Shown here: positions 1 to 64,000 of the stretch, piece after piece
Position numbering within the stretch: position 1 is the first letter of the stretch
Layout of the letters: every line of letters begins with the position of its first letter
Source: Halorubrum salsamenti
Lineage (GTDB): Archaea; Halobacteriota; Halobacteria; Halobacteriales; Haloferacaceae
Reading direction: 5' to 3'
Assembly: GCF_007671685.1 (NCBI RefSeq)
Contig: NZ_VCNL01000005.1
Coordinates: 186,001 to 250,000, forward strand
Length of the DNA: 64,000 nt
Notes under the pieces: generated by a model
Databases searched by the model: none
Told to the model about the DNA's origin: nothing
What the model saw: only the letters and a program-made list of their open reading frames with translations
Translations under genes and position numbers: made by a program

Positions 1-1
1 A

Positions 2-370
2 GAGGACGGCTACGACGACCTGCTCGACGCGCTCGCCGACGAGGACGGCTACTATTACGCGTGTCCCGCGGGCCACGGGTCGCTCCCCCCCCAGCAGGTG
101 TGTCCAACCTGCGGCGACGACGAGTTGACGACAGAGCCGCTGGCCGACACCGGAACGGTCGTCACGTTCACGGAGATCGCCGTTCCGAGCCCGTCCTTTA
201 GCGGGCAGACGCCCGTGGTCGTCATCGCCGACTTCGGTCCGGTCCGTCTGACCGGTCGGTTCGTAGACGACTCGGACCGGCTCGAAGTGGGGTGTTCGGT
301 GACGCCTACGGTCGCGTCATCGCCGGAGGGAAACCGTCACGTCGGCGCTCGGTTCGCGTCCGAGCGATGA
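2..370 (+). CDS. DUF35 Zn-ribbon/OB-fold protein, C-terminal part
   Basis: The reading frame is open from the window edge, so the start lies upstream. The visible 122 residues begin in a rubredoxin-like zinc ribbon (CPAGH then CPTC) and continue into a beta-rich OB-fold, the DUF35 arrangement. Such proteins normally partner a thiolase-like acyltransferase (family knowledge) and act in acyl-CoA metabolism. A thiolase partner would be expected just upstream, outside the window. The acyl-CoA synthetase 0.8 kb downstream on the same strand fits this. Family call is fairly sure; the specific substrate cannot be read. Confidence 0.8.
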   Translation, partial: EDGYDDLLDALADEDGYYYACPAGHGSLPPQQVCPTCGDDELTTEPLADTGTVVTFTEIAVPSPSFSGQTPVVVIADFGPVRLTGRFVDDSDRLEVGCSVTPTVASSPEGNRHVGARFASER

Positions 371-483
371 CCTCGAACGCCGAGCGCTGAGATCGAACGC
401 GGGTCGGCCCCGTGACGCGCCGTGTTGCATCGAAATTCGTCACTCCCGATAACACTATACTGTCCGATTCGCATGGTGTCGGT

Positions 484-984
484 ATGCAACGTACTCTCGA
501 AGAGATGACGCCGACCGTCTCCGAGTCGGCGTTCGTCTCAGAACAGTCGTATCTGATCGGTGATGTCGTGGTCGGCGACCGCGCGAGCCTCTGGCCGTTC
601 ACCTGTCTTCGCGGAGACGGCGGTGCCACGGTCGTCGGGCCGGAGACGAACGTTCAGGAGTTCACGATGCTACATGGCGCGATTCTCGGCGACGAGGTCA
701 CCGTCGGCCACAACGCCGTCGTCGACTACGCGACCGTCGAGGACCATTCTCTCGTGGGGATGGGGAGTCGTATCCTCCGAGACGCGACAGTCGAATCCGA
801 CTGTATCGTCGCCGCCGGCGCGGTGATCCTCCAAGACCAGACAATTCCGGAAGGCCACCTGGCGTACGGCGCCCCGGCCGAGACGAAGCCACTCACCGAC
901 GCCCAGCGCGACGAGATCGATCGGGTCCACCAACATTACGTCGACCTCGGGCGTCGGTACAAGGCGGACGGGGGGTTCGAGTAG
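484..984 (+). CDS. Gamma-carbonic-anhydrase-like hexapeptide-repeat protein
   Basis: A 166-residue left-handed beta-helix protein with the repeated hexapeptide pattern seen as GDVVVGDRASLWPFTCLRGD, then VGHNAVVDYATVEDHSLVGMGS. The Arg-Gly-Asp segment and the His of VGHNA match metal-site regions of the gamma-CA/YrdA family; the second ligand position reads MLHG. The start at 484 is preferred over an in-frame GTG at 412 because an AT-rich ACTATAC box lies about 27 nt upstream. In catabolic clusters these proteins are often of unproven enzymatic activity, so carbonic anhydrase function is an inference. Alternative: an acyl-carnitine/CaiE-like accessory protein. Confidence 0.8.
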   Translation: MQRTLEEMTPTVSESAFVSEQSYLIGDVVVGDRASLWPFTCLRGDGGATVVGPETNVQEFTMLHGAILGDEVTVGHNAVVDYATVEDHSLVGMGSRILRDATVESDCIVAAGAVILQDQTIPEGHLAYGAPAETKPLTDAQRDEIDRVHQHYVDLGRRYKADGGFE

Positions 985-1151
985 TCAGAGCGGCCGGGGA
1001 GGACGAGTGTTCGAAGCGCCGGAGGGAGAACCAAACGTTCGAACCGATTGGAGGTGAGAGTTCGCCCGTTGATCGCGACGTATCGACGAATCTGCCACGG
1101 AGACCCCGATATTTTATGTCTGTTGCTGCAGCAACCTTGAGGTACACACCC

Positions 1152-3146
1152 ATGACAGAGGACACCTATGAAGAGTCATCCATCGTCCACGAACCGAGCC
1201 GGGAGTTCGTCGAGTCGACGAACGTCTACGAGTTCATGCAGGCGTACGGAATCGACGACTACGACGAACTCATTCGTCGAACCACCGAGTCGGTCGACGG
1301 CGTCGAGGCGTCGGGGATCGAGTGGTTCTGGGACACAGTACCCGAGTATCTCGACATCGACTTCTACGAGCCGTACGACGCGGTCCGCGACGACAGCGAC
1401 GGTCCGCAGTTCTCGGAGTGGTACCCCGGCGGCGAGATCAACCTCGCGCACAACGTGGTCGACCGCCACGCCGCCGTCGACGCGGAGGCGAGAAACAGCG
1501 TCGCGTGTATCTTCGAGGGCGAGCCGGGCGACGTGCGGGAGGTGACGTACCACGAACTCGCGCGGCAGTCGAACAAGGTGGCGAACTATCTCGAATCGGT
1601 CGGGATCGAGACCGGCGACACCGTCGGGCTGTACATGCCGATGGTCCCGGAGGTCATCTCCATCCTGTACGGCTGTTTCAAAGTCGGCGCCATCGCGGTC
1701 CCGATCTTCTCCGGGTTCGGCGTCGAGGCCACGGCCACGCGCATCGCCGACTCGGAGTGTTCGGTGCTTTTCACCGGCGACGGGTTCTACCGGCGCGGCA
1801 CGCCGCTCACGCTTAAAGAGGCGGCCGACGACGCCATCGAGGAGGCGGGACACGTCGAACACACCGTCGTCTACGACCGCCTCGACGACGACGCCGAGGT
1901 CCCGATGGGGGCGCGCGACGAGTGGTGGGACGACGCGATCGAAGGGCGCGACGACGAGTACGACACCAAGTCGCTGCCATCCTCACAGGAGTCAATGCTG
2001 CTGTACTCGTCGGGGACGACCGGCAAGCCGAAGGGCATTGTCCACACGCACGCCGGGGTACAGATGCAGTGTGCGAAGGAGATCTACTTCGGGTTCGATC
2101 ACAAGCCCTCGGATCGCTTCTTTTGGGTCTCAGATATCGGCTGGATGATGGGCCCCTGGACGCTCATCGGGAACCACACGTTCGGCGGGACGGTGTTCAT
2201 GTACGAGGGCGCGCCGGACCAGCCCGAGCCGGACCGCTTCTGGGAGATGATCGACCGACACTCGCTGTCGACGTTCGGCATCTCTCCGACGGCAATCAGA
2301 GCGCTGCGTAAACACGGCGACGAGTGGGTCGAGGATCACGACCTCTCCTCGATACGCCTGCTGGGCTCGACCGGCGAGCCGTGGGACCCCGAGTCGTGGC
2401 AGTGGTTCTACGAGAACGTCGGACAGAGCGAGGCCCCGATCATCAACATCTCCGGCGGCACCGAGATCTGCGGTTGTTTCCTCATGCCGATGCCGACCCA
2501 GCCGCTGAAACCCACGTCGCTCGGCGGGCCGGGGCTCGGCATGAACATCGACATCGTCGACGAGTCCGGGAGTTCAATCGCCGACGATCACGAGCGCGGC
2601 TTCCTCGTCGCGCGCGACTCCTGTCCGTCGACCACCAAGTCGCTGTGGTCGGGTGACGAGCGCTATCTGGAGGAGTACTGGTCGACGTGGGACGATCTGT
2701 GGGACCACGGTGACTGGGCCCAGAAGGACGAAGACGGGTTCTGGTTCCTCCACGGCCGAGCAGACGACGCGCTCAACGTTGCGGGCCGGAAGGTCGGCCC
2801 CGCCGAAATCGAGGGCGTCCTCACCGAACACGACGCCGTGAATCAGGCTGCGGCGGTCGGGGTCCCCGACGAGACGACCGGAACCGCGGTCGTGACGTAC
2901 GTCGTCCTCGAAGACGGCTACGACGGGAGCGACGACCTCCGAAACGAGCTGTCGGCGCTCGTCGGCGAGGAGCACGGCAAACCGTTCCGTCCGCGCGAGA
3001 TCCTCTTTGTCTCTGACTTCCCGAAGACGCAGTCGGGGAAGGTGATCCGCCGGGCCATCTCGTCGCTCTACCAGGGCGAGGAGCTGGGCGACATGTCGAG
3101 CATTGAGAACCCTGAGGTACTCGACGAGATCGAAGCGGCGACGTAA
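1152..3146 (+). CDS. AMP-forming acyl-CoA synthetase (acetyl-CoA synthetase-like)
   Basis: A 664-residue ANL-superfamily ligase that activates a carboxylic acid with ATP and CoA. It has an N-terminal cap segment, the P-loop YSSGTTGKPKGIVHTHAG near residue 280, the A5-type SGGTEICG motif, and a C-terminal domain with GRADDALNVAGRKVGPAEIE and the catalytic lysine in PKTQSGKVIRR. The length matches acetyl/propionyl/acetoacetyl-CoA synthetases. The start at 1152 is chosen over an in-frame upstream ATG (1116) because an ATTTTATG TATA-like box lies about 40 nt before 1152 and the extra residues look non-conserved. It probably activates the acid made by the neighbouring oxidoreductases; acyl specificity is not readable. 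Confidence 0.88.
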   Translation: MTEDTYEESSIVHEPSREFVESTNVYEFMQAYGIDDYDELIRRTTESVDGVEASGIEWFWDTVPEYLDIDFYEPYDAVRDDSDGPQFSEWYPGGEINLAHNVVDRHAAVDAEARNSVACIFEGEPGDVREVTYHELARQSNKVANYLESVGIETGDTVGLYMPMVPEVISILYGCFKVGAIAVPIFSGFGVEATATRIADSECSVLFTGDGFYRRGTPLTLKEAADDAIEEAGHVEHTVVYDRLDDDAEVPMGARDEWWDDAIEGRDDEYDTKSLPSSQESMLLYSSGTTGKPKGIVHTHAGVQMQCAKEIYFGFDHKPSDRFFWVSDIGWMMGPWTLIGNHTFGGTVFMYEGAPDQPEPDRFWEMIDRHSLSTFGISPTAIRALRKHGDEWVEDHDLSSIRLLGSTGEPWDPESWQWFYENVGQSEAPIINISGGTEICGCFLMPMPTQPLKPTSLGGPGLGMNIDIVDESGSSIADDHERGFLVARDSCPSTTKSLWSGDERYLEEYWSTWDDLWDHGDWAQKDEDGFWFLHGRADDALNVAGRKVGPAEIEGVLTEHDAVNQAAAVGVPDETTGTAVVTYVVLEDGYDGSDDLRNELSALVGEEHGKPFRPREILFVSDFPKTQSGKVIRRAISSLYQGEELGDMSSIENPEVLDEIEAAT

Positions 3147-3339
3147 CAGGCCGGCAGGGAGTGCGGACGGCGAGGCTATCTTATAAGCGGCACGGCGGTG
3201 CGGCACCGTCACCGCAGTCGGTCTTCGGCACGCGACGAGAAGTGAGAGAGGACGAGTGGTTCGATCAGTTGCGTCGGGTGGTCAAGCAGTTGAATTGAGT
3301 CGGGTGAGCCGACTGGGTCGGCTAAAGCTGTCCTCGCGC

Positions 3340-3783
3340 TCAGTCCGACCGCTCGGCGTAGGGCGTAACGCCGGCAGCGTCCATCTGATCGTGGAATCGC
3401 TTTCGCCGAGCCTTCCGCTGTTCGGTTGACATCCGGTCGTTGGTCCAGATCTGGCCGCTGGTGTCTTGGTGGACCTCGCAGCTGTCGAACTCTTCCAGCG
3501 CTTCGACGCGTTCGCGCACCTCGTCGTTGATATCGAGGAAGTACGTACATCGCTGTGAGGTCAACAGAAGGGTTACTTCCACGTCACGGTCGTCGACAGA
3601 GATAGATTCGACGAGCCCTAGATCGAGGATGCTGATCGGATGGTCGCTCATACAGCTACAGGGGTCGAGTACCTCGTCAAGTTCGGCCTTGACCCGCGTT
3701 TTCCGATCGTCGTCGAACTCCGTGTCTGGGGTGACGTGCGTGGCCGTTTCGGTTCGCTCGTATGGGTCGGTGTGTGCAGACAT
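3340..3783 (-). CDS. DUF59/MIP18-family Fe-S assembly-type protein (PaaD-like)
   Basis: A 147-residue protein containing a DUF59 domain: an N-terminal helix, then DPCSCMSDHPISILDLGLVE, and a second half with TSQRCTYFLDINDEV before an EALEEFDSC strand. DUF59 proteins help mature Fe-S or other metal enzymes (family knowledge). The start at 3783 was chosen because the upstream in-frame extension is Arg-rich and atypical for a haloarchaeon. It is 2 bp downstream of the amidohydrolase gene on the same strand, so co-transcribed. Being unusually Cys-rich for this family, it may service the aldehyde:ferredoxin oxidoreductase or act with the amidohydrolase; that is inference. Confidence 0.75.
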   Translation of the reverse strand: MSAHTDPYERTETATHVTPDTEFDDDRKTRVKAELDEVLDPCSCMSDHPISILDLGLVESISVDDRDVEVTLLLTSQRCTYFLDINDEVRERVEALEEFDSCEVHQDTSGQIWTNDRMSTEQRKARRKRFHDQMDAAGVTPYAERSD

Positions 3784-3785
3784 GG

Positions 3786-4880
3786 TCAGTCGTCGGATGC
3801 GAGCGCCGAGCCGGCTTCGTAGGTCGACCACGGCTCGGCGGGGTAGTCGCCGCTCTCTTGGCGCTCTTGGCGGAGTTGGTCCCACTTGTCGCCCTTGATA
3901 TCCTTTTTAATTTGCTCGGGGTCCTTATCTAGAAGGCGGAGCGCGTTCTTGCCCAGAATCTTCTCTTTCATGTCCTGGGTGACTTCGGGGTAGTCGTAGT
4001 CCTCGATGAGGTCTTCGGGCATCTCGAAGTTCTGGATGCCTTCGATCGGCGGTTGCGGATGCAGCGCCGTCGCGCCGCCGGCGTAGACGATACGGTCTGG
4101 GCCGGCCCAGTAGAGCATCTCACCGAGCGCCTTCGCGAACTTCCGCGGGCGGGTGTTGACGAGGCAAGCCGTGTTCTCGAGGTTGGCGTAGACGTTGTCG
4201 TGGCTCGCCATCGCGAGGACCGTCTCCTCGACGAACGAGAAGCCAGCGTGGATGATCTCGAAGTTGATGTCGGGGAACGAGTTGGCCGCGTCCTCGATGT
4301 CGTCCGGCTTGAAGTAGCGGACCGGTGCCGTCGCGAACGGGATGAACTTGTGGATCGCCAGCGTGTCGACCTCCGAGTCGGCGACCCGCTGGAGGAGCGG
4401 CCAGACGGCATCTTCGGTCAGCTGGAGCGAGAGGTCGTTGCCGTTCTGGTAGCGCGCGGGATAGAACTTGATTCCCTCGACGCCGTCTTTCGCCGCGAAC
4501 TCCTCAATCTGGTCGCCCGCGTCGTCTTCGAGGGGGTTGACGTCGACGTACATCGAGACGCGCTCGGGGTTCTGCTCCATGAACTCGAACCCTTTCTCAC
4601 GGGAGACGTAGCCGTCGTGGAAGTAGTCGTCGAGCGGCAGCGAGTGGTAGACCGAGTAGTCGATCTGACTCTCCAAAAAGAGGAGCCGAGCGAGCTCTTC
4701 GGGCTGGTGGTCGCGGTAGAAGACCTCCTCGGACGGCACGTACCCGTCTGGGAGAATCTTCGCCCCCATCTCGTACGTCTCGTCGTCCCAGACCTGTGCG
4801 TGCGGGTGCTTGTGGTTCTCTGGCGTGTGGTTGAAGCAGTGTGACACGGAGTCCACTACCAGCGAGTCGCTGTCTAACAT
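3786..4880 (-). CDS. Amidohydrolase-family (TIM-barrel) metal-dependent hydrolase
   Basis: A 364-residue protein of the amidohydrolase-2/ACMSD-like superfamily (PF04909 type). Visible barrel motifs are HCFNH near the N-terminus, GIKFYPARY, LAIHKF (metal His after strand 5), FEIIHAGFSF (strand 6) and the strand-8 region RIVYAGGATALHPQPP. The usual strand-8 Asp is not obvious: that loop reads AGG. Start 4880 is supported by a TTTAATAA box at 4906-4913 exactly one haloarchaeal promoter spacing upstream, giving a leaderless message. It forms an operon with the DUF59 gene and is divergent from an SDR gene. It may be a hydrolase or decarboxylase in the island's pathway. Confidence 0.8.
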   Translation of the reverse strand: MLDSDSLVVDSVSHCFNHTPENHKHPHAQVWDDETYEMGAKILPDGYVPSEEVFYRDHQPEELARLLFLESQIDYSVYHSLPLDDYFHDGYVSREKGFEFMEQNPERVSMYVDVNPLEDDAGDQIEEFAAKDGVEGIKFYPARYQNGNDLSLQLTEDAVWPLLQRVADSEVDTLAIHKFIPFATAPVRYFKPDDIEDAANSFPDINFEIIHAGFSFVEETVLAMASHDNVYANLENTACLVNTRPRKFAKALGEMLYWAGPDRIVYAGGATALHPQPPIEGIQNFEMPEDLIEDYDYPEVTQDMKEKILGKNALRLLDKDPEQIKKDIKGDKWDQLRQERQESGDYPAEPWSTYEAGSALASDD

Positions 4881-5010
4881 CACACTATACAGACTGAGAG
4901 AGTCATTATTAAACATTTGGATCCAAGAGGTCTCAAAGCGACTTAGCTCGCCGCCCAAGAGGATACCCCGAGAAACACTTAATTGAACGGCAGTAGCATC
5001 GTAGTTCGTT
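4881..5010. promoter_or_regulatory. Divergent promoter region, amidohydrolase / SDR
   Basis: The intergenic segment holds a TTTAATAA TATA box on the minus strand (4906-4913), 29 nt before the amidohydrolase ATG, and an ACTTAATTG box on the plus strand around 4977-4985, about 27 nt before the SDR ATG at 5011. Both therefore look like leaderless haloarchaeal promoters. No clear shared operator palindrome was seen. Confidence 0.6.
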
Positions 5011-5766
5011 ATGTCTGAGCGCTTGCAGGGGAAGACAGCACTGGTCACCGGCGGTTCCTCCGGCAACGGACGAGCCATCGCTCGGCGTTTCGCCAATGAA
5101 GGGGCGAACGTGACGGTCGCCGACGTTCGCGAGGACCCGCGGATGGGCGGCGAGCCGACGCACGAACTCATCGAGAGCGAGGGCGGAACCGCGCAGTTCG
5201 TCAACTGCGACGTGAGTTCGATCGAAGACCTCCGCGCGGCGGTCGACGCCACCGTCGATGCGTTCGGCTCGCTGGACGTGATGGTCAACAACGCCGGTGT
5301 CGAACGACAGAAGCCCCTCAACGAAGTTACCGAGGAGGATTATGAGTGGCTCATGAACATCAATCTCAAGGGCGTGTTCTTCGGAAGCCAAGCAGCCGTC
5401 GAGGTGATGCGCGAGCAGGACGAGGGGGGCAGCATCATCAACATGTCCTCGATCGGCGGCATCCGCGGCTTGGAGAACTCCTCGCTGTACTGTACCTCGA
5501 AGGGTGGGGTGACTAACTTGACCCGAGAGTTAGCCGTCGAGCAAGGCGAACACGACATCCGCGTCAACGCCCTCAATCCGGGGTTCATCGAGACGGCGAT
5601 GACGATGGAGGACGGTGACACGGCCGGCGGCATTCTCGATCAGACGCCGCTGGGACGGGCGGGCCAACCCGACGAGGTCGCGGACGCGGCGCTGTTCCTC
5701 GCGAGCGACGAGTCGTCGTTCGTCACAGGGCATAACCTCGTCATGGACGGCGGCTTCACAGCCTGA
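5011..5766 (+). CDS. Short-chain dehydrogenase/reductase (SDR)
   Basis: A 251-residue classical SDR. The NAD(P)-binding motif is TGGSSGNGRAIA near residue 14, NNAG near 91, the catalytic Ser in NMSSIGG, and the Tyr/Lys pair in YCTSK. The C-terminus VTGHNLVMDGG is typical. An acidic residue after strand 2 (VADVRED) favours NAD(H). It probably oxidises a hydroxyl intermediate to a ketone. It is preceded by a leaderless-type promoter and followed 53 bp later by the aldehyde oxidoreductase gene, which has its own TATA box. Substrate unknown. Confidence 0.88.
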   Translation: MSERLQGKTALVTGGSSGNGRAIARRFANEGANVTVADVREDPRMGGEPTHELIESEGGTAQFVNCDVSSIEDLRAAVDATVDAFGSLDVMVNNAGVERQKPLNEVTEEDYEWLMNINLKGVFFGSQAAVEVMREQDEGGSIINMSSIGGIRGLENSSLYCTSKGGVTNLTRELAVEQGEHDIRVNALNPGFIETAMTMEDGDTAGGILDQTPLGRAGQPDEVADAALFLASDESSFVTGHNLVMDGGFTA

Positions 5767-5819
5767 ATCGGGAGGGGTTGAGCAACACTTATTATTTCGC
5801 ACCCGCGACATCTGTGTAC

Positions 5820-7496
5820 ATGCTTCACGCAGAGGGACCCCTCTTAACAGTCGATATCAGCGACCGCTCGACGGAAACGACCGACATCGACGAAATAAAC
5901 GAGACGTTCATCGGCGGGCGAGGCGTCGCGACGCGGCTCGCTCACGACCGACTCCCGGTCGACGCCGACCCGCTGGGCGCGACAAACCGGCTCTACTTCG
6001 CGACGGGGCCGATGCAGTCGTCGACCATGTCGTTCACCGGTCGGATGAACTGCACGGGTATCTCGCCGCTCACGGGCGGCCTGCTCTCGTCGAACGCCGG
6101 CGGGTTCATGTCGCGCAACTTCGCTGCGACAGGCTACAGCGCCGTCGAACTCGTGGGTGCGAGCGACGAACTCGTCGTCGTTCACGTCACCGACACCGGC
6201 GTCGAGTTCGAACCCGTCCCGGATCTGGCGGGCGCGACGGTACCGGAGACGGTCGGGTACATCGAGACGGAACACGGCATGGAGAGCGAACACGTCGCCT
6301 GTATCGGCCCCGGCGGGGAAAATCGAGTCCGCTTCGCCTCCATCATGACCTCGGAGTCGAGAGCGTTCGGCCGTGGGGGGCTGGGCGCTGTCCTCGGGGC
6401 CAAGGGGGTCAAGGCGATCACGTTCGACGGCGATTCGAGCCCGGAGATTGAGATTCCCCCCATCCAGATGGACGTCCACCGCGACGCGGCCACCGCCGAC
6501 CACATCATGAAACGGCAGGGGACGACGTCGGTGACCGAGCTGGCCAACGAGGTGTCGGCCCTGCCGACGAGGTACTTCTCCGAGCTGCAGTTCGAGGGAG
6601 TCGAGGGGATCAACGGGGACCGAGTCGAGGAGAAGAAGTACAAGAAGGCGACCTGCTCGTCGTGCGCGTTCGCCTGTAAGCTCCCGACGAAAGACGAGGA
6701 ACGAGGCGTCGAGACAGAGGGCCCGGAGTTCGAGACTGTGATGTCGTTCGGGTCGAACGCCGGCGTCGACGACATCGTCGACGTGATGCAGTCGAACGAG
6801 CTGTGCGATAGATACGGCCTAGACACCATCACCTGCGGGAACGTCGTTTCCGCTTACTTAGCGAGCGAAGGCGAGTTCGGGAACACAGAGCTCATCTTCG
6901 AGACGGTCGAGAAGATCGCTCACCGAGAGGGGATCGGCGATCTGCTCGCGGAGGGAATCGATCGCTTCCACGAGGCGTTAGGCGTCGAGAATTGGACCGT
7001 AAAAGGGCTCGATTTCGCCGCCCACGACGGCCGCACGTTGAATGGTCAGGGGCTGTCGTACGCGACGGCGACGAGGGGGGCAGACCATATGTTCACCACG
7101 ATGTACGCGTGGGAGTACCCCCTCGTCGACGGCGAGGAGGCGTACGATCCCACCGGGCTCGAGGGGAAACCCGAGATGGTCATCGAGCAAGAGAACGCCC
7201 GTGCACTGGAGGACTGCGGCATCATCTGTCGGTTCTCACGGAGCTTCATGACGCCCGAACGGCTTGAGGGACTGTTCTCGACCGACTATGAGGCACTTCT
7301 GAACGTGGGGTCGAAGGTCGTCGACCTCGAACGGCACTTCAACAATCAGCGCGGTGTCGACCGTGAAGACGACACGCTTCCCTACTCGCTTCCGGACTTC
7401 GAGGCGGCGCTCGACGAGTACTACGAACGCCGCGGCTGGACCGACGAAGGCACCGTGCCGAGCGGTCACGTCGACGCCGTCACGAGCGCCGACTGA
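5820..7496 (+). CDS. Aldehyde:ferredoxin oxidoreductase family (tungsten/molybdenum bis-pterin)
   Basis: A 558-residue AOR-family enzyme, expected to oxidise an aldehyde to a carboxylic acid with ferredoxin as acceptor in the cytoplasm. Family features include the N-terminal GGRGVATRLAHDRL segment, FATGPMQSSTM, the CSSCAFACK cluster ligand motif (CxxCxxxC, near residue 280), and a fourth distal Cys in the DCGIICRFS segment. Start 5820 is used rather than the upstream 5778 because a CTTATTATTT box lies 27 nt before 5820. The acid produced could be passed to the acyl-CoA synthetase at 1152-3146. Length is slightly short of the archaeal ~600 aa but complete. Confidence 0.87.
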   Translation: MLHAEGPLLTVDISDRSTETTDIDEINETFIGGRGVATRLAHDRLPVDADPLGATNRLYFATGPMQSSTMSFTGRMNCTGISPLTGGLLSSNAGGFMSRNFAATGYSAVELVGASDELVVVHVTDTGVEFEPVPDLAGATVPETVGYIETEHGMESEHVACIGPGGENRVRFASIMTSESRAFGRGGLGAVLGAKGVKAITFDGDSSPEIEIPPIQMDVHRDAATADHIMKRQGTTSVTELANEVSALPTRYFSELQFEGVEGINGDRVEEKKYKKATCSSCAFACKLPTKDEERGVETEGPEFETVMSFGSNAGVDDIVDVMQSNELCDRYGLDTITCGNVVSAYLASEGEFGNTELIFETVEKIAHREGIGDLLAEGIDRFHEALGVENWTVKGLDFAAHDGRTLNGQGLSYATATRGADHMFTTMYAWEYPLVDGEEAYDPTGLEGKPEMVIEQENARALEDCGIICRFSRSFMTPERLEGLFSTDYEALLNVGSKVVDLERHFNNQRGVDREDDTLPYSLPDFEAALDEYYERRGWTDEGTVPSGHVDAVTSAD

Positions 7497-7700
7497 CCGC
7501 TCTTCGCTCTTTTTGCGAGAAGCACACGGTGAACCGTCGTCGAGAGCGGTGACAGACTCGACGGAACCGATGGTGCGGATAAAAACGGACTCGTCGTACG
7601 GGATGAGCGTGCGTGCCGTACCGTGTCGTACGCGACTGGGAGACACGAAAGTTCAGGTCACGCGAGGATACGAAGGCGAAGGAAGGCGGGACGCGCCGCT

Positions 7701-8693
7701 CTACTTCACCACGTCGATCTTCTCACGGTCGATCGACAGGGCCACCGCCCCGACCACCACGAGTCCCAGGATTATCTCCTGGACGAACGAGTCGATGCCG
7801 GTCAGGTTCATGCCGTTGTTGAGGACCGCGATGACGAGCACCCCCAGAATGGTTCGGTGAGGCCCGCCGACGCCGCCGGTCAGCGCCGTCCCGCCCATGA
7901 CGATGGCGGCGATGCTGGGGAGCATGAGCCCGCTCCCGATGTTCGGAGAGGCCGACGAGATGCGCAGCGTCAGCAGCACTCCCGCGGTACCGCAAAGCAG
8001 TCCCGACAGTACGAACGGATAGATCTTGTAACGGTCGACTTTCGCACCGGCCAGTTCGACGACGCGCTCGTTCTCGCCCAGCGCGAAGCAGTACCGGCCG
8101 AACTTCGTCCGGAAGGCCAGCACGATGGTGCCAACGTAGATGAGAAGCCCCCAGAGCACGAGGTTGGGAATGCCGAACACTTCGCCGTTCGAGATGGTTC
8201 GGATGGCGGGGTTCCGGAACGTGATGGTCGACCCGCCGGTGATTATCTTCCCGACCCCGGCCATCACCGAGAGCGTCCCGAGCGTGACGAGGAACGAGGG
8301 CACCTTGAGCTTCGTGAAGATGATGCCGTTGAACAGGCCGGCGAGCATCCCGACGCCGATGGCGATCGGGATGGCTAAGAGGCCCAGGCCGAACTGCGAA
8401 ATCAGGACGACGGTCACGACGCCCGTCAGTAGCACCATCGACTCGACGGAGAGGTCGATACTTTGCTGGAGGATGGGGAAGGTCCCCGCGAGCGCGACCA
8501 GCAACAACGTGACGGCGTTCTTCGCGACGTTATCGAGCAGGTTGGCCTCTGTCAAAAACCGATCTGTCGCGAGCGAGAACGTGATTATCAACCCGAACAG
8601 CATGACGAACGGGCCCAGATCCTGTATCCAGTCTTGGAGCGTGCGCTGTTCTCGTTGGTCAGTGATCCACTCGCTGACGCTACTTGTACTCAT
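7701..8693 (-). CDS. Ribose-type ABC transporter permease
   Basis: A 330-residue integral membrane permease of the RbsC/BPD_transp_2 type with about nine hydrophobic helices and the signature region SVMAGVGKIITGGSTI plus the cytoplasmic loop GENERVVELAGAKVDRYKI that couples to the ATPase. It is the last gene of a three-gene operon (binding protein, ATPase, permease), separated from the ATPase stop by only 2 bp. Expected to import a monosaccharide, polyol or similar small solute. Confidence 0.9.
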   Translation of the reverse strand: MSTSSVSEWITDQREQRTLQDWIQDLGPFVMLFGLIITFSLATDRFLTEANLLDNVAKNAVTLLLVALAGTFPILQQSIDLSVESMVLLTGVVTVVLISQFGLGLLAIPIAIGVGMLAGLFNGIIFTKLKVPSFLVTLGTLSVMAGVGKIITGGSTITFRNPAIRTISNGEVFGIPNLVLWGLLIYVGTIVLAFRTKFGRYCFALGENERVVELAGAKVDRYKIYPFVLSGLLCGTAGVLLTLRISSASPNIGSGLMLPSIAAIVMGGTALTGGVGGPHRTILGVLVIAVLNNGMNLTGIDSFVQEIILGLVVVGAVALSIDREKIDVVK

Positions 8694-8695
8694 TG

Positions 8696-10270
8696 TCAGA
8701 TCATCTCCTGTATCAGGTCTTGTTCGGTCGGTTTGTTGCCCGGCGAGGCGTCTATGGCCTCGCCGACGAACTCCCCTTTCGCCATCACGGCGATGCGGTT
8801 GGACATACCGATGACCTCGGGCAGCTCGTCGCCGATGAAAACGATCGAGACGCCTTTGTCGGTCAACTCTCGGCAGAGACGGTACACCTCCTCTTTGGCA
8901 CCGACGTCGATGCCTCGGGTCACATTGTCCATCACGAGTATCGGCGTATCTTGGGCCAGCCAGCGGGCGATGACGACCTTCTGCTGGTTCCCCCCGCTCA
9001 GTCCGTGAACCAGCGCGTTGGGACCCGGCGTCTTGATCGACAGCTCCTCGATTGCGTCAACGGTCGCCTGCCGTTCGGCGTCGAGGTCGAGCAACGGTAC
9101 GTTGCCGTTCATGTCTCGGACCATCGCAAGAGACGTGTTGACCAACACCGACTGGTAGAGTAACAGCCCTTCGGACTTCCGGTCCTTCGGAATGTAGCCG
9201 ACGCCCGCGTCGACCATCTCGGAAACCGTCGGACTCTGCAGGGTGGTGCTGTCGACTGAGACCGAGCCCTGTGTTATGGCGAGATCCCCCGCGAGCAGGC
9301 GACCCAACTGCTGTTTTCCCGAGCCCTCGACGCCGACGATCCCGAATATCTCGCCCTCACGAACGGAAAACGAGACCGGCCCGACCGCGTCACCGTGGAC
9401 CGCACCGTCGACGGTCAGGACCGTCTCGCCGAGTACGGTTTCGCGCTGCTGGTCTGGGACCCGGTAGTACTCATCGGCGGTCTCCCGGCCGACCATCGCC
9501 TTCTGCAGCGATTTAGTGGTAGCGTCGGCTGTGGCCATGTCTGCCACACGCTCGCCGTCTTTGAGAACGTAGATCCGGTCGGATATCTGTAGGACCTCGT
9601 CGAGCTCGTGGGAGACGAAGACGAACGTCGCCCGGTCCCGGAGGTCGTTCACGAGGTCGAAGAGGATCTGGCGGCCGCTCTCTTCGAGCGCGGCCGTCGG
9701 TTCGTCGAGAAGGATGACGGGATTCTCGGACTTCTGTGAGACGTGAAACGCCTTCGCGATCTCGAGCATCTGGCGCTCGTTGAACGTGTAATCGCGCACG
9801 CGCTCGTCCACGTCGATGTTGATGCCCAAGTCGTCGACGAAGGCTTGCGCCTCCTTGCGCATCTTCTCTTTTTCGAGCACTCCGAGACGTTCGATCTCAC
9901 GCCCGAGATAGAGGTTCTCGTACCCCCGCATGGTCTTGATGATGTCCTGTTCTTGACGGACGAGCGAGACGCCGTAGTCCGCCGCCTCACGCGGGTTCGT
10001 GAACGTGACGGCTTCCCCGTCGACGAACAGCTGTCCCCCGTCAGCCTGCAACACGCCGGTCAGGATGTTCAGGAGCGTACTCTTGCCCGCACCGTTCTCT
10101 CCGACCAGACCGATGACCTCGCCGTGGTCGACTGCCAGGGATACGTCTTTGAGGGCCTGTACGTGGCGGAACGACTTCGAGATGCCCTCGACGCGGAAGC
10201 TGTGATCGCCCTCGCCGGTCGGGTCGAATTGGTCCACGTCCGTCGCATTGGTGTGTGTCTGTGATGCCAT
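8696..10270 (-). CDS. Ribose-type ABC transporter ATPase (two ABC domains)
   Basis: A 524-residue duplicated ATPase of the RbsA/MglA type. Domain 1 has Walker A GENGAGKSTLLN near residue 58 and Walker B VILLDEPTAALEE. Domain 2 has a degenerate P-loop, GVEGSGKQQLGR, the signature HGLSGGNQQKVVIARWLA and ILVMDNVTRGIDVG, in which the usual Glu after Asp is Asn, as is common in the non-canonical half. It energises the permease encoded 2 bp downstream. The start codon lies 18 bp after the binding-protein stop. Confidence 0.92.
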   Translation of the reverse strand: MASQTHTNATDVDQFDPTGEGDHSFRVEGISKSFRHVQALKDVSLAVDHGEVIGLVGENGAGKSTLLNILTGVLQADGGQLFVDGEAVTFTNPREAADYGVSLVRQEQDIIKTMRGYENLYLGREIERLGVLEKEKMRKEAQAFVDDLGINIDVDERVRDYTFNERQMLEIAKAFHVSQKSENPVILLDEPTAALEESGRQILFDLVNDLRDRATFVFVSHELDEVLQISDRIYVLKDGERVADMATADATTKSLQKAMVGRETADEYYRVPDQQRETVLGETVLTVDGAVHGDAVGPVSFSVREGEIFGIVGVEGSGKQQLGRLLAGDLAITQGSVSVDSTTLQSPTVSEMVDAGVGYIPKDRKSEGLLLYQSVLVNTSLAMVRDMNGNVPLLDLDAERQATVDAIEELSIKTPGPNALVHGLSGGNQQKVVIARWLAQDTPILVMDNVTRGIDVGAKEEVYRLCRELTDKGVSIVFIGDELPEVIGMSNRIAVMAKGEFVGEAIDASPGNKPTEQDLIQEMI

Positions 10271-10288
10271 GGGGGTGTGTAGTGAGCG

Positions 10289-11629
10289 TTATTCGAGCGG
10301 GTTCGATTGGAATCGGTCTGCGTACAGTTGCGTCGTCTCCTCTTGAGTTGCGCTTTCGGTGTAGGCGTCCGGTAGCGAATAACCGCTCGGCTTGTCCTCC
10401 TCCTTCCAGTCGAGGACCGCTTTTATATCGTCGAGGTTCATGGGTTGCAAGTCGATCTGGGGGTCCCAAGCGTCCTCGCCGGATTCGACAACGGACATTT
10501 TCTTCCAGTCGTAGGGCGTCTCGCCCGAGAAGATCGCCTCGTTGTAGTCGGCGGCGTCGACAACCGGGAGCCGATCGATCGTGTCGGTCCAGTCGTCGGG
10601 GTTCTTGACGCAGACCGGCGCGTTGAACGACATCATCTTCTCCGCGTCGCTGAGCCTGTGACCGTTGAGGAAGTCATGACACTTCGCGACCGACCAGCCG
10701 GCCTGCCACGGACCCATGCCCGAGACGGTCCCGGTCATCCGGTCCTCGGCGATAGCCGCGAGCCCGGGCTCGCTGGCGTCGATGCCGACCACGGGCACGT
10801 CGATATCGTTCTCCTCGAGGACGGTGACCCCACCGAGCGCGACGGCGTCGTTCTGGCCGAAGAAGCCGTCTATGTCGTCGCCGTACTGGGAGACCTTGTC
10901 ATTCATGACATCGCGGGCGTCCGAACGGATGAAGTTGCCCGGCTGGCGGGACCCCGCCATCTCGATGTCAGGGTACTCTTCCAACGCCAGGTCGACACCC
11001 TTGTTCCGGCCGATGTTCGGGGCCGTGCCGCGGTTCCCCTCGATGTGAACGAAGGTCCCGCTGCCCCCCATCGCCTCGAACAGCATCTTCGCGGCGCTGT
11101 ACGCGTGGTTGACGAAGTGCGGCGTGAAGAACGTCGCGTACTCCTCACCAGCGTCCTGTGGGACGTACCAGTCAGCGATGGTGACAGCGAGGACACCGGG
11201 AGTTCCCGCCTCCACCAGCGTTTCCGCCAGCGTGATCGCGGCAGCGTTGGTGTACGTCTGGCCGACGATGAAGTCGGCATCGTTAGAGACCGCCGAGTCG
11301 AACTGCTGTTGCTGTGTCTGGACCTCGCCGTTGTTCGTCTGGACGTTCGTGTCGTAGCCGAAGGCCTTGCACGCCTCGAGGTAGCCTTTCTCCCAGCTGA
11401 GCCAGTAGGAGTTCTGTCGGTTCGCGATAGAGGCCATCGAGGTCAACGAGTCTCCGGATCCGCCCAAGTCGTTCGATCCGTCCGAGGACGACCCGTCGCC
11501 ACCCGACGAACCGTCACCGCCCGAGTCTCCCGTACATCCCGCGAGACCACCCAATGCGATCGCGGACCCGCCGACAGTGGTTTTCTTCATAAACCGGCGT
11601 CTCGTCTGGTTGGTGCTATCTTGTGCCAT
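10289..11629 (-). CDS. Sugar-type ABC transporter substrate-binding Tat lipoprotein
   Basis: A 446-residue periplasmic-binding-protein-like lipoprotein (peripla_BP_4/RbsB type). The N-terminus has a twin-arginine signal (TRRRFMKK), a hydrophobic core and a lipobox GLAGC near residue 33, followed by a Gly/Ser/Asp-rich linker that spaces the domain from the membrane. The mature part starts LTSMASIANRQNSYWLSWEKG. First gene of the ABC operon. The C-terminal extension of about 90 residues beyond the usual RbsB length is noteworthy. The ligand cannot be assigned; the neighbouring SDR, BKACE and IclR genes suggest a carbohydrate-derived or keto-acid-yielding compound. Confidence 0.88.
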   Translation of the reverse strand: MAQDSTNQTRRRFMKKTTVGGSAIALGGLAGCTGDSGGDGSSGGDGSSSDGSNDLGGSGDSLTSMASIANRQNSYWLSWEKGYLEACKAFGYDTNVQTNNGEVQTQQQQFDSAVSNDADFIVGQTYTNAAAITLAETLVEAGTPGVLAVTIADWYVPQDAGEEYATFFTPHFVNHAYSAAKMLFEAMGGSGTFVHIEGNRGTAPNIGRNKGVDLALEEYPDIEMAGSRQPGNFIRSDARDVMNDKVSQYGDDIDGFFGQNDAVALGGVTVLEENDIDVPVVGIDASEPGLAAIAEDRMTGTVSGMGPWQAGWSVAKCHDFLNGHRLSDAEKMMSFNAPVCVKNPDDWTDTIDRLPVVDAADYNEAIFSGETPYDWKKMSVVESGEDAWDPQIDLQPMNLDDIKAVLDWKEEDKPSGYSLPDAYTESATQEETTQLYADRFQSNPLE

Positions 11630-11663
11630 GTTTGCGTCAATAGCCTGTGGAGAGCCCCCGGAT

Positions 11664-11685
11664 ATATAGTTTATGATCGATCATA
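11664..11685 (-). promoter_or_regulatory. Promoter with 14-bp palindrome before the ABC importer operon
   Basis: A perfect palindrome TATGATCGATCATA (11672-11685) abuts a TATATA-type box (about 11663-11670) around 40 nt upstream of the binding-protein start. Its position at the promoter suggests an operator, perhaps for the IclR-type regulator encoded at 13981. Confidence 0.5.
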
Positions 11686-11789
11686 CGATACACTTCCTTA
11701 GTCATCCCTCTCACCGGGCGCGGTCCGTTCCGGTTGGCTTGTGCATCGAGTCTCGTCAGTACATCACTGTGCGTCGGTACGGCACATTG

Positions 11790-12566
11790 TCAGTACATCA
11801 CTTTGCCCGCCGAGACGTTGAGATCCTGTCCGGTCATCCGGTCGGCGTCGGACGAACAGAGGAACGCAACCGTGTTCGCGACATCCTCTCTGTTCACCAG
11901 TTCGTGCCGGGGACTCTGGTTTTCGGCGTCAGATCGGACCGCCTCGTAGGACCGACCGGTTGCCTCCGCTTTCTCTTCGAAGACGCGCTGGATGCGGGGC
12001 CCGTCAACCGACCCCGGACAGATGGCGTTGACGTTGATGTCGTCGTCGCCGACCTCGGCCGCGAGCGTTCGCGTGAATCCGATGAGACCCATCTTCGCTG
12101 CCGCGTACGGTGTCCGCTGCGTGAGCGGCCGTTTTCCTGTCACCGAGGAGATGTTGACGATGCGGCCGTAGGACTGTCTTTTCATCGAGGGAAGCAGCGT
12201 CCGGCAGGTGTAAAACGCTCCGCGGAGGTTCACGTCGAGCGTGGCGTCCCACTCGTCTACGTCGATGGACTCACACGGCGCAGTCGGTCCAGCGATGCCG
12301 GCGTTGTTGACGAGCCAGTCCACGCTGTCAAACTCCTCAAGTGCGGTCTCAACCGTCGATTCGACAGAGTCGAGATTGGTAACGTCCGTCTCAAGCGCGC
12401 GGGCACGCCCGTTCTCGGCTTCGACGAGTTCGACAGTCTCCTGCATCTCATCGGCGTTCAGGTCGGCGATGACGATATCGGCCCCGCGTCGTGCCAGTTC
12501 GACGCAGATTGCTTGACCGATACCGCGACCGCCACCGGTAACCAACGCTGTGCTATCTTGCTGCAT
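11790..12566 (-). CDS. SDR-family oxidoreductase
   Basis: A 258-residue classical SDR: TGGGRGIGQAIC at residue 11, NNAGIAG, catalytic NISSVTG and YAAAK, C-terminus MTGQDLNVSAGKVMY. The VIADLNAD segment after strand 2 points to NAD(H). A TTTATTAATA box about 27 nt upstream of the ATG (around 12585-12592) gives a leaderless message. It is convergent with nothing and lies between the ABC operon and the BKACE gene, so it is probably a dehydrogenase of the imported compound, generating a keto acid that BKACE could cleave (inference). Confidence 0.87.
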   Translation of the reverse strand: MQQDSTALVTGGGRGIGQAICVELARRGADIVIADLNADEMQETVELVEAENGRARALETDVTNLDSVESTVETALEEFDSVDWLVNNAGIAGPTAPCESIDVDEWDATLDVNLRGAFYTCRTLLPSMKRQSYGRIVNISSVTGKRPLTQRTPYAAAKMGLIGFTRTLAAEVGDDDINVNAICPGSVDGPRIQRVFEEKAEATGRSYEAVRSDAENQSPRHELVNREDVANTVAFLCSSDADRMTGQDLNVSAGKVMY

Positions 12567-12755
12567 ACGCTCACATTCCGAACAGTATTAATAAACATTA
12601 GGGTTCTCACTCAAACTGAACCTCGCACGTGCAGACGCACTACCCAGCAACCGCCGTGAGTTCAGGAACCGCCGCGGGCCCGCGTTGCGTCGCGAACCGG
12701 CCGTCTCAGGCACGTCCCCGGAAGAATTAACACGATGAACTGCCTCGATTGAGGT

Positions 12756-13610
12756 ATGCCATACAGTGGCTATAGCGATTACTTCGACCGAAAGCTCATC
12801 ATCTCCGTCGCGACGACCGGGGGACACCAAGGAAAAGAAGCGAATCCGAATCTTCCGACACAGCCCGCCGAAGTGGCACAGGACGTCGCCGCCTGTGAGG
12901 AAGCGGGGGCGTCGATCGTTCACCTCCATGCGCGCGACAATGACGGTGAGAAGACGAAATCGGTGGCAAGGTATCAAGAACTCAGAGACGAAATAGACGA
13001 ACACTGCGACGACATTATCGTCAACTTCACCACGGGCGGTGGTGGCATCTATCCGCGAGAAGAACGCATTGCTCCGGTGCTAGAGACGGATCCACGGCCG
13101 GAGATGGCGACCGTCGACCTCGGTCCGATCAACTTCGGCCAGACGAGAACAGCCGAGAACACGCGCGAACAGAACGAGGAGTACGCCGAGCGAATGCGTA
13201 CGGCTGGGGTCAAACCCGAACTCGAACTATTCAATCCGGGCCACATCCCGGAGGCGAAACATCTCATCAGTAAGGACCTCCTCGCGGAACCCTACTGGGC
13301 GACGGTCATCTTCGGGATGCAAAACGGGATGCCACCTGGTCCTCAAAATCTGAAGGCCTTCGTCGACAACTTGCCTGAGCCCGTCGAGTGGCAGTGTCTC
13401 GCAGTCGGCAAACATCAACTCCCGATGACGACGGCGGCCATCACGATGGGCGGCCACGTCCGCGTCGGGATGGAAGACAACGTCTACTACCGGAAGGGTA
13501 AACTTGCCGAGAGCAACGCACAGCTCGTCCGGCGGACCGCCCGCATCGCCGACGAGCTCGAACGCCCCGTTGCGTCCCCCGCGGAGACTCGCGAGATGCT
13601 CGGGATCTGA
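12756..13610 (+). CDS. Beta-keto acid cleavage enzyme (BKACE, DUF849 family)
   Basis: A 284-residue TIM-barrel protein of the 3-keto-5-aminohexanoate cleavage (Kce)/BKACE family. These Zn enzymes condense a beta-keto acid with acetyl-CoA and split it into acetoacetate plus a new acyl-CoA. Seen motifs: ISVATTGGHQGKEANPNLP, the metal-binding HLHARD, LELFNPGHI, and the C-terminal MGGHVRVGMEDNVYY. The length is standard. An AATTAA box sits one promoter spacing (about 27 nt) upstream of the ATG. With two SDRs and an acyl-CoA synthetase nearby it indicates a pathway running through a beta-keto acid. Substrate specificity is not predictable by eye. Confidence 0.9.
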   Translation: MPYSGYSDYFDRKLIISVATTGGHQGKEANPNLPTQPAEVAQDVAACEEAGASIVHLHARDNDGEKTKSVARYQELRDEIDEHCDDIIVNFTTGGGGIYPREERIAPVLETDPRPEMATVDLGPINFGQTRTAENTREQNEEYAERMRTAGVKPELELFNPGHIPEAKHLISKDLLAEPYWATVIFGMQNGMPPGPQNLKAFVDNLPEPVEWQCLAVGKHQLPMTTAAITMGGHVRVGMEDNVYYRKGKLAESNAQLVRRTARIADELERPVASPAETREMLGI

Positions 13611-13980
13611 ATCGCGGAGCGGTCGCGACACCCGAATCCTGAATGAATATCCCTTATGGATTCGGGACGCGCGAATCGTAGCGTAAGTGCGATCTCGTGT
13701 CGAATGTGTCGAATGTGTCGAGGATTTTGTTTAATTCACGCATTGTTCGAGCGAGGAATAGCCAGATCGCACGGGTACCGACGCAGTCACGTTGGTTTCG
13801 GCAGCCGACCGGAGGGGGCTGCTCGCGTGGCTCGGTAAATTTGATTGTGCAGAGGCGAACTTTATACGTATATGGGCGGTTGACACGCTATCATGAAATT
13901 CAGTTCAACCTCGACGTACTGAGAAAATCCATAAATTCGGCCAACCCGAACTTTATATACTGTGCCGAGAACAAGTAGGT
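13611..13980 (+). promoter_or_regulatory. Regulatory gap with two TATA-type promoters before the IclR gene
   Basis: No convincing gene. Two similar boxes, AACTTTATACGTATAT (about 13858-13873) and AACTTTATATACTG (about 13948-13961), precede the regulator. The second is at the correct distance for a leaderless start at 13981. The first would start a transcript near 13890, where a nine-codon ORF (13893-13922) begins. A short tandem TCGAATGTG repeat lies near 13700. Confidence 0.5.
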
Positions 13981-14748
13981 ATGAACGCGAACGACGGCGG
14001 TCGGCAGGTACAGGCCACGCTGACCTCGCTCGAGATCGTGGAGACGCTCCGCGAGTTGGACGGGGCTCGGGTGACGGAGCTCGCAGACACGCTCGATCTT
14101 TCGCCGAGCACCGTTCACACGCACCTCGCAACCCTCGTCAGCGCCGACTACGTCGTCAAATCTGGGGACATCTACCATTTGAGCCTCCAGTTTCTGGGAC
14201 TGGCCGATTACGTTCGCAATAGACGAAACGCCTACCGGGTCGCCGACTCGTACACCGACCAACTCGCACAGGAGACGGAGTGCCGCGCCGTCTTCGTCGT
14301 CGAGGAGAACGGCCGGGGCGTCTACATGTACACCTACTCCGGGAAATACGCCGTCTGGACTTACTCTACCGTCGGCAAGCGGTTCCACCTTCACCAGACC
14401 GCGGCCGGGAAGGCGATCCTCTCGCGGCTCCCCCGCGAGCGCGTCAACGAAATCGTCGACGAGTGGGGACTCCCGGCAAGCACCGAGAACACCATCACTG
14501 ACCGCGAGGAGTTGCTGGCGGAGTTAGACGCCGTCGCGGAGCGGGGCGTCGCGTTCAACGACGAAGAGCAGTTGGAGGGAGTAAAGGCGGCTGGCGTCCC
14601 CGTCAACGGGACTGATGGGCGTGTCGCCGGTGCGTTCAGCGTCGCCAGTCCCGCGAACCGGATGACCGAGGACCGATTCGAAACGGAGATACCGAAGATT
14701 CTCCTCGGCGTTGCAAACGAGTTCGAACTCGAAAACTCGATGTCCTGA
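13981..14748 (+). CDS. IclR-family transcriptional regulator
   Basis: A 255-residue regulator with an N-terminal winged helix (SLEIVETLRELDGARVTELADTLDL, then SPSTVHTHLATL as recognition helix) and a C-terminal IclR effector domain with FHLHQTAAGKAILSRLP, GVAFNDEEQLEGVKAAGVPV and AFSVASPANRMT. IclR proteins bind small-molecule effectors and control adjacent catabolic genes. This one terminates the catabolic island, so it probably controls the BKACE, SDR and ABC operons. Leaderless promoter TTTATATAC sits about 27 nt upstream. Confidence 0.92.
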   Translation: MNANDGGRQVQATLTSLEIVETLRELDGARVTELADTLDLSPSTVHTHLATLVSADYVVKSGDIYHLSLQFLGLADYVRNRRNAYRVADSYTDQLAQETECRAVFVVEENGRGVYMYTYSGKYAVWTYSTVGKRFHLHQTAAGKAILSRLPRERVNEIVDEWGLPASTENTITDREELLAELDAVAERGVAFNDEEQLEGVKAAGVPVNGTDGRVAGAFSVASPANRMTEDRFETEIPKILLGVANEFELENSMS

Positions 14749-15366
14749 GTTCATCCTCACGCCTCCATTACAATCGTATTAATGTAATTCTCACGTCCGG
14801 ATTGTCCCGCCGTCGCAAGTGGTACACAAGAGTCGGACCGCATTGAGTTACTTCGAACCGGACAGCCGCACTCACTCCACGACAGGTTGGAGAGCGCATT
14901 GAGAGTCACCCAAGAGCAATGGGTTGCCAGCAGGCCGTAAACAAATCATTTTCCAGTATTATAAATAATTCCGATAGGATGAGTACAGCTGTCTGGGCAG
15001 AATCTCCGGCTACGTTCAAACCCCCTGATCGGCGACCAGTTTTCGAGCCTCCGTCGAATCAAATCCGGCTAGGAAAACGACGATTCGAACCGATATTTTT
15101 GATTTTTTAGTCAAAAATAAATTAAGTACAATAGAATATCTGTATTATTTCAATTAATTAGTTATTCTATTGATCTTTACGGCTCCAACGTGGAACGTTG
15201 GGTTGCCATTACGAAACATGTCAACTGTCGAGAGACGACCGGCGCGGATGGTCTCACAGTTCGGCCATCGCTTTCGACGAGATCTCTGTGAGGGCTTGAG
15301 ACGCATAAAATGCACAATTACAGATATTTCTATGAAAACATAGGCAAACAAGAATATGATCGGTGA
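14749..15366. other. AT-rich gap without a gene; inverted repeats
   Basis: No gene recognised. The GC content falls sharply. There is a 9-bp stem TATTTTTGA/TCAAAAATA at 15094-15102 and 15111-15119 (8-nt loop, possibly a terminator), and a 10-bp inverted repeat CAATAGAATA/TATTCTATTG at 15129-15138 and 15163-15172 around an AT-rich core. This marks the boundary between the catabolic island and the region of decayed genes. Confidence 0.4.
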
Positions 15367-15864
15367 GACCGACTCCCCGAAGTCCCGGTGCGGGTCCTCC
15401 TCGGTCTCGTTTCGCTCGGCTTCGTCGCGACCGCCCAACGCGTCGTCCCGCTCCGCTCGGCTCCGAGCCTACCCGGCGAGTCGCGCACCGAGACGCCCCT
15501 CGGCATGGCCGCCGTCGGCGCCGTCTCCGGCGTTCTGTTCGTCGCGACCAACGTCGGCGTGCAGCTCGTGGCGTATCTCCGGACTTTCGACCTCTCACAC
15601 GGGCTGTTCGTGAGCGTCGTGGCACTGGTCTTCGTTGGCATAAACGGCCTCCGCGCCGCCGCCGCACTGTTGGGGTTCTATCCCACCGCGGGGTTCGCGC
15701 TCGCGTCGGTCGCCGCCGCCGTGCCCGCAGTCGCCGGCATCCTCGTCGGCAAGCGGCTCCGCGACCGCGTGAGCGACCGCCTTCGCCGGGGGACGGTCCT
15801 TAGTCTGTTGACGCTCATCGGCGTGTGGTTGGTGCTCAGCGGCGCGGGCGTGGTGGGAGGCTAA
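15367..15864 (+). pseudogene. TauE/SafE-type permease, 5'-truncated
   Basis: The frame opens after a TGA at 15364-15366 and encodes the C-terminal half of a TauE/SafE-like anion exporter: GMAAVGAVSGVLFVATNVG followed by four hydrophobic segments ending VWLVLSGAGVVGG. Intact members have about 250 residues and eight helices; only about 160 remain. A GTG at 15388 could start translation, but the first repeat is missing, so this is best read as a fragment cut at its left border. Confidence 0.6.
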
Positions 15865-15865
15865 G

Positions 15866-16247
15866 TGCCAAATATTCACACTATCTTGGGTTGACGGATC
15901 ATAGATGTCCGTATCACAGTCCCAGAAATGAGCAACTGTAAGGGTGTACTCGTTAGATTCGTAGTTCGCCTTACAGCAAAACGTCCCGTTATAATCGTCT
16001 CCTTCGAAGGTGATGCCTCCATTGATGACCGAGTAGTGATCGTTGTTGTAGCAGCCAGCATCATCTTCGTCTTGAGTGGCCTCACGGCGCTCTACAGGAA
16101 CTCCTTCAATAGCATCAGGGAGTTCTGCTCGCGGATCCGTGATATAAGCCCGAATCTGTGTAGTTCGTTTCCCCGCAACTCGATTCTCTGAGTCTGCTCG
16201 GGCGACAGACCTCCAGGAATCGTACGTGATGCTCTTGTTGTTCTTTT
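15866..16247 (-). pseudogene. Chymotrypsin-like (S1) serine protease fragment
   Basis: One minus-strand frame is open across this gap without a start codon. It encodes a haloarchaeal S1-protease-like stretch: ELPDAIEGVPVERREAT, AGCYNNDHY, NGTFCCKANYE, then VAHFWDCD, the catalytic-His region. The upstream part is lost where the frame meets element E1 (right after 16257), and the downstream part with the catalytic Ser is lost where it meets the TauE fragment at 15865. So it is a central fragment only. Identification is by motif recognition and moderately sure. Confidence 0.5.
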
Positions 16248-16257
16248 AGAGCGTACT

Positions 16258-16647
16258 GGCTCTGTTGAAATCCTCTTTTTCGGACAGATTCTCATCTGAA
16301 ACAGCCGGTCGATGAGAGATGCGAATGTCCCGTTACTGCGTTCTTGTCAGGAGAGCTTTCGAGCGGTAAGATACGCAACGAAGAGCGCTGCAATTGCTCC
16401 GACGAGGAACCCAGCTTCTGATTCGAACACGAGCAGTATCGGGAGCGAGACGCCGAGAAATGTGACGACGAGTGCGGCCAGCACAACCCTGAATTTCAAG
16501 CCAAGAATGGCGATCTCCTCGAACACACCCATAGTGCAGATAATTGACAGAGAAGCTATAAATTTTTGGACCGCGCGTGTTATCGATGACCTGTACTGAC
16601 CGCAACTGGGTCGAAATATATCACTTGCTGAGGATTTCAACAGAGCC
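16258..16647 (+). mobile_element. Cassette-like IS6-ended element E1 (390 bp)
   Basis: Bounded by inverted GGCTCTGTTGAAATCC ends. The left end (16258-16318) contains CTGAAACAGCCGGTCGATGA and the right end (16590-16647, 58 bp) begins CCTGTACTGACCGCAA; both are shared with E2, E3 and E4. No transposase is present; the interior codes only for a 61-residue membrane protein. Flanking 8-mers differ (AGCGTACT and GCTGTCAT), so no target duplication remains. It lies between two truncated genes. Confidence 0.7.
16347..16532 (-). CDS. Small two-helix membrane protein (cargo of E1)
   Basis: 61 residues starting MGVFEEIAIL, with two hydrophobic helices (VVLAALVVTFLGVSLPILLV and GFLVGAIAALFVAYL) and a short basic tail. 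A TTTATAG box about 27 nt upstream of the ATG at 16532 lies inside the element, so the cargo carries its own promoter. The upstream in-frame extension runs through the element end and was excluded. Function unknown. It may be a passenger gene or simply a fortuitous ORF in a MITE, but the promoter and composition favour a gene. Confidence 0.5.
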   Translation of the reverse strand: MGVFEEIAILGLKFRVVLAALVVTFLGVSLPILLVFESEAGFLVGAIAALFVAYLTARKLS

Positions 16648-16935
16648 GCTGTCATCGAGGCCGAACGTCGGTCGCGCGTCCGGAGTGTCCTCGCCGCATA
16701 CGGATCTTCGACCGTGTAATGGCCACGAGCCGCGAGGACGTTACTCGCAGCTGCGGCGTGGATGTCCTGATACTGCGTAATATCACGAGTTCTACGATCA
16801 CTTCCGTAGGGACGACCACGTCACAGAAGGGAAGCAGGTACTGGAACAGGTCTAGAACGTCGAGCCCGACGGCTGCATCCACACGGGCACTGCGCGGCTG
16901 ACGAGGGCGCTGGTGTCAGCAGCGACCGTTCGCAG
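16648..16935 (-). pseudogene. PIN-domain toxin, frameshifted and 3'-truncated
   Basis: Three minus-strand frames together give a PIN domain resembling the intact copy at 18181-18693: VAADTSALVS (the first catalytic Asp), then LDLFQYLLPFCDVVVPTEVI, then QYQDIHAAAASNVLA. At least two frameshifts separate these parts, and the 3' end is cut by E1. It follows the antitoxin remnant, so a whole UPF0175/PIN module has decayed here. Confidence 0.55.
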
Positions 16936-16946
16936 TCGTTGACCGC

Positions 16947-17843
16947 TCAGCAATCGTTGCCGGCTCCGGTGTCGACTGTCGTCACGGCCTCCTCGTAGAT
17001 GTCGATGTCGTCGGGGGCAGCGAGATCGAGTGGGTCGTCCTCGAGGTTAGCTTTGAGGAGGCGAAGTCGCTGGGCGGACTTGGCACCAATGAGGCCTGTG
17101 AGCTGGTCAACGGTGAGCCCAGCATTGTAGTACGTAGTTGCGATTGCCTTCGGAAGCCGGTCTCCCCCGCTCATCGGTCGCGCAGCCGATCTCGAGCGGC
17201 CGCAAATCGAACTGGATCCGTATCGCCAGACGCAGCCATGTCGTTTGCCGACTGGAGCTGCGAGTCGATGAGGCGGTTCTGCTGGCGTGACCACTCCTCG
17301 TCGTCGTGCGTCCGGACGTATTCGGCCCAGCTTGATCATCGCACGCCGTTGCTCCGTGTTCCGGCGTTGATCGGCTTCAAACTCTGTGAGTTCAGCATAG
17401 TAGTCCTCTACTCCAAGCTCGTTGACGTACGTTTCGAGCTGCTCCATGTTAAATCGTTCCTCGAAGGTCAAGTACAAATGAAGTGCATCCTCGAAATCCT
17501 TTCCGCTGAGGCTGTCTGCAGCCTGTGCAAGCCGGAGTTTGTAGGCGATTTGGAGTTCGAGTGGGCTGATATCGATCTGGTCTTCATCGAACGTCACTGT
17601 AAGGGGGTTCGAGAGAGCCTCACGCTCAACGTCGTTTGAAACAAACCACGTCTCGAAGTTCGGGTACATCTCCCCGTCCTCAGCAATTCGGATTCGGCTA
17701 CCCTCGCTCAACATCGAATACATCTCATCAAGTGGCATTGCCATCCCCCAGTACCCTCGATCTTTGAGTTTCGTAACCAATTGCTCAGTCTCCGATTCGG
17801 ATAACTGTACTGCACCGAGCCTGTCTGGTGCTACTTGCGTGTT
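16947..17843 (-). pseudogene. Chimeric ORF: nucleotidyltransferase-like fragment joined to UPF0175 antitoxin C-terminus
   Basis: The frame is open for about 298 codons but joins two unrelated proteins. The first part (from about 17840 to 17350) resembles haloarchaeal nucleotidyltransferase-like proteins (GYWGMAMPLDEMYSML, SPLELQIAYKLRLAQ, GKDFEDALHLYLTF) and lacks its N-terminus. A middle Arg-rich stretch reads in the wrong frame. The last 70 residues (AIATTYYNAGLTVDQLTGLI onwards) match the C-terminus of the UPF0175 antitoxin encoded at 18694-18996. A deletion probably fused the two. Confidence 0.5.
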
Positions 17844-17919
17844 CTATTGATATTGAACGACTGCGGACGCAAAAGCGAGGTGCCTGGTCCATGTCAGTCC
17901 GGCGGTTCTGGAAAGGTTG

Positions 17920-18075
17920 TCACTGTCGTTTGCTTCGTGCCTCCCGGACATCATTGCCTGCCCGAACGAGATCCTCACAGTTTGGACAGACAAGAACCGT
18001 ATCAGCATCACCCGGAGCAAAGACGTCCACGTACCGTTGAGTGACGAACTAGTCGCAATTACCACATGACGGCAT
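17920..18075 (-). pseudogene. Small CxxC zinc-finger protein with in-frame amber codon
   Basis: Starting at the ATG at 18075, the frame encodes MPSCGNCD, a TAG (18049-18051), then FVTQRYVDVFAP, VLVCPNCEDLVRAG and REARSKRQ before TGA. Two CxxC motifs and a total of about 51 codons match the small haloarchaeal zinc-finger family often labelled DUF7563. Only the TAG interrupts it, so it is a recent pseudogene or a sequence error. Confidence 0.5.
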
Positions 18076-18180
18076 AGGTCCCTCACTGGGCGAACCCCGT
18101 ATAGGTTTTCTGCCCCACACGCTGGTACCCAGAGGATGGGTGGGCTGCTGCGTGCGGAGGAGGTGTTACGGATGAGGTGC

Positions 18181-18693
18181 CTAGGACTCCTCGAGCAAGG
18201 AGCGGGCCCGTTGTACGTAGCTGTTCGCGTCCCAGCTGCGAGCGTCACTGATCTCGTCGAGCAGTCGCCGGGCATCGGCCGTTGACAACTGCTCGGTCCG
18301 AACGAGGACCGAAAGCAGGGTTGGCGCCGTGACGAGTCGGGTATCGGCGAGCGACGCATGAATCAGGCCGAGCTGGTTGAACTCGTCGCACAGCAACAGG
18401 GAGGCGTCGAGGTCGTTCGCGAGGGTGACTGCGGCGTTCTCCCCATCGTCGAGTGGGAACTCGGCGTCGAGGTCGACCGCCCGGGTGTCAAGGGCGTCAG
18501 TTCGGTCGAGGACTGCCGTTGCCGCACGTCCGTGCACGTCCTCGTAGGAGGCGATCTCCTGGAGTTCCTCGATGACCGCTGTCGGGACGATGACTTCGTA
18601 GCGGGATAGACAGAGCCCGAGTGGGTCGGGATCGTCGTCAGCGACGATCCCGAGACTCACGAGGGCGGAGGCGTCTGCGACAAGCCGGGACAT
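18181..18693 (-). CDS. PIN-domain toxin (VapC-like ribonuclease)
   Basis: 170 residues. Acidic PIN residues appear in order: VADASALVSLG (Asp), VIEELQE (Glu), DGENAAVTLANDLDASLLLCDE (Glu, Asp, Asp). PIN toxins are Mg-dependent RNases that cleave tRNA, rRNA or mRNA when the antitoxin is lost. The ATG directly abuts the TAG of the antitoxin gene, giving the usual antitoxin-toxin operon. The C-terminal helical extension (after residue 120) resembles DUF3368 members. Confidence 0.8.
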   Translation of the reverse strand: MSRLVADASALVSLGIVADDDPDPLGLCLSRYEVIVPTAVIEELQEIASYEDVHGRAATAVLDRTDALDTRAVDLDAEFPLDDGENAAVTLANDLDASLLLCDEFNQLGLIHASLADTRLVTAPTLLSVLVRTEQLSTADARRLLDEISDARSWDANSYVQRARSLLEES

Positions 18694-18996
18694 CTATGCG
18701 TCGGCGACCTCGTCGATGAACTCCTCGTCCAGCTGCTGTTTCAGCACGCGCAGGTTCGCCGCTTCCTCGGCGCCGACGAGCGCTTTGAGTTGCTCAAAGG
18801 AGATCTCGTCATCGTAATAGGCGGCCGCGATCTCCTGCGTGAGCGCGTCGTCGTGGGCCGCCTCCTGGAGATACTCTCGGAGTGCGGTCACGAGGATGTC
18901 CGTCCGATCCTCCCCGAGGACATCTGCGAGCGCGTCGGTGCGGTCGACGAGCCGGTGTGGCGCCCGAAACTGGACGCGCTTCTTCTCGCTACTCAT
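18694..18996 (-). CDS. UPF0175-family antitoxin
   Basis: 100 residues. The N-terminal segment VQFRAPHRLVDRTDALADVL resembles a ribbon-helix-helix DNA-binding domain, followed by the UPF0175 helical domain (EIAAAYYDDEISFEQLKALVGAEEAANLRVL). The start at 18996 is preferred because the longer frame runs into a probable operator. It partners the adjacent PIN protein and probably autorepresses through the direct repeats immediately upstream. Confidence 0.78.
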   Translation of the reverse strand: MSSEKKRVQFRAPHRLVDRTDALADVLGEDRTDILVTALREYLQEAAHDDALTQEIAAAYYDDEISFEQLKALVGAEEAANLRVLKQQLDEEFIDEVADA

Positions 18997-18999
18997 TAT

Positions 19000-19052
19000 G
19001 TGTACAGTGTGAGCCAATCCACTTAGCTCTTGTCGTGTGTACGATGTGAGCC
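19000..19052 (-). promoter_or_regulatory. Direct-repeat operator before the UPF0175/PIN module
   Basis: Two near-identical 16-mers, GTGTACAGTGTGAGCC (19000-19015) and GTGTACGATGTGAGCC (19037-19052), are 37 bp apart in the same orientation directly upstream of the antitoxin start. Such spacing suits cooperative binding by a ribbon-helix-helix antitoxin. Confidence 0.5.
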
Positions 19053-19406
19053 TCTGGAAAGGAGGGTAATCTCACACGCATTCGCAGCCGGTCACCTACT
19101 ACGGGACATTTGAGGTCAGGGGGCTGGTAAGCCGCTCGTTGGGAGTCCAGCGAACGCAGAGCTGGAACGACCTGCCGGAGTAACCCAGTTTCACCCAGAA
19201 CGGGGTGAGCGTCGCGACACCGTTGACGAGGGGACCCCAGCCGTCACAGGTGTGATGGTCGCGATCGTTGGTATCCGGCCACGTCTGGACGGCGCAGTAG
19301 ACACTGGTCGGGTGAGTGTCCCGCGCATCCTTCCTCAGGTGTTGCCTCGTCAGTCTCGGCATCGAGCGGGACGTCGCAGACGCGCAACCGACGAGCGTCT
19401 GCTGTA
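19053..19406. other. Gap with no confident gene
   Basis: A minus-strand frame of about 100 codons (19099-19410) is open and contains DGWGPLVNGVATLTPFWVK, but composition is unlike haloarchaeal proteins (few acidic residues) and nothing in it is recognisable. Probably decayed sequence. Confidence 0.3.
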
Positions 19407-19699
19407 TCACTCTCCGTCGGCGTCGCGGCCGGCGGTCCAGCCACGGTGGAAGACGGCCAACTGAGTGATCGAGTCGAATGCGCCGCCGCTCGGCTCGTGG
19501 ACCAGAACGCGGTCTTCGGGAACGGGTGTGACGACGTCCGCGCCGACGAGGTCGTTGACTATGTTCTGGGCCGCCGCGTCGTCGATATCCGCGGTGTTAA
19601 CCCGGGCGACATCGAGGTCTTGGGCAAGCTGCGCTTTCTCGAACTGTTCGTAGTCGGCACTCGTGTCGTCGTACGGAACGGGACCAGGTATGGTGAGTC
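19407..19699 (-). pseudogene. Fragment of an acidic protein of unknown family
   Basis: A minus-strand frame without any start codon encodes about 96 residues of typical haloarchaeal composition: VPYDDTSADYEQFEKAQLAQ, DIDDAAAQNIVNDLVG, VVTPVPEDRVLVHEPSGGAF, ending GWTAGRDADGE. An in-frame TGA lies immediately upstream of the fragment, so the N-terminus is missing. Likely a relic of a plasmid or toxin-antitoxin-associated gene; I do not recognise the family. Confidence 0.45.
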
Positions 19700-19907
19700 A
19701 CGCAGCGCACGCTGTCGCGCGCTGCACGCCTCCCGGCGCCGACAAACAGCTCCTGGCGTACAGATAGGTCCTCCTCGGATCGCCCGTCCGCCAGGATGCA
19801 CTCACTCGAGGAGTCGGGCGGTGGGTGGAGGCGAGGGAGTGGATCCAGCCCCAGCGTTAACCAACACTGTGCCGGTATCGGTTCGGAATGTTGGTTAAGT
19901 CTAGTCG

Positions 19908-20348
19908 CTACGGCGTCTGGAGCTCTCGAACTGGCTTCACGACGAAGGTGTCTGGCTCGCTGGCTACTTCTTCACCTGCCCGCTCCGTTGACGTCGAGGG
20001 CGACCGCGTGAGCTCGGTGATGAGCTCGTCGCGAACGGTTCGTCGAGGGATGGTGGTCTCGTGCCAGCCCAGCCGGTCGTCGAAGTGCCGCTTCTGGAAC
20101 TGCTCGCCGACGTCGTCGCGGGCGACGTACTGCGTCCGCGTCGATCGCCCGACCTGGTGGGCGACGAAGACGGCGCCCACGGCCTCGTGCGTGAGTTCGA
20201 CGAGAGTACACCCCACGAGGGCGACGACCGACGCGTGATCCCGATCGGTCGGAACCGTCATCTCGAGGTCCGCCCACGGCTCCTCACCGTCGGGGGTGGT
20301 TGCTGCCTGATGCGCTGCTCGTGTCTTGCTGCAGCGTTCCGAAGCCAT
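19908..20348 (-). CDS. Hypothetical acidic protein
   Basis: About 146 residues from the ATG at 20348. Composition is haloarchaeal, and the central part VVALVGCTLVELTHEAVGAVFVAHQVG looks like a folded, partly hydrophobic core, followed by QKRHFDDRLGWHETTIP. No recognised domain. It lies among remnants of toxin-antitoxin and plasmid genes. The start is uncertain. Confidence 0.45.
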   Translation of the reverse strand: MASERCSKTRAAHQAATTPDGEEPWADLEMTVPTDRDHASVVALVGCTLVELTHEAVGAVFVAHQVGRSTRTQYVARDDVGEQFQKRHFDDRLGWHETTIPRRTVRDELITELTRSPSTSTERAGEEVASEPDTFVVKPVRELQTP

Positions 20349-20363
20349 CGTCATCGGGGGCAC

Positions 20364-21096
20364 GTGATGCGCCCCTCCACCCCCTCATGGGGGCGACAGA
20401 CACCACCGAAACGCACCCGCCCAACCTATGCACTAATTCTGATACTTCCGTAGTTCCGCTACCCTTGTGACGGCCCCTCGGCCTGAGAGAGCCGGCGGCC
20501 TTCGCACACTGCATATCGCCTCTTTCTTTGGACAAAAACCACGATATGCAAGACGATATCACGCCATCAAATCGGAGAAGAACACCGTTGGGCCGATTTG
20601 AGAGCGTAGAAGATACCTCGACGAGTTCCAGGATAATGCTGTGATTTCAGAAATTGCTCGACGGCGGGGTAACGAAAGTGATTTCGGTAGTATCTGGATT
20701 CTTGGAACCGCTGCTTCACCTGTGCTGAGCCTCTCGAGGTCATCCGGCTCGACCCTTCTAATCGTGAAATACGCCCGATTCTATCAATTCCGGCCGTGTT
20801 AGCATCTGAGAATTGCTCGACGGGGGTTCAGAAGAATCTGATTCTAGTCCGAAGTATAATCATCGATATACTGAGGGGAGCGGATCTGCTGAAACCGTCC
20901 TCACTCACAAGCCTGGCTTGCTGCATTAGGGGATTGATGCAGAATGCTGCCGATGTTTGTTTCGCGCTTTCGATAGAGAAATTACCATTAATTAGGTGTG
21001 CCAACAGAGCCATGTTTGCGCAATTCGACAACTCAGACACAAACGTCTCTTTGAGTCTTCATTAGTAATATTGGAGCGTAAACAAATTAGACGACT
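20364..21096. other. Low-GC gap without a recognised gene
   Basis: About 730 bp with no convincing gene. AATTGCTCGACGG occurs twice (near 20654 and 20811), which may be a short dispersed repeat. A plus-strand 33-codon ORF (from 20547, MQDDITPSNRRR) and a minus-strand hairpin-rich stretch near 20480-20500 are the only other structures. Probably debris of rearrangement, ending in the promoter of the gene at 21097. Confidence 0.3.
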
Positions 21097-21735
21097 ATGT
21101 CCTCACTACTACCTCTAAAACCTACACCCAGATCAGTATCTGATCGTGGGTTAGAACCGAGACTCGTTGACTTCGAAGACGAATCTGCGGAACAGATTCT
21201 ATCGGCAGTCGCGTCAACAACGGCCCGTCGTATCCTTAATCGGCTTTATGAAAAACCGACGACGACGTCGGACATTGCTTCAGACATTGACTCTTCAGTA
21301 CAGAATATTAGCTACCACCTCGACCGACTTCAAGACGCAGAGTTAGTGGAGGTCATTGAGACGTGGTATTCCGAGCAAGGGCGCGAGATGGATGTGTACG
21401 CTCCAACGAATAGCGCGCTTGTCCTTTTTGCGGGAGCAGAACGAACAACCCCATCACTTACAACCGCGTTACGTCGTGTCTTCGGCGCAGTCGGGATCGT
21501 CGGCGTTGTCAGTGTCATCGTCCACGCACGCTGGTCAGTATCAACACCCGTACCAGTATCTCGGAGTGGGGAACCTCCACAGCCCGATCCAACTCTGTGG
21601 GAGACACTCGTTACGTTCGGAACCGGCCCTGGCGGGTTCATTCTGGGAGTCAGTATTGTTCTAATCTTGTCTCTCTTTGTGACGTGGTACTGGCGGACGT
21701 ATCGTCTAACACAAAGTCACACTCACTCAGCGTGA
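21097..21735 (+). CDS. Membrane-anchored ArsR-type winged-helix protein
   Basis: 212 residues. The N-terminal winged helix reads ILSAVASTTARRILNRLYEKP, TTSDIASDIDSSVQNISYHL and VEVIETWYSEQGREMDVYAP, the pattern of haloarchaeal ArsR/HTH_20 regulators. Two hydrophobic helices follow (VFGAVGIVGVVSVIVHA and FILGVSIVLILSLFVTWYW), so the regulator is tethered to the membrane. The Tat lipoprotein gene 71 bp downstream has its own TATA box; the pair may form an envelope-sensing unit. GC is lower than the catabolic island. Confidence 0.7.
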   Translation: MSSLLPLKPTPRSVSDRGLEPRLVDFEDESAEQILSAVASTTARRILNRLYEKPTTTSDIASDIDSSVQNISYHLDRLQDAELVEVIETWYSEQGREMDVYAPTNSALVLFAGAERTTPSLTTALRRVFGAVGIVGVVSVIVHARWSVSTPVPVSRSGEPPQPDPTLWETLVTFGTGPGGFILGVSIVLILSLFVTWYWRTYRLTQSHTHSA

Positions 21736-21806
21736 GATTTTTCCGGGACTCAAAGACGCCTTTAAATCTGGGATAGGACGATGTCTCCCCCCTCTAATGG
21801 TAGTGT

Positions 21807-22772
21807 ATGAAACGTAGACTGTTTCTGGCAAGTGCTGGGATTGGCCTCTCAACAGCAGCAGCGGGTTGTACCTCACAAGCAGCATTGAGCGCATCGTCCG
21901 AATCAGACTCAGAACCGGAATCGAACACCTCCGAGAGCACACAAGACGAGACTGATCAAATGTCGGAGCAGACACTTATCGAAGCCGGCGACACCGCTGA
22001 GCGAACTATCGGAACCGCATCGCTCGAAGAGCGTGGTCTCAGAACAGCTCACCACGTCGCATTCGGGAATCCGACAGAAGAGACCCACCACGGAACGATT
22101 ACGATTTCGACCGCCAGCGAGACAGTATTTGAGGAATCGGTGGAGCTCCAAGCAAGCGCGAGTATCGTTGCGTCGCTTACCGATCTCGGCACGTACACTG
22201 TTCGGGTAGCGGTTCCTGAGTTAGATGCGACTGATGTAGTTACTATCGACCCTCACCAATTCACCTGTAACGTGACTAAAACGACGGTCAACGTTCAGGG
22301 GGATGGCACACTCGACTCAACGAGTATTTCTACGCGCATGGCGTGTCCCGGTGTTGTTTCCGAAACGGCCCCCTCCGACGAGGTCGTGTCGCACACACTT
22401 GGTGACGATCCGATTCCCGCAGATACGGGGCGATTCACACACACGTTCATGCTCCGGAATCCGTCGGACGAAACGTGGACGGCCAGAATGCTCGTCGAAG
22501 GTGACTCGACAGCGCAATTTGATGGGCTCTATAAGGTCGAACCTGAAAGTACAGTACTGATTACCCTCACTGAGAGCGGAACATACACTCTATCGGTTGA
22601 TGTACTCGAAACAGAAATGACGGCCAGTGAGCAAGTAACGCCCGAAAACTTCGACTGTAACCAGTCGTCAACACGGGCAGAAATTGATTCAGAGGGAGAA
22701 CTCACAGTGAATACTCTGTCAACGCTCATGGCTTGCGGCACCGGGACAAATTCGACGAACGAGTCGTCCTAG
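21807..22772 (+). CDS. Tat lipoprotein with a duplicated extracellular domain
   Basis: 321 residues. N-terminal KRRLFLASAGIGLSTAAAGC is a Tat/lipobox signal, followed by a Ser/Glu-rich linker. The rest contains two copies of one beta-rich module of about 110 residues, each with a NPTEETHHG or NPSDETWTA motif, a GTYT strand and a Cys-x(20 or so)-STRMAC or STLMAC pair, probably a disulfide. Homologues are haloarchaeal secreted proteins of unknown function. A TTTAAAT box lies about 45 nt upstream. It is followed by a solitary cassette end (22821-22883). Confidence 0.7.
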   Translation: MKRRLFLASAGIGLSTAAAGCTSQAALSASSESDSEPESNTSESTQDETDQMSEQTLIEAGDTAERTIGTASLEERGLRTAHHVAFGNPTEETHHGTITISTASETVFEESVELQASASIVASLTDLGTYTVRVAVPELDATDVVTIDPHQFTCNVTKTTVNVQGDGTLDSTSISTRMACPGVVSETAPSDEVVSHTLGDDPIPADTGRFTHTFMLRNPSDETWTARMLVEGDSTAQFDGLYKVEPESTVLITLTESGTYTLSVDVLETEMTASEQVTPENFDCNQSSTRAEIDSEGELTVNTLSTLMACGTGTNSTNESS

Positions 22773-22820
22773 CAGAGGACAAGTGTATTCAAATTGTTTC
22801 ACACAGCAAGGGTTGTTATT

Positions 22821-22883
22821 GTCTTCAGCGAACAGCTGTTTCAGAGGAGGATATAGCTGAAGAATTTGAGTTCAACAGAGACC
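22821..22883 (-). repeat. Solitary cassette left end (inverted)
   Basis: Read on the minus strand this is GGTCTCTGTTGAAC, then TTCTTCAGC, CTGAAACAGCTGTTCGCTGAAG, which matches the left ends of E1-E4 (CTGAAACAGCYGGTYGMTGA core) with several substitutions. No matching right end was found within 3 kb, so it is a remnant of another cassette or a one-ended deletion product. The cargo could have been the genes at 21097-22772. Confidence 0.5.
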
Positions 22884-23051
22884 CGTGTGTAAGTGCTAAC
22901 TTCTGGGTGTGTGGTTTTGATTGTCTGTGCTGAGCGTTCTGTGTATCACCTGTACTTAGCGATTCAACGCGATGGTCGATCACTCTCTTATCAGCAGAGT
23001 CGCCAAACCAATCACTTTCTAAGGCTTCCACAGATTCGGGGTAGTTATGAT

Positions 23052-24425
23052 TCAGAATTGCTCAGTGGGACCAGCTGATTCCTCCTCAGCCTGCTCGTAC
23101 ATCTCATCCGGGAACGGGAGACTGCCCCAGATCGAGTAGGGACACTGGTCCTGGCCGATGCAGTAGCGCTGTAGATCGTCATTGTCGCAGTTCATCGGCA
23201 ACGGCGTGTCGCCGTCGATGGTGTTCGAGAACTCGTAGCGGACCTGATACTCGGTTTCCTGCTCGTCATACCACGGCCACCGGGAGAAGACGTCCTTGAG
23301 GTCCGCGACGATCTCGTCGAGACTGCTGTCTTGGTACTGCGGGAGCCACATCACCATCCGCGCGAAGTTGTAGAGGTCCTTTCGCACCGGCTTCTTATCG
23401 TGGAGCCGCTCCTCCATATTCGCCATACAGGGGAGTTCGAAGAGGTCTTCGATCTCTCGCACCTCGATCTGTTCGGCGCCGGTTCCAGCTCGCCCGATTC
23501 GGTACGTATTGACGCGCCCGTCGCGGTCGATCGTGACTGCCGAGTGGGACTCGTGGTCGGCCAGCGTCTTCGCGAGACTGCTCGGACTCGAGATCCAATC
23601 CGTCACAGAGGATTCCCAGTTGTCCTCGGTCTCGTACGCCTCGACCGCTCGATAGAGCTCTTTCTCCGTGTGGAACTCGGCCTTTTGTGCGACGTCGTCG
23701 GGCGCATCACTAAGGGCCCGCCGGAGGACGCGAATCGTCCGTTCTCCACGGTCCCAGTCCCGCCAGATGCGCTCGTGATGGCCGGTCTCGAGGAAGCGAT
23801 CGATCCGCTCCGTGATCTCCGACTCGTTCGTGGTCAGCCACGTCACCTGGTCCCCCGAGAGCCCGTCTTCTTGCACCCGGAGGAGCTTCTTGAACGCCCG
23901 CTCTGCGTAGTCTCGATACTTGCTGTCGAAATCACCGACCGGGACGTACAGCTTGTTGTCTTTCACCCGCGTCAGTATCTCTCCGTCGTCGTCACTCCCC
24001 GTCGACGCCTCGTCCTCTCGAACGAGACATTTGCGTGACGCCGCTGCCATCGGGATTTCGAGGTAGAGGCCATCCCCGAACTCCGACATCTCTGTGATGC
24101 CCGTACAGACCCGACCCGGGTGGGGGCCATCCTCGCCGGGCTCCTTGCTGTACAGCACGTCGGCGATGTCCTGTTGGAGCGACCCATCGCCGTGGGCGCG
24201 GATTAGGGAGGCGAGATTGTTGACGTACAGCTCTCGGATGTCGTAGAGCACCTGGATGTTCCGGGGTGACGCGTGCTCGAACTTCGGGTGTTCTTTCACA
24301 CAGATCGCACTTAGGGTCGCGAGCACGGCGAGCGTCCCCGGCTCGTCGACGAACGGCTCCTCGGCGGCGTCGGCACGAACCTGCTCTTTGAACGCTGCCG
24401 TCCCGAACCGCTCGACATCGTTCAC
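23052..24425 (-). CDS. Primase-associated protein with PriL-like Cys motif
   Basis: 457 residues, GTG start overlapping the previous stop by 4 nt (GTGA). The C-terminal region contains FELPCMANMEERL, then NCDNDDLQRYCIGQDQCPYS: four conserved cysteines in the order and context of the Fe-S domain of archaeal primase large subunits. I read it as the haloarchaeal plasmid/ICE primase-associated family. The central part is helical. It is coupled to a broken conjugation-type ATPase gene, so this was probably a replication/transfer module of an integrated element. Enzymatic role not shown. Confidence 0.6.
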   Translation of the reverse strand: MNDVERFGTAAFKEQVRADAAEEPFVDEPGTLAVLATLSAICVKEHPKFEHASPRNIQVLYDIRELYVNNLASLIRAHGDGSLQQDIADVLYSKEPGEDGPHPGRVCTGITEMSEFGDGLYLEIPMAAASRKCLVREDEASTGSDDDGEILTRVKDNKLYVPVGDFDSKYRDYAERAFKKLLRVQEDGLSGDQVTWLTTNESEITERIDRFLETGHHERIWRDWDRGERTIRVLRRALSDAPDDVAQKAEFHTEKELYRAVEAYETEDNWESSVTDWISSPSSLAKTLADHESHSAVTIDRDGRVNTYRIGRAGTGAEQIEVREIEDLFELPCMANMEERLHDKKPVRKDLYNFARMVMWLPQYQDSSLDEIVADLKDVFSRWPWYDEQETEYQVRYEFSNTIDGDTPLPMNCDNDDLQRYCIGQDQCPYSIWGSLPFPDEMYEQAEEESAGPTEQF

Positions 24426-25735
24426 GAGTCCTCGGGTTGGTCCTTGCCGTCGACGACGTATCGGTTGTAACCACGCGTAAACAGCTGGTTGATGCGGGTC
24501 TCACCGTACTCCAGCGGGAGTGCCGCAACTCGATACGCCATGTCCTCGTCGTCGATTCGCTGATGAACGCGGATTGCGTCGGGTCCGTTCCTGAGTCGCC
24601 GTCGGCAGCCGAGCCCATCGTCTCAGCCCCCGAACTCCCCCAGCCAGTCTCCTCTGGGGAAGTGGTCGACTCAGTCGGCTCTGTCAGCCCGTACTGAGCC
24701 TGTGTCCGCTCGACCATCCGTGGCCGGGACACGGACTCGAAATGGTCTTCCTGGGGCTCTGTGAGCGGCTGGTCGCTTTCTGGATGCCCCGGCGCAATCG
24801 GGAGCGGCTTCAGCGAAAACGGCGGCGGCCCAGTCTCGCCGAACGACGAGCTCGGGAGTTGGGCGATCCACTCCCCACTTGGGAGCGTGTTGATTCGGTT
24901 ACGGAGTTCGGTCGGGCTGAGGTCCTCGTGGGCAAGCGACTCCGCGAGATCGCGCTCGATCGAGATGTTGCCGATGAGCTTCGTCTTGATGTTGTTCAGC
25001 ACCTCGACGTAGGCCCGCTCGTTCCGGTTCCGCACCTGTTCGGGGAACTGCACCACGAGCCCCATACTCAGGCCGAACGACCGGCCCTGCGGCAGTAGCT
25101 GCTCGGAGACGAGCTTCGTCGACGCGACCGGCGCCGACTCTTCGATGATGAGGTTCGTGAGCTTCTCGTAGTCGGTCTGGCCGTCGCGTCGGCGCACCTG
25201 CACGGCGTCCCAGAGGTTGCTCAACAGTAGGAGTGTGATCGCTCGCTGGGCCTCCGGCCGCAGGTCGCCGAGGTCGAAGATGATGGTGGCGTCTTCATCG
25301 AGGAACTCGCGGAAGTCGAAGCGGTTGTCGACGTACTCGCCGGCGTCGTTCTGTTCGGGGACGTGGCTGAAGATCCGCCGGAGATGCGCGTCCTCTTTGA
25401 GCTTGTCGAGGCGGTCCCGACGGCGTCCATCGACACCTGGAACTGGTGGTTGTCCTTCGCGAAGTGGCGCGTCAGCGATTCCTCGATGTTCTGGTTGTCC
25501 GCAGAGACCGGGGGAATCGTCTGGTCGCGCTGCATCCGGAGCGCGGCGGCGAAGAGGTCGTCCAGCCCGAACACGTCGCTCCCGTACTCCTCGTCGAACA
25601 GCGCCTTGATGAGGCAGCTCAGAATCTCGTTCGCGACGAATGCTTGGCCGTACTGCTCGCGCCCATAATCATCCGGAGGATGTCGTGGAAGTGGTCGACC
25701 TTGTCCTGAATCGCGTCCTCGCGGTTCCGACCCGT
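24422..25735 (-). pseudogene. VirB4/HerA-type transfer ATPase, C-terminal part with two frameshifts
   Basis: Three frames read in succession give one protein: REDAIQDKVDHFHDILRMI, YGQAFVANEILSCLIKALFDEEYG (first frame); NRFDFREFLDEDATIIFDLGDL and LTNLIIEESAPVASTKLVSEQLL with GRSFGLSMGLVVQFPEQV (second frame, from about 25430); RIDDEDMAYRVAALPLEYGE to the stop at 24422 (third frame, from about 24600). The IIEES segment resembles a Walker B and the following helix the coupling region of TraG/VirB4/HerA ATPases. The N-terminal half with the P-loop is absent. It is therefore a disabled conjugation or DNA-translocation gene. Confidence 0.55.
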
Positions 25736-26187
25736 TCCGGGAACGCCTGCGGGCGCTGTTTCTGCTCGTCATCGAACCAGCCACGCTCTTCGAGTCCGCT
25801 GCGCAGTCGCTCGACCGCGGCCGCTTGGTCGCCGTCGCCGACGACGATCACCTCCCACGGCTTGAGATCGATTTTCCCGCCCTCAGTCCAGTAGTCGATA
25901 TCGCCTTCGAGGATGACCTCGGTTCCGTCCTCGAGGGCAGCATCCATCTTCCGATAGCGGTTCGCCCAGATCATACAGGGAAGGTCGGCGTCGCCGTCGG
26001 TGAGCGTGAAGTAGAGCGCCGTACTGTTCTGATGGAGATCCGTGACCTCGCCGATACAGCGGACGCCGTTGAGGGCAGGCGTGTCTTGGATAACCGACGC
26101 AATCCAGTCGTTCAGCTGGGACACTCTCAGGACCTCTTTCGCGTCGGGTTCGACCGCTTGCCGTTCGGTATCCGGTGCGTCCGACAT
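25669..26187 (-). pseudogene. xseA: Exonuclease VII large subunit, truncated
   Basis: Starting at the ATG at 26187 the frame encodes the ExoVII N-terminal OB-fold: VLRVSQLNDWIASVIQDTPA, VRCIGEVTDLHQNSTALYFT, MIWANRYRKM, and the start of the catalytic core at QAFPERVGT, after about 155 residues. The frame then shifts into Arg/Thr/Ser-rich junk where it meets the VirB4-like remnant. Intact subunits have about 360-450 residues, so catalysis is lost. A deletion joined the two genes. Confidence 0.65.
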
Positions 26188-26357
26188 CTTCGTTTCATAA
26201 CTTCTGAATAGGAACCTCAAAAAGCTACGTTCGAGTGACGGGTCGGCGAGCGACCGGCAGCGGACGACCTTCGCTGACGCTTGGCACCGCCGCGTACAGG
26301 CCGTTCTCAGCGACGGCTCGCCGTTCACCGTCGAGAAAGTATGACTAGCTTCCACAC

Positions 26358-28538
26358 CTATTCTCGGAAGCCGAGTAATCGAAGGCCATTCAGGGAAACG
26401 AGGACCGTCGATCCCTCGTGACCGACCACCGCCAGCGGCAGAGGGATTCCACGCAACAGAATCGTGCTAACCATCAGTCCGATCGCACCGAATGCGATTG
26501 CGAGATTGATTTTCAGCGTCTGACGCGTCCTACGGCCGAGTTCAAGCACGTACGGAATCTTCCCGATATCGTCACCCATCAACACGACATCAGCCGTCTC
26601 GAGGGCGACATCGGTCCCGGCGCCACCCATGGCGATGCCGAGCGTCGCCGTCGCCAGTGCCGGTGCGTCGTTCACGCCGTCACCCACCATCGCCACGTTC
26701 TCGTGTCGCTCGACCAGCTCTTCGATAGTTGCGACCTTCTCTTCCGGCAGTAGTTCCGCCTGCACCTCGTCGATACCGACTTCGTCGGCGATCTGCTGTG
26801 CGACGCGTTCGTTGTCGCCGGTCAGCATGACGATGTGTTCCACGCCGAGCGACCGGAGGTCCTCGATCATCTCTGCAGCCCCAGGGCGGACCGTATCGGT
26901 GAACGCCAGCCACCCCAGTACCGTGACATCGTCGCCGTGCTCGCGTACGACGAGGACGCTCGTCTTCCCCTCCGCCTCCAGGGACTGGAGCCGGTCGAGA
27001 CCCGGTTCGAGCCCCTCGATCACTACGTCTTCGAGCACAGTCTCGACGTAACTCCGATTCCCGATATGGATGGTCCCGTCTTCGACCTCGGCGCAGACGC
27101 CTTTCCCGGCCTCCGACTGAAACCGTCGCCCATCGGGAACGTTGAGTCCGCGATCTTCCGCTTCCGTTACAGTCGCACGAGCGAGATGGTGCTCCGAGCG
27201 GGCCTGCACGGCGGCCGCGAGCGAGAGCAACTCGTCGGCAGTCAGCGACTCGTCCGCGAGGCCGTCCCGGACGAACACGTCCGTCAGCTGTGTTTCGCCC
27301 CGCGTGAGCGTGCCCGTCTTGTCGAACGCGACCGCGTCGATGTTCGCAGCCGTCTCGACGTGTTCGCCGCCCTTGAACAGGACGCCCTGCCTCCCACCGG
27401 AGGCGATCGCCGACAGCACCGCCGCCGGTGTGGAGATGATGACCGCACACGGGGAGGCAGCGACCATCAGGGTCATCGCGCGGTAGAACGTACTGGTGAA
27501 CTCGCCCCCGAACCCGAGCGGGATTGCAATCGCTGCGATCGTGAGCGCGAACACGCCGAGGACGTACGGCTGTTCGAGGCGATCGATGAGCCGTTGTGTC
27601 GGCGCCTTCTCACTTTGCGCGTTTTCGACCATATTGATGAGACGGCTGATCGCCGATTCGTGGGCCTGCCGCGTGACCTCGATCTCAAGGCTCCCGCTCT
27701 CGTTGATCGTCCCGCCGAACACCTCGTCACCGGACTCTTTCGGCACCGGGACGGACTCGCCGGTGAGCGAGGCCTGATCGACCGTTCCCTCACCCGACGT
27801 GACGATTCCATCGAGGGGGATTCGGTCGCCGGGGCGGACGACGAACACGTCGCCGACAGCGACGTCGGCGATGGGAACTGTGATTTCCTCTCCGTTGCGG
27901 AGCACTTGGGCTTCGTCCGGTCGCATCTCGATGAGAGACTTGATCGCCCGGCGCGAGCGCCCGATCGCGTAGTGTTGGAGCGTGTTCGACAGCGAGAACA
28001 GGAAGAGGAGCATCGCGCCCTCGAACGGCGCACCGATCGAGAGCGCACCGAGCGCCGCGACGATCATCAGGAGGTCGATATCGACTGCACGGTGGCGGAG
28101 CGTCTCGATCGCACCTCTGAGCCCGTACCAACCACCGAAGACATATGCGACGCCGTAGCCGGTCCACCTGAGGAGTGACGGGCCGGCGAGCCATCCCGTC
28201 ACCAGACCGATCACCATCCCGAGCAGCGTCAGCCCGACGAACATCGCTTCCCGTCTGAGTTCCGAACGCGTGCTCACGTCGTCCGTGTCCGTCTCAGAGC
28301 CGTCTCGGATCGAGACGTTCCGGTCGCGGACAGCATCTCGAATCGCTTCCTCGGATGTGATTGCTTCATCATAGGTGATCGTAGCGCTCCCCGTTCGGAA
28401 GGAGACAGCCACGTCGTGGATGCCGGAGAGACCCTGGAGGTGTCGTTCGAGTGCCCGAGCACCCGCTTCGCCACGGCCACCCCGTCGTTCGATGCGGACG
28501 GTACACGTTGAAAGCGGGAGAGATTCAGAAACAGCCAC
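26358..28538 (-). CDS. P1B-4-type heavy-metal exporting ATPase
   Basis: 726 residues, GTG start. It pumps a divalent metal (Co/Zn/Fe(II) type) out of the cell. Motifs: TGES actuator loop (ASLTGESVPVP), SPC in helix 6 (AASPCAVIISTPAA) instead of CPC, DKTGTLTRGE phosphorylation site, GDGVNDAPALA, and HEGST in the last helix pair. SPC plus HEG[G]ST is the P1B-4 signature. The N-terminal metal-binding domain (residues 10-75) is HMA-like but has an Arg-rich stretch (IERRGGRGEAG) where the CxxC ligand would be, so it probably does not bind metal. Adjacent to a UspA gene. Confidence 0.88.
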   Translation of the reverse strand: MAVSESLPLSTCTVRIERRGGRGEAGARALERHLQGLSGIHDVAVSFRTGSATITYDEAITSEEAIRDAVRDRNVSIRDGSETDTDDVSTRSELRREAMFVGLTLLGMVIGLVTGWLAGPSLLRWTGYGVAYVFGGWYGLRGAIETLRHRAVDIDLLMIVAALGALSIGAPFEGAMLLFLFSLSNTLQHYAIGRSRRAIKSLIEMRPDEAQVLRNGEEITVPIADVAVGDVFVVRPGDRIPLDGIVTSGEGTVDQASLTGESVPVPKESGDEVFGGTINESGSLEIEVTRQAHESAISRLINMVENAQSEKAPTQRLIDRLEQPYVLGVFALTIAAIAIPLGFGGEFTSTFYRAMTLMVAASPCAVIISTPAAVLSAIASGGRQGVLFKGGEHVETAANIDAVAFDKTGTLTRGETQLTDVFVRDGLADESLTADELLSLAAAVQARSEHHLARATVTEAEDRGLNVPDGRRFQSEAGKGVCAEVEDGTIHIGNRSYVETVLEDVVIEGLEPGLDRLQSLEAEGKTSVLVVREHGDDVTVLGWLAFTDTVRPGAAEMIEDLRSLGVEHIVMLTGDNERVAQQIADEVGIDEVQAELLPEEKVATIEELVERHENVAMVGDGVNDAPALATATLGIAMGGAGTDVALETADVVLMGDDIGKIPYVLELGRRTRQTLKINLAIAFGAIGLMVSTILLRGIPLPLAVVGHEGSTVLVSLNGLRLLGFRE

Positions 28539-28670
28539 GTTTTCTATACCAATAGTGTACCGGGATTTGACGTTTTAGGTATGCCAGTGAGTATTCCTTC
28601 GACGGTAGGTGAGCTTGGTTTCTCGGCCACTCAGAAACCCCTGAGATGCGATCCTTTCGTTCAGATCGAA

Positions 28671-29099
28671 TCATCCGATGATCGTCACCGGGATCCGTGC
28701 TCGGCGGGTGACAGTCTCGGCAACGCTGCCGAGGAGCGTACGATCGATGCCTGAGCGGCCGTGGCTTCCCATTACAATCTGATCTATCCCGTGGTCGTCG
28801 GCATATTCGAGGATCCCCCGTGCGGGCCTACCAACTTCTGTGACAGTATTGAGTTCGATATTGTGTTCTCCAGCGAGATCCGTGGCCGTCGTGTGGATTC
28901 TGGTTGCGCGATCTCGGGCATTATCGTACCAGTCTTCAGCGACTGGTAAGCCGCCGGCCTCCACGTCGATAATCGAGTCAATCGGATTGATGACGTATAT
29001 CGTGGTGAGGGTTGCCTCCGCGAAGTTCTCGATAGCGTACGTAAGCGCACGCTCTGAAAGCGGTGAACCGTCGAAGGCGATGAGAACGTTGTCAGGCAT
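28671..29099 (-). CDS. Universal stress protein (UspA family)
   Basis: 142 residues, one Usp domain: VLIAFDGSPLSERALTYAIE at the N-terminus, then HGIDQIVMGSHGRSGIDRTLLGSVAETVTRRA, the ATP-binding G-2x-G-9x-G(S/T) motif, and PVTIIG at the end. Probably an ATP-binding stress protein. It stands in front of the metal ATPase in the same direction, but 132 bp and an AT-rich stretch separate them. Confidence 0.88.
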   Translation of the reverse strand: MPDNVLIAFDGSPLSERALTYAIENFAEATLTTIYVINPIDSIIDVEAGGLPVAEDWYDNARDRATRIHTTATDLAGEHNIELNTVTEVGRPARGILEYADDHGIDQIVMGSHGRSGIDRTLLGSVAETVTRRARIPVTIIG

Positions 29100-29196
29100 T
29101 CGAACAGAATTTGAGGTGAACTAAAAAGAGTGTACCGCTCAGAACATCACGCCCACCACCAGAAGGGCTAACTATTCAGTTTGAGTATCACCAGCC

Positions 29197-30180
29197 ATGG
29201 CCCTCCACGCAGTCGAAAACGTTGAAGAAGCGTTTGGTGTCACCCGAGAGTTTCTGACACCGATTACCGTACACCGCTGGCTGAAGCTCGCGCTTGTCGT
29301 GTTCTTCGTCGGGGGCGGCGTGAGCTTTCCGACGGCTCAGTTCAACACGTCAACGCCGCCGGGGGACGTCTCTACCGGTGATCTCCCGTTCAGCCTCCCG
29401 GTCGACGTGGTGCCCCTCGTCGTCGCACTTGTCGCCGCCGGACTCCTTCTCGGAGGGCTATTCGCGTTGATTGGCGCGATTATGGAGTTCGTACTGATCG
29501 AGTCGCTCCGCACGGGCGAGGTGTCGCTCCGACGCTATTGGCGCCAGCGCTGGCGGCAGGGGCTCCGCCTGTTCGGGTTCCGGATCGCGATCGGGCTCCC
29601 GATGATCGTGCTGTTCGTCGGTTGGCTTGCACTGCTCGTTGTCCCGATCCTGACCGGACGCGATCTCACAATCCCGGCCACGGCGTTCCTCGTTGGGACC
29701 CCAGTGGTGTTGCTTATCGGCGTCCTGTACGCGTTGGTGTCGGGGCTCACGACCGTATTCGTCGTACCGCTCATGATTCAGGCAGACTCAGGCGTCCTCG
29801 CGGCGTGGCGTCGCCTCTGGGGATCGATCAAGATCACGTGGAAACAGTATCTAGCATACGTCGTGATCTCGTTCTTGTTGACGGTCGCGGCCGGAATCAT
29901 CGCCTCGATCGTGGTCGGCATCGTCGCAATCGTGCTTCTCATCCCCATTCTCATTATGGCCGCGATCGCGCACGTGACCGTCTCGTTGTCGTCGACAGTT
30001 GGGTTCGTCGTTCTCGTCGCACTCGCACTCCTGTTCGGGCTGTCGATGCTCGTTGTCGGGACGCTCGCGCAGGTCCCCGTCGTGACGTATCTCCGGTACT
30101 ACGCGCTGCTTGTACTCGGTGATATTGAGGGGTCGTTCGACGTCCTATCCGACCATCAACCATCAAGAGGAGAGGTATGA
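29197..30180 (+). CDS. Polytopic membrane protein (DUF7544-like)
   Basis: 327 residues. The N-terminal signature ALHAVENVEEAFGVTREFLTPITVHRWLKLALV is common in haloarchaeal membrane proteins of the DUF7544 group. About six to seven hydrophobic helices follow, with a basic loop ETGEVSLRRYWRQRWRQGLR. It overlaps the following CPBP gene by 4 bp (ATGA), so they are translationally coupled. Function unknown; the coupling suggests a partner or substrate of the membrane protease. Confidence 0.7.
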   Translation: MALHAVENVEEAFGVTREFLTPITVHRWLKLALVVFFVGGGVSFPTAQFNTSTPPGDVSTGDLPFSLPVDVVPLVVALVAAGLLLGGLFALIGAIMEFVLIESLRTGEVSLRRYWRQRWRQGLRLFGFRIAIGLPMIVLFVGWLALLVVPILTGRDLTIPATAFLVGTPVVLLIGVLYALVSGLTTVFVVPLMIQADSGVLAAWRRLWGSIKITWKQYLAYVVISFLLTVAAGIIASIVVGIVAIVLLIPILIMAAIAHVTVSLSSTVGFVVLVALALLFGLSMLVVGTLAQVPVVTYLRYYALLVLGDIEGSFDVLSDHQPSRGEV

Positions 30181-30992
30181 ACAACGGATCATCGGGGTGG
30201 GGTTCCGCCGCCCGTGGCGCAGTCGCGCTGTACGTCCTCGGGATGATCGGCGTCGCCGCGCTTGCGATCTACTCCGTACCGTCTCTCCGAGCGATCCCCG
30301 AACTGGCGGTCCTGTCGTATCCGACGCTCGTGCTGATCGCGGCTGCGAACTCGACGATACTCCTCGCCGTGTTTGTGACTCTCGGTGCGGCGACGGCTCC
30401 CCGGACGGGGCTACACTCACACGTCTTTGCGTGGGCGTCCGGCGGCAGTCCAGACTGGGACGCGTTTCGACGATCACTGCCGCTCGCGGTCGGGTTGGGT
30501 GCGGTACTGTTCGGTCTGGTCACCGTCGTCGACGTCGCGTTCACCCCGTTTACGGAACTCGAATCAGTCAACCCCGCCGGGGATGCGGCGGCGCTCGAGG
30601 ATCTGCTCGCGTCGATTCCGATGCGACTCCTCTACGGCGGGATCACGGAGGAGATCCTCCTCCGGTGGGGCGTCATGGCTCCGATCGCGTTCGTCCTCTG
30701 GTGGGTTCGAAACCGGGTCGGTGGACGGATGGAGGAGCCGCCCGCGGCGGGACTGTGGGTCGCGATCCTCGCCAGTGCGGTCGCGTTCGGCGTTGGTCAC
30801 CTACCCGCGCTCGCGTCGACGTTCGATCTCACGCCCGCACTGGTCGTCCGAACCGTCCTGTTGAACACGATCGTCGGCGTGGCGCTCGGCTGGCTGTTCT
30901 GGCGTCGGTCGCTGGAGACGGCAATGGTCGCCCACGCCGCATTTCACGTCGTTCTCGTCGGAGTGTCCGTGGTCGCGATGCTACTGTTCTAG
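30177..30992 (+). CDS. CPBP-family intramembrane protease (CAAX-type)
   Basis: 271 residues, at least six hydrophobic helices. The protease motif is GGITEEILLRWGVM (the EExxxR pair, near residue 155), with the conserved HLP of FGVGHLPALAST and a third His in VAHAAFHVVL. In the Abi/CPBP family these form the Rce1-like catalytic site (Glu, His, His). Translationally coupled to the membrane protein before it. Alternative function: bacteriocin-type self-immunity protein. Confidence 0.82.
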   Translation: MNNGSSGWGSAARGAVALYVLGMIGVAALAIYSVPSLRAIPELAVLSYPTLVLIAAANSTILLAVFVTLGAATAPRTGLHSHVFAWASGGSPDWDAFRRSLPLAVGLGAVLFGLVTVVDVAFTPFTELESVNPAGDAAALEDLLASIPMRLLYGGITEEILLRWGVMAPIAFVLWWVRNRVGGRMEEPPAAGLWVAILASAVAFGVGHLPALASTFDLTPALVVRTVLLNTIVGVALGWLFWRRSLETAMVAHAAFHVVLVGVSVVAMLLF

Positions 30993-31016
30993 GCGGAGTT
31001 AGTGGGACTCAATAGC

Positions 31017-31898
31017 TCACGCGGACCGTCGCCGGGCCCGGGCGTACGCGTAGACGATGCCGACTACGGCCCCGACGAGAAACACGCCGGAGCCCATCGA
31101 GAATTCGACGCCACCGTCCGGCGGCCGACGGAAGCCGAACACGAACAGCAGCGTGTCGGGGATCCCGACCGTCAGTGAATCGACGCCGATCGCCGCTAAC
31201 GCGAGCGGGACGACGACCCCGATCGCGACGGAGAGCGCCAACACGCCACCGGCGGTTCCGACGACGAGGTCCCACACGACGGTTGCCGGAGCGGTCTCCC
31301 AGCCTTCGAGCCCGGGTGGTCCGTACACTTCGAGGCCCGTTTCGCTGTCGATGACGGAGACGCCGGCTGGATAGCTCAACAGCGTCAGCGCCATCCAAAC
31401 GTCGCCGACCGCGCCACCGGCGTTCAACGCCAGCGGGACGGCGAGCCACGGCCACTCGAACAGGACCATCGCAGGGACACCGAGGAGAGTCAACAGGACC
31501 AGCGGTGCGAGTGCAACGACGAGAAACTGGTTGCGAGTAAACCGGGTGTCGGTCGTTGCGAACGCGTACGGAAAGACGGCGTAGACGACACCGAGCCCGT
31601 ACCGTGCCGTCCCACCGAACGCGCGGATCGCCGCCCCGTGACAGAGTTCGTGAAGAACGATCACGAGCAGCATCGAGCCAACGGCGAACAGGAAGGTGAG
31701 ACCGAGGTTCCACCAGCCGGCGGCCGCGTCGAAGCCGAACTCGGTGACGCCGGCGTCACCCGTCGCGAGGTAGTACACGAGCAGAAAGCCAACGAGCGAG
31801 ACGAGCACGCCGAAGGTACTCACAACGGTCCACTGAAGCACGAGCTGGCGCGAAACGCCGAACTCCGCCAGTAGTTCGTCGGTAGCCTCTGGAGGCAT
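31017..31898 (-). CDS. DUF3267-type putative membrane zinc protease
   Basis: 293 residues, five or six helices. The zincin motif VIVLHELCHGAAIRAFGG (HExxH, near residue 80) is characteristic of DUF3267 metal-dependent peptidases related to site-2 proteases. The downstream region FTRNQFLVVALAPLVLL fits the third ligand region (polar residue before helix). The start overlaps the preceding CPBP gene by one base (TAATG), so the two are one operon. Expected to act inside the membrane on an unknown substrate. Confidence 0.78.
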   Translation of the reverse strand: MPPEATDELLAEFGVSRQLVLQWTVVSTFGVLVSLVGFLLVYYLATGDAGVTEFGFDAAAGWWNLGLTFLFAVGSMLLVIVLHELCHGAAIRAFGGTARYGLGVVYAVFPYAFATTDTRFTRNQFLVVALAPLVLLTLLGVPAMVLFEWPWLAVPLALNAGGAVGDVWMALTLLSYPAGVSVIDSETGLEVYGPPGLEGWETAPATVVWDLVVGTAGGVLALSVAIGVVVPLALAAIGVDSLTVGIPDTLLFVFGFRRPPDGGVEFSMGSGVFLVGAVVGIVYAYARARRRSA

Positions 31899-32767
31899 TA
31901 TTCCCCTCTGAGGTAGGCTACCCCCGGGATATCCCCGTGTGCGAGTGATTCTCGACCGAAGTACCCGACGATGGCGAGAACGACGAGCAGCGTGACCAGA
32001 ACTTGAGTTGCCGTGACCGTTGCGACGGCGGTCTCGTCGATGACGCCATCGACGATGAGCACATCTGGGGCCAACGGTAGCAGGATATCAGCGGTGTTCA
32101 CCATTGCGTGGAGAACCATCACAATAAGCACGCTACCCGTGTTGTTGTAGGCACACGCGAGAACGACCGACAGGAGGACAATACTAGCGAACCATCCGAT
32201 CTGATTGGCAAGCGTGAAATCGGAATGAGGAGTGATGGGGATGAGGAAGTACGGGAGATGCCAACCCGCCCAGACCACACCAATAATGAGACTCGCTGTC
32301 AAGGCACTATATCGCTCATTCAGGTGGGGCTGCGCGAATCCTCGCCACCCCGGTTCTTCGTTTAACCCGCCGCTGACTGTGAGTCCGAATATAAAAACGA
32401 TGGCGATCAGAACAGGTGACTGTAAGGGTTGGTTGAGATCAACTGGGCCGCCGATGGTCGCGAGAATGGTAGTAGTGACCGCCACGATTCCGATCGGGAT
32501 CCCGAAGGCGGCCACCCACCACGGCCAGCCGACGTTCCACCGGACGATCTGGCGGGCCCACGTTCGGACATCGTCTCCTCGCAGCCATGTCACTACCGCG
32601 GCACTCACCGGCGGGCCGAAGCTACCGAGGTAGATGAGTATCCACGGTGCCCAGCTCTCTTCCATGAAAGCGGCCGGAGCTGAGATGATCCACGTGAAAG
32701 CGTATGCACCCACGAAGAACGCTGCGACTGGATGAGTATCGATCCACGAAGTCTGACTGTCCGCCAT
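31898..32767 (-). CDS. CPBP-family intramembrane protease
   Basis: 289 residues with about eight hydrophobic segments. The Rce1-like motif is LNEEPGWRGFAQPHLN (EExxxR, near residue 140), the second motif VVWAGWHLPYFL, and a third His in MVLHAMVNTADIL. The start is at 32767, the only ATG that keeps the first helix. It forms an operon with the DUF3267 gene and is convergent with the second CPBP gene's operon. Intramembrane proteolysis of a shared substrate is an inference from the grouping. Confidence 0.85.
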   Translation of the reverse strand: MADSQTSWIDTHPVAAFFVGAYAFTWIISAPAAFMEESWAPWILIYLGSFGPPVSAAVVTWLRGDDVRTWARQIVRWNVGWPWWVAAFGIPIGIVAVTTTILATIGGPVDLNQPLQSPVLIAIVFIFGLTVSGGLNEEPGWRGFAQPHLNERYSALTASLIIGVVWAGWHLPYFLIPITPHSDFTLANQIGWFASIVLLSVVLACAYNNTGSVLIVMVLHAMVNTADILLPLAPDVLIVDGVIDETAVATVTATQVLVTLLVVLAIVGYFGRESLAHGDIPGVAYLRGE

Positions 32768-33067
32768 GGCGGTGTTATCCTAGACTAACCAGATAAAGCC
32801 ATCGTGAATTTAACATTTATCAAATTATTCGGGGTACTATTTTTGAAATGAATGAAGATTAATTCGACGAGAGGTACGTTACGACCCGATATTGAAGGGA
32901 TTATACCGCCAATTCTCCGTTAGCGCAATTTTCAGTCGTACCTGTGGACTGAGATCTGACGATATGTGTGCCAGAGGGAGGGTTGATATGTTATTTCAAG
33001 TCTGATCGGTAACTGGATCGACTCGGCTAAAATTCAAATTTATTAGGTTTCTTTCTGTAGTGGCAGT
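32768..33067. promoter_or_regulatory. AT-rich intergenic region with promoters
   Basis: No gene. A TTTATTAGG box near 33038-33046 is one promoter spacing upstream of the lipoprotein pseudogene start at 33068, and AT-rich boxes just beyond 32767 (ATTTAACATTTATC) can serve the CPBP operon. Confidence 0.45.
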
Positions 33068-33966
33068 ATGGCACCGGACGGAAAAGGGACCCAGTCGAGA
33101 GATATAACGCGACGATCGGCGATGACGATAGCGGGAACTGCAGTCACGACGTCGTTAGCTGGATGCTCACTGTTTGGAGCCGATGAAGCATCGTACTGGT
33201 CGGATAGTCTCCAGATAGATGTCGATTATGACGCTGTCCTCGCCGCCGCTCGCGAGACCGGCTACACGGTCGAGGAGCCGTTCTACGTCGGGGCTAGAGA
33301 GCCACGTGGGCTCGCTCCCGAAGGACTCTCGGAGCTCGAAACCCGATTTGGCGCCGGGTATCGCGTGTTTGGATTCTCCCTGTTTCACACTGACCACGTC
33401 TTTCTCGAAGTCGGACTGACGGGTGAGACACCGTCCGTCTCGCTGTTCGACGAGGCTACCGTCGCCGAGGAGTTCCCTATCGATTCGATTCCACCGGAAA
33501 CGTGGTTCGTGGAACAGCTCACACTCGCATTCGAGATTCCCGAGTCTAACGCCCGTGAGAGCGCAGCTGATCTCCGAGAACAGGCGGCGGAGGGAACCGA
33601 TATTCCGAGTGTGGACATCTCTGCGGCTGTGGATTTCTAGGCAGTCTACGAGTACGCCGCCACGGAACGAACCGAGGCCACGGGCTCCCCGACGGGTGGT
33701 GACGGCTGGTATACTGAGACCTCTTTCCGCGACGATCGCCGGATCGCAGCTGTCGATTATATCGTTCAAAGTGCGGAGATACGGCAAAAAGACGGTGATC
33801 GGACCTATACTCTCAAATTAGATCGCCTCGGCGGACTCTATACTCGGATTGGGCTCCCTGTGAACGAGGAGATTCCTGAGGAGGAGTATCGAGACGCCGT
33901 CAGAGAGATGTTCGACAATATCGGGCTTCCCGCTGAGGCCGTCGCCGATCTAACATTCGAATATTC
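33068..33966 (+). pseudogene. Tat lipoprotein gene with in-frame TAG, 3' end lost to E2
   Basis: The first 190 codons encode a Tat lipoprotein (SRDITRRSAMTIAG, lipobox SLAGC, mature SLFGADEASYWS). A TAG at 33638-33640 interrupts it, but the same frame continues open for over 100 codons with sensible sequence: AVYEYAATERTEATGSPTGG, RIAAVDYIVQSAEIRQKDGD, GLPAEAVADLTFEYS, until element E2 begins at 33967. So the gene was disabled by a nonsense mutation and truncated by E2. Family not recognised. Confidence 0.6.
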
Positions 33967-34587
33967 GGCTCTGTTGAAATCCTATTCTTCAGACAGATTA
34001 TCACCTGAAACAGTCGGTCGATGAGACCTGCGTATCTATCGATAGTTCCAAGCTCTGTCCCACATCAGAAGTGTTTACAATATCACAACTGTTCGCATAG
34101 GTGTGTCCCCCTCTCGTCGTACTTTCCTCACCGGTTTGAGTCCCGGCTTACTCGCTATCGCAGGGTGTGCCTCTCCCTTCCAGCAATCTCGAACGCGTAT
34201 CGGTGAAATCGTTCTCTTGAATATGGACGACAGGGGCCATACAGTTCGAGTGCAAGTTCAGTCTTCAGGTGAGACGCTCCACGACACGAGCAAGGAGATA
34301 CCTCCGTCGAGCGAAGAACAGCCCGTTATTACTACTGACGATGGGCTGCCGACTGAACTCCGAAAATACACGGTTTCCGCGACGCTCGATGGAGGGGAAG
34401 ATTCGATATCGAGAACGTATCCAACGAAGGGCGGAGACTGTTATTCGGTGACTGTTCGTGTTGGGACGGACGGACGATTCAGGGATATGCCGTCCGATTC
34501 GGCGTTCGAAGGATGTAGTCAGTAGGGAACCTGTATTGACCGCAACCGGGTCAGAATATATCAATTTCTGAGGATTTCAACAGAGCC
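33967..34587 (+). mobile_element. Cassette-like IS6-ended element E2 (621 bp)
   Basis: Left end 33967-34027 (GGCTCTGTTGAAATCC, TTCTTCAGACAGATT, CTGAAACAGTCGGTCGATGA) and right end 34530-34587 (CCTGTATTGACCGCAACC to GGATTTCAACAGAGCC). The interior carries one Tat lipoprotein gene and no transposase. Flanking 8-mers (GAATATTC and GGAGTTTC) are unrelated. The element sits between a truncated lipoprotein gene and a truncated CPBP gene. Confidence 0.72.
34103..34525 (+). CDS. Small Tat lipoprotein (cargo of E2)
   Basis: 140 residues from a GTG start at 34103. The signal is SRRTFLTGLSPGLLAIAGC, a Tat lipobox. The mature protein is a small beta-rich domain with DRGHTVRVQVQSSGETLHD and GGDCYSVTVRVGTDGR, ending EGCSQ; two cysteines may form a disulfide. 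A TTTACAATATC box about 27 nt upstream lies within the element, so the gene has its own promoter. Haloarchaeal secreted family of unknown function. Confidence 0.65.
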   Translation: MSPSRRTFLTGLSPGLLAIAGCASPFQQSRTRIGEIVLLNMDDRGHTVRVQVQSSGETLHDTSKEIPPSSEEQPVITTDDGLPTELRKYTVSATLDGGEDSISRTYPTKGGDCYSVTVRVGTDGRFRDMPSDSAFEGCSQ

Positions 34588-34798
34588 GGAGTTTCATAAA
34601 CACAACTCCAGAGAGCCCGGGGCCAAGGAGACCCAGCAACAGTAACGCGAGGCCAAGAACATTATCGAATGCGAGGTCGAACACGATAGCTGGTACCCAG
34701 AACCCCCACGTGATTGTGAATGTCACAGCGAAGAACACCCAAGGACTGGACAGCTCAATACGTGTATTGCCGATTGTCCGACTTGGTGTTTCGCTCAT
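34588..34798 (-). pseudogene. CPBP-type membrane protease, N-terminal fragment
   Basis: Starting at the ATG at 34798, about 69 residues encode the first helix pair (PWVFFAVTFTITWGFWVPAIVF and ALLLLGLLGPGLSGVVFMKL), similar to the N-terminus of the CPBP protein at 31898-32767. The frame is then cut by E2, and the catalytic motifs are absent. Confidence 0.5.
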
Positions 34799-34937
34799 AA
34801 TTTTGCGGCGACATGTTCCACATGATCATATAAATAACGAAGAGTGTGAGTAATATACAGAGAGATAACATCACAAACCGATTTGCTGTCGCCGACATCA
34901 CACCGACCGAGGTTCGAATGTCTGGCGTCGATATCAC
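34755..34937 (-). CDS. Possible small single-helix membrane protein
   Basis: 60 codons from a GTG at 34937 whose first bases overlap the stop of the preceding gene (GTGA), with one hydrophobic helix (FVMLSLCILLTLFVIYMIMW). It overlaps the CPBP fragment by 44 nt, which weakens it. The coupling to the gene upstream is the main support. Confidence 0.35.
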   Translation of the reverse strand: MISTPDIRTSVGVMSATANRFVMLSLCILLTLFVIYMIMWNMSPQNYERNTKSDNRQYTY

Positions 34938-35194
34938 ATGTCAGCAAGCTGTATAGCTCGCGCAATAACGTACATCAACACGATACCGGTGCCGACTGCC
35001 AGAATAAACTGCGAGACCACGGTGAGAAATCCAGCGAGCAGAGAGTTCCCAGCGATCAGCAGCGTGATCAAAAATACGAGAAGCGCTACTCCACCGAATA
35101 AGATGATGAGCCCGGAGAGTCGGAATACCTCTGCTTGAATTTGCGAAATGTCTAGCTCCCCTGATTCTTGGTCGATGAACGGCGGTGACGACAT
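34934..35194 (-). CDS. Small two-helix membrane protein
   Basis: 86 residues from the ATG at 35194 (the upstream in-frame stretch looks non-coding). Polar N-terminus SSPPFIDQESGELDISQIQ, then two long hydrophobic helices (LIILFGGVALLVFLITLLIA and FLTVVSQFILAVGTGIVLMY). Function unknown. It lies among fragments of transporter and protease genes and may have served an ABC-2 exporter whose remnant is next to it. Confidence 0.55.
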   Translation of the reverse strand: MSSPPFIDQESGELDISQIQAEVFRLSGLIILFGGVALLVFLITLLIAGNSLLAGFLTVVSQFILAVGTGIVLMYVIARAIQLADM

Positions 35195-35247
35195 GATAGT
35201 CCTGTATGGAGATAAGCCTATAATATAAAGGGTAACTTCCTGCGGTG

Positions 35248-35574
35248 TTAGCTCAGATCGGCTTGGCGGAATCTGAAATACCCGACGAAGAGGGGGACGA
35301 CAGCCCACGCAAACAGTATTCCGAGAAATACCGCTGGATCGAGATAGCTAGGGGTCGATCCCCCGATCCGTGCTTCCACGGCAGTTCCCCCGCCGAACAA
35401 CAGCCGCTAGACGAGTCCGTTGTACGCCCCCGTGGGGCTGAGACCCTGTGAGAACAGGAACCATCCGGGAACGACTCCACCGGGCATGTCGCCAGTGACC
35501 AGTAAGTGAACCGCATTAGGAACGAGATCCCAAAGCAGCGTCAACCCGAGGTACGCCGTGATTGCCAGAGTCAT
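35248..35574 (-). pseudogene. ABC-2-type permease, C-terminal fragment with internal stop
   Basis: From 35574 the frame reads LGLTLLWDLVPNAVHLLVTG, PGWFLFSQGLSPTGAYNGLV, a TAG at 35407-35409, then SYLDPAVFLGILFAWAVVPLF to TAA. This matches the C-terminal third of haloarchaeal ABC-2 permeases, in which two helices flank an extracellular loop with PGW and LSPTGAY. The N-terminus and its ATPase partner are missing. Confidence 0.55.
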
Positions 35575-35669
35575 TGCGCGGAGAATCGCCAGATGTTCCC
35601 GAGGCCGACTGCCGCCCCGACCGTCGCGAGAATAAACCCGAGCCCGGAGGACCAGCGAGCCGTAATCAT
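35571..35669 (-). pseudogene. SNF-family Na+ symporter, N-terminal fragment
   Basis: An ATG at 35669 is followed by RWSSGLGFILATVGAAVGLG and NIWRFS, the highly conserved first helix of sodium:neurotransmitter-type symporters, and then a stop after 32 codons. The fragment overlaps the start of the ABC-2 remnant by 4 nt, so it marks a deletion joint. Confidence 0.6.
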
Positions 35670-35784
35670 AGTCCGAGATGCGTCCATTAAGGGCTTAAAT
35701 GCCGGTTATCAGAGTGGTGGGACCCGTCTCGGATCATAGGTTGTCGGAACCGAAGCTTTTGTTGTTGGATACTGAGCGTCCCGT

Positions 35785-35877
35785 ATGGCAGAGGATATCA
35801 GTCTGACCATCGAAACCGATGATCAACCGTCAGAGACACTCATCCCCGCGTTCACATACCTGGGATGGGTGGAATGA
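35785..35877 (+). CDS. Possible 30-residue ORF
   Basis: ATG at 35785, MAEDISLTIETDDQPSETLI and LGWVE. Acidic haloarchaeal composition and a position just before the PAC2 gene, but too short to judge. It may be the truncated N-terminus of a gene lost by deletion. Confidence 0.25.
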   Translation: MAEDISLTIETDDQPSETLIPAFTYLGWVE

Positions 35878-35910
35878 TCGCCTGTAAGTATCTCATCGGA
35901 GAGCTGGAGT

Positions 35911-36693
35911 GTGCTCGCTGTAGGACGACGATATGACTCCAGATCCACATTTGAACTGCGGGTCCCGTCCGATCAGCCATCCGGGAAGACCCTACTCGTT
36001 GGGACTTCTCACTTGGGGATGGCGGGAGTGACGGCGGCCGACTACCTCGTCAGGCACGTCGATTCAGAGCAGATCGGGCACATATCGGCTCACAATTTTC
36101 CGGCCATAACGCCGTTTCAAAACGGGGAGCCACGACACCCCACGCGGCTCTACAACCTCGAGGGCACGGATCTGTCGGTACTGCTCGGCGAGCTGTTCGT
36201 TCCGGTGTGGGCCGCTCACTCCTTTACTAACGCTCTCATGGAGTGGGTGTCGTCCGCAGACGTCACGGAACTCGCAGTCCTCCACGGCGTCCCCTTCCCG
36301 CACGGACCGGAGGAGCACACGGTATTTCACGTTGCTACACCTCAGTACCGAGAACGGCGGTTAGCCGAGACCGATATTCAACCGCTCGAAGGCGGCTTCC
36401 TCGACGGTGTCGTTGGAGAAATTTTGGCACAAGCACTTGACCGAGACACACCGTCTGTCGGTGTCTACATCACCCCGACCCACCCGCCGGGGCCAGATAT
36501 TGACGCCTCACTCTTGCTACTGGATACCATTCAGGAGATATACGAATTCACTGTTGACGAAGAAGAGTTGCGAGCGCGCTCGGAGGAACTGAAGCAGTAC
36601 TATCAGGAGTTGACCCAGCGGATGGAGTCTCTCGGGGGAGGCGAGCAGTCACTCGCGTCTCGGGATTATCCTGAAGATCGGATGTTCATGTGA
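35911..36693 (+). CDS. PAC2-family protein (proteasome assembly chaperone-like)
   Basis: 260 residues from a GTG at 35911. Core motifs: KTLLVGTSHLGMAGVTAADYLV, ALMEWVSSADVTELAVLHGVPFP and GVYITPTHPPGPDIDASLLLLD, the PAC2 pattern of archaeal ATP-grasp-like proteins thought to be related to eukaryotic PAC2/PSMG2. The C-terminal acidic helical tail (EEELRARSEELKQYYQELTQ) is typical of the haloarchaeal version. Followed 79 bp later by a phosphoribosyltransferase gene, same strand. The exact role in archaea is unsettled. Confidence 0.8.
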   Translation: MLAVGRRYDSRSTFELRVPSDQPSGKTLLVGTSHLGMAGVTAADYLVRHVDSEQIGHISAHNFPAITPFQNGEPRHPTRLYNLEGTDLSVLLGELFVPVWAAHSFTNALMEWVSSADVTELAVLHGVPFPHGPEEHTVFHVATPQYRERRLAETDIQPLEGGFLDGVVGEILAQALDRDTPSVGVYITPTHPPGPDIDASLLLLDTIQEIYEFTVDEEELRARSEELKQYYQELTQRMESLGGGEQSLASRDYPEDRMFM

Positions 36694-36772
36694 GAACTCG
36701 GAAAACGACCGTCGAACAGCTCAACGAATCCCCCAGATAACTCCGTCGAGGCGTTCAGGAGGACGACGTCAC

Positions 36773-37411
36773 ATGTTCAAAAACCGAACCGACGCCGGAC
36801 GGCAGCTCGCAGACTTTCTCGACGATCACGATATTGATGCAGATCTCGTCGTAGCGATCCCACGCGGAGGACTCCCCGTTGGACGGGTGATCGCAGACCG
36901 TCTCCGAGTACCGTTAGATATCGTGTCGGCACGAAAGATTGGAGCGCCGCAAAATCCGGAACTCGCTGTTGGTGCTGTCGCAGCTGACGGCACAGTCTGG
37001 CTGAACGAGTTCCTGATCGCCGAGTTAGCGGTCGACGATCCGTACCTCGAAGAGCAGATCGAAGTCCAGCGCCGATCCGTATCAGAGGGGATCGAACGTT
37101 ATCGCGGGGATCGATCGCCGCTTGAGTACGAGGGAAAAACTGTGCTCGTCGTCGATGACGGCGTCGCGACAGGCGCAACCACTACCGCATGTATTAGACA
37201 GATCAAGAACGCGGGCGCCGAACGCGTCATCCTGGCCGTCCCAGTCGGACCGCCCCATTCGATCGAACAGCTGCGGACGGAGGCCGACGAGGTGATCTGC
37301 GTTGAAACTCCGCCGTACTTCAGTGCTGTCGGGCAATTCTACGAGTCGTTCGATCAGGTCTCGGACGAGCAAGCAAGAGGCTATCTGAACAGCAGCGTGC
37401 GAGATGGTTGA
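36773..37411 (+). CDS. Phosphoribosyltransferase-family protein
   Basis: 212 residues of type I PRTase fold. The PRPP loop is VLVVDDGVATGATTTACI, preceded by an N-terminal dimer segment VVAIPRGGLPVGRVIADRL and an ARKIGAPQNPELAVGAV stretch found in the ComF-like/Mycobacterium Rv0571c-type group. The nucleobase substrate is unknown, and some members may act on non-purine substrates. Conserved neighbour of the PAC2 gene in the same direction. Confidence 0.82.
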   Translation: MFKNRTDAGRQLADFLDDHDIDADLVVAIPRGGLPVGRVIADRLRVPLDIVSARKIGAPQNPELAVGAVAADGTVWLNEFLIAELAVDDPYLEEQIEVQRRSVSEGIERYRGDRSPLEYEGKTVLVVDDGVATGATTTACIRQIKNAGAERVILAVPVGPPHSIEQLRTEADEVICVETPPYFSAVGQFYESFDQVSDEQARGYLNSSVRDG

Positions 37412-37881
37412 CCGTCGAACAGAGGAATAACGGTCACGAGAACCAGTTATACTTTCCAAGAGGAGCGGTTCACAGCTGTTGAAAACACTCTGACGAAAAT
37501 TCTTCGCTCACGGTGATTTAATGTTTTCCTAAGCATCCAGTAGAAACATACCTCCTCATCTTTCCAGTGTGGCTCGTTCGCCGGGTCTATCCAACGCGAG
37601 TAACATATCGGACGTGCACGAGGCCGAGAAATGACCGGTAGCCCGTACCTAATCGAACCCCTTCTCTTCAGATGCGCTTTCACCTGCAGCTGCGTCAGGT
37701 CCGTGAGAGACGTTCGGCGTGTTCGTCAACCGGCTGTTAGCAGAGGGAGAATACAGATAGTACACGAGAGAGCGTAGAGCAATGAGATCACCGTGTGGAT
37801 TACAACCGTTCTCACACAGATTCACTGACACACACCGTATACTCATTTACACCCCCGTCGTAAACTGATCCAGCCCTAGCG
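37412..37881. other. Intergenic region without a recognised gene
   Basis: No gene recognised in 470 bp on either strand; short minus-strand frames are Arg/Trp-rich and atypical. It contains the upstream region of the SLC13 gene, with a possible TATA-type box GTATACTCATTTACA around 37838-37852. Confidence 0.3.
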
Positions 37882-39411
37882 ATGGTCACTCGAAATCGGT
37901 TCTCTGATCTCGTCACCCGACAACAGATCGGATTGGTTCTGGGGCCGGTACTGTTCACTGGCAGTCTCCTGTTTTCACCGTTCGATATTCCCTCGTCCGC
38001 AAATGCAGCGCTCGCAAGCACTCTCTGGATCGCCGCCTGGTGGGTAACTGAAGCGATCCCGATTCCCGCGACGAGCCTCCTTCCAATCGTTCTCTTCCCG
38101 ATAACAGGTGTGGTTAGTGCCACAGGAGCGACGGCACCGTATGCCGACCCAGTTGTCTTCCTTCTCCTGGGTGGATTCCTCCTTGCACTCGGAATCGAAC
38201 GCTGGGATCTCCACAGACGGATCGCACTCACCGTTGTGAGCCTCGTCGGCGTTCGAGCCGACCGCCTCCTACTTGGGTTCATGACAGCGACGGCGTTCCT
38301 CTCAATGTGGATCTCGAATTCAGCGACAGCGATGTTGATGGTACCGATTGGGATCGCCGTTATCGTTTCGGTCGGGACCGTTGATGAGCACGACCGAAAA
38401 TCGACAGAGGGAGACGAAGAAGATGACCTCCTCGTCGGAGTTCGCGGGGAGCCGGTTGAACGTCCTGCGACCGGCTTTGGGTTCGCATTAATGCTCGGAA
38501 TTGCGTATAGTGCATCGATCGGCGGCGTGGCGACCCTGATCGGGAGCCCTCCGAACGCCGTCTTCGCAGGCGTGGCAGAGTCCCGTCTGGACGTGCAGAT
38601 CAGCTTCCTCGACTGGCTCGTGTTCGCAGGGCCGCTTTCTATCGTGTTCCTGTTCGTCGCGTGGCTGTTGCTGGTGAAACTCCTCCGACCGGAGATTCCG
38701 ATCGAACAAGGTGCTGAAGACGTCATTCGAACACAACGTGAAGAACTCGGGGGCATCTCTCGCGGCGAACGACGAATGTTAGCGGTCTTCACGCTCGTCG
38801 CAGCGGGATGGCTCCTCCGGCCATTCGTCCTCCAACCGCTGTTCCCAGCAATCACAGATACAGTCGTTGCCATCGTTGGCGGAGTACTCCTGTTCGTCGT
38901 TCCCGTTGACTACGAAGCTCGTGAGTTTCTGCTCGACTGGAGCGATGTGACCCGTTTGCCGTGGGGCGTGCTCCTACTCCTCGGGGGAGGGTTTTCACTG
39001 GCAAACGCGTTTCGAGAGAGTGGACTGGACACCGTCATCGCGGAAGGTTTCGCCGACGTTGCGGGAGTTCCACTGGTCGTGCTCGTTCTTGTGATCGCCA
39101 TAGTCGTGGTATTCCTCACGGAAGTCACCTCAAACACGGCGACAGCGACGGTTTTTATGCCGATTATGATCAGCCTCGGGATAACCCTCGGCGAGTCGCC
39201 GCTTATGCTGATGGCGACCGCAGCGCTCGCGGCCTCAATGGCGTTTATGCTCCCGGTAGCGACACCGCCCAACGCGGTCGTTTTCGGCAGCGGCTACGTA
39301 ACGATTCCCCAGATGTCGCGCATCGGCCTGTGGTTGAACCTGCTCGGCATTATCGCAATCATCGTACTCACGTACCTGTGGCTGCCAATTGCCTTCGCAA
39401 CCGCGGGATAG
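37882..39411 (+). CDS. SLC13/DASS-family anion symporter
   Basis: 509 residues with about eleven helices. Duplicated signature regions: ATAFLSMWISNSATAMLMVPIG (SNT in the first repeat) and LTEVTSNTATATVFMPIM (second repeat), with GSPPNAVFAG and ATPPNAVVFGSGYV loops that bind substrate and Na+. It probably imports a dicarboxylate, sulfate or phosphate with sodium. A hydrophilic loop (HDRKSTEGDEEDDLLVG) interrupts the middle. Monocistronic by appearance. Confidence 0.88.
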   Translation: MVTRNRFSDLVTRQQIGLVLGPVLFTGSLLFSPFDIPSSANAALASTLWIAAWWVTEAIPIPATSLLPIVLFPITGVVSATGATAPYADPVVFLLLGGFLLALGIERWDLHRRIALTVVSLVGVRADRLLLGFMTATAFLSMWISNSATAMLMVPIGIAVIVSVGTVDEHDRKSTEGDEEDDLLVGVRGEPVERPATGFGFALMLGIAYSASIGGVATLIGSPPNAVFAGVAESRLDVQISFLDWLVFAGPLSIVFLFVAWLLLVKLLRPEIPIEQGAEDVIRTQREELGGISRGERRMLAVFTLVAAGWLLRPFVLQPLFPAITDTVVAIVGGVLLFVVPVDYEAREFLLDWSDVTRLPWGVLLLLGGGFSLANAFRESGLDTVIAEGFADVAGVPLVVLVLVIAIVVVFLTEVTSNTATATVFMPIMISLGITLGESPLMLMATAALAASMAFMLPVATPPNAVVFGSGYVTIPQMSRIGLWLNLLGIIAIIVLTYLWLPIAFATAG

Positions 39412-39705
39412 AGACAATACTGAATGACACTAATCAAGAGCTGTGACGGAGGAGTACTCACGAAACCGCGTCTACACAGTCTGGGGTTCAGCAACTCAAT
39501 TGAATGTGTTCTTTCGCGAGGTCCAACGGAGAACCACCTCATTTTCAAACTGTTAACTCACTTCGACCCATCGGCCGCGAAAACGTTATCATAGGCCCAC
39601 GCCGTCTAGTGAAATTGTTCATGAATTGATAACTCTGAGAATCCACTCGCTCTACCGCTAATGAATGAGGTCAATTTTTGTGATATGTCCAATATGTATT
39701 GAAAT

Positions 39706-40716
39706 ATGTTTGAGGGCCACTCGCAGAGCCGTCTTCGTCGGCGGTTCGGAGCACTTCCGGCACTGCTGGCCACTCCCATGGCTGTGTTGCTGGCTGCGGC
39801 ACTCGTGTTTGGAGCGACGACAGTGACGAATCGGTCCCCTGTAGATCCACTCGCTCCGACCGCGTTGTTGGTCTTCGTCGTCGCCGTTCCGCTGCTTGCG
39901 GGTCTTGCGTCGGTCGGTGCTTGGCGAAATAACCGTCGCTTGCAGTGGGGCGCAACTGGTGGACTCTTGGTGTTGGGAATGGTCCCATACGGAGTTGCAG
40001 TCGAAGTCGTGCTGGTCGGGATACTCGTCCTCCTAGGCCTGTTAAACACGGTTTCTGATCGCCGATGGTACGATGGGTGGCTGGCTCTCGTATTGCTCAT
40101 TCCGTTATGGACGGTTGGTTCACTCATGATCGTCTATACTCCCGGTCACAGCGGGGTCATGGTTGCCGTCGGGGCAGCGATCATCTTCGGGGCAACGCTG
40201 TCGGTCGTTGCCGTAAGCACCGGAGTTCTCGGGGAACCATCTGAAACGATTGCCAGCCAATCTCAAGACCCCGACAACGGACCACTGCTTGGATGGGCGT
40301 TTTCCGGGATTGCACATGGACCTGAGTGGCGACTTACATGGATTGCAATCGCACTTCTATCGGTTACTGTCACAGTATTTCACTTTCTCGGCCTCGCGTG
40401 GCGGATCTATACGCGCTACTGGTTTTGGGACGTGATGACCCACACCCTATCCGGATTCGGTGTCGCCGGTATTATCTATCTTCTACGACCTTCAGCGTTC
40501 GGTAACACGAGGCGACTGTTCCTTTTACTTCCAGCGCTCGTGTTCACCATCGGAGCAATGTTTGAGGTATACGAATACGTCTATCGCGAGTTCTACATCC
40601 GCTGGAGCTTCGAACAATACCTCAGTGACACACTCGAAGATCTCGCATACGACACGCTCGGCGCGGTGTTGTTTTCGTGCTTTCCGTATACGCGTTTGGT
40701 CGGAACAGGTGATTAA
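39706..40716 (+). CDS. Polytopic membrane protein
   Basis: 336 residues with about nine hydrophobic segments. The C-terminal third has YWFWDVMTHTLSGFGVAGII, GAMFEVYEYVYREFYIRWSF and DTLEDLAYDTLGAVLF, the layout of DUF2238/VanZ-like membrane domains with conserved Asp, His and Glu residues facing each other. The function of these domains is unknown. It ends 4 bp before the cassette right end at 40721. Confidence 0.65.
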   Translation: MFEGHSQSRLRRRFGALPALLATPMAVLLAAALVFGATTVTNRSPVDPLAPTALLVFVVAVPLLAGLASVGAWRNNRRLQWGATGGLLVLGMVPYGVAVEVVLVGILVLLGLLNTVSDRRWYDGWLALVLLIPLWTVGSLMIVYTPGHSGVMVAVGAAIIFGATLSVVAVSTGVLGEPSETIASQSQDPDNGPLLGWAFSGIAHGPEWRLTWIAIALLSVTVTVFHFLGLAWRIYTRYWFWDVMTHTLSGFGVAGIIYLLRPSAFGNTRRLFLLLPALVFTIGAMFEVYEYVYREFYIRWSFEQYLSDTLEDLAYDTLGAVLFSCFPYTRLVGTGD

Positions 40717-40720
40717 CGCT

Positions 40721-40777
40721 GGCTCTGTTGAAGTCCTCCACAAGTAATCTATTTGAGCACCTATTTGCTTAGTACAG
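40721..40777 (-). repeat. Cassette right end (E6), inverted
   Basis: GGCTCTGTTGAAGTCC at the border, then TCCACAAGTAATCTATTTGA and GCTTAGTACAG, which aligns over 57 nt with the 58-bp right ends of the other cassettes with moderate divergence. The cargo would be the membrane protein at 40832-41269; a matching left end was not found before the next cassette begins. Confidence 0.5.
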
Positions 40778-40831
40778 CTGAACTACAGAACGATACTCAG
40801 AGTTCACATAGCGGAGAAATATCTTATATTC

Positions 40832-41269
40832 CTATTTTTTCTTAGATGCTGTAGGTGAGAGGCTTGGGACAAATCGTCGTAACACATACACAATAGCGGA
40901 TGTTGTAATCCCTGTTGGTGTACCATACACGATCGCTGTCCCCACGCCGGTCAAAAGTCCATAGTCGGGTTGAGGCTGATTAAAAGAGATGACACTGTAC
41001 AGTGTATAGCCGCTCATGATGATGACGGCGACAGCAATACCCACTAATATTCCGTCGTTTCGATATGTATGTATCCCTGCCAGAATAACCGCTGATACTG
41101 TGACTCCAAGTGGACTCATAAGTAAACTAGATGAATTTCCCATCTCGAAATCCCCAGTCAAATAGAGTTGACCGAAGAACAAGGTCATAAGAATGACCGA
41201 GTACCCAAGATACCGAAGCGATAGTTTCAACGACTTCCCGAGAAGAAACGATTCTAACCGCGAATCCAT
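40832..41269 (-). CDS. Four-helix membrane protein (probable cassette cargo)
   Basis: 145 residues with four hydrophobic helices (SVILMTLFFGQLYLTG, PLGVTVSAVILAGIHTY, GILVGIAVAVIIMSGYTLYS, GVGTAIVYGTPTGITTSAIV). Low acidity and low GC compared with the core genes. It follows the inverted right end at 40721 and probably is the cargo of that cassette. The 12-mer CATATTGATAGT (41271-41282) is repeated at 41331-41342, upstream of the gene. Function unknown. Confidence 0.6.
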   Translation of the reverse strand: MDSRLESFLLGKSLKLSLRYLGYSVILMTLFFGQLYLTGDFEMGNSSSLLMSPLGVTVSAVILAGIHTYRNDGILVGIAVAVIIMSGYTLYSVISFNQPQPDYGLLTGVGTAIVYGTPTGITTSAIVYVLRRFVPSLSPTASKKK

Positions 41270-41345
41270 ACATATTGATAGTTCACTGGTTGTATAAGTT
41301 TTTCATCTAGAAAGTTCGCGGGAAATCAGGCATATTGATAGTAGG

Positions 41346-41716
41346 GGCTCTGTTGGAATCTTCAGCAGTTAATATTTTCACACTCTCAATCGCTCAGTAC
41401 AGGGAAAACGCCATACCGCTCACGATCACGGATGCCGGAAGATCAACTGAAATACTCCTAATACTGCACTCCCAAAAAAACAGACTGCAGCGATAACTGC
41501 CGGAGTACCTCCATCACCCTGAATAATCATCACTAGCATGCCTCCTCCGGCGATGATCATAGCTACGGTGGCCAAGATAACTCGTTTATCTGATTCGCCC
41601 GAACTTTTCATATATTCATTTCCTGTCAATTGCTTAAAACTCTTGTTCAATAAGCATAGCTACCTAACGGCGATTTCAGTAGAAGACCGTCGAATAAATA
41701 GAATTTCAACGGGTCT
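41346..41716 (-). mobile_element. Cassette-like element E5 (about 370 bp), diverged
   Basis: The inverted right end (41346-41403, 58 bp) begins GGCTCTGTTGGAATC and ends CAGTACAGG. The other border (about 41669-41716), read on the minus strand, is GTTGAAATTCTATTTATTCG, ACTGAAATCGCCG, a diverged left end. Inside is one small membrane protein gene. It lies in tandem, same orientation, with E6, and ends 4 bp before the toxin gene. Confidence 0.55.
41426..41611 (-). CDS. Small two-helix membrane protein (cargo of E5)
   Basis: 61 residues from the ATG at 41611 (longer TTG/ATG frames exist). Two helices: VILATVAMIIAGGGMLVMII and AVIAAVCFFGSAVLGVFQLI, with a short basic end. Same size and topology as the E1 cargo but no evident sequence identity by eye. 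Function unknown. Confidence 0.5.
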   Translation of the reverse strand: MKSSGESDKRVILATVAMIIAGGGMLVMIIQGDGGTPAVIAAVCFFGSAVLGVFQLIFRHP

Positions 41717-41719
41717 CCA

Positions 41720-42070
41720 CTAGTGTAGTTCTTCGACGAGCGTAGCAACCGCCTCGTCGACGAGATCGCTGTCAAGGCGACCTTGCCAGAAGTCGATATC
41801 CTCGTGGTCGATTGATTGGACTCCCCACGGGACAATCCGACTCTCATCCGGGATCCCACCACGAAGCCAACTCTCACCAGGAATGTCGATCAGGCCGTCC
41901 ATCCAGGATTTCGACGTCAACGTGAGCGCGATATACTGCTCGCCGTGGTACGGACGGCCTTCATGATTCGAGAGAATGAGCCAGGGCCGAGCATCTTCCT
42001 CGCCTTTGAACGGATCATCTCCGTAGACGACGTCGCCACGTTCGAAAATCGGTCGCTCTACGTCGGTCAC
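41720..42070 (-). CDS. PemK/MazF-like toxin
   Basis: 116 residues, GTG start (GTGACC) overlapping the previous stop by 4 nt. The PemK-type barrel reads FERGDVVYGDDPF, RPWLILSN, GEQYIALTLTSKSW, the family pattern (GDVV, hhxhxN, hxxTS). MazF-type proteins are sequence-specific mRNA endonucleases. The antitoxin is the winged-helix gene just upstream, which is unusual for this toxin type but fits the haloarchaeal arrangement. Confidence 0.68.
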   Translation of the reverse strand: MTDVERPIFERGDVVYGDDPFKGEEDARPWLILSNHEGRPYHGEQYIALTLTSKSWMDGLIDIPGESWLRGGIPDESRIVPWGVQSIDHEDIDFWQGRLDSDLVDEAVATLVEELH

Positions 42071-42438
42071 TGTTCGTCCTCGACGCTCGGATGCGGTTCC
42101 TCGGGTGCGTGTTCGCGCCAAGACTCCTTGTCCTCAGTACCGAGTCGCTGGTTGAACAGGGCGGTCGCTCGTTCGTACCCGCTGTAGCCGTCGAGTCGCT
42201 CTGTGTCGTCGGTTATCGCCCAGTACGTCGCTTTGTGTTCGACGAGATCGCGGTCCTTCAGTCTCGAGAGCGCAGTGCTGACCGCGCCCTCATCGAGACC
42301 GATCTGAGAGGCGATTTCGCGGGCCTTGAACGCGCGATCATCGTTGGCGGCGAGAAATCCGAGGACCTGATCCGGGACGGAAAGTTCCTCGAGTTCGTCC
42401 TCGCTCGTCTTCTCGAAGGTATCTCGGTCGATGGACAT
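42067..42438 (-). CDS. MarR-like winged-helix antitoxin/regulator
   Basis: 123 residues from the ATG at 42438. Winged-helix elements: DQVLGFLAANDDRAFKAREI, ASQIGLDEGAVSTALSRLKD, RDLVEHKATYWAITDD. The C-terminal tail (GYERATALFNQRLGTEDKES) could bind the PemK toxin. Overlap and same strand show one operon. Confidence 0.7.
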   Translation of the reverse strand: MSIDRDTFEKTSEDELEELSVPDQVLGFLAANDDRAFKAREIASQIGLDEGAVSTALSRLKDRDLVEHKATYWAITDDTERLDGYSGYERATALFNQRLGTEDKESWREHAPEEPHPSVEDEQ

Positions 42439-42474
42439 CGTTGAGCAGAAATACGGTGTCAACCGTAATGAGAG

Positions 42475-42705
42475 TTAGGTGTGAAAGCGGCGAAAATGCT
42501 GAAGGGGATACTTCCGGACGTCCTCAACCATCCGTGTCATCGCGTTTGTGCCGTAGTGCTCTGGGTGACAGGCGGTTCCCGTTTCGGACTCGAACTGCGC
42601 TCCGAGGTGATCGTCGACGACGACCGCGAGGCTCCCGGCGGCGAGCGCCGCGAGGACCGACCGTCGGGAAGCCGATTGCGTGTGTTCTTCAGCTACCAGC
42701 GGCAT
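42475..42705 (-). CDS. Hypothetical small protein with a possible Tat signal
   Basis: 76 residues: SRRSVLAALAAGSLAVVV is Tat-like, followed by TACHPEHYGTNAMTRMVEDV and YPLQHFRRFHT. The short mature part with few acidic residues is not typical, so it may be a fragment or spurious. Confidence 0.3.
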   Translation of the reverse strand: MPLVAEEHTQSASRRSVLAALAAGSLAVVVDDHLGAQFESETGTACHPEHYGTNAMTRMVEDVRKYPLQHFRRFHT

Positions 42706-42856
42706 ATAAACTACGCTCGTTACTATCTTGTAGGAAGTAATTCATTGAAGTAACGTTATTGGCGTGAGTCACGCTATTTGCGGTCGAGTTCGGTTCCGAT
42801 ATCGATTCGAGAAGGGTGCTATCCGGCGCTCGCGGTCCCGAGAGTGCCCTCGTAGC

Positions 42857-43097
42857 CTATTGGTTCAGATCGATTTCGGCGGTACCGTCGGCGTGCGAGC
42901 GTCGGCGCTTCCGGCCGACCTGGTCCATCGTCCGTTCGGCGAGCTCTCGGAAGGCCTGCGCCGGTTCCGAGTCGCCGTCGGAGACGGTGGGCGGTATCTC
43001 CGTCGATTTCGATGTCGCCGACGAGGCCAAGCGAGACGATGTCGTCGTCAAGGACCGGATCCTCGACTCGGGTGAGCGCGTTATGAAGGGCCTCCAT
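42857..43097 (-). pseudogene. Mrp/NBP35-type ATPase with an internal deletion
   Basis: From 43097 the first frame encodes a DUF59-type N-terminus, MEALHNALTRVEDPVLDDDI and VSLGLVGDIEIDGDTAH. After a frameshift near 42975 another frame gives SEPAQAFRELAERTMDQVGR and GTAEIDLNQ, which resembles a C-terminus. Only about 80 codons of a protein of roughly 350 remain, and the nucleotide-binding domain is gone. Confidence 0.45.
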
Positions 43098-43519
43098 TAT
43101 TAGATCACGCGGTTAGACTGAGAGGCGGACAGTTGTGGTTCGCGAGCGTCGACTGGTCTCGTGGGCGTCGCTTTCGACGAGCGACGCCGTCGTGGAGCGT
43201 CTCAAACTCGAAGCCGAGCTTCGGGTCTGCCAACGTCCGGCAGCCGCCATGGTCTCGACACATATTGACCAATTATAACTCGATCACCCAAGATATCCTC
43301 CCGTATATTACAGGTATTTAAATTCCATCACCAAATGCTGATGCTACACAGCCGTACCGGGCGACGTGAGTGTGTCCTGCGAGCAGACACCGCGCGGCGC
43401 GAGCGTCATGTTCGGGAAACCGACGGCCCGCAAGATTCTATAAGAATATTTAATGACCCACATAATTCACCGGATCTAGTTTGCTCTGTTCGGTCTATTG
43501 TAATAGCATAGATTTACCC
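43098..43519. other. Region without a recognised gene
   Basis: No gene recognised. Short frames around 43140-43260 look like decayed sequence. An ATTTAATGACCC stretch near 43446-43459 may be a distal promoter element of the next gene; TATTGTAATAGCAT around 43497-43510 precedes the ATG at 43520 directly. Confidence 0.3.
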
Positions 43520-43918
43520 ATGGTCACGAACGACGCGGGCGACGGCGGGTACACGGTCTTGATAGAGACCGATCCGGGTGTCGACGTCGCGGCCGTGTTA
43601 GGGTCTATTGCGGATCTCGACGTCGACGGGGTACGGGTCCGTGACGTCCGTGACGAGGGTCAGTCGACGGTCTCGATCGATCCTGAGGAGTTGACCGAGG
43701 TACAGCGTCAGACGTTGCTTCGGGCAGTGGAAGCCGGGTACTACGCCGAACCGCGGGAGGCGACACTCACGGACCTCTCGACTGAGTTTGATGTGTCCAA
43801 ATCCGCGGTTTCACAACGCCTTCACGGAGCTGAGGCGACAATGGTTCGGCGGGTAGTGGAGGAGATAGCTCGCGAAGAGCCGCTGGATTCGACGATTGCG
43901 TGTGGTCGGAGGGAATGA
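43520..43918 (+). CDS. HTH_10 (bacterio-opsin activator-type) regulator, short form
   Basis: 132 residues. C-terminal helix-turn-helix LTEVQRQTLLRAVEAGYYAEP, ATLTDLSTEFDVSKSAVSQRL is the HTH_10 signature. The N-terminal part (YTVLIETDPGVDVAAVLGSI, VRVRDVRDEGQSTVSIDPEE) is a short beta-rich sensor-like domain without recognisable ligand site. It precedes a CMD-family gene and lies upstream of the Dms operon. A second HTH_10 gene follows at 44520. Confidence 0.78.
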   Translation: MVTNDAGDGGYTVLIETDPGVDVAAVLGSIADLDVDGVRVRDVRDEGQSTVSIDPEELTEVQRQTLLRAVEAGYYAEPREATLTDLSTEFDVSKSAVSQRLHGAEATMVRRVVEEIAREEPLDSTIACGRRE

Positions 43919-44010
43919 CCGGTTGAATCGGCCGAACCGATCGGGACGGTATCACCACGTCGTGAAAACGCTCGGTTCGATTTTTACGTCCACTCTCCGG
44001 AGGTGTGTGT

Positions 44011-44349
44011 ATGTCCGATGCTGTCGAAGACACCGACGAACTCCCGTCAACGGCGGGGGATCTCGCGGCCGAATTCCCCGAGGTGTGGGACGAGTACGCC
44101 GCTTTGGGCAAAGCCTGTTCGGAAGCCGGCCCGATCGAGGGCGAGGAGAAACGACTCGTCAAACTGGCGCTGGCGGCCGGCGCCGGGTCGGAGGGGGCCG
44201 TCCACTCGCACGTCCGGCGAGCGCTCGAGGAGGGTGTCGATCCCGAGGCGCTGCGGCACGTCGCCCTGCTGGCCGTACCGACGATCGGGTTTCCGAAAGC
44301 GGTGGCAGCGCTGACGTGGATCGACGACATCGTCGAACGGAGAGAGTGA
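44011..44349 (+). CDS. Carboxymuconolactone decarboxylase-family protein without the AhpD cysteines
   Basis: 112 residues of the CMD/AhpD all-helical fold: LVKLALAAGAGSEGAVHSHVRRAL and EALRHVALLAVPTIGFPKAVAAL. A typical AhpD has CxxC before the His (G-C-x-x-C-x-x-x-H); here Glu, Ala and Ser take their places while His is kept, so thiol peroxidase chemistry is unlikely. A Shine-Dalgarno GGAGG lies 8 nt before the ATG. The role may be structural or an unrelated lyase. Confidence 0.75.
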   Translation: MSDAVEDTDELPSTAGDLAAEFPEVWDEYAALGKACSEAGPIEGEEKRLVKLALAAGAGSEGAVHSHVRRALEEGVDPEALRHVALLAVPTIGFPKAVAALTWIDDIVERRE

Positions 44350-44519
44350 CGGCACGGAAGAGACCCCGCCGCCTCTACGTCGAGTTAAGACTGTCTGCGT
44401 CCGGTGCGATCGCCTGTCCCGTCGAGGTCTACGGCTGAGACGCCGACCGGATCGGCCGACAGTCTTCCGACGGAGAGTGTCACACGGAAACGGCGCGCGA
44501 TCACGACGACGAGACGGAA

Positions 44520-44969
44520 ATGGGCTCGGCTGACGCCGAGATCCGTCACTCGAAAACCGAGATCACTTCTGAGTGTTCGTGCCCGATTTGCTTCGACTAC
44601 GACTGCATACCGAAGATCACAGAGGTCACCGAGGAGGCTGTTGTCATTCAGGCGTTTCTCCCGGACCGGGACCGCCTCTCCGCGCTGTTAGACGATCTCA
44701 GAGAGGAGACGGACGACCTCTCGTTGCGCCGTCTCACCCGGATCGACTCCGCCGACGGCGATCGGTCGAACCGCATCACCCCCGACCTCTCCACGCTGAC
44801 CGAGACCGAACGGGAGACGGCCGCGATGGCGGTCTCGTCGGGCTACTACGAGACGCCGCGGGAGACGAGAGTCGGTGAACTCGCTGCGGACCTGGACATC
44901 ACGAAGTCGGCGATGTCGCAGCGGCTGAGCCCGGCCGAGCCAAAACTCGCGCTCGCCGCCTTCAGGTAA
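44520..44969 (+). CDS. HTH_10 regulator, DmsR-like
   Basis: 149 residues. The N-terminal segment SECSCPICFDYDC contains four Cys (CxC.. CxxxxxC) that could bind metal or a redox centre. The C-terminal HTH_10 reads LTETERETAAMAVSSGYYET and ELAADLDITKSAMSQRLSPA. In Halobacterium and Haloferax the order dmsR-E-A-B-C-D is known, DmsR being an HTH_10 activator of anaerobic DMSO/TMAO respiration, so this position suggests the same role. Its 3' end is duplicated downstream of the operon at 50598-50702. Confidence 0.72.
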   Translation: MGSADAEIRHSKTEITSECSCPICFDYDCIPKITEVTEEAVVIQAFLPDRDRLSALLDDLREETDDLSLRRLTRIDSADGDRSNRITPDLSTLTETERETAAMAVSSGYYETPRETRVGELAADLDITKSAMSQRLSPAEPKLALAAFR

Positions 44970-45017
44970 GCCGTTCGGCTCTCGAGAGTCATCGACGTGA
45001 GGAGATAAGACGTGTGA

Positions 45018-45078
45018 AATACCAAGGAGGTATTCTGTCTGCGCCAATGTATAACAATTGTTCGATAATAATCCTTGG
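45018..45078 (+). promoter_or_regulatory. Operator-like inverted repeats before the Dms operon
   Basis: AATACC-N5-GGTATT (45018-45034) and the perfect palindrome AACAATTGTT (45053-45062) lie 86-130 bp before the first operon gene. CCAAGGA and TCCTTGG (45022-45028, 45072-45078) form a wider inverted pair around them. TATA-like boxes (TATATAAG, about 45078-45085; TAATATAAAG, about 45094-45103) follow. A DmsR-type activator site is the likely meaning. Confidence 0.45.
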
Positions 45079-45147
45079 AGTATATAAGATACTGTAATAT
45101 AAAGCGCGAGTTGCATCGGGGACTAATTACATAATACAAATAGAGCC

Positions 45148-45390
45148 ATGAGTGACCCACAGCAACCGAGACTGACCCCGATCGATGAGTGGGAAGATGA
45201 AGCTGAAGCGATGCTAGACGACGTCGAGTATGACACCGATCTCGGAGTACAGATGGCTCGCGACGCGATTCGGGTCTCAAATGGAGAGCTGACTGACGCC
45301 GAGTTCCACGAAAGATACCACGAAGCGGTGCTGGAAGAGTTCGGCGAGGACGAACGCCCGACGAAGCCGGAGGGGTTCGAGGATGACTGA
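45148..45390 (+). CDS. dmsE: Small DmsE-like protein of the reductase operon
   Basis: 80 very acidic residues (PQQPRLTPIDEWEDEAEAML, GVQMARDAIRVSNGELTDAE). It overlaps dmsA by 8 bp. The position between the regulator and dmsA matches the small gene called dmsE in Halobacterium. Annotators sometimes class it as an Fe-S protein N-terminal domain, but no cysteines are present here. Probably an assembly factor for DmsA; function unproven. Confidence 0.6.
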   Translation: MSDPQQPRLTPIDEWEDEAEAMLDDVEYDTDLGVQMARDAIRVSNGELTDAEFHERYHEAVLEEFGEDERPTKPEGFEDD

Positions 45391-47866
45391 CGGAGAAGCC
45401 TACAGACGGGACGTACTGAAGGCCGGTGGAGCCGCTGCCGCCCTCGGAGTTGGGGGTAGCGGGTTTCTCAAGACGCTGGTCGAGAGTGAAGACGATAAGC
45501 TGTCGAATTCCGGGATCGAGAACTTTGTCGGTCAAAACGACGTTGTCCAGACCGTCTGTTCACCCAACTGCAGAGGGAAGTGTCCGATCGACGTTCACGT
45601 CCGTGACGGTCAGGTGAAGAAGATCGAACCACATCCACCCGAAGACGAACAGTACAAGCGAGCCTGCGTGCTCGGACTGTCGCACACGCAACGCGTGTAC
45701 GATCCGACGCGACTGAAGTATCCGATGAAGCGGGCAGGCTGGTCGCCCGACGACCCCAATCCCCAGGGACGCGGTCCGGACGCCGAGTTCGAGCGCGTCT
45801 CGTGGGACGAGGCACTCGACCTCGTCGGCGAAAAAATGCAGTCGTTGAAAACCGAGTACGGCGCAGAGAGCGTCCTCTTCCACGAGGGATCGGGGAACTA
45901 CGGCCAGACGGGGAAATCGTTCAAGCGCCTCGCCTCGCTCTTCGGCGCGACCCAGTCTGCATGGGGCATCGACAGCAACGTCGGCCGCGGGTTCAACCGC
46001 GTCACCGGCACCGGCTTTTTCCTCCCACCGACGAACGAAGCCGAAGACTGGGAGAACGCCAACACCATCATCATCTGGGGGGCGGACACGTTCGCCAGTC
46101 AGTTCCAGATGGACGCCTCGAAGGTCCTCGACGCGGTCGAGAACGGGGCGAAGCTCGTCGTCGTCGACCCAGTGTACACGACGACGGCGTCGAAAGCGGA
46201 CCTGTGGCTCCCCGTCGAGCCCGGCAAAGACGTGCATCTCGCACTCGCGATGATGCACACCGTCTTCGAGGACGAGACGTACGACGAGGACTTCCTCCGG
46301 ACACGGACGACCGCCCCTGCGCTGATCCGTAAGGACACGGGAGAGTTGCTCAAGGCGAGCGACGTCTTCGGAGACGGCGGCGAACAACAGGTCGTCGCCG
46401 TCGAGCAGGGCAGCAACAGCCCGGTTGCCCTCGAACCCGAAACCGGCGGCGCGTACGCGCTCTTCGGAGAGTTCACCGTCGACGGCATCCAGTGTGAGAC
46501 GGCACTGACGAGACTTCGAGACCACGTAGCGGACTACGCACCCGAGAAGGTCGCCGAGAAGGTGGGTGTCGATGCCGAGAACATCCGCACCGCGATCAGG
46601 TGGCTTGCGACCCGCGGCCCCGGTGGCATCGCCCCGAGTTACGCGATCGGGCGGTACAAACACGGCCACATCTTCGGGCAGGCGTACGCGATGCTGATGG
46701 GGCTGACCGGCGACTACGGTCGGCACGGGAACATCCACGCGGAACACTCCGGTGGCGCAACGCTCGCTGCCGGTGACTGGGCCGCTCCGGACGACGCCGA
46801 CCCCGGACCGTCGTTGTACTTCCCCGATTACCCCGACGCGATGATCGACGGCGACCCACACGAGATCAGAGCCGTCTACTCCATCGAGTCGAATATGATG
46901 GGTAACCAGTTCCCCGACCGACAGCGGTTCAGAGAGGCCATCAGTAGCCTCGAACTGTTCGTGGTCGCAGACATGCACCACACGGACACGGTCCAGAACG
47001 CCGACATCATCTTCCCGGTTCCCCACTGGTTCGAGCAGGAAGACATCGTCTCTGGCTGGGGGTCTCATCCACACCTCGGGTACCGACGCAAGGTACAGGA
47101 ACCACTGTGGGAGACGAAAGACGACTACTACGCGATCCGCGGGCTCGCAGAGCGTCTCGGATTCGGTGACCGATTCCCCGAATCGAAACGCGACCTGCTC
47201 CGGGAACTCGCCAGCCGGGACGACGCCATCGACTTCGACACGCTGTTCGAGCAGGGGACCCAGAAGAAAGAGAGCGTCCCGATCGTCAAGTACACCGACG
47301 AGTTCCCCACGGAAACGGGACGCATCAAGATGTACGACGACGACGCCCCGAGCGAAGAGGGCGTCACGTTCGACGTCCCGCGTCCGCTCGAAGATCGGAC
47401 GGCCGATGACCACGAGAAGGCCGACGACTACCCGCTGATGTTTATGCAAAAGCACAGCCGGTTCCGCATCCACTCGCAGTACGAGATGCTGAACTGGGTG
47501 CGCGAAATCAACCCCGAGCCGCAGTTGGACATCCATCCGCAGGACGCCAAGGCACGGGGTATCGAGGACGGCGATTACGTCAGGGTACACAACGACCGCG
47601 GCGAAATGGTCCTGAAGGCGAAGTACAACGAGGGGTTCCAGCCGGGGCTAGTCAACACCGACCAGGGCTGGTGGTCCCGTGATTACGTCCAGGGCCACCA
47701 CAACGACCTCACGCACAACGAGGTGAGCGAAGTCGGACAGACGATGGCGTTCTATGACGTGCGCGTCGAAGTCGAGCCAGCCCCCGACGACGTCGAGACG
47801 GACAAGTACGAGGCAAACGATCCGCGCGGCGCTGGTGCCGAAGCACCGCCTGCGGGAGGTGACTGA
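45383..47866 (+). CDS. dmsA: DMSO/TMAO-type molybdopterin reductase catalytic subunit
   Basis: 827 residues with a Tat signal (YRRDVLKAGGAAAALGVGG). The Fe-S domain reads VCSPNCRGKCPIDVHVRDGQ (CxxxCxxxC; fourth Cys in RACVLG). Mo-bisMGD domain regions include SWDEALDLVGEKM, IIIWGADTFASQF, GLTGDYGRHGN and the C-terminal WVREINPEPQLDIHPQDAKA. Length and order fit the DMSO reductase type II group, exported to the outside face of the membrane in haloarchaea for anaerobic respiration with DMSO, TMAO or a similar acceptor. Exact acceptor unknown; thiosulfate or polysulfide reductase is an alternative. Confidence 0.85.
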   Translation: MTDGEAYRRDVLKAGGAAAALGVGGSGFLKTLVESEDDKLSNSGIENFVGQNDVVQTVCSPNCRGKCPIDVHVRDGQVKKIEPHPPEDEQYKRACVLGLSHTQRVYDPTRLKYPMKRAGWSPDDPNPQGRGPDAEFERVSWDEALDLVGEKMQSLKTEYGAESVLFHEGSGNYGQTGKSFKRLASLFGATQSAWGIDSNVGRGFNRVTGTGFFLPPTNEAEDWENANTIIIWGADTFASQFQMDASKVLDAVENGAKLVVVDPVYTTTASKADLWLPVEPGKDVHLALAMMHTVFEDETYDEDFLRTRTTAPALIRKDTGELLKASDVFGDGGEQQVVAVEQGSNSPVALEPETGGAYALFGEFTVDGIQCETALTRLRDHVADYAPEKVAEKVGVDAENIRTAIRWLATRGPGGIAPSYAIGRYKHGHIFGQAYAMLMGLTGDYGRHGNIHAEHSGGATLAAGDWAAPDDADPGPSLYFPDYPDAMIDGDPHEIRAVYSIESNMMGNQFPDRQRFREAISSLELFVVADMHHTDTVQNADIIFPVPHWFEQEDIVSGWGSHPHLGYRRKVQEPLWETKDDYYAIRGLAERLGFGDRFPESKRDLLRELASRDDAIDFDTLFEQGTQKKESVPIVKYTDEFPTETGRIKMYDDDAPSEEGVTFDVPRPLEDRTADDHEKADDYPLMFMQKHSRFRIHSQYEMLNWVREINPEPQLDIHPQDAKARGIEDGDYVRVHNDRGEMVLKAKYNEGFQPGLVNTDQGWWSRDYVQGHHNDLTHNEVSEVGQTMAFYDVRVEVEPAPDDVETDKYEANDPRGAGAEAPPAGGD

Positions 47867-47868
47867 CG

Positions 47869-48696
47869 ATGACAAACTACGGGCTCGTAATCGACCAGGA
47901 GCGGTGTATCGGATGTCAAGCGTGCGCAGTGTCGTGTAAACAGGAGAACAACGTTCCGATGGGGCAGTTCTGGAACCGCGTGCTCACCGAGGGCGGCGAG
48001 AAGATGGACACCCCGTCGGGCGGCTACCCCGAAGACGGCGGGAGCGGGTCACTGGACATGCAGTACCAGCCGACGGCGTGTCAACACTGCGAGAACGCGC
48101 CGTGTGTGAAGGTCTGTCCGGTCAACGCGACGTACACCCGCGACGACGGCATCGTCGAGATCGACTACGACAAGTGTATCGGCTGTCGCTACTGCATGGC
48201 GGCGTGTCCGTACAACGCTCGAGTATTCAACTGGGACGAACCGGAACACATGCCAGAGGGGGGGACGGGCGACGTAGAGGAGCGGCCACAGGGCGTCGTC
48301 GAGAAGTGTACGTTCTGTAGCCACCGCGTCGACGAGGGCCTCGATCCGGCCTGTGTCGTCAACTGTCCGGCCGACGCCCGTATCTTCGGTGACCTCGACG
48401 ACGAGAGCAGCACCGTCTCAAAGTACATCGACAAGTACGAGACGGACCAGCTGCTCGAAGATCGCGGGACGGACCCGAAGACGCACTACATCAGCGGTGA
48501 GATGAGTCCCGGACGCCCACAGACGTCGGACAAGATGGAGAGCGAACTCGACGATGTCTCGCCGTGGTCTGACGGCGACGACGTGCCGTCTGACGGAGAC
48601 GACAGTGCCGGTGGTGAGTCGAGTGGTGGCCACCATTCGGTCAGCGGCGACGAAGTTCCACGCGTCCCGTCCGTGAAATCAGGAGGTGACGACTGA
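47869..48696 (+). CDS. dmsB: Four-cluster ferredoxin subunit of the reductase
   Basis: 275 residues. Four 4Fe-4S motifs: CIGCQACAVSC, CQHCENAPCVKVC, CIGCRYCMAAC, CTFCSHR..CVVNC. It passes electrons from the membrane subunit to DmsA. A strong SD GGAGGTGA lies just before the ATG. The acidic C-terminal tail of about 70 residues (SDGDDVPSDGDDSAGGESSG) is longer than in bacterial DmsB. Downstream SD GGAGGTGA for the next gene is inside its 3' end; the genes abut. Confidence 0.9.
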   Translation: MTNYGLVIDQERCIGCQACAVSCKQENNVPMGQFWNRVLTEGGEKMDTPSGGYPEDGGSGSLDMQYQPTACQHCENAPCVKVCPVNATYTRDDGIVEIDYDKCIGCRYCMAACPYNARVFNWDEPEHMPEGGTGDVEERPQGVVEKCTFCSHRVDEGLDPACVVNCPADARIFGDLDDESSTVSKYIDKYETDQLLEDRGTDPKTHYISGEMSPGRPQTSDKMESELDDVSPWSDGDDVPSDGDDSAGGESSGGHHSVSGDEVPRVPSVKSGGDD

Positions 48697-50000
48697 TGGC
48701 TGAGAAGACCGAGTCGTCGCGAGTTGCGATCCCGTCCTTCAGCGGAAAGGGCAAGCTTTGGATCGGCCTGCTCGTCGTGCTCATGGCCGCTGGGCTCGCT
48801 GCGTGGGGGTATCAGCTCACGATGGGACTAATTGCCACGGGAATGCGCAACGTCTTCTCGTGGGGACTGTACATTATGATGTTCGTCCTGTTCGTGGGGC
48901 TGTCGGCAGGCGGACTCATCATCAGTAGTGCGCCGAAGTTCTTCCATTCGCACCGCTACGAGGGATTCGCCCGGCTCGGTGTGCTGGTCAGTCTCGCGTG
49001 TATCATCGTCGCGGGACTGCTCATCTTGCCGGACATCGGCCGTCCGGGGCGGATTTACCAGTTTTTCACCTCCCCAGACTTGCGGTCACCGATGGTGTGG
49101 GACTTCGGTGTCGTCCTACTGTACGGACTCCTCAACCTCTGGTACCTGTGGCTCTTGACCCGCCGTGACCTGGCTGCACGCGGGTCGTCCCTGGCGCTCG
49201 GCGTCAAAGACACCGAAGCGGGTCGCGAGCGTGATCGAACGCTTATGTTCTGGACGGCGGCAGTCGCGCTTCCAACTGCGGTCGCACTCCACTCGGTGAC
49301 AGGATGGATATTCGCGACGCAGATCGGCCGTGGTGACTGGTTCAGCCCGCTCGTCGCTCCGGTGTTCATCGCGAAAGCACTCGTCTCCGGGCTCGGCCTG
49401 CTGCTGATCGTGTCGGTTCTCGCGGACAGGTACACGAACTTCGAGGTCGACCGAGAGGAACTCACGAGTCTCGGCAAGATCCTCGGAATCTTCCTCGCGT
49501 TCCACGTGGTGTACCTCTTAGCGGCCGAGCGACTACCACACGCTTGGGCGGATCACTTCGAGTTCTGGGCCATTATGAGTAACTTCCTCATCGGGGACTC
49601 GGTGTACTTCTGGCTGTGGACGGTCGTCGGTGGTGCGGTCCCACTCGCTATGCTGGCACTCCCGTCCCTCCGAAAGCGCGTGTCAGTCATCTTCACGGCG
49701 AGCGTGCTCGCAGTCGTCGGTACGATGTTCGAAGGGATCCGCCTCGTATTCACGGGGTACGAGGTCGCCAACATCGACTCCGCGCCCGGTATCTCGCTCG
49801 GCGGCGAGTACACGGGCATTACGACCAATATCTGGGCGACTGCAGGGGCATACACCCCGACAGTCGTTGAGATTGCTGTCACCCTCGGTATCATCGCCTT
49901 CGGGGCACTCATCGTCACGCTCGGTCTGAAGTACGTGCCGATCCAGCGAGTCGACGCAGAGCCATCCTACGCAGCCGACGGCGGCAAACAAGACCAATGA
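48696..50000 (+). CDS. dmsC: NrfD/PsrC-type membrane anchor subunit
   Basis: 434 residues with about ten hydrophobic helices, the NrfD-like fold (GLYIMMFVLFVGLSAGGLII, PDIGRPGRIYQFF, HSVTGWIFATQI, LRKRVSVIFTASVLAVVG). It anchors the complex and oxidises menaquinol. Larger than E. coli DmsC (287 aa), which agrees with the PsrC-like haloarchaeal version. Preceded by SD GGAGGTGA. Confidence 0.85.
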   Translation: MAEKTESSRVAIPSFSGKGKLWIGLLVVLMAAGLAAWGYQLTMGLIATGMRNVFSWGLYIMMFVLFVGLSAGGLIISSAPKFFHSHRYEGFARLGVLVSLACIIVAGLLILPDIGRPGRIYQFFTSPDLRSPMVWDFGVVLLYGLLNLWYLWLLTRRDLAARGSSLALGVKDTEAGRERDRTLMFWTAAVALPTAVALHSVTGWIFATQIGRGDWFSPLVAPVFIAKALVSGLGLLLIVSVLADRYTNFEVDREELTSLGKILGIFLAFHVVYLLAAERLPHAWADHFEFWAIMSNFLIGDSVYFWLWTVVGGAVPLAMLALPSLRKRVSVIFTASVLAVVGTMFEGIRLVFTGYEVANIDSAPGISLGGEYTGITTNIWATAGAYTPTVVEIAVTLGIIAFGALIVTLGLKYVPIQRVDAEPSYAADGGKQDQ

Positions 50001-50581
50001 CCGAACAAACTGACGCACCGACCGAGCGTGAGCGATCAGCCGAACGAACCGCCGAAAGCGATACGCTCCAGTCGGACGCAGCGGCGATGTACGCAGTCCT
50101 CGCCGAGTGTTGGCGGGAGCCCAGCCACCGGCTCGTCAAGGCCGTCGAAGCCGGTGAGTTAGAACCGGTGTTCGGTGACCTCGACTCGGTAGACCTCAAG
50201 AGCCTTCGAACCGAACACACACGACTGTTCATCGGCCCGGCAGGACCACCATGTCCGCCATACGAGAGTGTCTACCGCGATCGCAACGATCCTGACGAAC
50301 TGGGGCCAGTCAAGGGACCGGCCACAATGGCGGTCACGCGCTGGTATCGAGAGTTCGGCGTCCAGCCTGCTCAGGACCATCCGGACCTTCCGGACCATAT
50401 CGCGACGGAATTAGAGTTTGCCGCGTACCTGTCAGAAGAAGGGCTCGATGAGCGGCTCGACCAGTTCTGTGACGAACACCTCAACGCTTGGACTGGAGAA
50501 TTCTTGGGACTTGTTGAGGACGAGACGTGTGAACAGTTCTATGAATCGCTGGCAGCGACAACCCGAGAGGTGTTAGGATAA
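49997..50581 (+). CDS. dmsD: TorD/DmsD-type maturation chaperone
   Basis: 194 residues, all-helical. Family signature TRLFIGPAGPPCPPYESVYRD (FxGPxxxPxPPYESVY) near residue 75, with an EFAAYLSEE helix. It binds the Tat signal and apo-DmsA before cofactor loading. Overlaps dmsC by 4 bp (ATGA) and ends the operon. Confidence 0.88.
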   Translation: MTEQTDAPTERERSAERTAESDTLQSDAAAMYAVLAECWREPSHRLVKAVEAGELEPVFGDLDSVDLKSLRTEHTRLFIGPAGPPCPPYESVYRDRNDPDELGPVKGPATMAVTRWYREFGVQPAQDHPDLPDHIATELEFAAYLSEEGLDERLDQFCDEHLNAWTGEFLGLVEDETCEQFYESLAATTREVLG

Positions 50582-50597
50582 CAGAATCACTCGGCTT

Positions 50598-50668
50598 ACG
50601 AAGTTGATGGTGTCTCAGCGGTTGAACTCGATCGAGTCGAAACTCGCGCTCGCCGCCTGTCAGTGAGC
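50598..50668 (+). pseudogene. 3' fragment of an HTH_10 regulator gene
   Basis: The sequence aligns with 44901-44969, the 3' end of the regulator before the Dms operon: VSQRLNSIESKLALAAC versus MSQRLSPAEPKLALAAF, followed by a shared stretch past the stop (CGCTCGCCGCC, GACGTGAGG, up to 50702 / 45002). Only about 22 codons remain. It shows a duplicate of the gene end flanking the operon. Confidence 0.65.
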
Positions 50669-50704
50669 TGTTCCCCTCTTGAGAGAGCCGCAGACGTGAG
50701 GTAG

Positions 50705-50914
50705 TCAGGCCGTTTCGACGAGTCGGTCGAGCCGGCTGTGGATCGTTCGTCGGCCGGTGTCGTGCCATCCGGCAAGTTCAGTCCGCATGATGTCGTTTTT
50801 GTACGCGATCGCAGCTACCAACCGTTGCGTCGGCGTGTTTTCCGTCGACGTTGTCAAGCGCGTCTTGGGGCTCTTCGACGGAGATTCGAGACGGCCCATT
50901 CGGAACTGTACCAC
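50705..50914 (-). pseudogene. IS630-type transposase N-terminal fragment
   Basis: A helix-turn-helix stretch TQRLVAAIAYKNDIMRTELA and GRRTIHSRLDRLVET resembles the N-terminus of haloarchaeal IS630/ISH-type transposases (TQTELAEWYDVERKTIYNWL pattern). The catalytic DDE part is missing. It lies at the downstream edge of the Dms operon, next to the regulator fragment. Confidence 0.5.
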
Positions 50915-50990
50915 TCTCCGAGCCGAAAGGTCTATCGACTACTATAGGAAACTTACATCGACGATACGGAGATGTGGTCAGACTCGTTGG

Positions 50991-51905
50991 CTATGTCGGT
51001 GATGTTCCCGACGGCTCGAGGTGTTCCTCGAACCACTCGATAGCGGCCGTACTCGCCTCATCAAACGCGTCGACATACGCATCGAAGTGTCCGCCATCGA
51101 GAGTGACGATACTTTTCGGTTCGCGAGCTTTCTCATACGTTTCGAACGCTGCATCTTTTACTGCAAGGTGGTCTCCATTGGCTACAAGCATGCGGAGTGG
51201 AACAGGACTGATATCCTTGGCGTGGGCCATCGGTCTATATTCACTCATCAACTCGACCGTCTTGAGCGTGACTTCGTTTTCCCAATTTGGTGCTCGCTTC
51301 TCCTTCGTTTCAGTAAACCACTCGTAAGAGTCCTGTGTCGGCAGTGCGGCGTCGCCGAGCAGATCTTCGGAAACCACCGGAAGATACGCCGGGTCTTCGC
51401 CCTGGAATCGTGCTCTTCTGTCTGCGTTCATTTGTTCGCGAAGGTCGCCGATGATGTCGGCTCGAACAAGTCGTCTGAGATTGTATAATCCGTTTGTTAG
51501 TGGTACTTGGGAAACGACACAGTCAACCCGGCTGTCCCAGGCACCGACAGTCAACGCGTGACCGCCACTGTAACTCGTACCCCAAACGCCGATTGCATCG
51601 TTGTCGACTTCCTCCCGTGTTTCAGCATACGTGATGGCGTGCCGGTAGTCCCGAACCTGCTGATACGGGTCAATCTCATAGCGGGGCTCTCCCTCACTAT
51701 CACCGAAGTTCCGGTTATCGAATACGACTGACCCGAATCCGGCCTCAGCGAACGCTTCGGCGAATTTGTCGAGGTACATCTCTTTTACCGCCGAGAAGCC
51801 GTGGGCCATTATGATGGTCGGTACGGGACCGTCCGCGTCGTCAGGAGTGTACAACCATCCGCGTAGCGTGTCACCTTCCGCTTCAAACTCGATATCCTCG
51901 TGCAT
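50991..51905 (-). CDS. Alpha/beta-hydrolase (serine hydrolase)
   Basis: 304 residues. HGFSAVKEMYLDKFAEAF gives the oxyanion region, the nucleophile elbow is GTSYSGGHAL (GxSxxG, Ser near residue 116), and the C-terminal LDGGHFDAYVDAFDEA holds the catalytic His. It resembles the dipeptidyl-peptidase/UPF0227-type or S15-like hydrolases (N-terminal EGDTLRGWLYTPDDADGPVP). Probably an esterase or lactonase. It lies just before the mycofactocin-type SDR gene, divergently, so it may belong to the same pathway (inference). Confidence 0.8.
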   Translation of the reverse strand: MHEDIEFEAEGDTLRGWLYTPDDADGPVPTIIMAHGFSAVKEMYLDKFAEAFAEAGFGSVVFDNRNFGDSEGEPRYEIDPYQQVRDYRHAITYAETREEVDNDAIGVWGTSYSGGHALTVGAWDSRVDCVVSQVPLTNGLYNLRRLVRADIIGDLREQMNADRRARFQGEDPAYLPVVSEDLLGDAALPTQDSYEWFTETKEKRAPNWENEVTLKTVELMSEYRPMAHAKDISPVPLRMLVANGDHLAVKDAAFETYEKAREPKSIVTLDGGHFDAYVDAFDEASTAAIEWFEEHLEPSGTSPT

Positions 51906-52200
51906 TGTACATTGTTATGTAATAGCATATAACTTAAACCTACCTAGAATAGCAATTCGCCCTTTACATGGAAGTTCTCACCTCAGAGATAACCAAAAGT
52001 AATACTATGTTTATTTTATTTCTAAATGATGAAATCAACCCACCATTTAATATGTAGGACTCATATTGGGTCTTGGGACTAGATAACACGGGAAGGCGGC
52101 CAAGCCGGCAATCCGCTTGGCAAGAGGTGAGAGATGTCGGGTGTCGAGCCGATACTTACGGCGGCTTGATCTTTCCGTCGTAGCGTCCCAACCACCACAT
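51906..52200. promoter_or_regulatory. Divergent AT-rich promoter region
   Basis: AT-rich stretch (52000-52060, with TTTATTTTATTTC and CATTTAATATG) separates the hydrolase and SDR genes. Boxes on both strands could serve each gene. No gene seen. Confidence 0.4.
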
Positions 52201-53019
52201 ATGCCAGAGTACGATTTCAGCGGCAAGGTTGCGTTTGTAACCGGTGCCGCACGAGGACAGGGTCGTTCACACGCAAAAATGTACGCCGAACACGGTGCTG
52301 ATGTTGTCATCGTTGATGTCTGTAACAGCATGGAGTCGATCCCGTACAACCTCGGCACACGGGACGAGCTCGATGCGACAGCGGAGACGGTCAGGGACGA
52401 AGGACAAGATGCTCTTGTGGTCGAATGTGATGTCTCGAACGAGGACCATGTGGAACGGGCGGTCGACCAAGCGCTTGATGAGTTCGGACAAATCGATTTC
52501 CTCGCGAATAACGCCGGCATCTTCACCCTAGCCGAGGCGGTCGAAATGTCCGAAGAGGAGTGGGACCAGGTACTCGGAACGAACTTGAAAGGCGCTTGGT
52601 TGTGCGCGAAACACGTCGGTAACCACATGATTGAGCGAGGAGAGGGTGGTAAAATAATCACTACCTCCTCCGGGTACGGGCTCGTTGGTGGTCTTTTGGA
52701 AGGTCACTACACGGCATCCAAACACGGCGTAAATGGATTAACAAAGACGTTGGCACTGGAACTTGCCGAGTACGATATTAACGTCAATGCCATTGCACCA
52801 ACTGGCGTCGATACACCAATGATGGAGGAGTTCGTCGAAGTGTATGGCGATGAGGTTCTCGATGACGTCGTAGAACTCACGGGCCCTTGGAATATCTTCG
52901 GAGGGGGAATGATCGAATCCAAATATATCAGCGAAGCGTATATGTGGCTCTCTAGTGACGCGTCACGTTATGTTACGGGTATAACTCTTCCAGTCGACGC
53001 GGGTCTCAGCGCGAAATAA
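52201..53019 (+). CDS. Mycofactocin-type SDR dehydrogenase
   Basis: 272 residues. SDR motifs: VTGAARGQGRSHAK, NNAGIFT, catalytic TTSSGYG and YTASKHG. The insertion after strand 2 (VDVCNSMESIPYNLGTRDEL) is the feature of the mycofactocin-dependent SDR subfamily (TIGR03971 type), where NAD(H) is bound tightly and mycofactocin takes the electrons. The mft genes nearby support this. The substrate is probably an alcohol; the family includes carveol-like dehydrogenases. Start at 52201 follows the ATG that begins PEYDFSGKVAFV. Confidence 0.8.
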   Translation: MPEYDFSGKVAFVTGAARGQGRSHAKMYAEHGADVVIVDVCNSMESIPYNLGTRDELDATAETVRDEGQDALVVECDVSNEDHVERAVDQALDEFGQIDFLANNAGIFTLAEAVEMSEEEWDQVLGTNLKGAWLCAKHVGNHMIERGEGGKIITTSSGYGLVGGLLEGHYTASKHGVNGLTKTLALELAEYDINVNAIAPTGVDTPMMEEFVEVYGDEVLDDVVELTGPWNIFGGGMIESKYISEAYMWLSSDASRYVTGITLPVDAGLSAK

Positions 53020-53069
53020 AGTGCGACCCGTTTCTACTATTTTTGGGCCCTGTTTATTCGAACACTATC

Positions 53070-53837
53070 CTAACGGCGCGCATTGAGTTCGTGGAACTCG
53101 TCTCGGATATACGCCGTATACGCGTCTGCGATATGTTCAAGGAGCACTTCCCCGGCAGCAGCGGTCGCTGGCCTCGCATCACCGAGAACACCGCTTTCAT
53201 CATATGTTTCTACGCCGTCAGCAAATAACGCCGCCGCAGATACCGCTCCGGTGTGTCCTTCGGGGAGTTCGCCTTCCACAAGAGATGGTTCAATAGCGAG
53301 AAGCATCGCAGTCTCGCTGGCACCTGCGTGAACGACGGGTTCGTCGACATCGATTCCTGCGGCCGCTAACCCTTCTTCAAGCAGTTCCATGTATCGTTGG
53401 AGTCTGGTAATGGCGACGAGATCCACGCCTTCCATCCGTGCGAGTTCCGCGTATGCGGCGTCAACTATGGAAAACGAACCTCCGTGTCCAGGGAGTATCA
53501 CAACCCGGGTAAATCCCTGAGTCTCGAAGGATGACACGTAATCACGGAGCACTGCCGTGAGTGTATCCGGAGATATAGAGAGAGTGCCAGGGAATGCGGA
53601 GTGTTCGTCAGAAGGCCCGACTGGCACAGGAGGGGCAACAAAAGCATCATCGAGGTTCCGAGCGACACGTTCCGCAAGTGCCGTCGCGATTCGGGTGTCT
53701 GTCCCGACCGGGAGATGCGGCCCATGTTGTTCGGTTGCGCCGAGCGGAACAATGATGGTATCTACACCTCCTTGAACCGCAGATTCGATCTCTTGCCACG
53801 TCAGATCAGCCAATGTCACGTGGTCAGGGTCACTCAC
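53070..53837 (-). CDS. mftE: MftE, creatininase-family peptidase of mycofactocin maturation
   Basis: About 255 residues of creatininase-like fold: VPLGATEQHGPHLPVGTDTR (metal-binding Glu, His, Asp), VILPGHGGSFSIV (metal His) and HAGASETAML (Glu). MftE cuts the modified MftA C-terminal dipeptide free from the leader. Starts are uncertain: GTG 53837 is used; TTG 53864 has GAGGAG 7 nt upstream, and the frame extends to TTG 53879. The gene is convergent with the SDR gene and lies at the left border of the composite insertion, divergent from mftA if the insertion is removed. Confidence 0.82.
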   Translation of the reverse strand: MSDPDHVTLADLTWQEIESAVQGGVDTIIVPLGATEQHGPHLPVGTDTRIATALAERVARNLDDAFVAPPVPVGPSDEHSAFPGTLSISPDTLTAVLRDYVSSFETQGFTRVVILPGHGGSFSIVDAAYAELARMEGVDLVAITRLQRYMELLEEGLAAAGIDVDEPVVHAGASETAMLLAIEPSLVEGELPEGHTGAVSAAALFADGVETYDESGVLGDARPATAAAGEVLLEHIADAYTAYIRDEFHELNARR

Positions 53838-53905
53838 AGCTGTATCGTTCACCCGATGATACAAGATTGTTCTCCTCAATGAGTTACGCTGCTATCCTCA
53901 TATCC

Positions 53906-53913
53906 AATGGCCC
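53906..53913 (+). repeat. Target-site duplication, left copy (AATGGCCC)
   Basis: AATGGCCC directly precedes the GGCTCTGTTG border of the composite element at 53914 and recurs as the first eight bases after its other border (59946-59953). Eight base pairs is the IS6-family duplication length. Confidence 0.7.
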
Positions 53914-54960
53914 GGCTCTGTTGAAATCCTCAACAAGTGACACATTCTACCCCGGGTGTGGTCAATACAGGAGACTCACGTAACGACGTAGAACGGTGAC
54001 CTATTTACATCGTATCAAAAACCGCGTGCAAGATACAGAGCATCTATTCAGTAGTCAGATCCATCAAACGATTAACTATTTCTCCTCATCAGACGAACTT
54101 GCAGGTGATGAATCAAACCACCTCTCTCCAGTCTCGACTCGGACTCTCCAATCGGTCATTGGCGGGTCTCGGTCTCGCCGCATCGGGCTTTATTGGTTTT
54201 ATGGGGATCATCACGGCAGAAGTCCTCTATCCGAACTACACGACCCGACAGGATATCAGCGACTTGGGCTCGACACGCCCACCTAACCCAGTGATACACG
54301 AACCCTCGGCGACGATCTTCAATTCCACAATGCTTCTGACAGGACTGATTGTAATCCTCTCGGCATATCTGCTCTACCGCGCGATGAATCGTCGCGGGTT
54401 TCCGATTACATTGGCCATCTTCGGATTGGGAGCCTTCGGTGTCGGGGTCTTTCCGGGAAACATGGCTCCGTGGCATGGACTATTCGCCCTCCTTACGTTC
54501 TTTATGGGCGGTATCACGGTCCTCCTCTCCGCACGGGTCGTTTCCCGACCGTTCTCGTTCCTCTGTGGGGTCTTTGGTGGAGTCTCGCTCCTTATTCTCA
54601 TCAGTGTGTTTTTCTTCGGACTGGTCGTCGGTGGTCCGCATCCGCTCGAATTCCTCGGGGCCGGCGGAATCGAGCGCTGGGTCGTCTATCCACTCATCCT
54701 CTGGCTGCTCGCTTTCGGTGGCTATCTATTGGCGGAATCGGATGCGACGAGGAGCCTTACGAAATAGGTAACAGGTAACGATACCCACGGGGTTCGAGCG
54801 AGGAGTTCACAACCAGTGGTGACCGATACGCGCGTTGTATCTCGCACGGCTGGCGGGACGTTTCTCTGAAATGGCAGAACCGTTGGTGTTCAATACGCAC
54901 TCTTCAGCAACCAGCTGTTTCATACAATAATATGTCCGAAGAAGAGGATTCAACAGAGCC
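53914..54960 (-). mobile_element. Cassette-like element E4 (1,047 bp)
   Basis: Right end inverted at 53914-53971; left end read from 54960 backwards (GGCTCTGTTGAATCC, TCTTCTTCGGACATAT, ATGAAACAGCTGGTTGCTGA). Cargo is a DUF998 membrane protein gene. It forms the left arm of the composite, its left end pointing inward. Confidence 0.7.
54108..54767 (+). CDS. DUF998-family membrane protein (cargo of E4)
   Basis: 219 residues from ATG 54108 (GTG 54105 and TTG 54099 also in frame). About six helices with the DUF998 pattern: AASGFIGFMGIITAEVLYPNYT, RQDISDLGSTRPPNPV, TIFNSTMLLTGLIVILSAYL, PWHGLFALLTFFMGGI. Members are integral membrane proteins of unknown function. It is the largest cargo among the cassettes here. 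GC is lower than the core genes. Confidence 0.72.
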   Translation: MNQTTSLQSRLGLSNRSLAGLGLAASGFIGFMGIITAEVLYPNYTTRQDISDLGSTRPPNPVIHEPSATIFNSTMLLTGLIVILSAYLLYRAMNRRGFPITLAIFGLGAFGVGVFPGNMAPWHGLFALLTFFMGGITVLLSARVVSRPFSFLCGVFGGVSLLILISVFFFGLVVGGPHPLEFLGAGGIERWVVYPLILWLLAFGGYLLAESDATRSLTK

Positions 54961-55071
54961 CTATCGTATAGTAACGAACCGTACTCTCGGTCGTCGACCC
55001 CGCCCTACTCCTCGCCGGCGCCGTTCTCCAACATCATGTCTGTACCGGGGGTCGCCCACGTCAAGCAGCGG

Positions 55072-55356
55072 TCAACCGTACCGTTTGTGCGCGTCGTCGA
55101 TATCCATGATATCGATCACACGGACTTCACTGTCGTCCTCAACGATGAACGCCGTGTGGGTCCGGCCAATGTGTAGCCGATAGATCTCCTCGCCGTCAAC
55201 TGTGAGCTTCTCCCGGTCACCGGAGCCTGCGCCCGGTCGAGGGTACGGGTCCTCAGCCAACTTTCGGAGATTGTCCTTGACGATTCGCGTACTCTTCTCG
55301 TCGAGCAGCGAGACGTACTCGCGCGCGTCGGCAGCGAGCAGAACGTTATAGCTCAT
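55072..55356 (-). CDS. RelE/ParE-family toxin
   Basis: 94 residues (ATG at 55356; another ATG one codon earlier). MSYNVLLAADAREYVSLLDE, KDNLRKLAEDPYPRPGAGSG, LTVDGEEIYRLHIGRTHTAF, VRVIDIMDIDDAHKRYG: the RelE fold with Arg residues in place for mRNA cleavage. Overlaps the antitoxin gene upstream. It probably stabilises the replicon-like composite. Confidence 0.8.
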   Translation of the reverse strand: MSYNVLLAADAREYVSLLDEKSTRIVKDNLRKLAEDPYPRPGAGSGDREKLTVDGEEIYRLHIGRTHTAFIVEDDSEVRVIDIMDIDDAHKRYG

Positions 55357-55543
55357 CAAGCGGCGTCAGCTCCTCCGTGTCCGCCTCGCGGACTTCGCGG
55401 ACTTTGTCGGCGAGCTGGCGCCGGTGGTGTTCTTGGATCAGCTCTTCGAGCAGATCGTCGTACGTCTTTCCTGCGCTCTTTAGTTCGTTCAGTTCTTTCC
55501 ATCGTTCCTCTGTAACGGGAATTCGTTTGTTTGCGTTCGACAT
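55346..55543 (-). CDS. Antitoxin partner of the RelE toxin (RHH-like)
   Basis: 65 residues from the ATG at 55543. RIPVTEERWKELNELKSAGK and TYDDLLEELIQEHHRRQLAD resemble the ribbon-helix-helix/DUF7557 antitoxins of haloarchaea, followed by an acidic toxin-binding tail DTEELTPLDEL. Stop and toxin start overlap. Confidence 0.75.
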   Translation of the reverse strand: MSNANKRIPVTEERWKELNELKSAGKTYDDLLEELIQEHHRRQLADKVREVREADTEELTPLDEL

Positions 55544-55717
55544 GGCGGGTGTTTTTTTTTTCACGTAGAATCACCCCCGGCTTCCCCGAGATTCATCCCA
55601 TTATTTGGTCTCCTCGTTTATCCAGGGGGAGTGACGCGCCTTGATTCAGATCGCCCGTGCCACTTGACGATCCTTTTCAGCTACGTGTGCAATCCTTACA
55701 ACCATTACAACTTAAGC

Positions 55718-56263
55718 TTAATCCCCGCTGTCGTCGCCGGCGCCGGCGTGATCGCCGTCACGCCCGGAGCGCATGTTGTGTCGCTTATACGCCTGCAACT
55801 GTTCCAGAAAGGACCGACGCGTGTCGAGGATCGGGTCAGCAACCCCCGGTGTCTCGGGCTCAGGCACGGGTACGTCCACCTCCGCAACGACGGCGCGGTG
55901 ATCGATGCGGTCGACCACGCTCTCGACGCGGTCGCGACGCTCGCGAATCTCACACTCCTCGCGAACGCGTTGCTCCTGCGCGGCGAGCTGTTCGAGACCG
56001 TCGATCGCGCCATCGACGTGCGGGCCCATCTCGTCGTCGTACCGATCGAGTCCCTCGTGCAGCTCGTCGACGGTCGTCTCCCGGCCCTGTTCGCGCTCGG
56101 CGGCGGCGATCGACTTGAGCCGGTCGGCGACGCCCGGTATGTCTGAGCCCTCGCTCACGATATCCGAGAATCGCACGTCAGACAGTGTATCACGCGAGTT
56201 ATCTATCGATATCTTTCCGTCGACGGCGACACCGGTAAATTCGGGCAGTGACAACTTTCGCAC
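55718..56263 (-). CDS. Hypothetical acidic coiled-coil protein near orc1
   Basis: 181 residues, strongly acidic. RKLSLPEFTGVAVDGKISID at the start and a helical, coiled-coil-like middle (VDGAIDGLEQLAAQEQRVRE and ECEIRERRDRVESVVDR). C-terminus Gly/Asp-rich. No known domain. Position beside an Orc1/origin and toxin-antitoxin pair suggests a plasmid maintenance or partition role; this is inference. Confidence 0.55.
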   Translation of the reverse strand: MRKLSLPEFTGVAVDGKISIDNSRDTLSDVRFSDIVSEGSDIPGVADRLKSIAAAEREQGRETTVDELHEGLDRYDDEMGPHVDGAIDGLEQLAAQEQRVREECEIRERRDRVESVVDRIDHRAVVAEVDVPVPEPETPGVADPILDTRRSFLEQLQAYKRHNMRSGRDGDHAGAGDDSGD

Positions 56264-56725
56264 GATTCTACGTATTAGTTCATTATGTGATACGAATGTC
56301 CAAAGCGCTTATCACATTAGAACAAAATCTGCGTGTGCGGCAACGCAGGGTTGTCGCTTAGCCGGCACACCCCCTTACTGCCAACATTCTGTAGCGATGG
56401 CGTCGTCGACGAGCTGATCGGACGACGTGGAGCCGGTGCTGTCTCGATCGCCTTCTCGATCAGGAGAGACCACACGTCAGCGACGAGAAAAGCGCCGCCG
56501 ACGTGCAGAGGGGGTGGGAGCGTGAGGGGTTGTGCCGCGAGCGACCCGTGGGCCGCGTGTTCTCCTACTGCCCTCGGGTAGTTAACCTCCAGCCTGACCC
56601 GTGGTGGAAGTGGACCAGACGACGATCTCGCGGTTCGCCGGATACCCCGCGGTGCCGCTGTAAGTCACCAACCAGATCGCTGTCTCAGTAGTTACAGACC
56701 GGCGTCTCCGAGAAATGTCGGCGTC
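56264..56725. other. Gap without a recognised gene
   Basis: No gene recognised in about 460 bp. Short frames are Arg-rich in both directions. The segment probably holds the terminator of orc1 and decayed sequence. Confidence 0.3.
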
Positions 56726-57952
56726 CTACGACAGCGTGCTCTGCCGACTGAATGTATCCACGTCTTGCACGATCCCGTCAAAGTCCTCGACGTGCTCGAA
56801 CCCTTCCAGTAGCGAATCGAGGTTCACGCGTAGTTCTGAGAGGTAGTAATCCCCACCCTGTACGCCGCCTTTCCGCTTGTGAGTCATTGCCAGATTGTAT
56901 GTGTCGAGGTTCGTAAGCTTGTCACGAATACTTCGCGATGTGAGTTGATTCGTCCCAATCGTGTCAGCGACGCGTTTGTACTCCGAATAGACCTCTTTCG
57001 TCCGCGCGGGCGTGTCTCCGCGAGATTCGAGTATCGCCAGCGCCATCAAGAGCGCCTGATCGTTGATCGTCAGATCCTTGAGCTTGTTGACGATGTTTAC
57101 CTCTTCCAGTTCGTCTCGGGCATCGTCGAGGTGCGCCTCGGTAACGATATCGCTTCCCTCAACGCAGGCGATATCTCCGGCTTCATGGAGGAGGCGAATC
57201 GCCTGTCTCGCAGAGCCGGTGTCCTTTGCCGTCCACGCGGCCGCCAGCCCGACCACGCCGTCATCGACTGCATCGGGTTTGAACGCGGTGTCGACACGGT
57301 CGTACAGAATAGACCGCAGATCGTCGGCGTCGTATGGATCGAAGTGAACCTCGTTCTCATAGAGGCTGTCCTTCGTTTTTGCGGATAGATCCTGTTTGAA
57401 CTGGAGGTCGTTCGAAATGCCGATGATCGAGAGGTGTGCGTTCGTGATTTTTCCGTTCGATCGCGCCCGTGGGAGCTGGTACAACAGGTCGTCGTCAGAT
57501 CCGAGGTTGTCGATTTCGTCGAGGAAGAACACGATGTACCCACCAATTTCGTCGAGCCGTCGGAACATTCGCTCATTGAGATCGGTGAGCGAGAGTCCCT
57601 TTGGTCGCTCTGTCGTTTCGGGCTCGATCTCGGTGAGGATCTTCCCGACGGACTGATAGGCAGTGTTCACGTCTTTCAACGACACCTCGAACGTCCGAAG
57701 GTCGATATCTTTCTCTTGGCAGTAGTTGTGAAGTTCCTCTAACACGACACGAGCAGTGACGGTCTTTCCCTGCCCGGTCTTCCCGGAGATGAGGACGTTC
57801 TTCGGCTCGATCCCGGAGCGGATCGTCGTCCGAAAACTCTTCGCGATCTCTTCTAATTCGGGCTCGCGCTCCGGGAGACGATCAGGAACCCACTCTTCCA
57901 TCAACGCGCGCTCGTTCTCGAAGACGTTAGTGTCGGTTTCAAACAGCGACAT
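56726..57952 (-). CDS. Orc1/Cdc6-type replication initiator
   Basis: 408 residues. AAA+ ATPase: Walker A VLISGKTGQGKTVTAR near residue 55, Walker B YIVFFLDEIDNLGSDDDL, sensor 1 SIIGISNDL, sensor 2 GSARQAIRLLHEAG, then a winged helix (RVADTIGTNQLTSRSIRDKL and YNLAMTHKRKGGVQGG). Initiates replication from the adjacent origin. Start at the ATG at 57952 just before the origin repeats. The ORB repeats beside it are unlike a generic ORB, matching the usual one-origin-one-initiator arrangement of haloarchaea. Confidence 0.92.
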   Translation of the reverse strand: MSLFETDTNVFENERALMEEWVPDRLPEREPELEEIAKSFRTTIRSGIEPKNVLISGKTGQGKTVTARVVLEELHNYCQEKDIDLRTFEVSLKDVNTAYQSVGKILTEIEPETTERPKGLSLTDLNERMFRRLDEIGGYIVFFLDEIDNLGSDDDLLYQLPRARSNGKITNAHLSIIGISNDLQFKQDLSAKTKDSLYENEVHFDPYDADDLRSILYDRVDTAFKPDAVDDGVVGLAAAWTAKDTGSARQAIRLLHEAGDIACVEGSDIVTEAHLDDARDELEEVNIVNKLKDLTINDQALLMALAILESRGDTPARTKEVYSEYKRVADTIGTNQLTSRSIRDKLTNLDTYNLAMTHKRKGGVQGGDYYLSELRVNLDSLLEGFEHVEDFDGIVQDVDTFSRQSTLS

Positions 57953-57996
57953 GGGGCTCTACCTTGCGAGTATCATACACACATTCATTTATAAAA

Positions 57997-58405
57997 CCCC
58001 CACCTTCCGCATTTTCCCGAACTTCCTCATAAGCCGGGTTTTATATACCACACCCACACCCCGTTTCCGCATAATTCCCGTCAGTAGGCGTGGGGGTACC
58101 AGAGCGCCTGTCTCGGCACCGAACCACGCCCTCCCCGATAATCTCGCTTCGCTCTTGTCGCGTTGTTATATATCTTTTGTTTAATGTGTTGTTGTTGTTG
58201 TGTTGTAGGCTGGAGACACCAACAAACAGCACTATTAGACAATTCGATACTGGCGTGTGAACACCGTTTAAGTACGCTACTCGTGGAGTGGCGCTATTGA
58301 GGCCCTCCAAATCACCGGGTGAATAATGCGGAAACGAGGGGTGTGTCTCCGGTTGTGTGCCGTCGTGGAATGTGGTGTCTTCGATTATGCGGAAATGGGG
58401 GGTCT
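57997..58405 (+). other. Replication origin with four ORB-like repeats
   Basis: Four copies of a motif with core TTCCGCATWAT preceded by a C-tract: R1 57997-58018 and R2 58056-58079 in the + direction, R3 58321-58343 and R4 58381-58405 in inverted orientation. Between them lies an AT-rich stretch (58160-58207, TTATATATCTTTTGTTTAAT then GTT repeats), a probable unwinding element. The block lies directly upstream of the Orc1/Cdc6 gene, as in haloarchaeal origins. Confidence 0.75.
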
Positions 58406-58526
58406 GTTGGATACTGACGAGAGGTGCGCTGGTTGCCACAATACGCCTTTTTAGACGCTGACTGCCGACGATCGCGTATGCGAGTACAACCCCCTATCAC
58501 GTCTCACGTTGCGGGCGGTGAGACCG

Positions 58527-59219
58527 ATGGGCGTTGACCACCCGACCAGTGCGACCACGACGACCGCCGCCGAAGACCCACTCCGGCACGTCGTCGTTCG
58601 CGAGGCTGCCGGCGAGCGCGACGCGTTCTACCTCGCGCACCTCTGGTCGCGCTGGTTCGGCACCGAGTACAAACACGGGCACCGATACGCATCGGGAAAG
58701 CTTCCATACCCGCTCTTTCCAGTCGCCGGGTGGAGCACTGAGACCATCGAGATGGAGAACCTCGCCGTCCACGGCGTCGTCGCCGGACACGACCCGCCCG
58801 ATCGCGACGGCGCCGTGCAGATCGGCGGCGGGTTCGCGTCGATCATGAGCCACGAGCACACTGTCGATGAGCCGCCCGACGGCGGGTTCGACGCTGCCGC
58901 GCTCGCGGGCGAGCGCAACGCGTGGCTCTGGTTCGGCGTCGTCGACGAGTCGTGGCGCGGGCTCGGACTCGGCCGCCGGTTGTTCGAGCGCCGGCTCCAG
59001 TGGGCTCGCGATCAGGGCGCCGACATGGCGTTCGCGTTCGGCTGGGAACACGAGGGCCGGACGAGTCGCCCGCTGTTTGAGGCCTTCGGGTTCATCCCCG
59101 TGGAGCGCTTCGAGCGACTGTACGAAGGCGATCGCAACGTGTGTCCGGAGTGCGGGGCGCTGCCCTCGAACGACCGGACGTGTACGTGTGCCGGCGTCGT
59201 GTGGGCGACGGACCTGTAG
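58527..59219 (+). CDS. GNAT-family N-acetyltransferase with a C-terminal zinc ribbon
   Basis: 230 residues from ATG 58527. GNAT core with acetyl-CoA loop VVDESWRGLGLGRRLFERRL and FEAFGFIPVERFERLYEG. The final 30 residues contain CPECG and CTC, likely a small zinc ribbon. Substrate unknown; a role in modification of a toxin or replication protein is conceivable. It lies between the origin and cassette E3 and ends 4 bp before it. Confidence 0.75.
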   Translation: MGVDHPTSATTTTAAEDPLRHVVVREAAGERDAFYLAHLWSRWFGTEYKHGHRYASGKLPYPLFPVAGWSTETIEMENLAVHGVVAGHDPPDRDGAVQIGGGFASIMSHEHTVDEPPDGGFDAAALAGERNAWLWFGVVDESWRGLGLGRRLFERRLQWARDQGADMAFAFGWEHEGRTSRPLFEAFGFIPVERFERLYEGDRNVCPECGALPSNDRTCTCAGVVWATDL

Positions 59220-59223
59220 CTAC

Positions 59224-59945
59224 GACTCTGCTGAAACCCATTCTTCAGACACACTACCGTCTGAAACAGCCGGTCGCTGAAGAGTGCGGATATATCGACA
59301 GGAGGATGTCAGAGGCACAGTCGTCTATCCTCCTAAATAACACACAGTTGTTGAATGTGATAAGACCTCGGAGCCGGTTCTTACAGGCGATAATTGCACT
59401 GTAATGCTGGAATCGGCAGAATGTATCAGCTGATTATTATTTCAACAAAGCCTTTGAGTTGTCTTCATCAGGTGCTTGAATTGTACGTTTCCGGAATTGA
59501 TTCGAGGAGTGCTTCGACGAGGTCATCATCGCCGTACCGGACTGTCTCTGAACGGGGGTCATAATCAACCACACCAATCATGCCGAGTTGGGGAAAGTGG
59601 TTGTGGTGGAGGGCTACTGCAAGTTTGTCATACTCGTCTGCGATCGAGTCCTGCTTCTGGAGATGACTCACCACATCACTAATCGACACGCGATCCGTCT
59701 CAGCTTCTCGCAGGAAGTGAATGATACACCGACGCTCGTACTTGTCTAACAGTGCGAATCGTTGGTCGATCTCTTCAGAAGTATATTCTCGCATTGTCTT
59801 ATTTCCCACCCGACTCTTGAATCTGTTAGTATAAAGTATTGTTCTGGTTGACAGGTTGGCCAGTTCTCTATAGCGCTGAGTAAATGCCCTGTATTGACCG
59901 CAACCGGATCAGAATGTGTCACCTGATGAGGATTTCAACAGAGCC
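59224..59945 (+). mobile_element. Cassette-like element E3 (722 bp)
   Basis: Left end 59224-59284 (GACTCTGCTGAAACCC, TTCTTCAGACACACTACC, CTGAAACAGCCGGTCGCTGA), right end 59888-59945 (CCTGTATTGACCGCAACC to GGATTTCAACAGAGCC). Cargo is a DUF7344-type gene. It forms the right arm of the composite, and its right end meets the AATGGCCC duplication in front of mftA. Confidence 0.72.
59468..59794 (-). CDS. DUF7344-type winged-helix protein (cargo of E3)
   Basis: 108 residues from the ATG at 59794. REYTSEEIDQRFALLDKYER, RCIIHFLREAETDRVSISDV, ALHHNHFPQLGMIGVVDYDP, the pattern of haloarchaeal DUF7344 regulators. A CTTTATACT box at 59829-59837 gives a short leader to 59794. It is divergent from the mftABC operon but separated from it by the element end. 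Could control host or cassette genes. Confidence 0.7.
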   Translation of the reverse strand: MREYTSEEIDQRFALLDKYERRCIIHFLREAETDRVSISDVVSHLQKQDSIADEYDKLAVALHHNHFPQLGMIGVVDYDPRSETVRYGDDDLVEALLESIPETYNSST

Positions 59946-59953
59946 AATGGCCC
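59946..59953 (+). repeat. Target-site duplication, right copy (AATGGCCC)
   Basis: Second copy of AATGGCCC, immediately after the right border of the composite. Removing 53914-59953 joins mftE and mftA across one copy. Confidence 0.7.
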
Positions 59954-60024
59954 AAAAGTGATTTCCCCGTAAAAGGGAGGGGTATCCAAACGTATTTAGT
60001 AATCTATTGTGTGGTTGATACTGT

Positions 60025-60144
60025 ATGTCACAGTCAGCGGATTCAAGCAACGATACTGAACAGTCCACAACTGACGAGCCCGATATCGAGGAAGATCTCT
60101 TCAAGGAAGAGCTCCGAATTGATGGAATATGTGGCGTCTACTAG
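60025..60144 (+). CDS. mftA: MftA, mycofactocin precursor peptide
   Basis: 39 residues, too small for usual ORF lists. The leader (SQSADSSNDTEQSTTDEPDI and EEDLFKEELR) is acidic and the C-terminus is IDGICGVY-stop, which matches the mycofactocin core (IDGMCGVY in mycobacteria): MftC decarboxylates the final Tyr and cyclises it with Val, MftE cuts after Gly. A TATTTAGTAA box lies about 27 nt upstream of the ATG, so the message is leaderless. The first gene of mftABCF; mftB starts 1 bp after the TAG. Confidence 0.88.
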   Translation: MSQSADSSNDTEQSTTDEPDIEEDLFKEELRIDGICGVY

Positions 60145-60145
60145 C

Positions 60146-60388
60146 ATGACCACGAAACTGGCGAGGCCCGATCACATCAAATTCAGGCGGGAGGCGGAAG
60201 GAGGACTCGTGTACGATCACGAAAACTACGGCTACGAGGACGCGTCCATGTACGAAGTGAGCGACACCGTTATTGATATCTTAGAGTACGTCGACGGAGA
60301 ACAACCTCGACAGGCTCTCGAAGAGAAGTTTTCGCCGGCCATCGTCGAAACACTATTACAGCGCGGAGTCATCACAAATGTCGAGTGA
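60146..60388 (+). CDS. mftB: MftB, mycofactocin chaperone (RRE protein)
   Basis: 80 residues. The ATG at 60146 follows the mftA stop by one base. LARPDHIKFRREAEGGLVYD, GYEDASMYEVSDTVIDILEY and PRQALEEKFSPAIVETLLQR fit the MftB/PqqD-like RiPP-recognition fold, which presents MftA to MftC. Overlaps mftC by 11 bp. The longer in-frame version from 60011 runs through mftA and is excluded. Confidence 0.82.
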   Translation: MTTKLARPDHIKFRREAEGGLVYDHENYGYEDASMYEVSDTVIDILEYVDGEQPRQALEEKFSPAIVETLLQRGVITNVE

Positions 60389-61337
60389 ACCGCTTTCGGC
60401 ACCGGTCACGATCACGTGGGAGGTGACGCTGGGTTGTAACCTCCACTGTGACCACTGCCTGTCAGGAAGCGGCCCGGGCCACCAGATGCCGAACGAGCTC
60501 ACGACAGATGAGGCTCGTGAATTCATCACGGAACTCGATCAGATGGACGTGTTCCAAGTGAACATCGGTGGTGGCGAACCCTTCATCCGTCCCGATATGC
60601 TGGAGCTGCTCGAGGAACTCACCAGTCGCGACATTTCGACGTGCGTGAGTACAAACGGAACTCAGCTCGATGAGGCGACGCTCGACCGTATCGAGGCGAT
60701 GGACCCACTATTCCTTCAAGTGAGTATGGATGGTCTCCAAGCTGAAAACGACGCCATTCGTGGTGACGGCGTGTATGACCAAGTCGTCGATGCCCTCAAA
60801 CGGTTAGAGGACCGCGACATCGGCACGACAGTAAACACGGTCGTCACGCGACAGAACGTCGAAGATCTGTCCAAGATATATGACCTCGCAGAATCGCACG
60901 GCGCCGGCCTCCGGCTAAATCGGTTTCGCCCGAGTGGCCGCGGCGAGGACACGTGGGACAAGTTCCGCCTCACGGAAGATCAGATACGGTTCCTCCACGA
61001 CTGGATCGACGATCACCCCGACGTCCGAACCGGCGATTCCTTCTTTTATTTAAATGCGCTTGGTGAGGTTAGAAATAACACGCTCAAACAATGCGGTGCC
61101 GGATCAATGACGTGTCTCGTTGACCCCGCCGGTGATGTGTTCCCCTGTGCGTTCACACAGTGGGATCACCTTGCCTCTGGGAATGTAACGGACGACGGGT
61201 TCCAGACGGCGTGGGACGAAATCGCGAATCTCCGTAGTCGAATCGACGACCACGAGGGGTGTCCCGCGGTCGCGATGGGTAGCTCCGACCCCGACGGCGA
61301 AGACCCTCAGCTACGGGCCATTCTCTCGGGCGACTGA
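60378..61337 (+). CDS. mftC: MftC, radical SAM maturase
   Basis: 319 residues. The radical SAM motif is GCNLHCDHC (CxxxCxxC) near residue 15; TNIGGGEP-like VNIGGGEPFIRPDMLELLEE follows. The C-terminal SPASM domain has C residues in QCGAGSMTC, VFPCAFTQW and EGCPA. In mycobacteria MftC catalyses oxidative decarboxylation of the C-terminal Tyr of MftA and crosslinks it to the penultimate Val. Slightly shorter than bacterial MftC (about 390 aa). Confidence 0.9.
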   Translation: MSSEPLSAPVTITWEVTLGCNLHCDHCLSGSGPGHQMPNELTTDEAREFITELDQMDVFQVNIGGGEPFIRPDMLELLEELTSRDISTCVSTNGTQLDEATLDRIEAMDPLFLQVSMDGLQAENDAIRGDGVYDQVVDALKRLEDRDIGTTVNTVVTRQNVEDLSKIYDLAESHGAGLRLNRFRPSGRGEDTWDKFRLTEDQIRFLHDWIDDHPDVRTGDSFFYLNALGEVRNNTLKQCGAGSMTCLVDPAGDVFPCAFTQWDHLASGNVTDDGFQTAWDEIANLRSRIDDHEGCPAVAMGSSDPDGEDPQLRAILSGD

Positions 61338-61343
61338 CTCCGT

Positions 61344-63716
61344 ATGCCGGGAGATGGGTCGAAGCGGGGTCACGGGGAGTATCGCCTTCGAAGCGGAGTC
61401 ACGGTTACTGGCACTATCCTCGTCTCCACGCAGCCGCTTCTTGCGACGCGACTCAATGAGACCGCTATCGGGACTATCGACGCACTCGAGAGTGAAACGT
61501 TTCGATCGCCGGTGGCGGTCGCCTCGGAACTCGGACGTGACGCCGAGCCGGTTGTACAATTGTTCGAACGGCTCCACCGACGCGGATTTCTCGAGTGGCG
61601 GCCCGCGCGAGATTGCCAATTTAGACCGCCTGTATCGATCGTCGTGACGGTCCGAAACGACCGTAGCTCCCTTAAAAAGTGTCTCGACGCACTAGCCGAA
61701 CTTGAGTATCCGATGTACGAGGTAGTGGTGGTTGACGACGGGTCAACAGACGGGACCAACAAGATGGCCAGAAACTACGGCATGGTCGGAACCAGTCGCG
61801 TTCACGTGCTGTCGGTCGGTAGTGCCACCGATCCGCTGGGCATCGGTACCTCGCGAAACCGTGGTGTCGCCGCAGCTACTCACGATGTCGTCGCGTTCAC
61901 TGACGCGGACTGTCGCCCGCGGACGGACTGGCTTACCGACCTCGTCCCGATCCTCAGAACTGCCGACCTCGTCGGGGGTCGGATCCGCCCCGCAGGTGAG
62001 ACAGCAGCGAGCGTATACGAGGGGATCAACTCTTCACTGGATATGGGCGCATACGCGTCACGAGTGGATCCCGGTGGGAACGTCCCGTATCTAGCAACGG
62101 CGAACTTGATCGGCCACCGCTCTGCGTTCGAATCCGTCCCGTTTCCCAATCGGAGTATCGCCGAAGATGTGGACGTGTGCCGGCGCGCTATCGCGGCTGG
62201 ACTCGAGGTCGTGTACTCGCCAACTGGGGTCGTCGAACATGTATATCGAGATGGGAAACGCGACTTCTCCAGCCGTCGCGCGGCGTACGGTTCGTCGGAG
62301 GCGCTGCTCGCGCGCGACTACGGTCGTAATGCCTCCGGCAGCGTCGGTATGCCAACGCTCCTCCCCTTCGCCGTCATAGTCGGGTTGCTTGCGACCTTTG
62401 GTTCGGCCGCAGTCTCCGCTGTCACGGTCGGAGTGATGGCGATATCACTCGGTCTCCTAGGAAGTTTCCGTGGGTGGCATCTCTGGCAGCGGTACAGACA
62501 GCTAAACCCGATTATTGCGGCGTCTGACGTGCTACGGAGCTGGGGTCGTGAGCGACTTTCGTCGGCGTATGCCGTATCGCGAGAGATCATGCGGTACTAC
62601 TCGGGACCGGCACTCTTTCTCGGTGTTCTAGTATGGGGAGCGGGGATACAGACAGTGGGAAGCGGCATCATCGGTGTGACGATCACCGCGATAGCGCTCC
62701 CGCTGGCCGTCGAATATAACGTCCATGATCCAGACACGTCGCTACTTGGCTACGGAACGTACTACGCCGCAGACCACTTCGGATATCAGTATGGGGCCTA
62801 TCGCGGAGCATTCGTCTACCACACGTTCAGCCACCTAAATCCGCTGACGCGGTTTCGACTCACAGGAGCCGGAGCAAAGCTCTTCGCACGACGACGTATC
62901 GGCCGTGAGACATCACCCACAGAGACGCTCACCGTTGGGAGCGTAACAGGTCGATTCAACGTCGATTCATCGGCAGAAGAGTGGTGGTTCAAGGATGACC
63001 AGCTCAGGGGCGAACGTCCGGTCGTCGCCGATCTGCTCGACCGAATCAAATCCGACGACACGTTCCTCGATGTCGGCGCAAATATCGGGATCTACAGTTG
63101 TCTGGTCGGCCGTAAACTCGACAAGGGGACCGTCATCGCTGTCGAGCCTCATCCGGAGAACGCGGCGCGGCTCGCGGAGAACCTGTCGATGAACGATATC
63201 GATTCACCGGTGGTTCGAAAGGCGCTCGGAGCCGAAAACGGACGTGGGGTGCTGACAAGCCCGGACGATACGGTGGCTGGGAGCGGGACACACACCCTCC
63301 TCACAGAACAGGACGCGCCGACCGACTCAGTGTCGTCCTCAACCGATCAGTCGCTGTCGACGCCGGTCGTGACGGGAGATTCGTTGGTGGCATCAGGTGA
63401 GAGACCACAGCCGACGGTGGTCAAGATCGATGTCGAAGGCACAGAAGTTGATGTGCTCGACGGAATGGACGAGGTCTTATCAGACCCATCGTGTCGACTT
63501 GTGTACTGTGAACTTCATCCGGAATCACTCTCAAAACGCGGCGTGGCCACAGAACGAGCAACGACTGTCCTCCACAAGAAGGGATTCTCCGTGACACGTG
63601 TTCAGGACCTCCCGGACGAACGGACCATCGTTCGAGCCGAAAAGGACACAGTGAGAGCGGAGAAAACCACGTCGAACGCGGTTGGAAACGTTGATTCGGA
63701 TAATGTCGAGCAGTGA
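61344..63716 (+). CDS. mftF: MftF-type glycosyltransferase fused to an FkbM-type methyltransferase
   Basis: 790 residues, about 320 more than usual MftF. Residues 1-90 are an MftB-contact-like N-terminal part. Residues 100-330 form a GT2 domain (SIVVTVRNDRSSLKKCLDAL, VVVDDGSTDGT, AFTDADCRPRTDWL, SPTGVVEHVYRDGKRD). Two or more helices follow (LPFAVIVGLLATFGSAAVSA, MRYYSGPALFLGVLVWGAGI). The C-terminal 240 residues are an FkbM methyltransferase: FLDVGANIGIYSCLVGRKLD (SAM loop), VIAVEPHPENAARLAENLSM, VVKIDVEGTEVDVLDGM, LVYCELHPESLSKRG. Oligoglucosylation plus O-methylation by one protein is inferred. 6 bp after mftC. Confidence 0.82.
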   Translation: MPGDGSKRGHGEYRLRSGVTVTGTILVSTQPLLATRLNETAIGTIDALESETFRSPVAVASELGRDAEPVVQLFERLHRRGFLEWRPARDCQFRPPVSIVVTVRNDRSSLKKCLDALAELEYPMYEVVVVDDGSTDGTNKMARNYGMVGTSRVHVLSVGSATDPLGIGTSRNRGVAAATHDVVAFTDADCRPRTDWLTDLVPILRTADLVGGRIRPAGETAASVYEGINSSLDMGAYASRVDPGGNVPYLATANLIGHRSAFESVPFPNRSIAEDVDVCRRAIAAGLEVVYSPTGVVEHVYRDGKRDFSSRRAAYGSSEALLARDYGRNASGSVGMPTLLPFAVIVGLLATFGSAAVSAVTVGVMAISLGLLGSFRGWHLWQRYRQLNPIIAASDVLRSWGRERLSSAYAVSREIMRYYSGPALFLGVLVWGAGIQTVGSGIIGVTITAIALPLAVEYNVHDPDTSLLGYGTYYAADHFGYQYGAYRGAFVYHTFSHLNPLTRFRLTGAGAKLFARRRIGRETSPTETLTVGSVTGRFNVDSSAEEWWFKDDQLRGERPVVADLLDRIKSDDTFLDVGANIGIYSCLVGRKLDKGTVIAVEPHPENAARLAENLSMNDIDSPVVRKALGAENGRGVLTSPDDTVAGSGTHTLLTEQDAPTDSVSSSTDQSLSTPVVTGDSLVASGERPQPTVVKIDVEGTEVDVLDGMDEVLSDPSCRLVYCELHPESLSKRGVATERATTVLHKKGFSVTRVQDLPDERTIVRAEKDTVRAEKTTSNAVGNVDSDNVEQ

Positions 63717-63764
63717 GCACAGTGAAACCTTCAGTACTGCGGATGTAGCGGAACCGTCGCTTGT

Positions 63765-63980
63765 TCACAGTAACTGGTGTTCCTCGAGGTACGTGACGAC
63801 ACGCTCTGCGGCTTCCTCGGGCGATGTATCGATCTGCTCTCCGGCGCTCGATCCCTCGTCGCTGCCCCGTCCGAGCATTCGGTAGATGCGCTCCTCGACC
63901 GTCCCGGTTCGTGGCGGCCGACCACGACCCCAGCGTTCGTTGGGTGTCACATCTTCGATTGTCACAGGACCGACACTCAT
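63765..63980 (-). CDS. Hypothetical small acidic protein
   Basis: 71 residues from ATG 63980: SVGPVTIEDVTPNERWGRGR, TVEERIYRMLGRGSDEGSSA, SPEEAAERVVTYLEEHQLL. Composition is haloarchaeal; no domain recognised. Convergent with mftF, so probably not part of that operon. It may be the mftD/other neighbour's small partner; unknown. Confidence 0.5.
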   Translation of the reverse strand: MSVGPVTIEDVTPNERWGRGRPPRTGTVEERIYRMLGRGSDEGSSAGEQIDTSPEEAAERVVTYLEEHQLL

Positions 63981-64000
63981 CGAAAATCGTGACTCACGTG

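Follow-up and report, generated by a model that had tools for sequence, protein, structure and literature searches.

Mycofactocin systems described to date

Mycofactocin is a redox cofactor that has been described chiefly in mycobacteria. Its redox centre is made by the enzyme MftD, and the bacterial radical SAM maturase MftC is thought to pass an electron through two auxiliary clusters. The mftABCDEF(G) sets of M. smegmatis and M. tuberculosis share with the locus described here the order mftA, an mftB-type gene, mftC and mftF, together with an mftE-type peptidase and TIGR03971 SDRs, whereas the haloarchaeal set lacks mftD and mftG and its MftC lacks the second auxiliary cluster (AuxII). In the characterised MftC, AuxII has been reported as necessary for the final product, with SAM cleavage persisting without it (cited through PMC10452713), and according to a 2021 review it is unclear what AuxII does in SPASM enzymes (PMC9012708). 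About 25% of genomes with mftC have no MftG, a question left open by the 2025 MftG paper (PMC11778925).

An archaeal mycofactocin cluster was already reported in 2011 on plasmid pHTUR01 of Haloterrigena turkmenica, in a paper whose searched text notes MftD as non-universal and makes no mention of the SPASM domain or of OYE proteins (Haft, PMC3023750). MftD, and likewise MftE, is common in such clusters without being universal, so MftD does not define them. This was the only paper on mycofactocin and Haloterrigena in the literature searched, which covered few subscription journals; the same literature contained no description of the haloarchaeal differences reported below, namely a short MftC, no MftD or MftG, an OYE/ETF module and an MftF fusion. 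The archaeal cluster as such is thus not new, and the first-pass annotation, which had called it unusual, was right about the genes and not about their novelty; the traits of the haloarchaeal version are what appears to be new.

The core operon in Halorubrum

The window, a stretch of 64,000 nucleotides from Halorubrum salsamenti, carries mftA, mftB2, mftC and mftF intact and in that order on the forward strand at 60025-63716. mftA (60025-60144) encodes a precursor peptide of 39 aa that ends in IDGICGVY (C-terminal sequence ...EELRIDGICGVY) and is the sole match genome-wide to TIGR03969 (35.9 bits, cut-off 25). The adjoining mftB2 (60146-60388; start codon taken from the sequence reading) encodes a peptide chaperone or RiPP recognition element-type protein of 80 aa that scored 131 bits against NF043018 (cut-off 62). 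The product of mftC (60378-61337), a radical SAM maturase of 319 aa, matched TIGR03962 at 306 bits (cut-off 265), with AhbD as the runner-up family at 128 bits. Spacing along the four genes is +1, -11 and +6 bp. These results upheld the first-pass annotation on all coordinates, on mftABC with an MftF-like gene, on the precursor peptide and on genes lying within 11 bp of each other, and MftC fell in the mycofactocin radical SAM family as it had proposed. Its MftC shares 98% identity with the one in Halorubrum sp. 48-1-W, which likewise corroborated a haloarchaeal host.

The last gene, mftF (61344-63716), encodes a group-2 glycosyltransferase (residues about 22-500) fused to a C-terminal FkbM methyltransferase (about 573-749; TIGR01444 99 bits, PF05050 60 bits). 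TIGR03965 is its best family, at 241 bits below the cut-off of 280; its H. turkmenica homologue carries the MftF annotation, and the window gene fills the mftF slot of the operon. The fusion occurs in the window genome and in 5 of 12 other mft-positive haloarchaeal genomes, whereas mycobacteria have a separate methyltransferase, MftM.

The H. turkmenica plasmid bears a similar island with mftE-A-B2-C-F, an ETF/FixC/OYE block, a VWA and AAA pair and several SDRs; its MftC is 85% identical to that of the window, and both have the MftF-FkbM fusion. NCBI annotates mftA, mftB2 and mftC on haloarchaeal plasmids, and the genes are plasmid-borne in at least two species. The conserved haloarchaeal island spans about 20 kb. 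Matches in other archaea, at 26-31% identity, are by identity only probably other radical SAM families.

Peptidase, dehydrogenases and an insertion

A creatininase-family peptidase of mftE type lies on the reverse strand at 53070-53837 (PF02633 224 bits). Its assignment, proposed earlier, is favoured by synteny and by identity to mftA-adjacent genes, namely 95% to that of Halorubrum sp. 48-1-W and 59% to H. turkmenica MftE (175.6 bits), although it missed the TIGR03964 cut-off (159 bits against 172). On the forward strand, the SDR at 52201-53019, a nicotinoprotein-type dehydrogenase already suspected of being coupled to mycofactocin, exceeded the TIGR03971 cut-off (324 bits against 300). The window genome has at least six TIGR03971 SDRs, and such SDRs occur in 13/13 MftC-positive haloarchaea against 6/378 MftC-negative ones.

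In contrast to H. turkmenica, mftE is here parted from mftA by a mobile-element-like insertion of 6.03 kb (53914-59945, no strand assigned) that carries orc1/cdc6. It is bounded by 79-bp imperfect terminal inverted repeats and an 8-bp target duplication (AATGGCCC), and is missing from the syntenic locus of Halorubrum sp. 48-1-W. This insertion, the truncation of the MftC SPASM domain, the MftF-methyltransferase fusion and the OYE/ETF module had no place in the first-pass annotation.

Haloarchaeal MftC retains one set of auxiliary-cluster ligands

The window MftC matches TIGR03962 only up to profile position 286 of 339. It contains the RS motif CxxxCxxC (C20, C24 and C27) and, by alignment, the ligands of the first auxiliary cluster (AuxI; C239, C246, C257 and C295). 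In our survey of 391 Halobacteria genomes, of which 13 were MftC-positive and 378 MftC-negative, MftC was shortened in all 13 (profile end 284-289 of 339, 301-308 bits), whereas all 33 full-length bacterial MftC proteins reached position 333-338 with 571-660 bits and kept the AuxII cysteines. None of the 13 genomes encodes an MftC with any of the four AuxII cysteines (CxxCx5C and the last Cys), while the four AuxI and the RS cysteines are invariant in the alignment. The SPASM MftC of mycobacteria has ligands for both clusters and the haloarchaeal protein for AuxI only, a single set being also found in the twitch-domain enzymes MoaA and BtrN. An AlphaFold model (mean pLDDT 78.6, tail below 50) supports the fold only, the predicted fold matching those of SuiB (Z 27.2), SkfB (27.1), PqqE (22.7) and MoaA (20.7); by sequence the protein is MftC, with a truncated SPASM domain within the MftC family.

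Haloarchaeal MftC proteins form a single clade (SH-aLRT 100), and the truncation is common to four families in a gene otherwise intact. Compared with its nearest relative, mftC has 28 codons with synonymous and 7 with nonsynonymous changes, which indicates purifying selection; the counts refer to mftC only, those for mftF having been set aside as an ungapped comparison that ignores indels. A sequencing error or frameshift as the cause of the short protein was rejected: independent genomes share the terminus GEDPQLR, and none of the other frames carries the SPASM domain further. Given the reported need for AuxII, complete chemistry by the haloarchaeal MftC is not guaranteed.

Absence of MftD and MftG and presence of an OYE/ETF module

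No MftD match above the cut-off was found in the 3.67-Mb window genome, which is 99.96% complete, or in the 12 other MftC-positive haloarchaeal genomes (0/13); the positive control, T. roseum, scored 715 bits. The nearest MftD-like FMN enzyme of the window genome was one weak 45-residue match. GMC proteins above the TIGR03970 cut-off, which would represent MftG, were likewise found in 0/13 genomes, the best match below it being partial (248 bits, in 3/13). The earlier observation that mftD and mftG were missing from the window therefore extends to the whole genome, and the option it had allowed, that MftD merely lay outside the window, was ruled out by its absence from a near-complete genome and 12 relatives.

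The same island carries two FMN/Fe-S flavoproteins of the OYE_2 family (OYE_a and OYE_b) and a FixABCX-like ETF module. The window takes in the ETF beta (FixA-like) gene by its 3' end only, at 63765-64000 on the reverse strand; the complete protein (L002:766-1623) scored 86 bits against TIGR04503. The module continues beyond the window with an SDR, a FixX-like ferredoxin, a FixC-like protein, ETF alpha and OYE_a (L002:766-7058 including ETF beta). OYE_a at 616 bits or more was present in 13/13 MftC-positive and 0/378 MftC-negative haloarchaea. By alignment, it lacks the catalytic dyad of FadH (Tyr166, His252) as well as the FMN-holding Cys and the Trp/Asp pocket residues of histamine and trimethylamine dehydrogenase, and retains only a His-172-like residue and the 4Fe-4S cysteines. 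The 6-S-cysteinyl-FMN Cys and Trp/Asp active-site residues were read as absent from the histamine dehydrogenase alignment; these dehydrogenases serve as a working analogy, not as a family to which OYE_a belongs.

Among bacterial mft genomes and records, OYE_2 at 600 bits or more occurred in 12/16 without MftD against 6/24 with it (Fisher p 0.003); corrected for descent, the association comprised 3-4 independent contrasts and was not significant (underpowered). MftG is also missing from most MftD-positive, OYE-negative genomes, so OYE_2 is tied to the absence of MftD more than to that of MftG. Actinomycetospora and Pseudonocardia have MftD and the OYE pair together. MftD-less operons that combine an OYE pair with etfA-fixC-etfB occur in Competibacteraceae and in an alphaproteobacterium (L067, L073, L078 and L052), and in Competibacteraceae this block lies between mftC and mftE/mftF (L067: mftC-OYE-OYE-etfA-fixC-etfB-mftE-mftF). 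Near mftC, a mycofactocin precursor was found in none of the Competibacteraceae, and in L052 it lies downstream of mftF. These operons differ from the haloarchaeal one in an MftC with a full SPASM domain and an OYE pair of another clade. Since the haloarchaeal pair forms its own clade outside the bacterial mft OYEs, strict orthology between the two is unsupported by the tree, and any equivalence would not be by strict orthology.

A proposed pathway and its alternatives

We propose, at about even odds (roughly 0.5), a divergent mycofactocin pathway in which MftC works with one auxiliary cluster and the OYE/ETF module replaces MftD and/or MftG. The reading is based on gene content, cysteine loss, absences and co-occurrence, from which we infer all of its chemical steps and electron routes. 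MftB2 would hand MftA to MftC, which, with the RS cluster and AuxI as its only clusters, would decarboxylate and cyclise the Val-Tyr end of the peptide. AuxI would then be the sole exit for the electron, which may go to a soluble acceptor. MftE would release the cyclised core (AHDP). Without MftD another enzyme is needed to oxidise AHDP to the keto-amide, the best candidate being one of the two FMN/[4Fe-4S]/FAD OYE_2-family flavoproteins of the island, from which electrons may pass to ETF alpha/beta, the FixX-like ferredoxin and the FixC-like quinone reductase. Because MftG is also missing, the same chain probably re-oxidises the reduced cofactor. Glycosylation of the cofactor would fall to MftF, whose FkbM part may methylate the sugar, and the cofactor would serve the several TIGR03971 SDRs. 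More tentatively, at somewhat under even odds, the product may be a distinct Val-Tyr-derived redox cofactor, or premycofactocin made by a new route, with an AuxI-only MftC passing its electron directly to a FixX-type ferredoxin and the OYE pair and ETF deaminating oxidatively like MftD.

It is possible, if rather doubtful, that ordinary mycofactocin is made, that OYE/ETF/FixCX serves, as MftG would, just to re-oxidise mycofactocinol or to handle electrons from the substrate, and that an enzyme outside the island deaminates AHDP. The lack of MftG in 13/13 genomes, the plausible path from ETF/FixCX to the quinone pool, the coexistence of an OYE pair and MftD in Actinomycetospora, and the prior naming of these families as mycofactocin-associated by NCBI all agree with such a role. 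However, MftD-positive genomes usually have neither OYE_2 nor MftG, so a missing MftG alone does not demand OYE_2; OYE_2 nearly always accompanies MftD absence, and the 45-residue match is all that the window genome offers as an MftD-like FMN enzyme. The coincidence of AuxII loss and MftD loss in 13/13 haloarchaeal genomes, along with the reported necessity of AuxII beyond SAM cleavage in bacterial MftC (PMC10452713), would also fit a different cofactor, for which MftC halts after decarboxylation or forms another cross-link and MftD is unneeded. We consider this improbable, as the MftA C-terminus and TIGR03971 SDR partners are conserved above cut-offs and the full SPASM domain of MftC in MftD-less bacteria makes the two losses separable. 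Least credible, and very unlikely, is a horizontally acquired relic in decay whose MftC is short because it is no longer needed: mftC is sparse (13/391 Halobacteria), in two or more species it sits on plasmids, and the insertion parts mftE from mftA in the window, but the same truncation is fixed in four families with the gene otherwise intact and the RS and AuxI cysteines invariant, mftC is under purifying selection, and the island of about 20 kb is conserved.

Implications

The archaeal version of the proposed divergent pathway would show what mycofactocin biosynthesis can do without: MftD and half of the auxiliary iron-sulfur machinery of MftC. Its consistent lack of MftD raises the question of which enzyme forms the redox-active keto group, and its lack of MftG is relevant to the point that the 2025 MftG paper did not settle (PMC11778925); both absences point to the same OYE/ETF genes. 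As a natural MftC clade that is minus exactly the AuxII ligands and under purifying selection, the haloarchaeal enzymes make the role of AuxII directly testable.

Mycofactocin genes of the window and their surroundings

Sequence reading and family models bore out the presence, coordinates and order of the genes that the first-pass annotation had assigned to a mycofactocin cluster (mftA, mftB2, mftC and mftF at 60025-63716). MftA, MftB2 and MftC exceeded the curated NCBIfam cut-offs, and MftA was the single precursor match in the 3.67-Mb genome. MftF (241 bits, cut-off 280) and MftE (159 bits, cut-off 172) scored a little under theirs, each remaining the best family for its protein, and in H. 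turkmenica close homologues of both, so annotated, adjoin mftABC. The match of this gene set to a mycofactocin cluster far exceeds chance. MftC did not place in another radical SAM clade, the outcome initially named as refuting the reading: it scored 306 bits as MftC, with the next family, AhbD, at 128.

An archaeal mycofactocin set, initially put forward as unusual, was already known, since a cluster with its SDR and Zn-dependent dehydrogenases was published in 2011 from H. turkmenica plasmid pHTUR01 (PMC3023750) and haloarchaeal plasmids carry mftA/B2/C in NCBI's annotation. The system is real and of a known kind; its haloarchaeal form is a distinct variant, of which we found no description in the literature searched. 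MftC was present in 13 of 391 sampled Halobacteria genomes, spread over four families, and the closest relative of the window by MftC was Halorubrum sp. 48-1-W (98%). Six MftC-negative Halobacteria (G287, G053, G162, G208, G243 and G383) each carried one SDR passing the cut-off of TIGR03971, the model of mycofactocin-coupled dehydrogenases, an exception to the rule that such SDRs mark mycofactocin producers.

In Halorubrum sp. 48-1-W mftE adjoins mftA; in the window a transposon-like element of 6,032 bp (53914-59945) lies between them. It has 79-bp imperfect terminal inverted repeats (GGCTCTGTTGAA...), is flanked by an 8-bp AATGGCCC duplication and carries orc1/cdc6, GNAT, DUF998 and DUF7344 genes, with no transposase among the ORFs scanned. 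Upstream of the island, the gene for an NrfD-type membrane protein and, next to it, that for a nitrate-reductase-delta/TorD-like chaperone (48696-50581) suggest a molybdoenzyme operon. An alpha/beta hydrolase at 50991-51905 on the reverse strand resembles quorum-quenching lactonases of the UilS family, at 144 bits far under the cut-off of 400.

In the window and in five of the 12 other genomes, MftF continues into an FkbM methyltransferase, an extension that MftF lacks in the remainder; two of the six fusions were identified by domain search and the others by alignment length. In mycobacteria the second glucose is methylated by a separate enzyme, MftM (PMC11778925). The fusion suggests that the glycan may be methylated.

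Missing MftD and the OYE/ETF island

MftD deaminates AHDP, the cyclised MftA core released by MftE, to a redox-active keto-amide, and its deletion in M. smegmatis abolishes mycofactocins while AHDP accumulates (PMC7491314). Of the two options initially considered for mftD, location beyond the window or absence, the latter held: nothing exceeded the cut-off in any of the 13 haloarchaeal mft genomes, that of the window included, in a search whose positive control, T. roseum, scored 715 bits. Five of these genomes gave a generic FMN hydroxy-acid dehydrogenase match (~138-154 bits), which the window genome lacks. MftG was likewise absent.

Past the window end, on the opposite strand and convergent to mftF, an apparent operon encodes OYE_a (one of two FMN/Fe-S flavoproteins of the OYE_2 family in the island), ETF alpha, a FixC-like reductase, a FixX-like ferredoxin, an SDR and ETF beta. 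Farther on lie a VWA/AAA ATPase pair, TnpB, five TIGR03971 SDRs and a second OYE. The block is kept in H. turkmenica and Halolamina, and its members adjoin the other haloarchaeal mft loci over the stretches read. OYE_a scored at least 616 bits in 13/13 MftC-positive versus 0/378 MftC-negative haloarchaea. The ATPase pair (L002:7213-10385 in the DNA continuing past the window), of the chelatase/MoxR kind, is conserved within the haloarchaeal island and may assemble a cofactor-dependent complex; a VWA protein likewise lies upstream of mftC in the Competibacteraceae locus L067. The TnpB-type RNA-guided endonuclease gene (L002:10966-12312) is part of the island as well, with the ATPase pair on one side of it and the SDR array on the other.

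The data show which genes are present, which are absent and which co-occur, and that MftC has lost cysteines. From these we propose that an OYE flavoprotein with the ETF/FixCX chain (FixC-like reductase and FixX-like ferredoxin) would oxidise AHDP in place of MftD, carry out re-oxidation in place of MftG, or do both, and that the SDRs would use the cofactor. A comparable order, mftC-OYE-OYE-etfA-fixC-etfB-mftE-mftF, occurs in Competibacteraceae genomes without MftD. The haloarchaeal OYE pair forms its own clade, so the parallel with bacteria is one of arrangement and not of strict orthology. Across 40 bacterial mft genomes or records (the Streptomyces record being a plasmid only), MftD was absent in 16, and OYE_2 reached at least 600 bits in 12 of these 16 versus 6 of the 24 with MftD (Fisher p 0.003); corrected for descent, the association comprised only 3-4 contrasts and was not significant.

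One main alternative is that the OYE/ETF module serves re-oxidation only. Most MftD-positive, OYE-negative genomes also lack MftG, which argues that OYE_2 is tied to missing MftD and not to missing MftG. The solved structures nearest OYE_a are FadH, NCR and histamine/trimethylamine dehydrogenase; by alignment reading, OYE_a has neither the FadH dyad nor most of the pocket residues of the amine dehydrogenases, so these relatives do not reveal which reaction it catalyses. The other main alternative is a product other than mycofactocin.

In the MftD-less Competibacteraceae loci L067, L073 and L078, the gene immediately upstream of mftC, at the expected mftA/mftB place, encodes a small conserved protein (MPKYLIERELPGAGKLSP...), and no precursor ending in GVY was seen. 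In L052, an alphaproteobacterial locus, a C-terminus resembling that of MftA (GIDAMCGVY) occurs downstream of mftF.

Loss of AuxII ligands in haloarchaeal MftC

In all 13 haloarchaeal MftC proteins the match to the MftC profile stopped at position 284-289 of 339 (301-308 bits); full-length bacterial MftC matched to 333-338 (571-660 bits) in 33/33 genomes, one further bacterial match being cut by a contig end. The short match arises because a CxxCx5C block and the last cysteine are deleted in the haloarchaeal alignment, in which the radical SAM cysteines 20, 24 and 27 and the four SPASM cysteines 239, 246, 257 and 295 are invariant. The block was missing from no bacterial MftC with an intact C-terminus (the sequences of L048 and L080 are cut off by contig ends). 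By the anSME ligand assignment, the four kept cysteines are those of the auxiliary cluster AuxI and the four lost ones those of AuxII. The AhbD assignment gives the same division (PMC10452713).

Structure prediction gave MftC the fold of a SPASM/twitch RiPP maturase, with Z scores of 27.2 to SuiB, 27.1 to SkfB and 22.7 to PqqE. Compared with the nearest relative, mftC has 28 codons with synonymous and 7 with nonsynonymous changes. Haloarchaeal MftC forms a single clade (SH-aLRT 100); the AuxII loss may therefore have been a single event, then retained. It matters because AuxII of characterised MftC is reported to be needed for product and not for SAM cleavage (PMC10452713), and its role has been termed unclear (PMC9012708); the haloarchaeal enzyme would run on AuxI alone.

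Follow-up and report, generated by a model that had tools for sequence, protein, structure and literature searches.

The data indicate that the open reading frame (ORF) at 60025-60144 of the window (the whole 64,000-nucleotide stretch of Halorubrum salsamenti DNA analysed here) is, judged by its sequence, a real mftA gene encoding an ordinary mycofactocin precursor. Precursors of this kind are already annotated in haloarchaea. The cluster around mftA very probably belongs to the type, also found in a number of Streptomyces plasmids, that is without MftD and MftG and carries OYE and ETF/FixC/FixX genes, here with an MftC lacking the AuxII ligands. More tentatively, we suggest that haloarchaeal mycofactocin combines an AuxII-free, twitch-type MftC with a cluster-locked OYE pair and ETF/FixCX in place of MftD and MftG, an outline that would be common to some Streptomyces. 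The variant cluster may point to a different finishing and recycling of the cofactor.

Identity and conservation of mftA

The features considered were as follows.

52201-53019 (+), mycofactocin-coupled SDR dehydrogenase; TIGR03971, 324 bits (cut-off 300)
53070-53879 (-), mftE-like peptidase; TIGR03964, 158.9 bits (below the cut-off of 172)
53914-59945 (no strand), 6.0 kb element inserted between mftE and mftA and bounded by 79-nt terminal inverted repeats, outside the pathway
59988-60024 (+), promoter-like stretch of mftA (aaacgtatttagta); position shared by most of the 14 upstream regions in the alignment
60025-60144 (+), mftA, mycofactocin precursor, 39 aa, core ...RIDGICGVY; TIGR03969, 35.9 bits (cut-off 25)
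60146-60388 (+), mftB2, peptide chaperone; NF043018, 132.8 bits (cut-off 62)
60378-61337 (+), mftC, radical SAM maturase; TIGR03962, 306 bits (cut-off 265), profile 8-286 of 339
61344-63716 (+), MftF-like glycosyltransferase (TIGR03965, the best model, 241 bits, below the cut-off of 280) fused to an FkbM-type methyltransferase domain (TIGR01444, 99 bits, cut-off 37.7)
63765-64000 (-), EtfB, 3' part; the gene runs past the window end
C17:266423-268312, OYE-B, outside the window

The ORF runs from ATG to TAG in exactly 39 codons on the forward strand, and its translation is MSQSADSSNDTEQSTTDEPDIEEDLFKEELRIDGICGVY. In addition to the match to the mycofactocin precursor family TIGR03969, it scored 27.1 bits against the Pfam MftA model PF23709 (cut-off 27), and its C-terminal Val-Tyr is preceded by the motif IDGxCG, in the form IDGICGVY. 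The variant-type MftA model (NF040489) was rejected at 24.8 bits, below its cut-off of 30. A genome-wide search returned this ORF as the single MftA match in the whole Halorubrum salsamenti genome, and the same search gave no MftA match in 14 control genomes. The maturase MftC adjoins MftA, as does the MftB chaperone, which was recognised through the MftB2 model. The original prediction of a RiPP precursor, here of the mycofactocin type, was borne out.

The ATG of mftB lies at 60146, one base past the mftA stop and in a different frame. An ORF that starts at a GTG and shares the frame of mftB (60011-60388) covers mftA, so an automatic caller could indeed merge the two, as had been foreseen. 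The claim that the gene was overlooked did not hold. PGAP calls mftA at the equivalent site in two related plasmids, those of Halolamina sp. CBA1230 and H. turkmenica, curated models exist, and the archaeal system has been in the literature since 2011, when Haft described a mycofactocin cluster in Haloterrigena turkmenica (PMC3023750).

MftC was over the cut-off in 11 of 392 genomes of the order, and MftA was over the cut-off in exactly the same 11; weak MftA matches of 19 and 20 bits, below the cut-off, occurred in 2 further genomes. As labelled, the 11 mycofactocin genomes span 7 genera and 4 families. Across the wider phylum, 35 of 383 genomes matched MftC at E 1e-55. Only 5 were over the cut-off, all of them members of the same order, and the remaining 30 (189-217 bits, below the cut-off) were not counted as MftC.

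The C-terminus IDGICGVY showed no variation in 15 distinct haloarchaeal loci: the window, Halolamina sp. CBA1230, H. turkmenica, Halolamina pelagica, Halobellus captivus, rarus, inordinatus and sp. Atlit-31R, Haloarculaceae H-GB1-1, MAG QH_2_65_14, Halorubrum sp. 48-1-W, and the loci of genomes G352, G039, G012 and G056. The acidic leader and the conserved C-terminus noted from the window alone were confirmed. Selection was estimated from 14 of these loci, with G012 omitted as a close relative of G039. In these copies, pN/pS was 0.156 over the last 22 mftA codons, and pN was 0 and pS 0.65 over the last 8. The bacterial core is ...IDGMCGVY (Thermomicrobium, Mycolicibacterium chubuense) and all haloarchaeal copies have ...IDGICGVY, so the predicted one-residue change from Met to Ile was seen in the comparison of MftA C-termini. 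The peptide had been proposed to be doubtful if relatives keep mftBC without it; it was present in every relative that keeps mftBC.

In favour of a random frame or a decayed gene, the ORF is short and is overlapped by a longer one that reads in frame with mftB. Its family score over the cut-off, the purifying selection on its codons, its presence in 15/15 loci and a genome set identical to that of MftC among 392 all speak against such an origin. The probability of this explanation is negligible, and it was discarded on the grounds of family score, selection and co-occurrence with MftC.

A TATA-like element lies within aaacgtatttagta, approximately 25-35 bases 5' of the mftA ATG. In the alignment of upstream regions, the G056 row is not valid, because its assumed start is too far upstream. 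From the spacing of the TATA-like element, a leaderless mftA transcript is plausible. A G-rich box (gggaggggtatcc-like) at window positions 59975-59987, 5' of this element, is also found in several relatives and may be a regulator site.

Other genes of the cluster and the 6.0 kb insertion

The FkbM domain and the glycosyltransferase formed a single reading frame in 6/15 loci (the window, H. turkmenica, G352, Halobellus captivus, H. rarus and Halorubrum 48-1-W). The FkbM domain was not accepted as an MftM homologue, as BLASTP against M. chubuense MftM showed no similarity. No MftF was present between mftC and EtfB in one locus (L037). MftE (TIGR03964) was over the cut-off in 1/11 mycofactocin genomes. 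The mftE-like gene lies approximately 6 kb upstream of mftA in the window and adjoins mftA in Halorubrum sp. 48-1-W.

The TIGR03971 SDRs were found in 11/11 mycofactocin genomes, in which they are multiple and clustered among the up to six matches listed per genome. A single TIGR03971 SDR over the cut-off also occurred in 15 of 381 MftC-negative genomes. This indicates that, in this order, TIGR03971 does not by itself mark a mycofactocin producer. Upstream of the SDR and mftE, the window encodes a molybdopterin oxidoreductase with a ferredoxin-type subunit, an NrfD-type membrane subunit and a small protein (45383-50581).

The terminal inverted repeats of the 6.0 kb element are 78% complementary over 79 nt, and the element is absent from Halorubrum sp. 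48-1-W. Among its cargo are genes for an Orc1/Cdc6 protein (56726-57952, -), DUF998, a GNAT acetyltransferase and DUF7344, and a possible toxin-antitoxin pair without a Pfam match (55072-55564, -). No transposase was recognised among the checked ORFs of the element. A 36-nt repeat, 83% identical between 59417-59452 and 59910-59945, brackets the DUF7344 gene and matches the terminal repeat of the element.

MftC without AuxII cysteines

The MftC alignment comprised 15 haloarchaeal sequences and 9 bacterial ones, taken from all 10 bacterial plasmid records except that of Streptomyces lavendulae CP077967. The AuxI/AuxII assignment of the MftC cysteines follows anSME-type structures. The description of AhbD agrees with this assignment (PMC10452713). 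Three radical-SAM and four AuxI-type cysteines (C239, C246, C257 and C295 here) were aligned in 24/24 MftC sequences. The AuxII cysteines (three of CX2CX5C and the later DPEC) were present in 9/9 bacterial and 0/15 haloarchaeal sequences. The haloarchaeal proteins therefore do not have the complete ligand set of a SPASM domain, with AuxI in 15/15 and AuxII in 0/15. Their AuxII stretch is deleted or replaced and the C-terminal tail is missing; there is no space for the lost tail downstream, because mftF begins six bases past the mftC stop. An AlphaFold model of MftC from 11 sequences had a mean pLDDT of 68, with mostly low confidence in the C-terminal cluster region, and is thus uninformative on AuxI. 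At MftC residue 89 (window 60642-60644), Cys was found in 15/15 haloarchaeal and Lys in 9/9 bacterial sequences.

According to PMC10452713, which cites earlier work, bacterial MftC needs AuxII to form its final product. Given this, the four AuxII cysteines missing in 15/15 haloarchaeal MftC and the absence of MftD raise the question of whether the product is mature mycofactocin at all: an AuxII-less MftC might only decarboxylate or cross-link differently and yield another Val-Tyr-derived compound. We consider this rather unlikely, since the IDGICGVY core, MftB2, MftC and the mycofactocin-coupled SDRs are all retained and mftA is without any sign of decay. Haloarchaeal MftC is a natural experiment, in which exactly the four AuxII ligands have been lost and the rest of the cluster set has been kept.

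MftD, MftG and the OYE/ETF/FixC/FixX module

The MftD premycofactocin synthase (TIGR03966) was over the cut-off in 0/11 mycofactocin genomes. The MftG GMC dehydrogenase, searched with the first of its two models (TIGR03970; the second is TIGR04542), was likewise over the cut-off in 0/11, its best piece reaching 248 bits against a cut-off of 387 in two genomes.

Beyond the window (contig C17 of its genome, G000, up to 256057), EtfB is followed by an SDR, a ferredoxin-type FixX, FixC, EtfA and OYE-A. Past OYE-A lie a chelatase-like AAA/VWA pair and then TIGR03971 dehydrogenases. This cobaltochelatase/Mg-chelatase-like AAA + VWA pair (11212-14384 of locus L002, G000:C17; also in loci L008 and L009) is conserved between the OYE and SDR genes in several haloarchaeal mycofactocin clusters. 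The ETF/FixC/OYE gene order is also found in Halolamina and H. turkmenica, and a FixC gene is present in 14/15 loci, the contig of L037 stopping before the region. EtfA, EtfB and OYE of the window genome score below the curated cut-offs. NCBIfam models are named for mycofactocin-associated ETF and OYE, so the curators are aware of the association. A search of the open-licence literature returned nothing on mycofactocin with haloarchaea or with 'electron transfer flavoprotein', and nothing with 'old yellow' except coumarin degradation.

With the OYE of the window genome as query, 43 of 392 genomes matched at E 1e-70. The first type (hOYE-A) occurred as one copy per mycofactocin genome (11/392), with 1094-1463 bits and 74-100% identity to the window genome's own copy. 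The second (hOYE-B) was found in the same 11/392 genomes with 425-469 bits, and the best OYE match in the other 381 genomes reached 348 bits. Both were located on the mftC-bearing contig. One stop within the match was listed for 4 of the 22 hOYE copies; the OYE-B of the window genome and the OYE-A of G039 are uninterrupted frames, in which the listed stop is the terminal stop. When generic haloarchaeal OYEs were included in an unrooted tree, hOYE-A and hOYE-B grouped as sisters (100/99), and so did the two Streptomyces types (100/99). This indicates a two-OYE set in both domains without one-to-one orthology.

MftC was found in 12 plasmid records. Four of them carry MftD (Tsukamurella, M. chubuense, Streptomyces NBC_00080 and Thermomicrobium), six carry the Streptomyces OYE2, and two are haloarchaeal (Halolamina sp. 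CBA1230 and H. turkmenica) with their own OYE + ETF. The distribution is thus 4 with MftD, 8 with OYE/ETF and 0 with both, a count that covers plasmids only and includes 7 Streptomyces records that are not independent. Two Sphingopyxis plasmid records had an MftD-like protein and no MftC. Five annotated Streptomyces plasmids carry genes labelled 'mycofactocin system FadH/OYE 1 and 2' and 'mycofactocin-associated ETF', and neither mftD nor mftG was listed in the stretch of approximately 37 kb; mftD and mftG are both present in S. sp. NBC_00080 and Tsukamurella. The five plasmids share the gene order mftA-mftB-mftC-OYE1-OYE2-etfA-fixC-fixX-etfB, after which mftF and mftE come in 4/5. In the other one, NBC_00564, mftE follows etfB and a glycosyltransferase lies upstream. 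OYE1 is labelled merely 'FAD-dependent oxidoreductase' in NBC_00557 and SAT1; the NBC_00557 protein passes the cut-off of the OYE1 model. The OYE2 of SAT1 is unannotated and was detected by tblastn in two pieces.

From this co-occurrence and mutual exclusion, we tentatively infer that an OYE replaces MftD and that OYE/ETF/FixCX replaces MftG. Trimethylamine dehydrogenase hands electrons to ETF. It belongs, together with histamine dehydrogenase, to the OYE relatives that oxidise C-N bonds, and an oxidation of AHDP by an OYE is therefore chemically possible. The proposal for MftD is weakened because ene-reductases are closer to these OYEs in sequence (2,4-dienoyl-CoA reductase, 245 bits; bile-acid BaiCD, 320 bits) than the amine dehydrogenases (histamine dehydrogenase, 161 bits; trimethylamine dehydrogenase, 152 bits).

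The ene-reductase relationship also fits a module that acts on the substrate side, through ene-reduction and acyl-type oxidation with the SDRs, with an unrecognised oxidase doing the work of MftD. The SDRs, multiple and clustered among the matches listed, are in keeping with such a role. A generic alpha-hydroxy-acid oxidase encoded elsewhere in 4/11 genomes (best piece 138-154 bits, MftD cut-off 471) might serve as the stand-in for MftD. However, the other 7/11 genomes, including that of the window, have only oxidase fragments of approximately 18-29 bits. A substrate-side role also does not readily account for the locking of both OYEs to the cluster in 11/11 genomes, or for the mutual exclusion of OYE/ETF and MftD in 12/12 plasmid records. 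We regard it as a real possibility, short of probable.

Proposed pathway

In bacteria, MftC decarboxylates and cyclises Val-Tyr, MftE releases AHDP, MftD deaminates AHDP to the redox-active keto-lactam, and MftG couples cofactor re-oxidation to respiration (PMC7491314, PMC11778925). Deletion of mftD in a mycobacterium leads to accumulation of AHDP and loss of mycofactocin (PMC7491314, PMC11778925). By analogy, in haloarchaea MftB2 would present the MftA peptide, and MftC would decarboxylate the C-terminal Tyr39 and join it to Val38. The MftE-like peptidase would free the cyclised Val-Tyr core (AHDP). MftF would glycosylate the core, and the fused FkbM domain may methylate the sugar. In the replacement of MftD and MftG that we propose, one OYE would carry out the deamination of AHDP, and the OYE/ETF/FixCX chain would re-oxidise the reduced cofactor and pass the electrons to quinone. 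Nearby TIGR03971 SDR dehydrogenases would be the enzymes that use the cofactor.

PMC11778925 does not settle which system takes the place of MftG in some 25% of genomes with MftC. The OYE/ETF/FixCX module is a concrete candidate for this replacement and may replace MftD too.

Comparison with known systems

Haloarchaeal MftC resembles twitch-type radical SAM enzymes such as BtrN and MoaA in its predicted single auxiliary cluster, but differs from them in that its sequence places it in the MftC family (306 bits, cut-off 265).

Like the canonical mftABCDEF(G) clusters of mycobacteria and other Actinomycetota, the haloarchaeal clusters encode an MftA ending in ...IDG[MI]CGVY, MftB, MftC, TIGR03971 dehydrogenases, and MftE-like and MftF-like proteins. 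In contrast to them, MftD and MftG were not over the cut-off in any of the 11 genomes, MftC is without the AuxII cysteines, the chaperone is of the MftB2 family, MftF is fused to FkbM in 6/15 loci, and the cluster carries two OYEs with ETF/FixC/FixX.

The Streptomyces OYE/ETF plasmids share with the haloarchaea the OYE, EtfA, FixC, FixX and EtfB genes in equal order and a stretch without mftD and mftG. They differ in an MftC that keeps AuxII, in module genes placed directly after mftC, and in OYE1 and OYE2, which are no one-to-one orthologues of the haloarchaeal pair.

The plasmid pHTUR01 of H. turkmenica has the same gene order (mftE-mftA-mftB2-mftC-mftF), the OYE/ETF module and an MftC 85% identical to that of the window; mftE adjoins mftA there, whereas a 6 kb element lies between them here.
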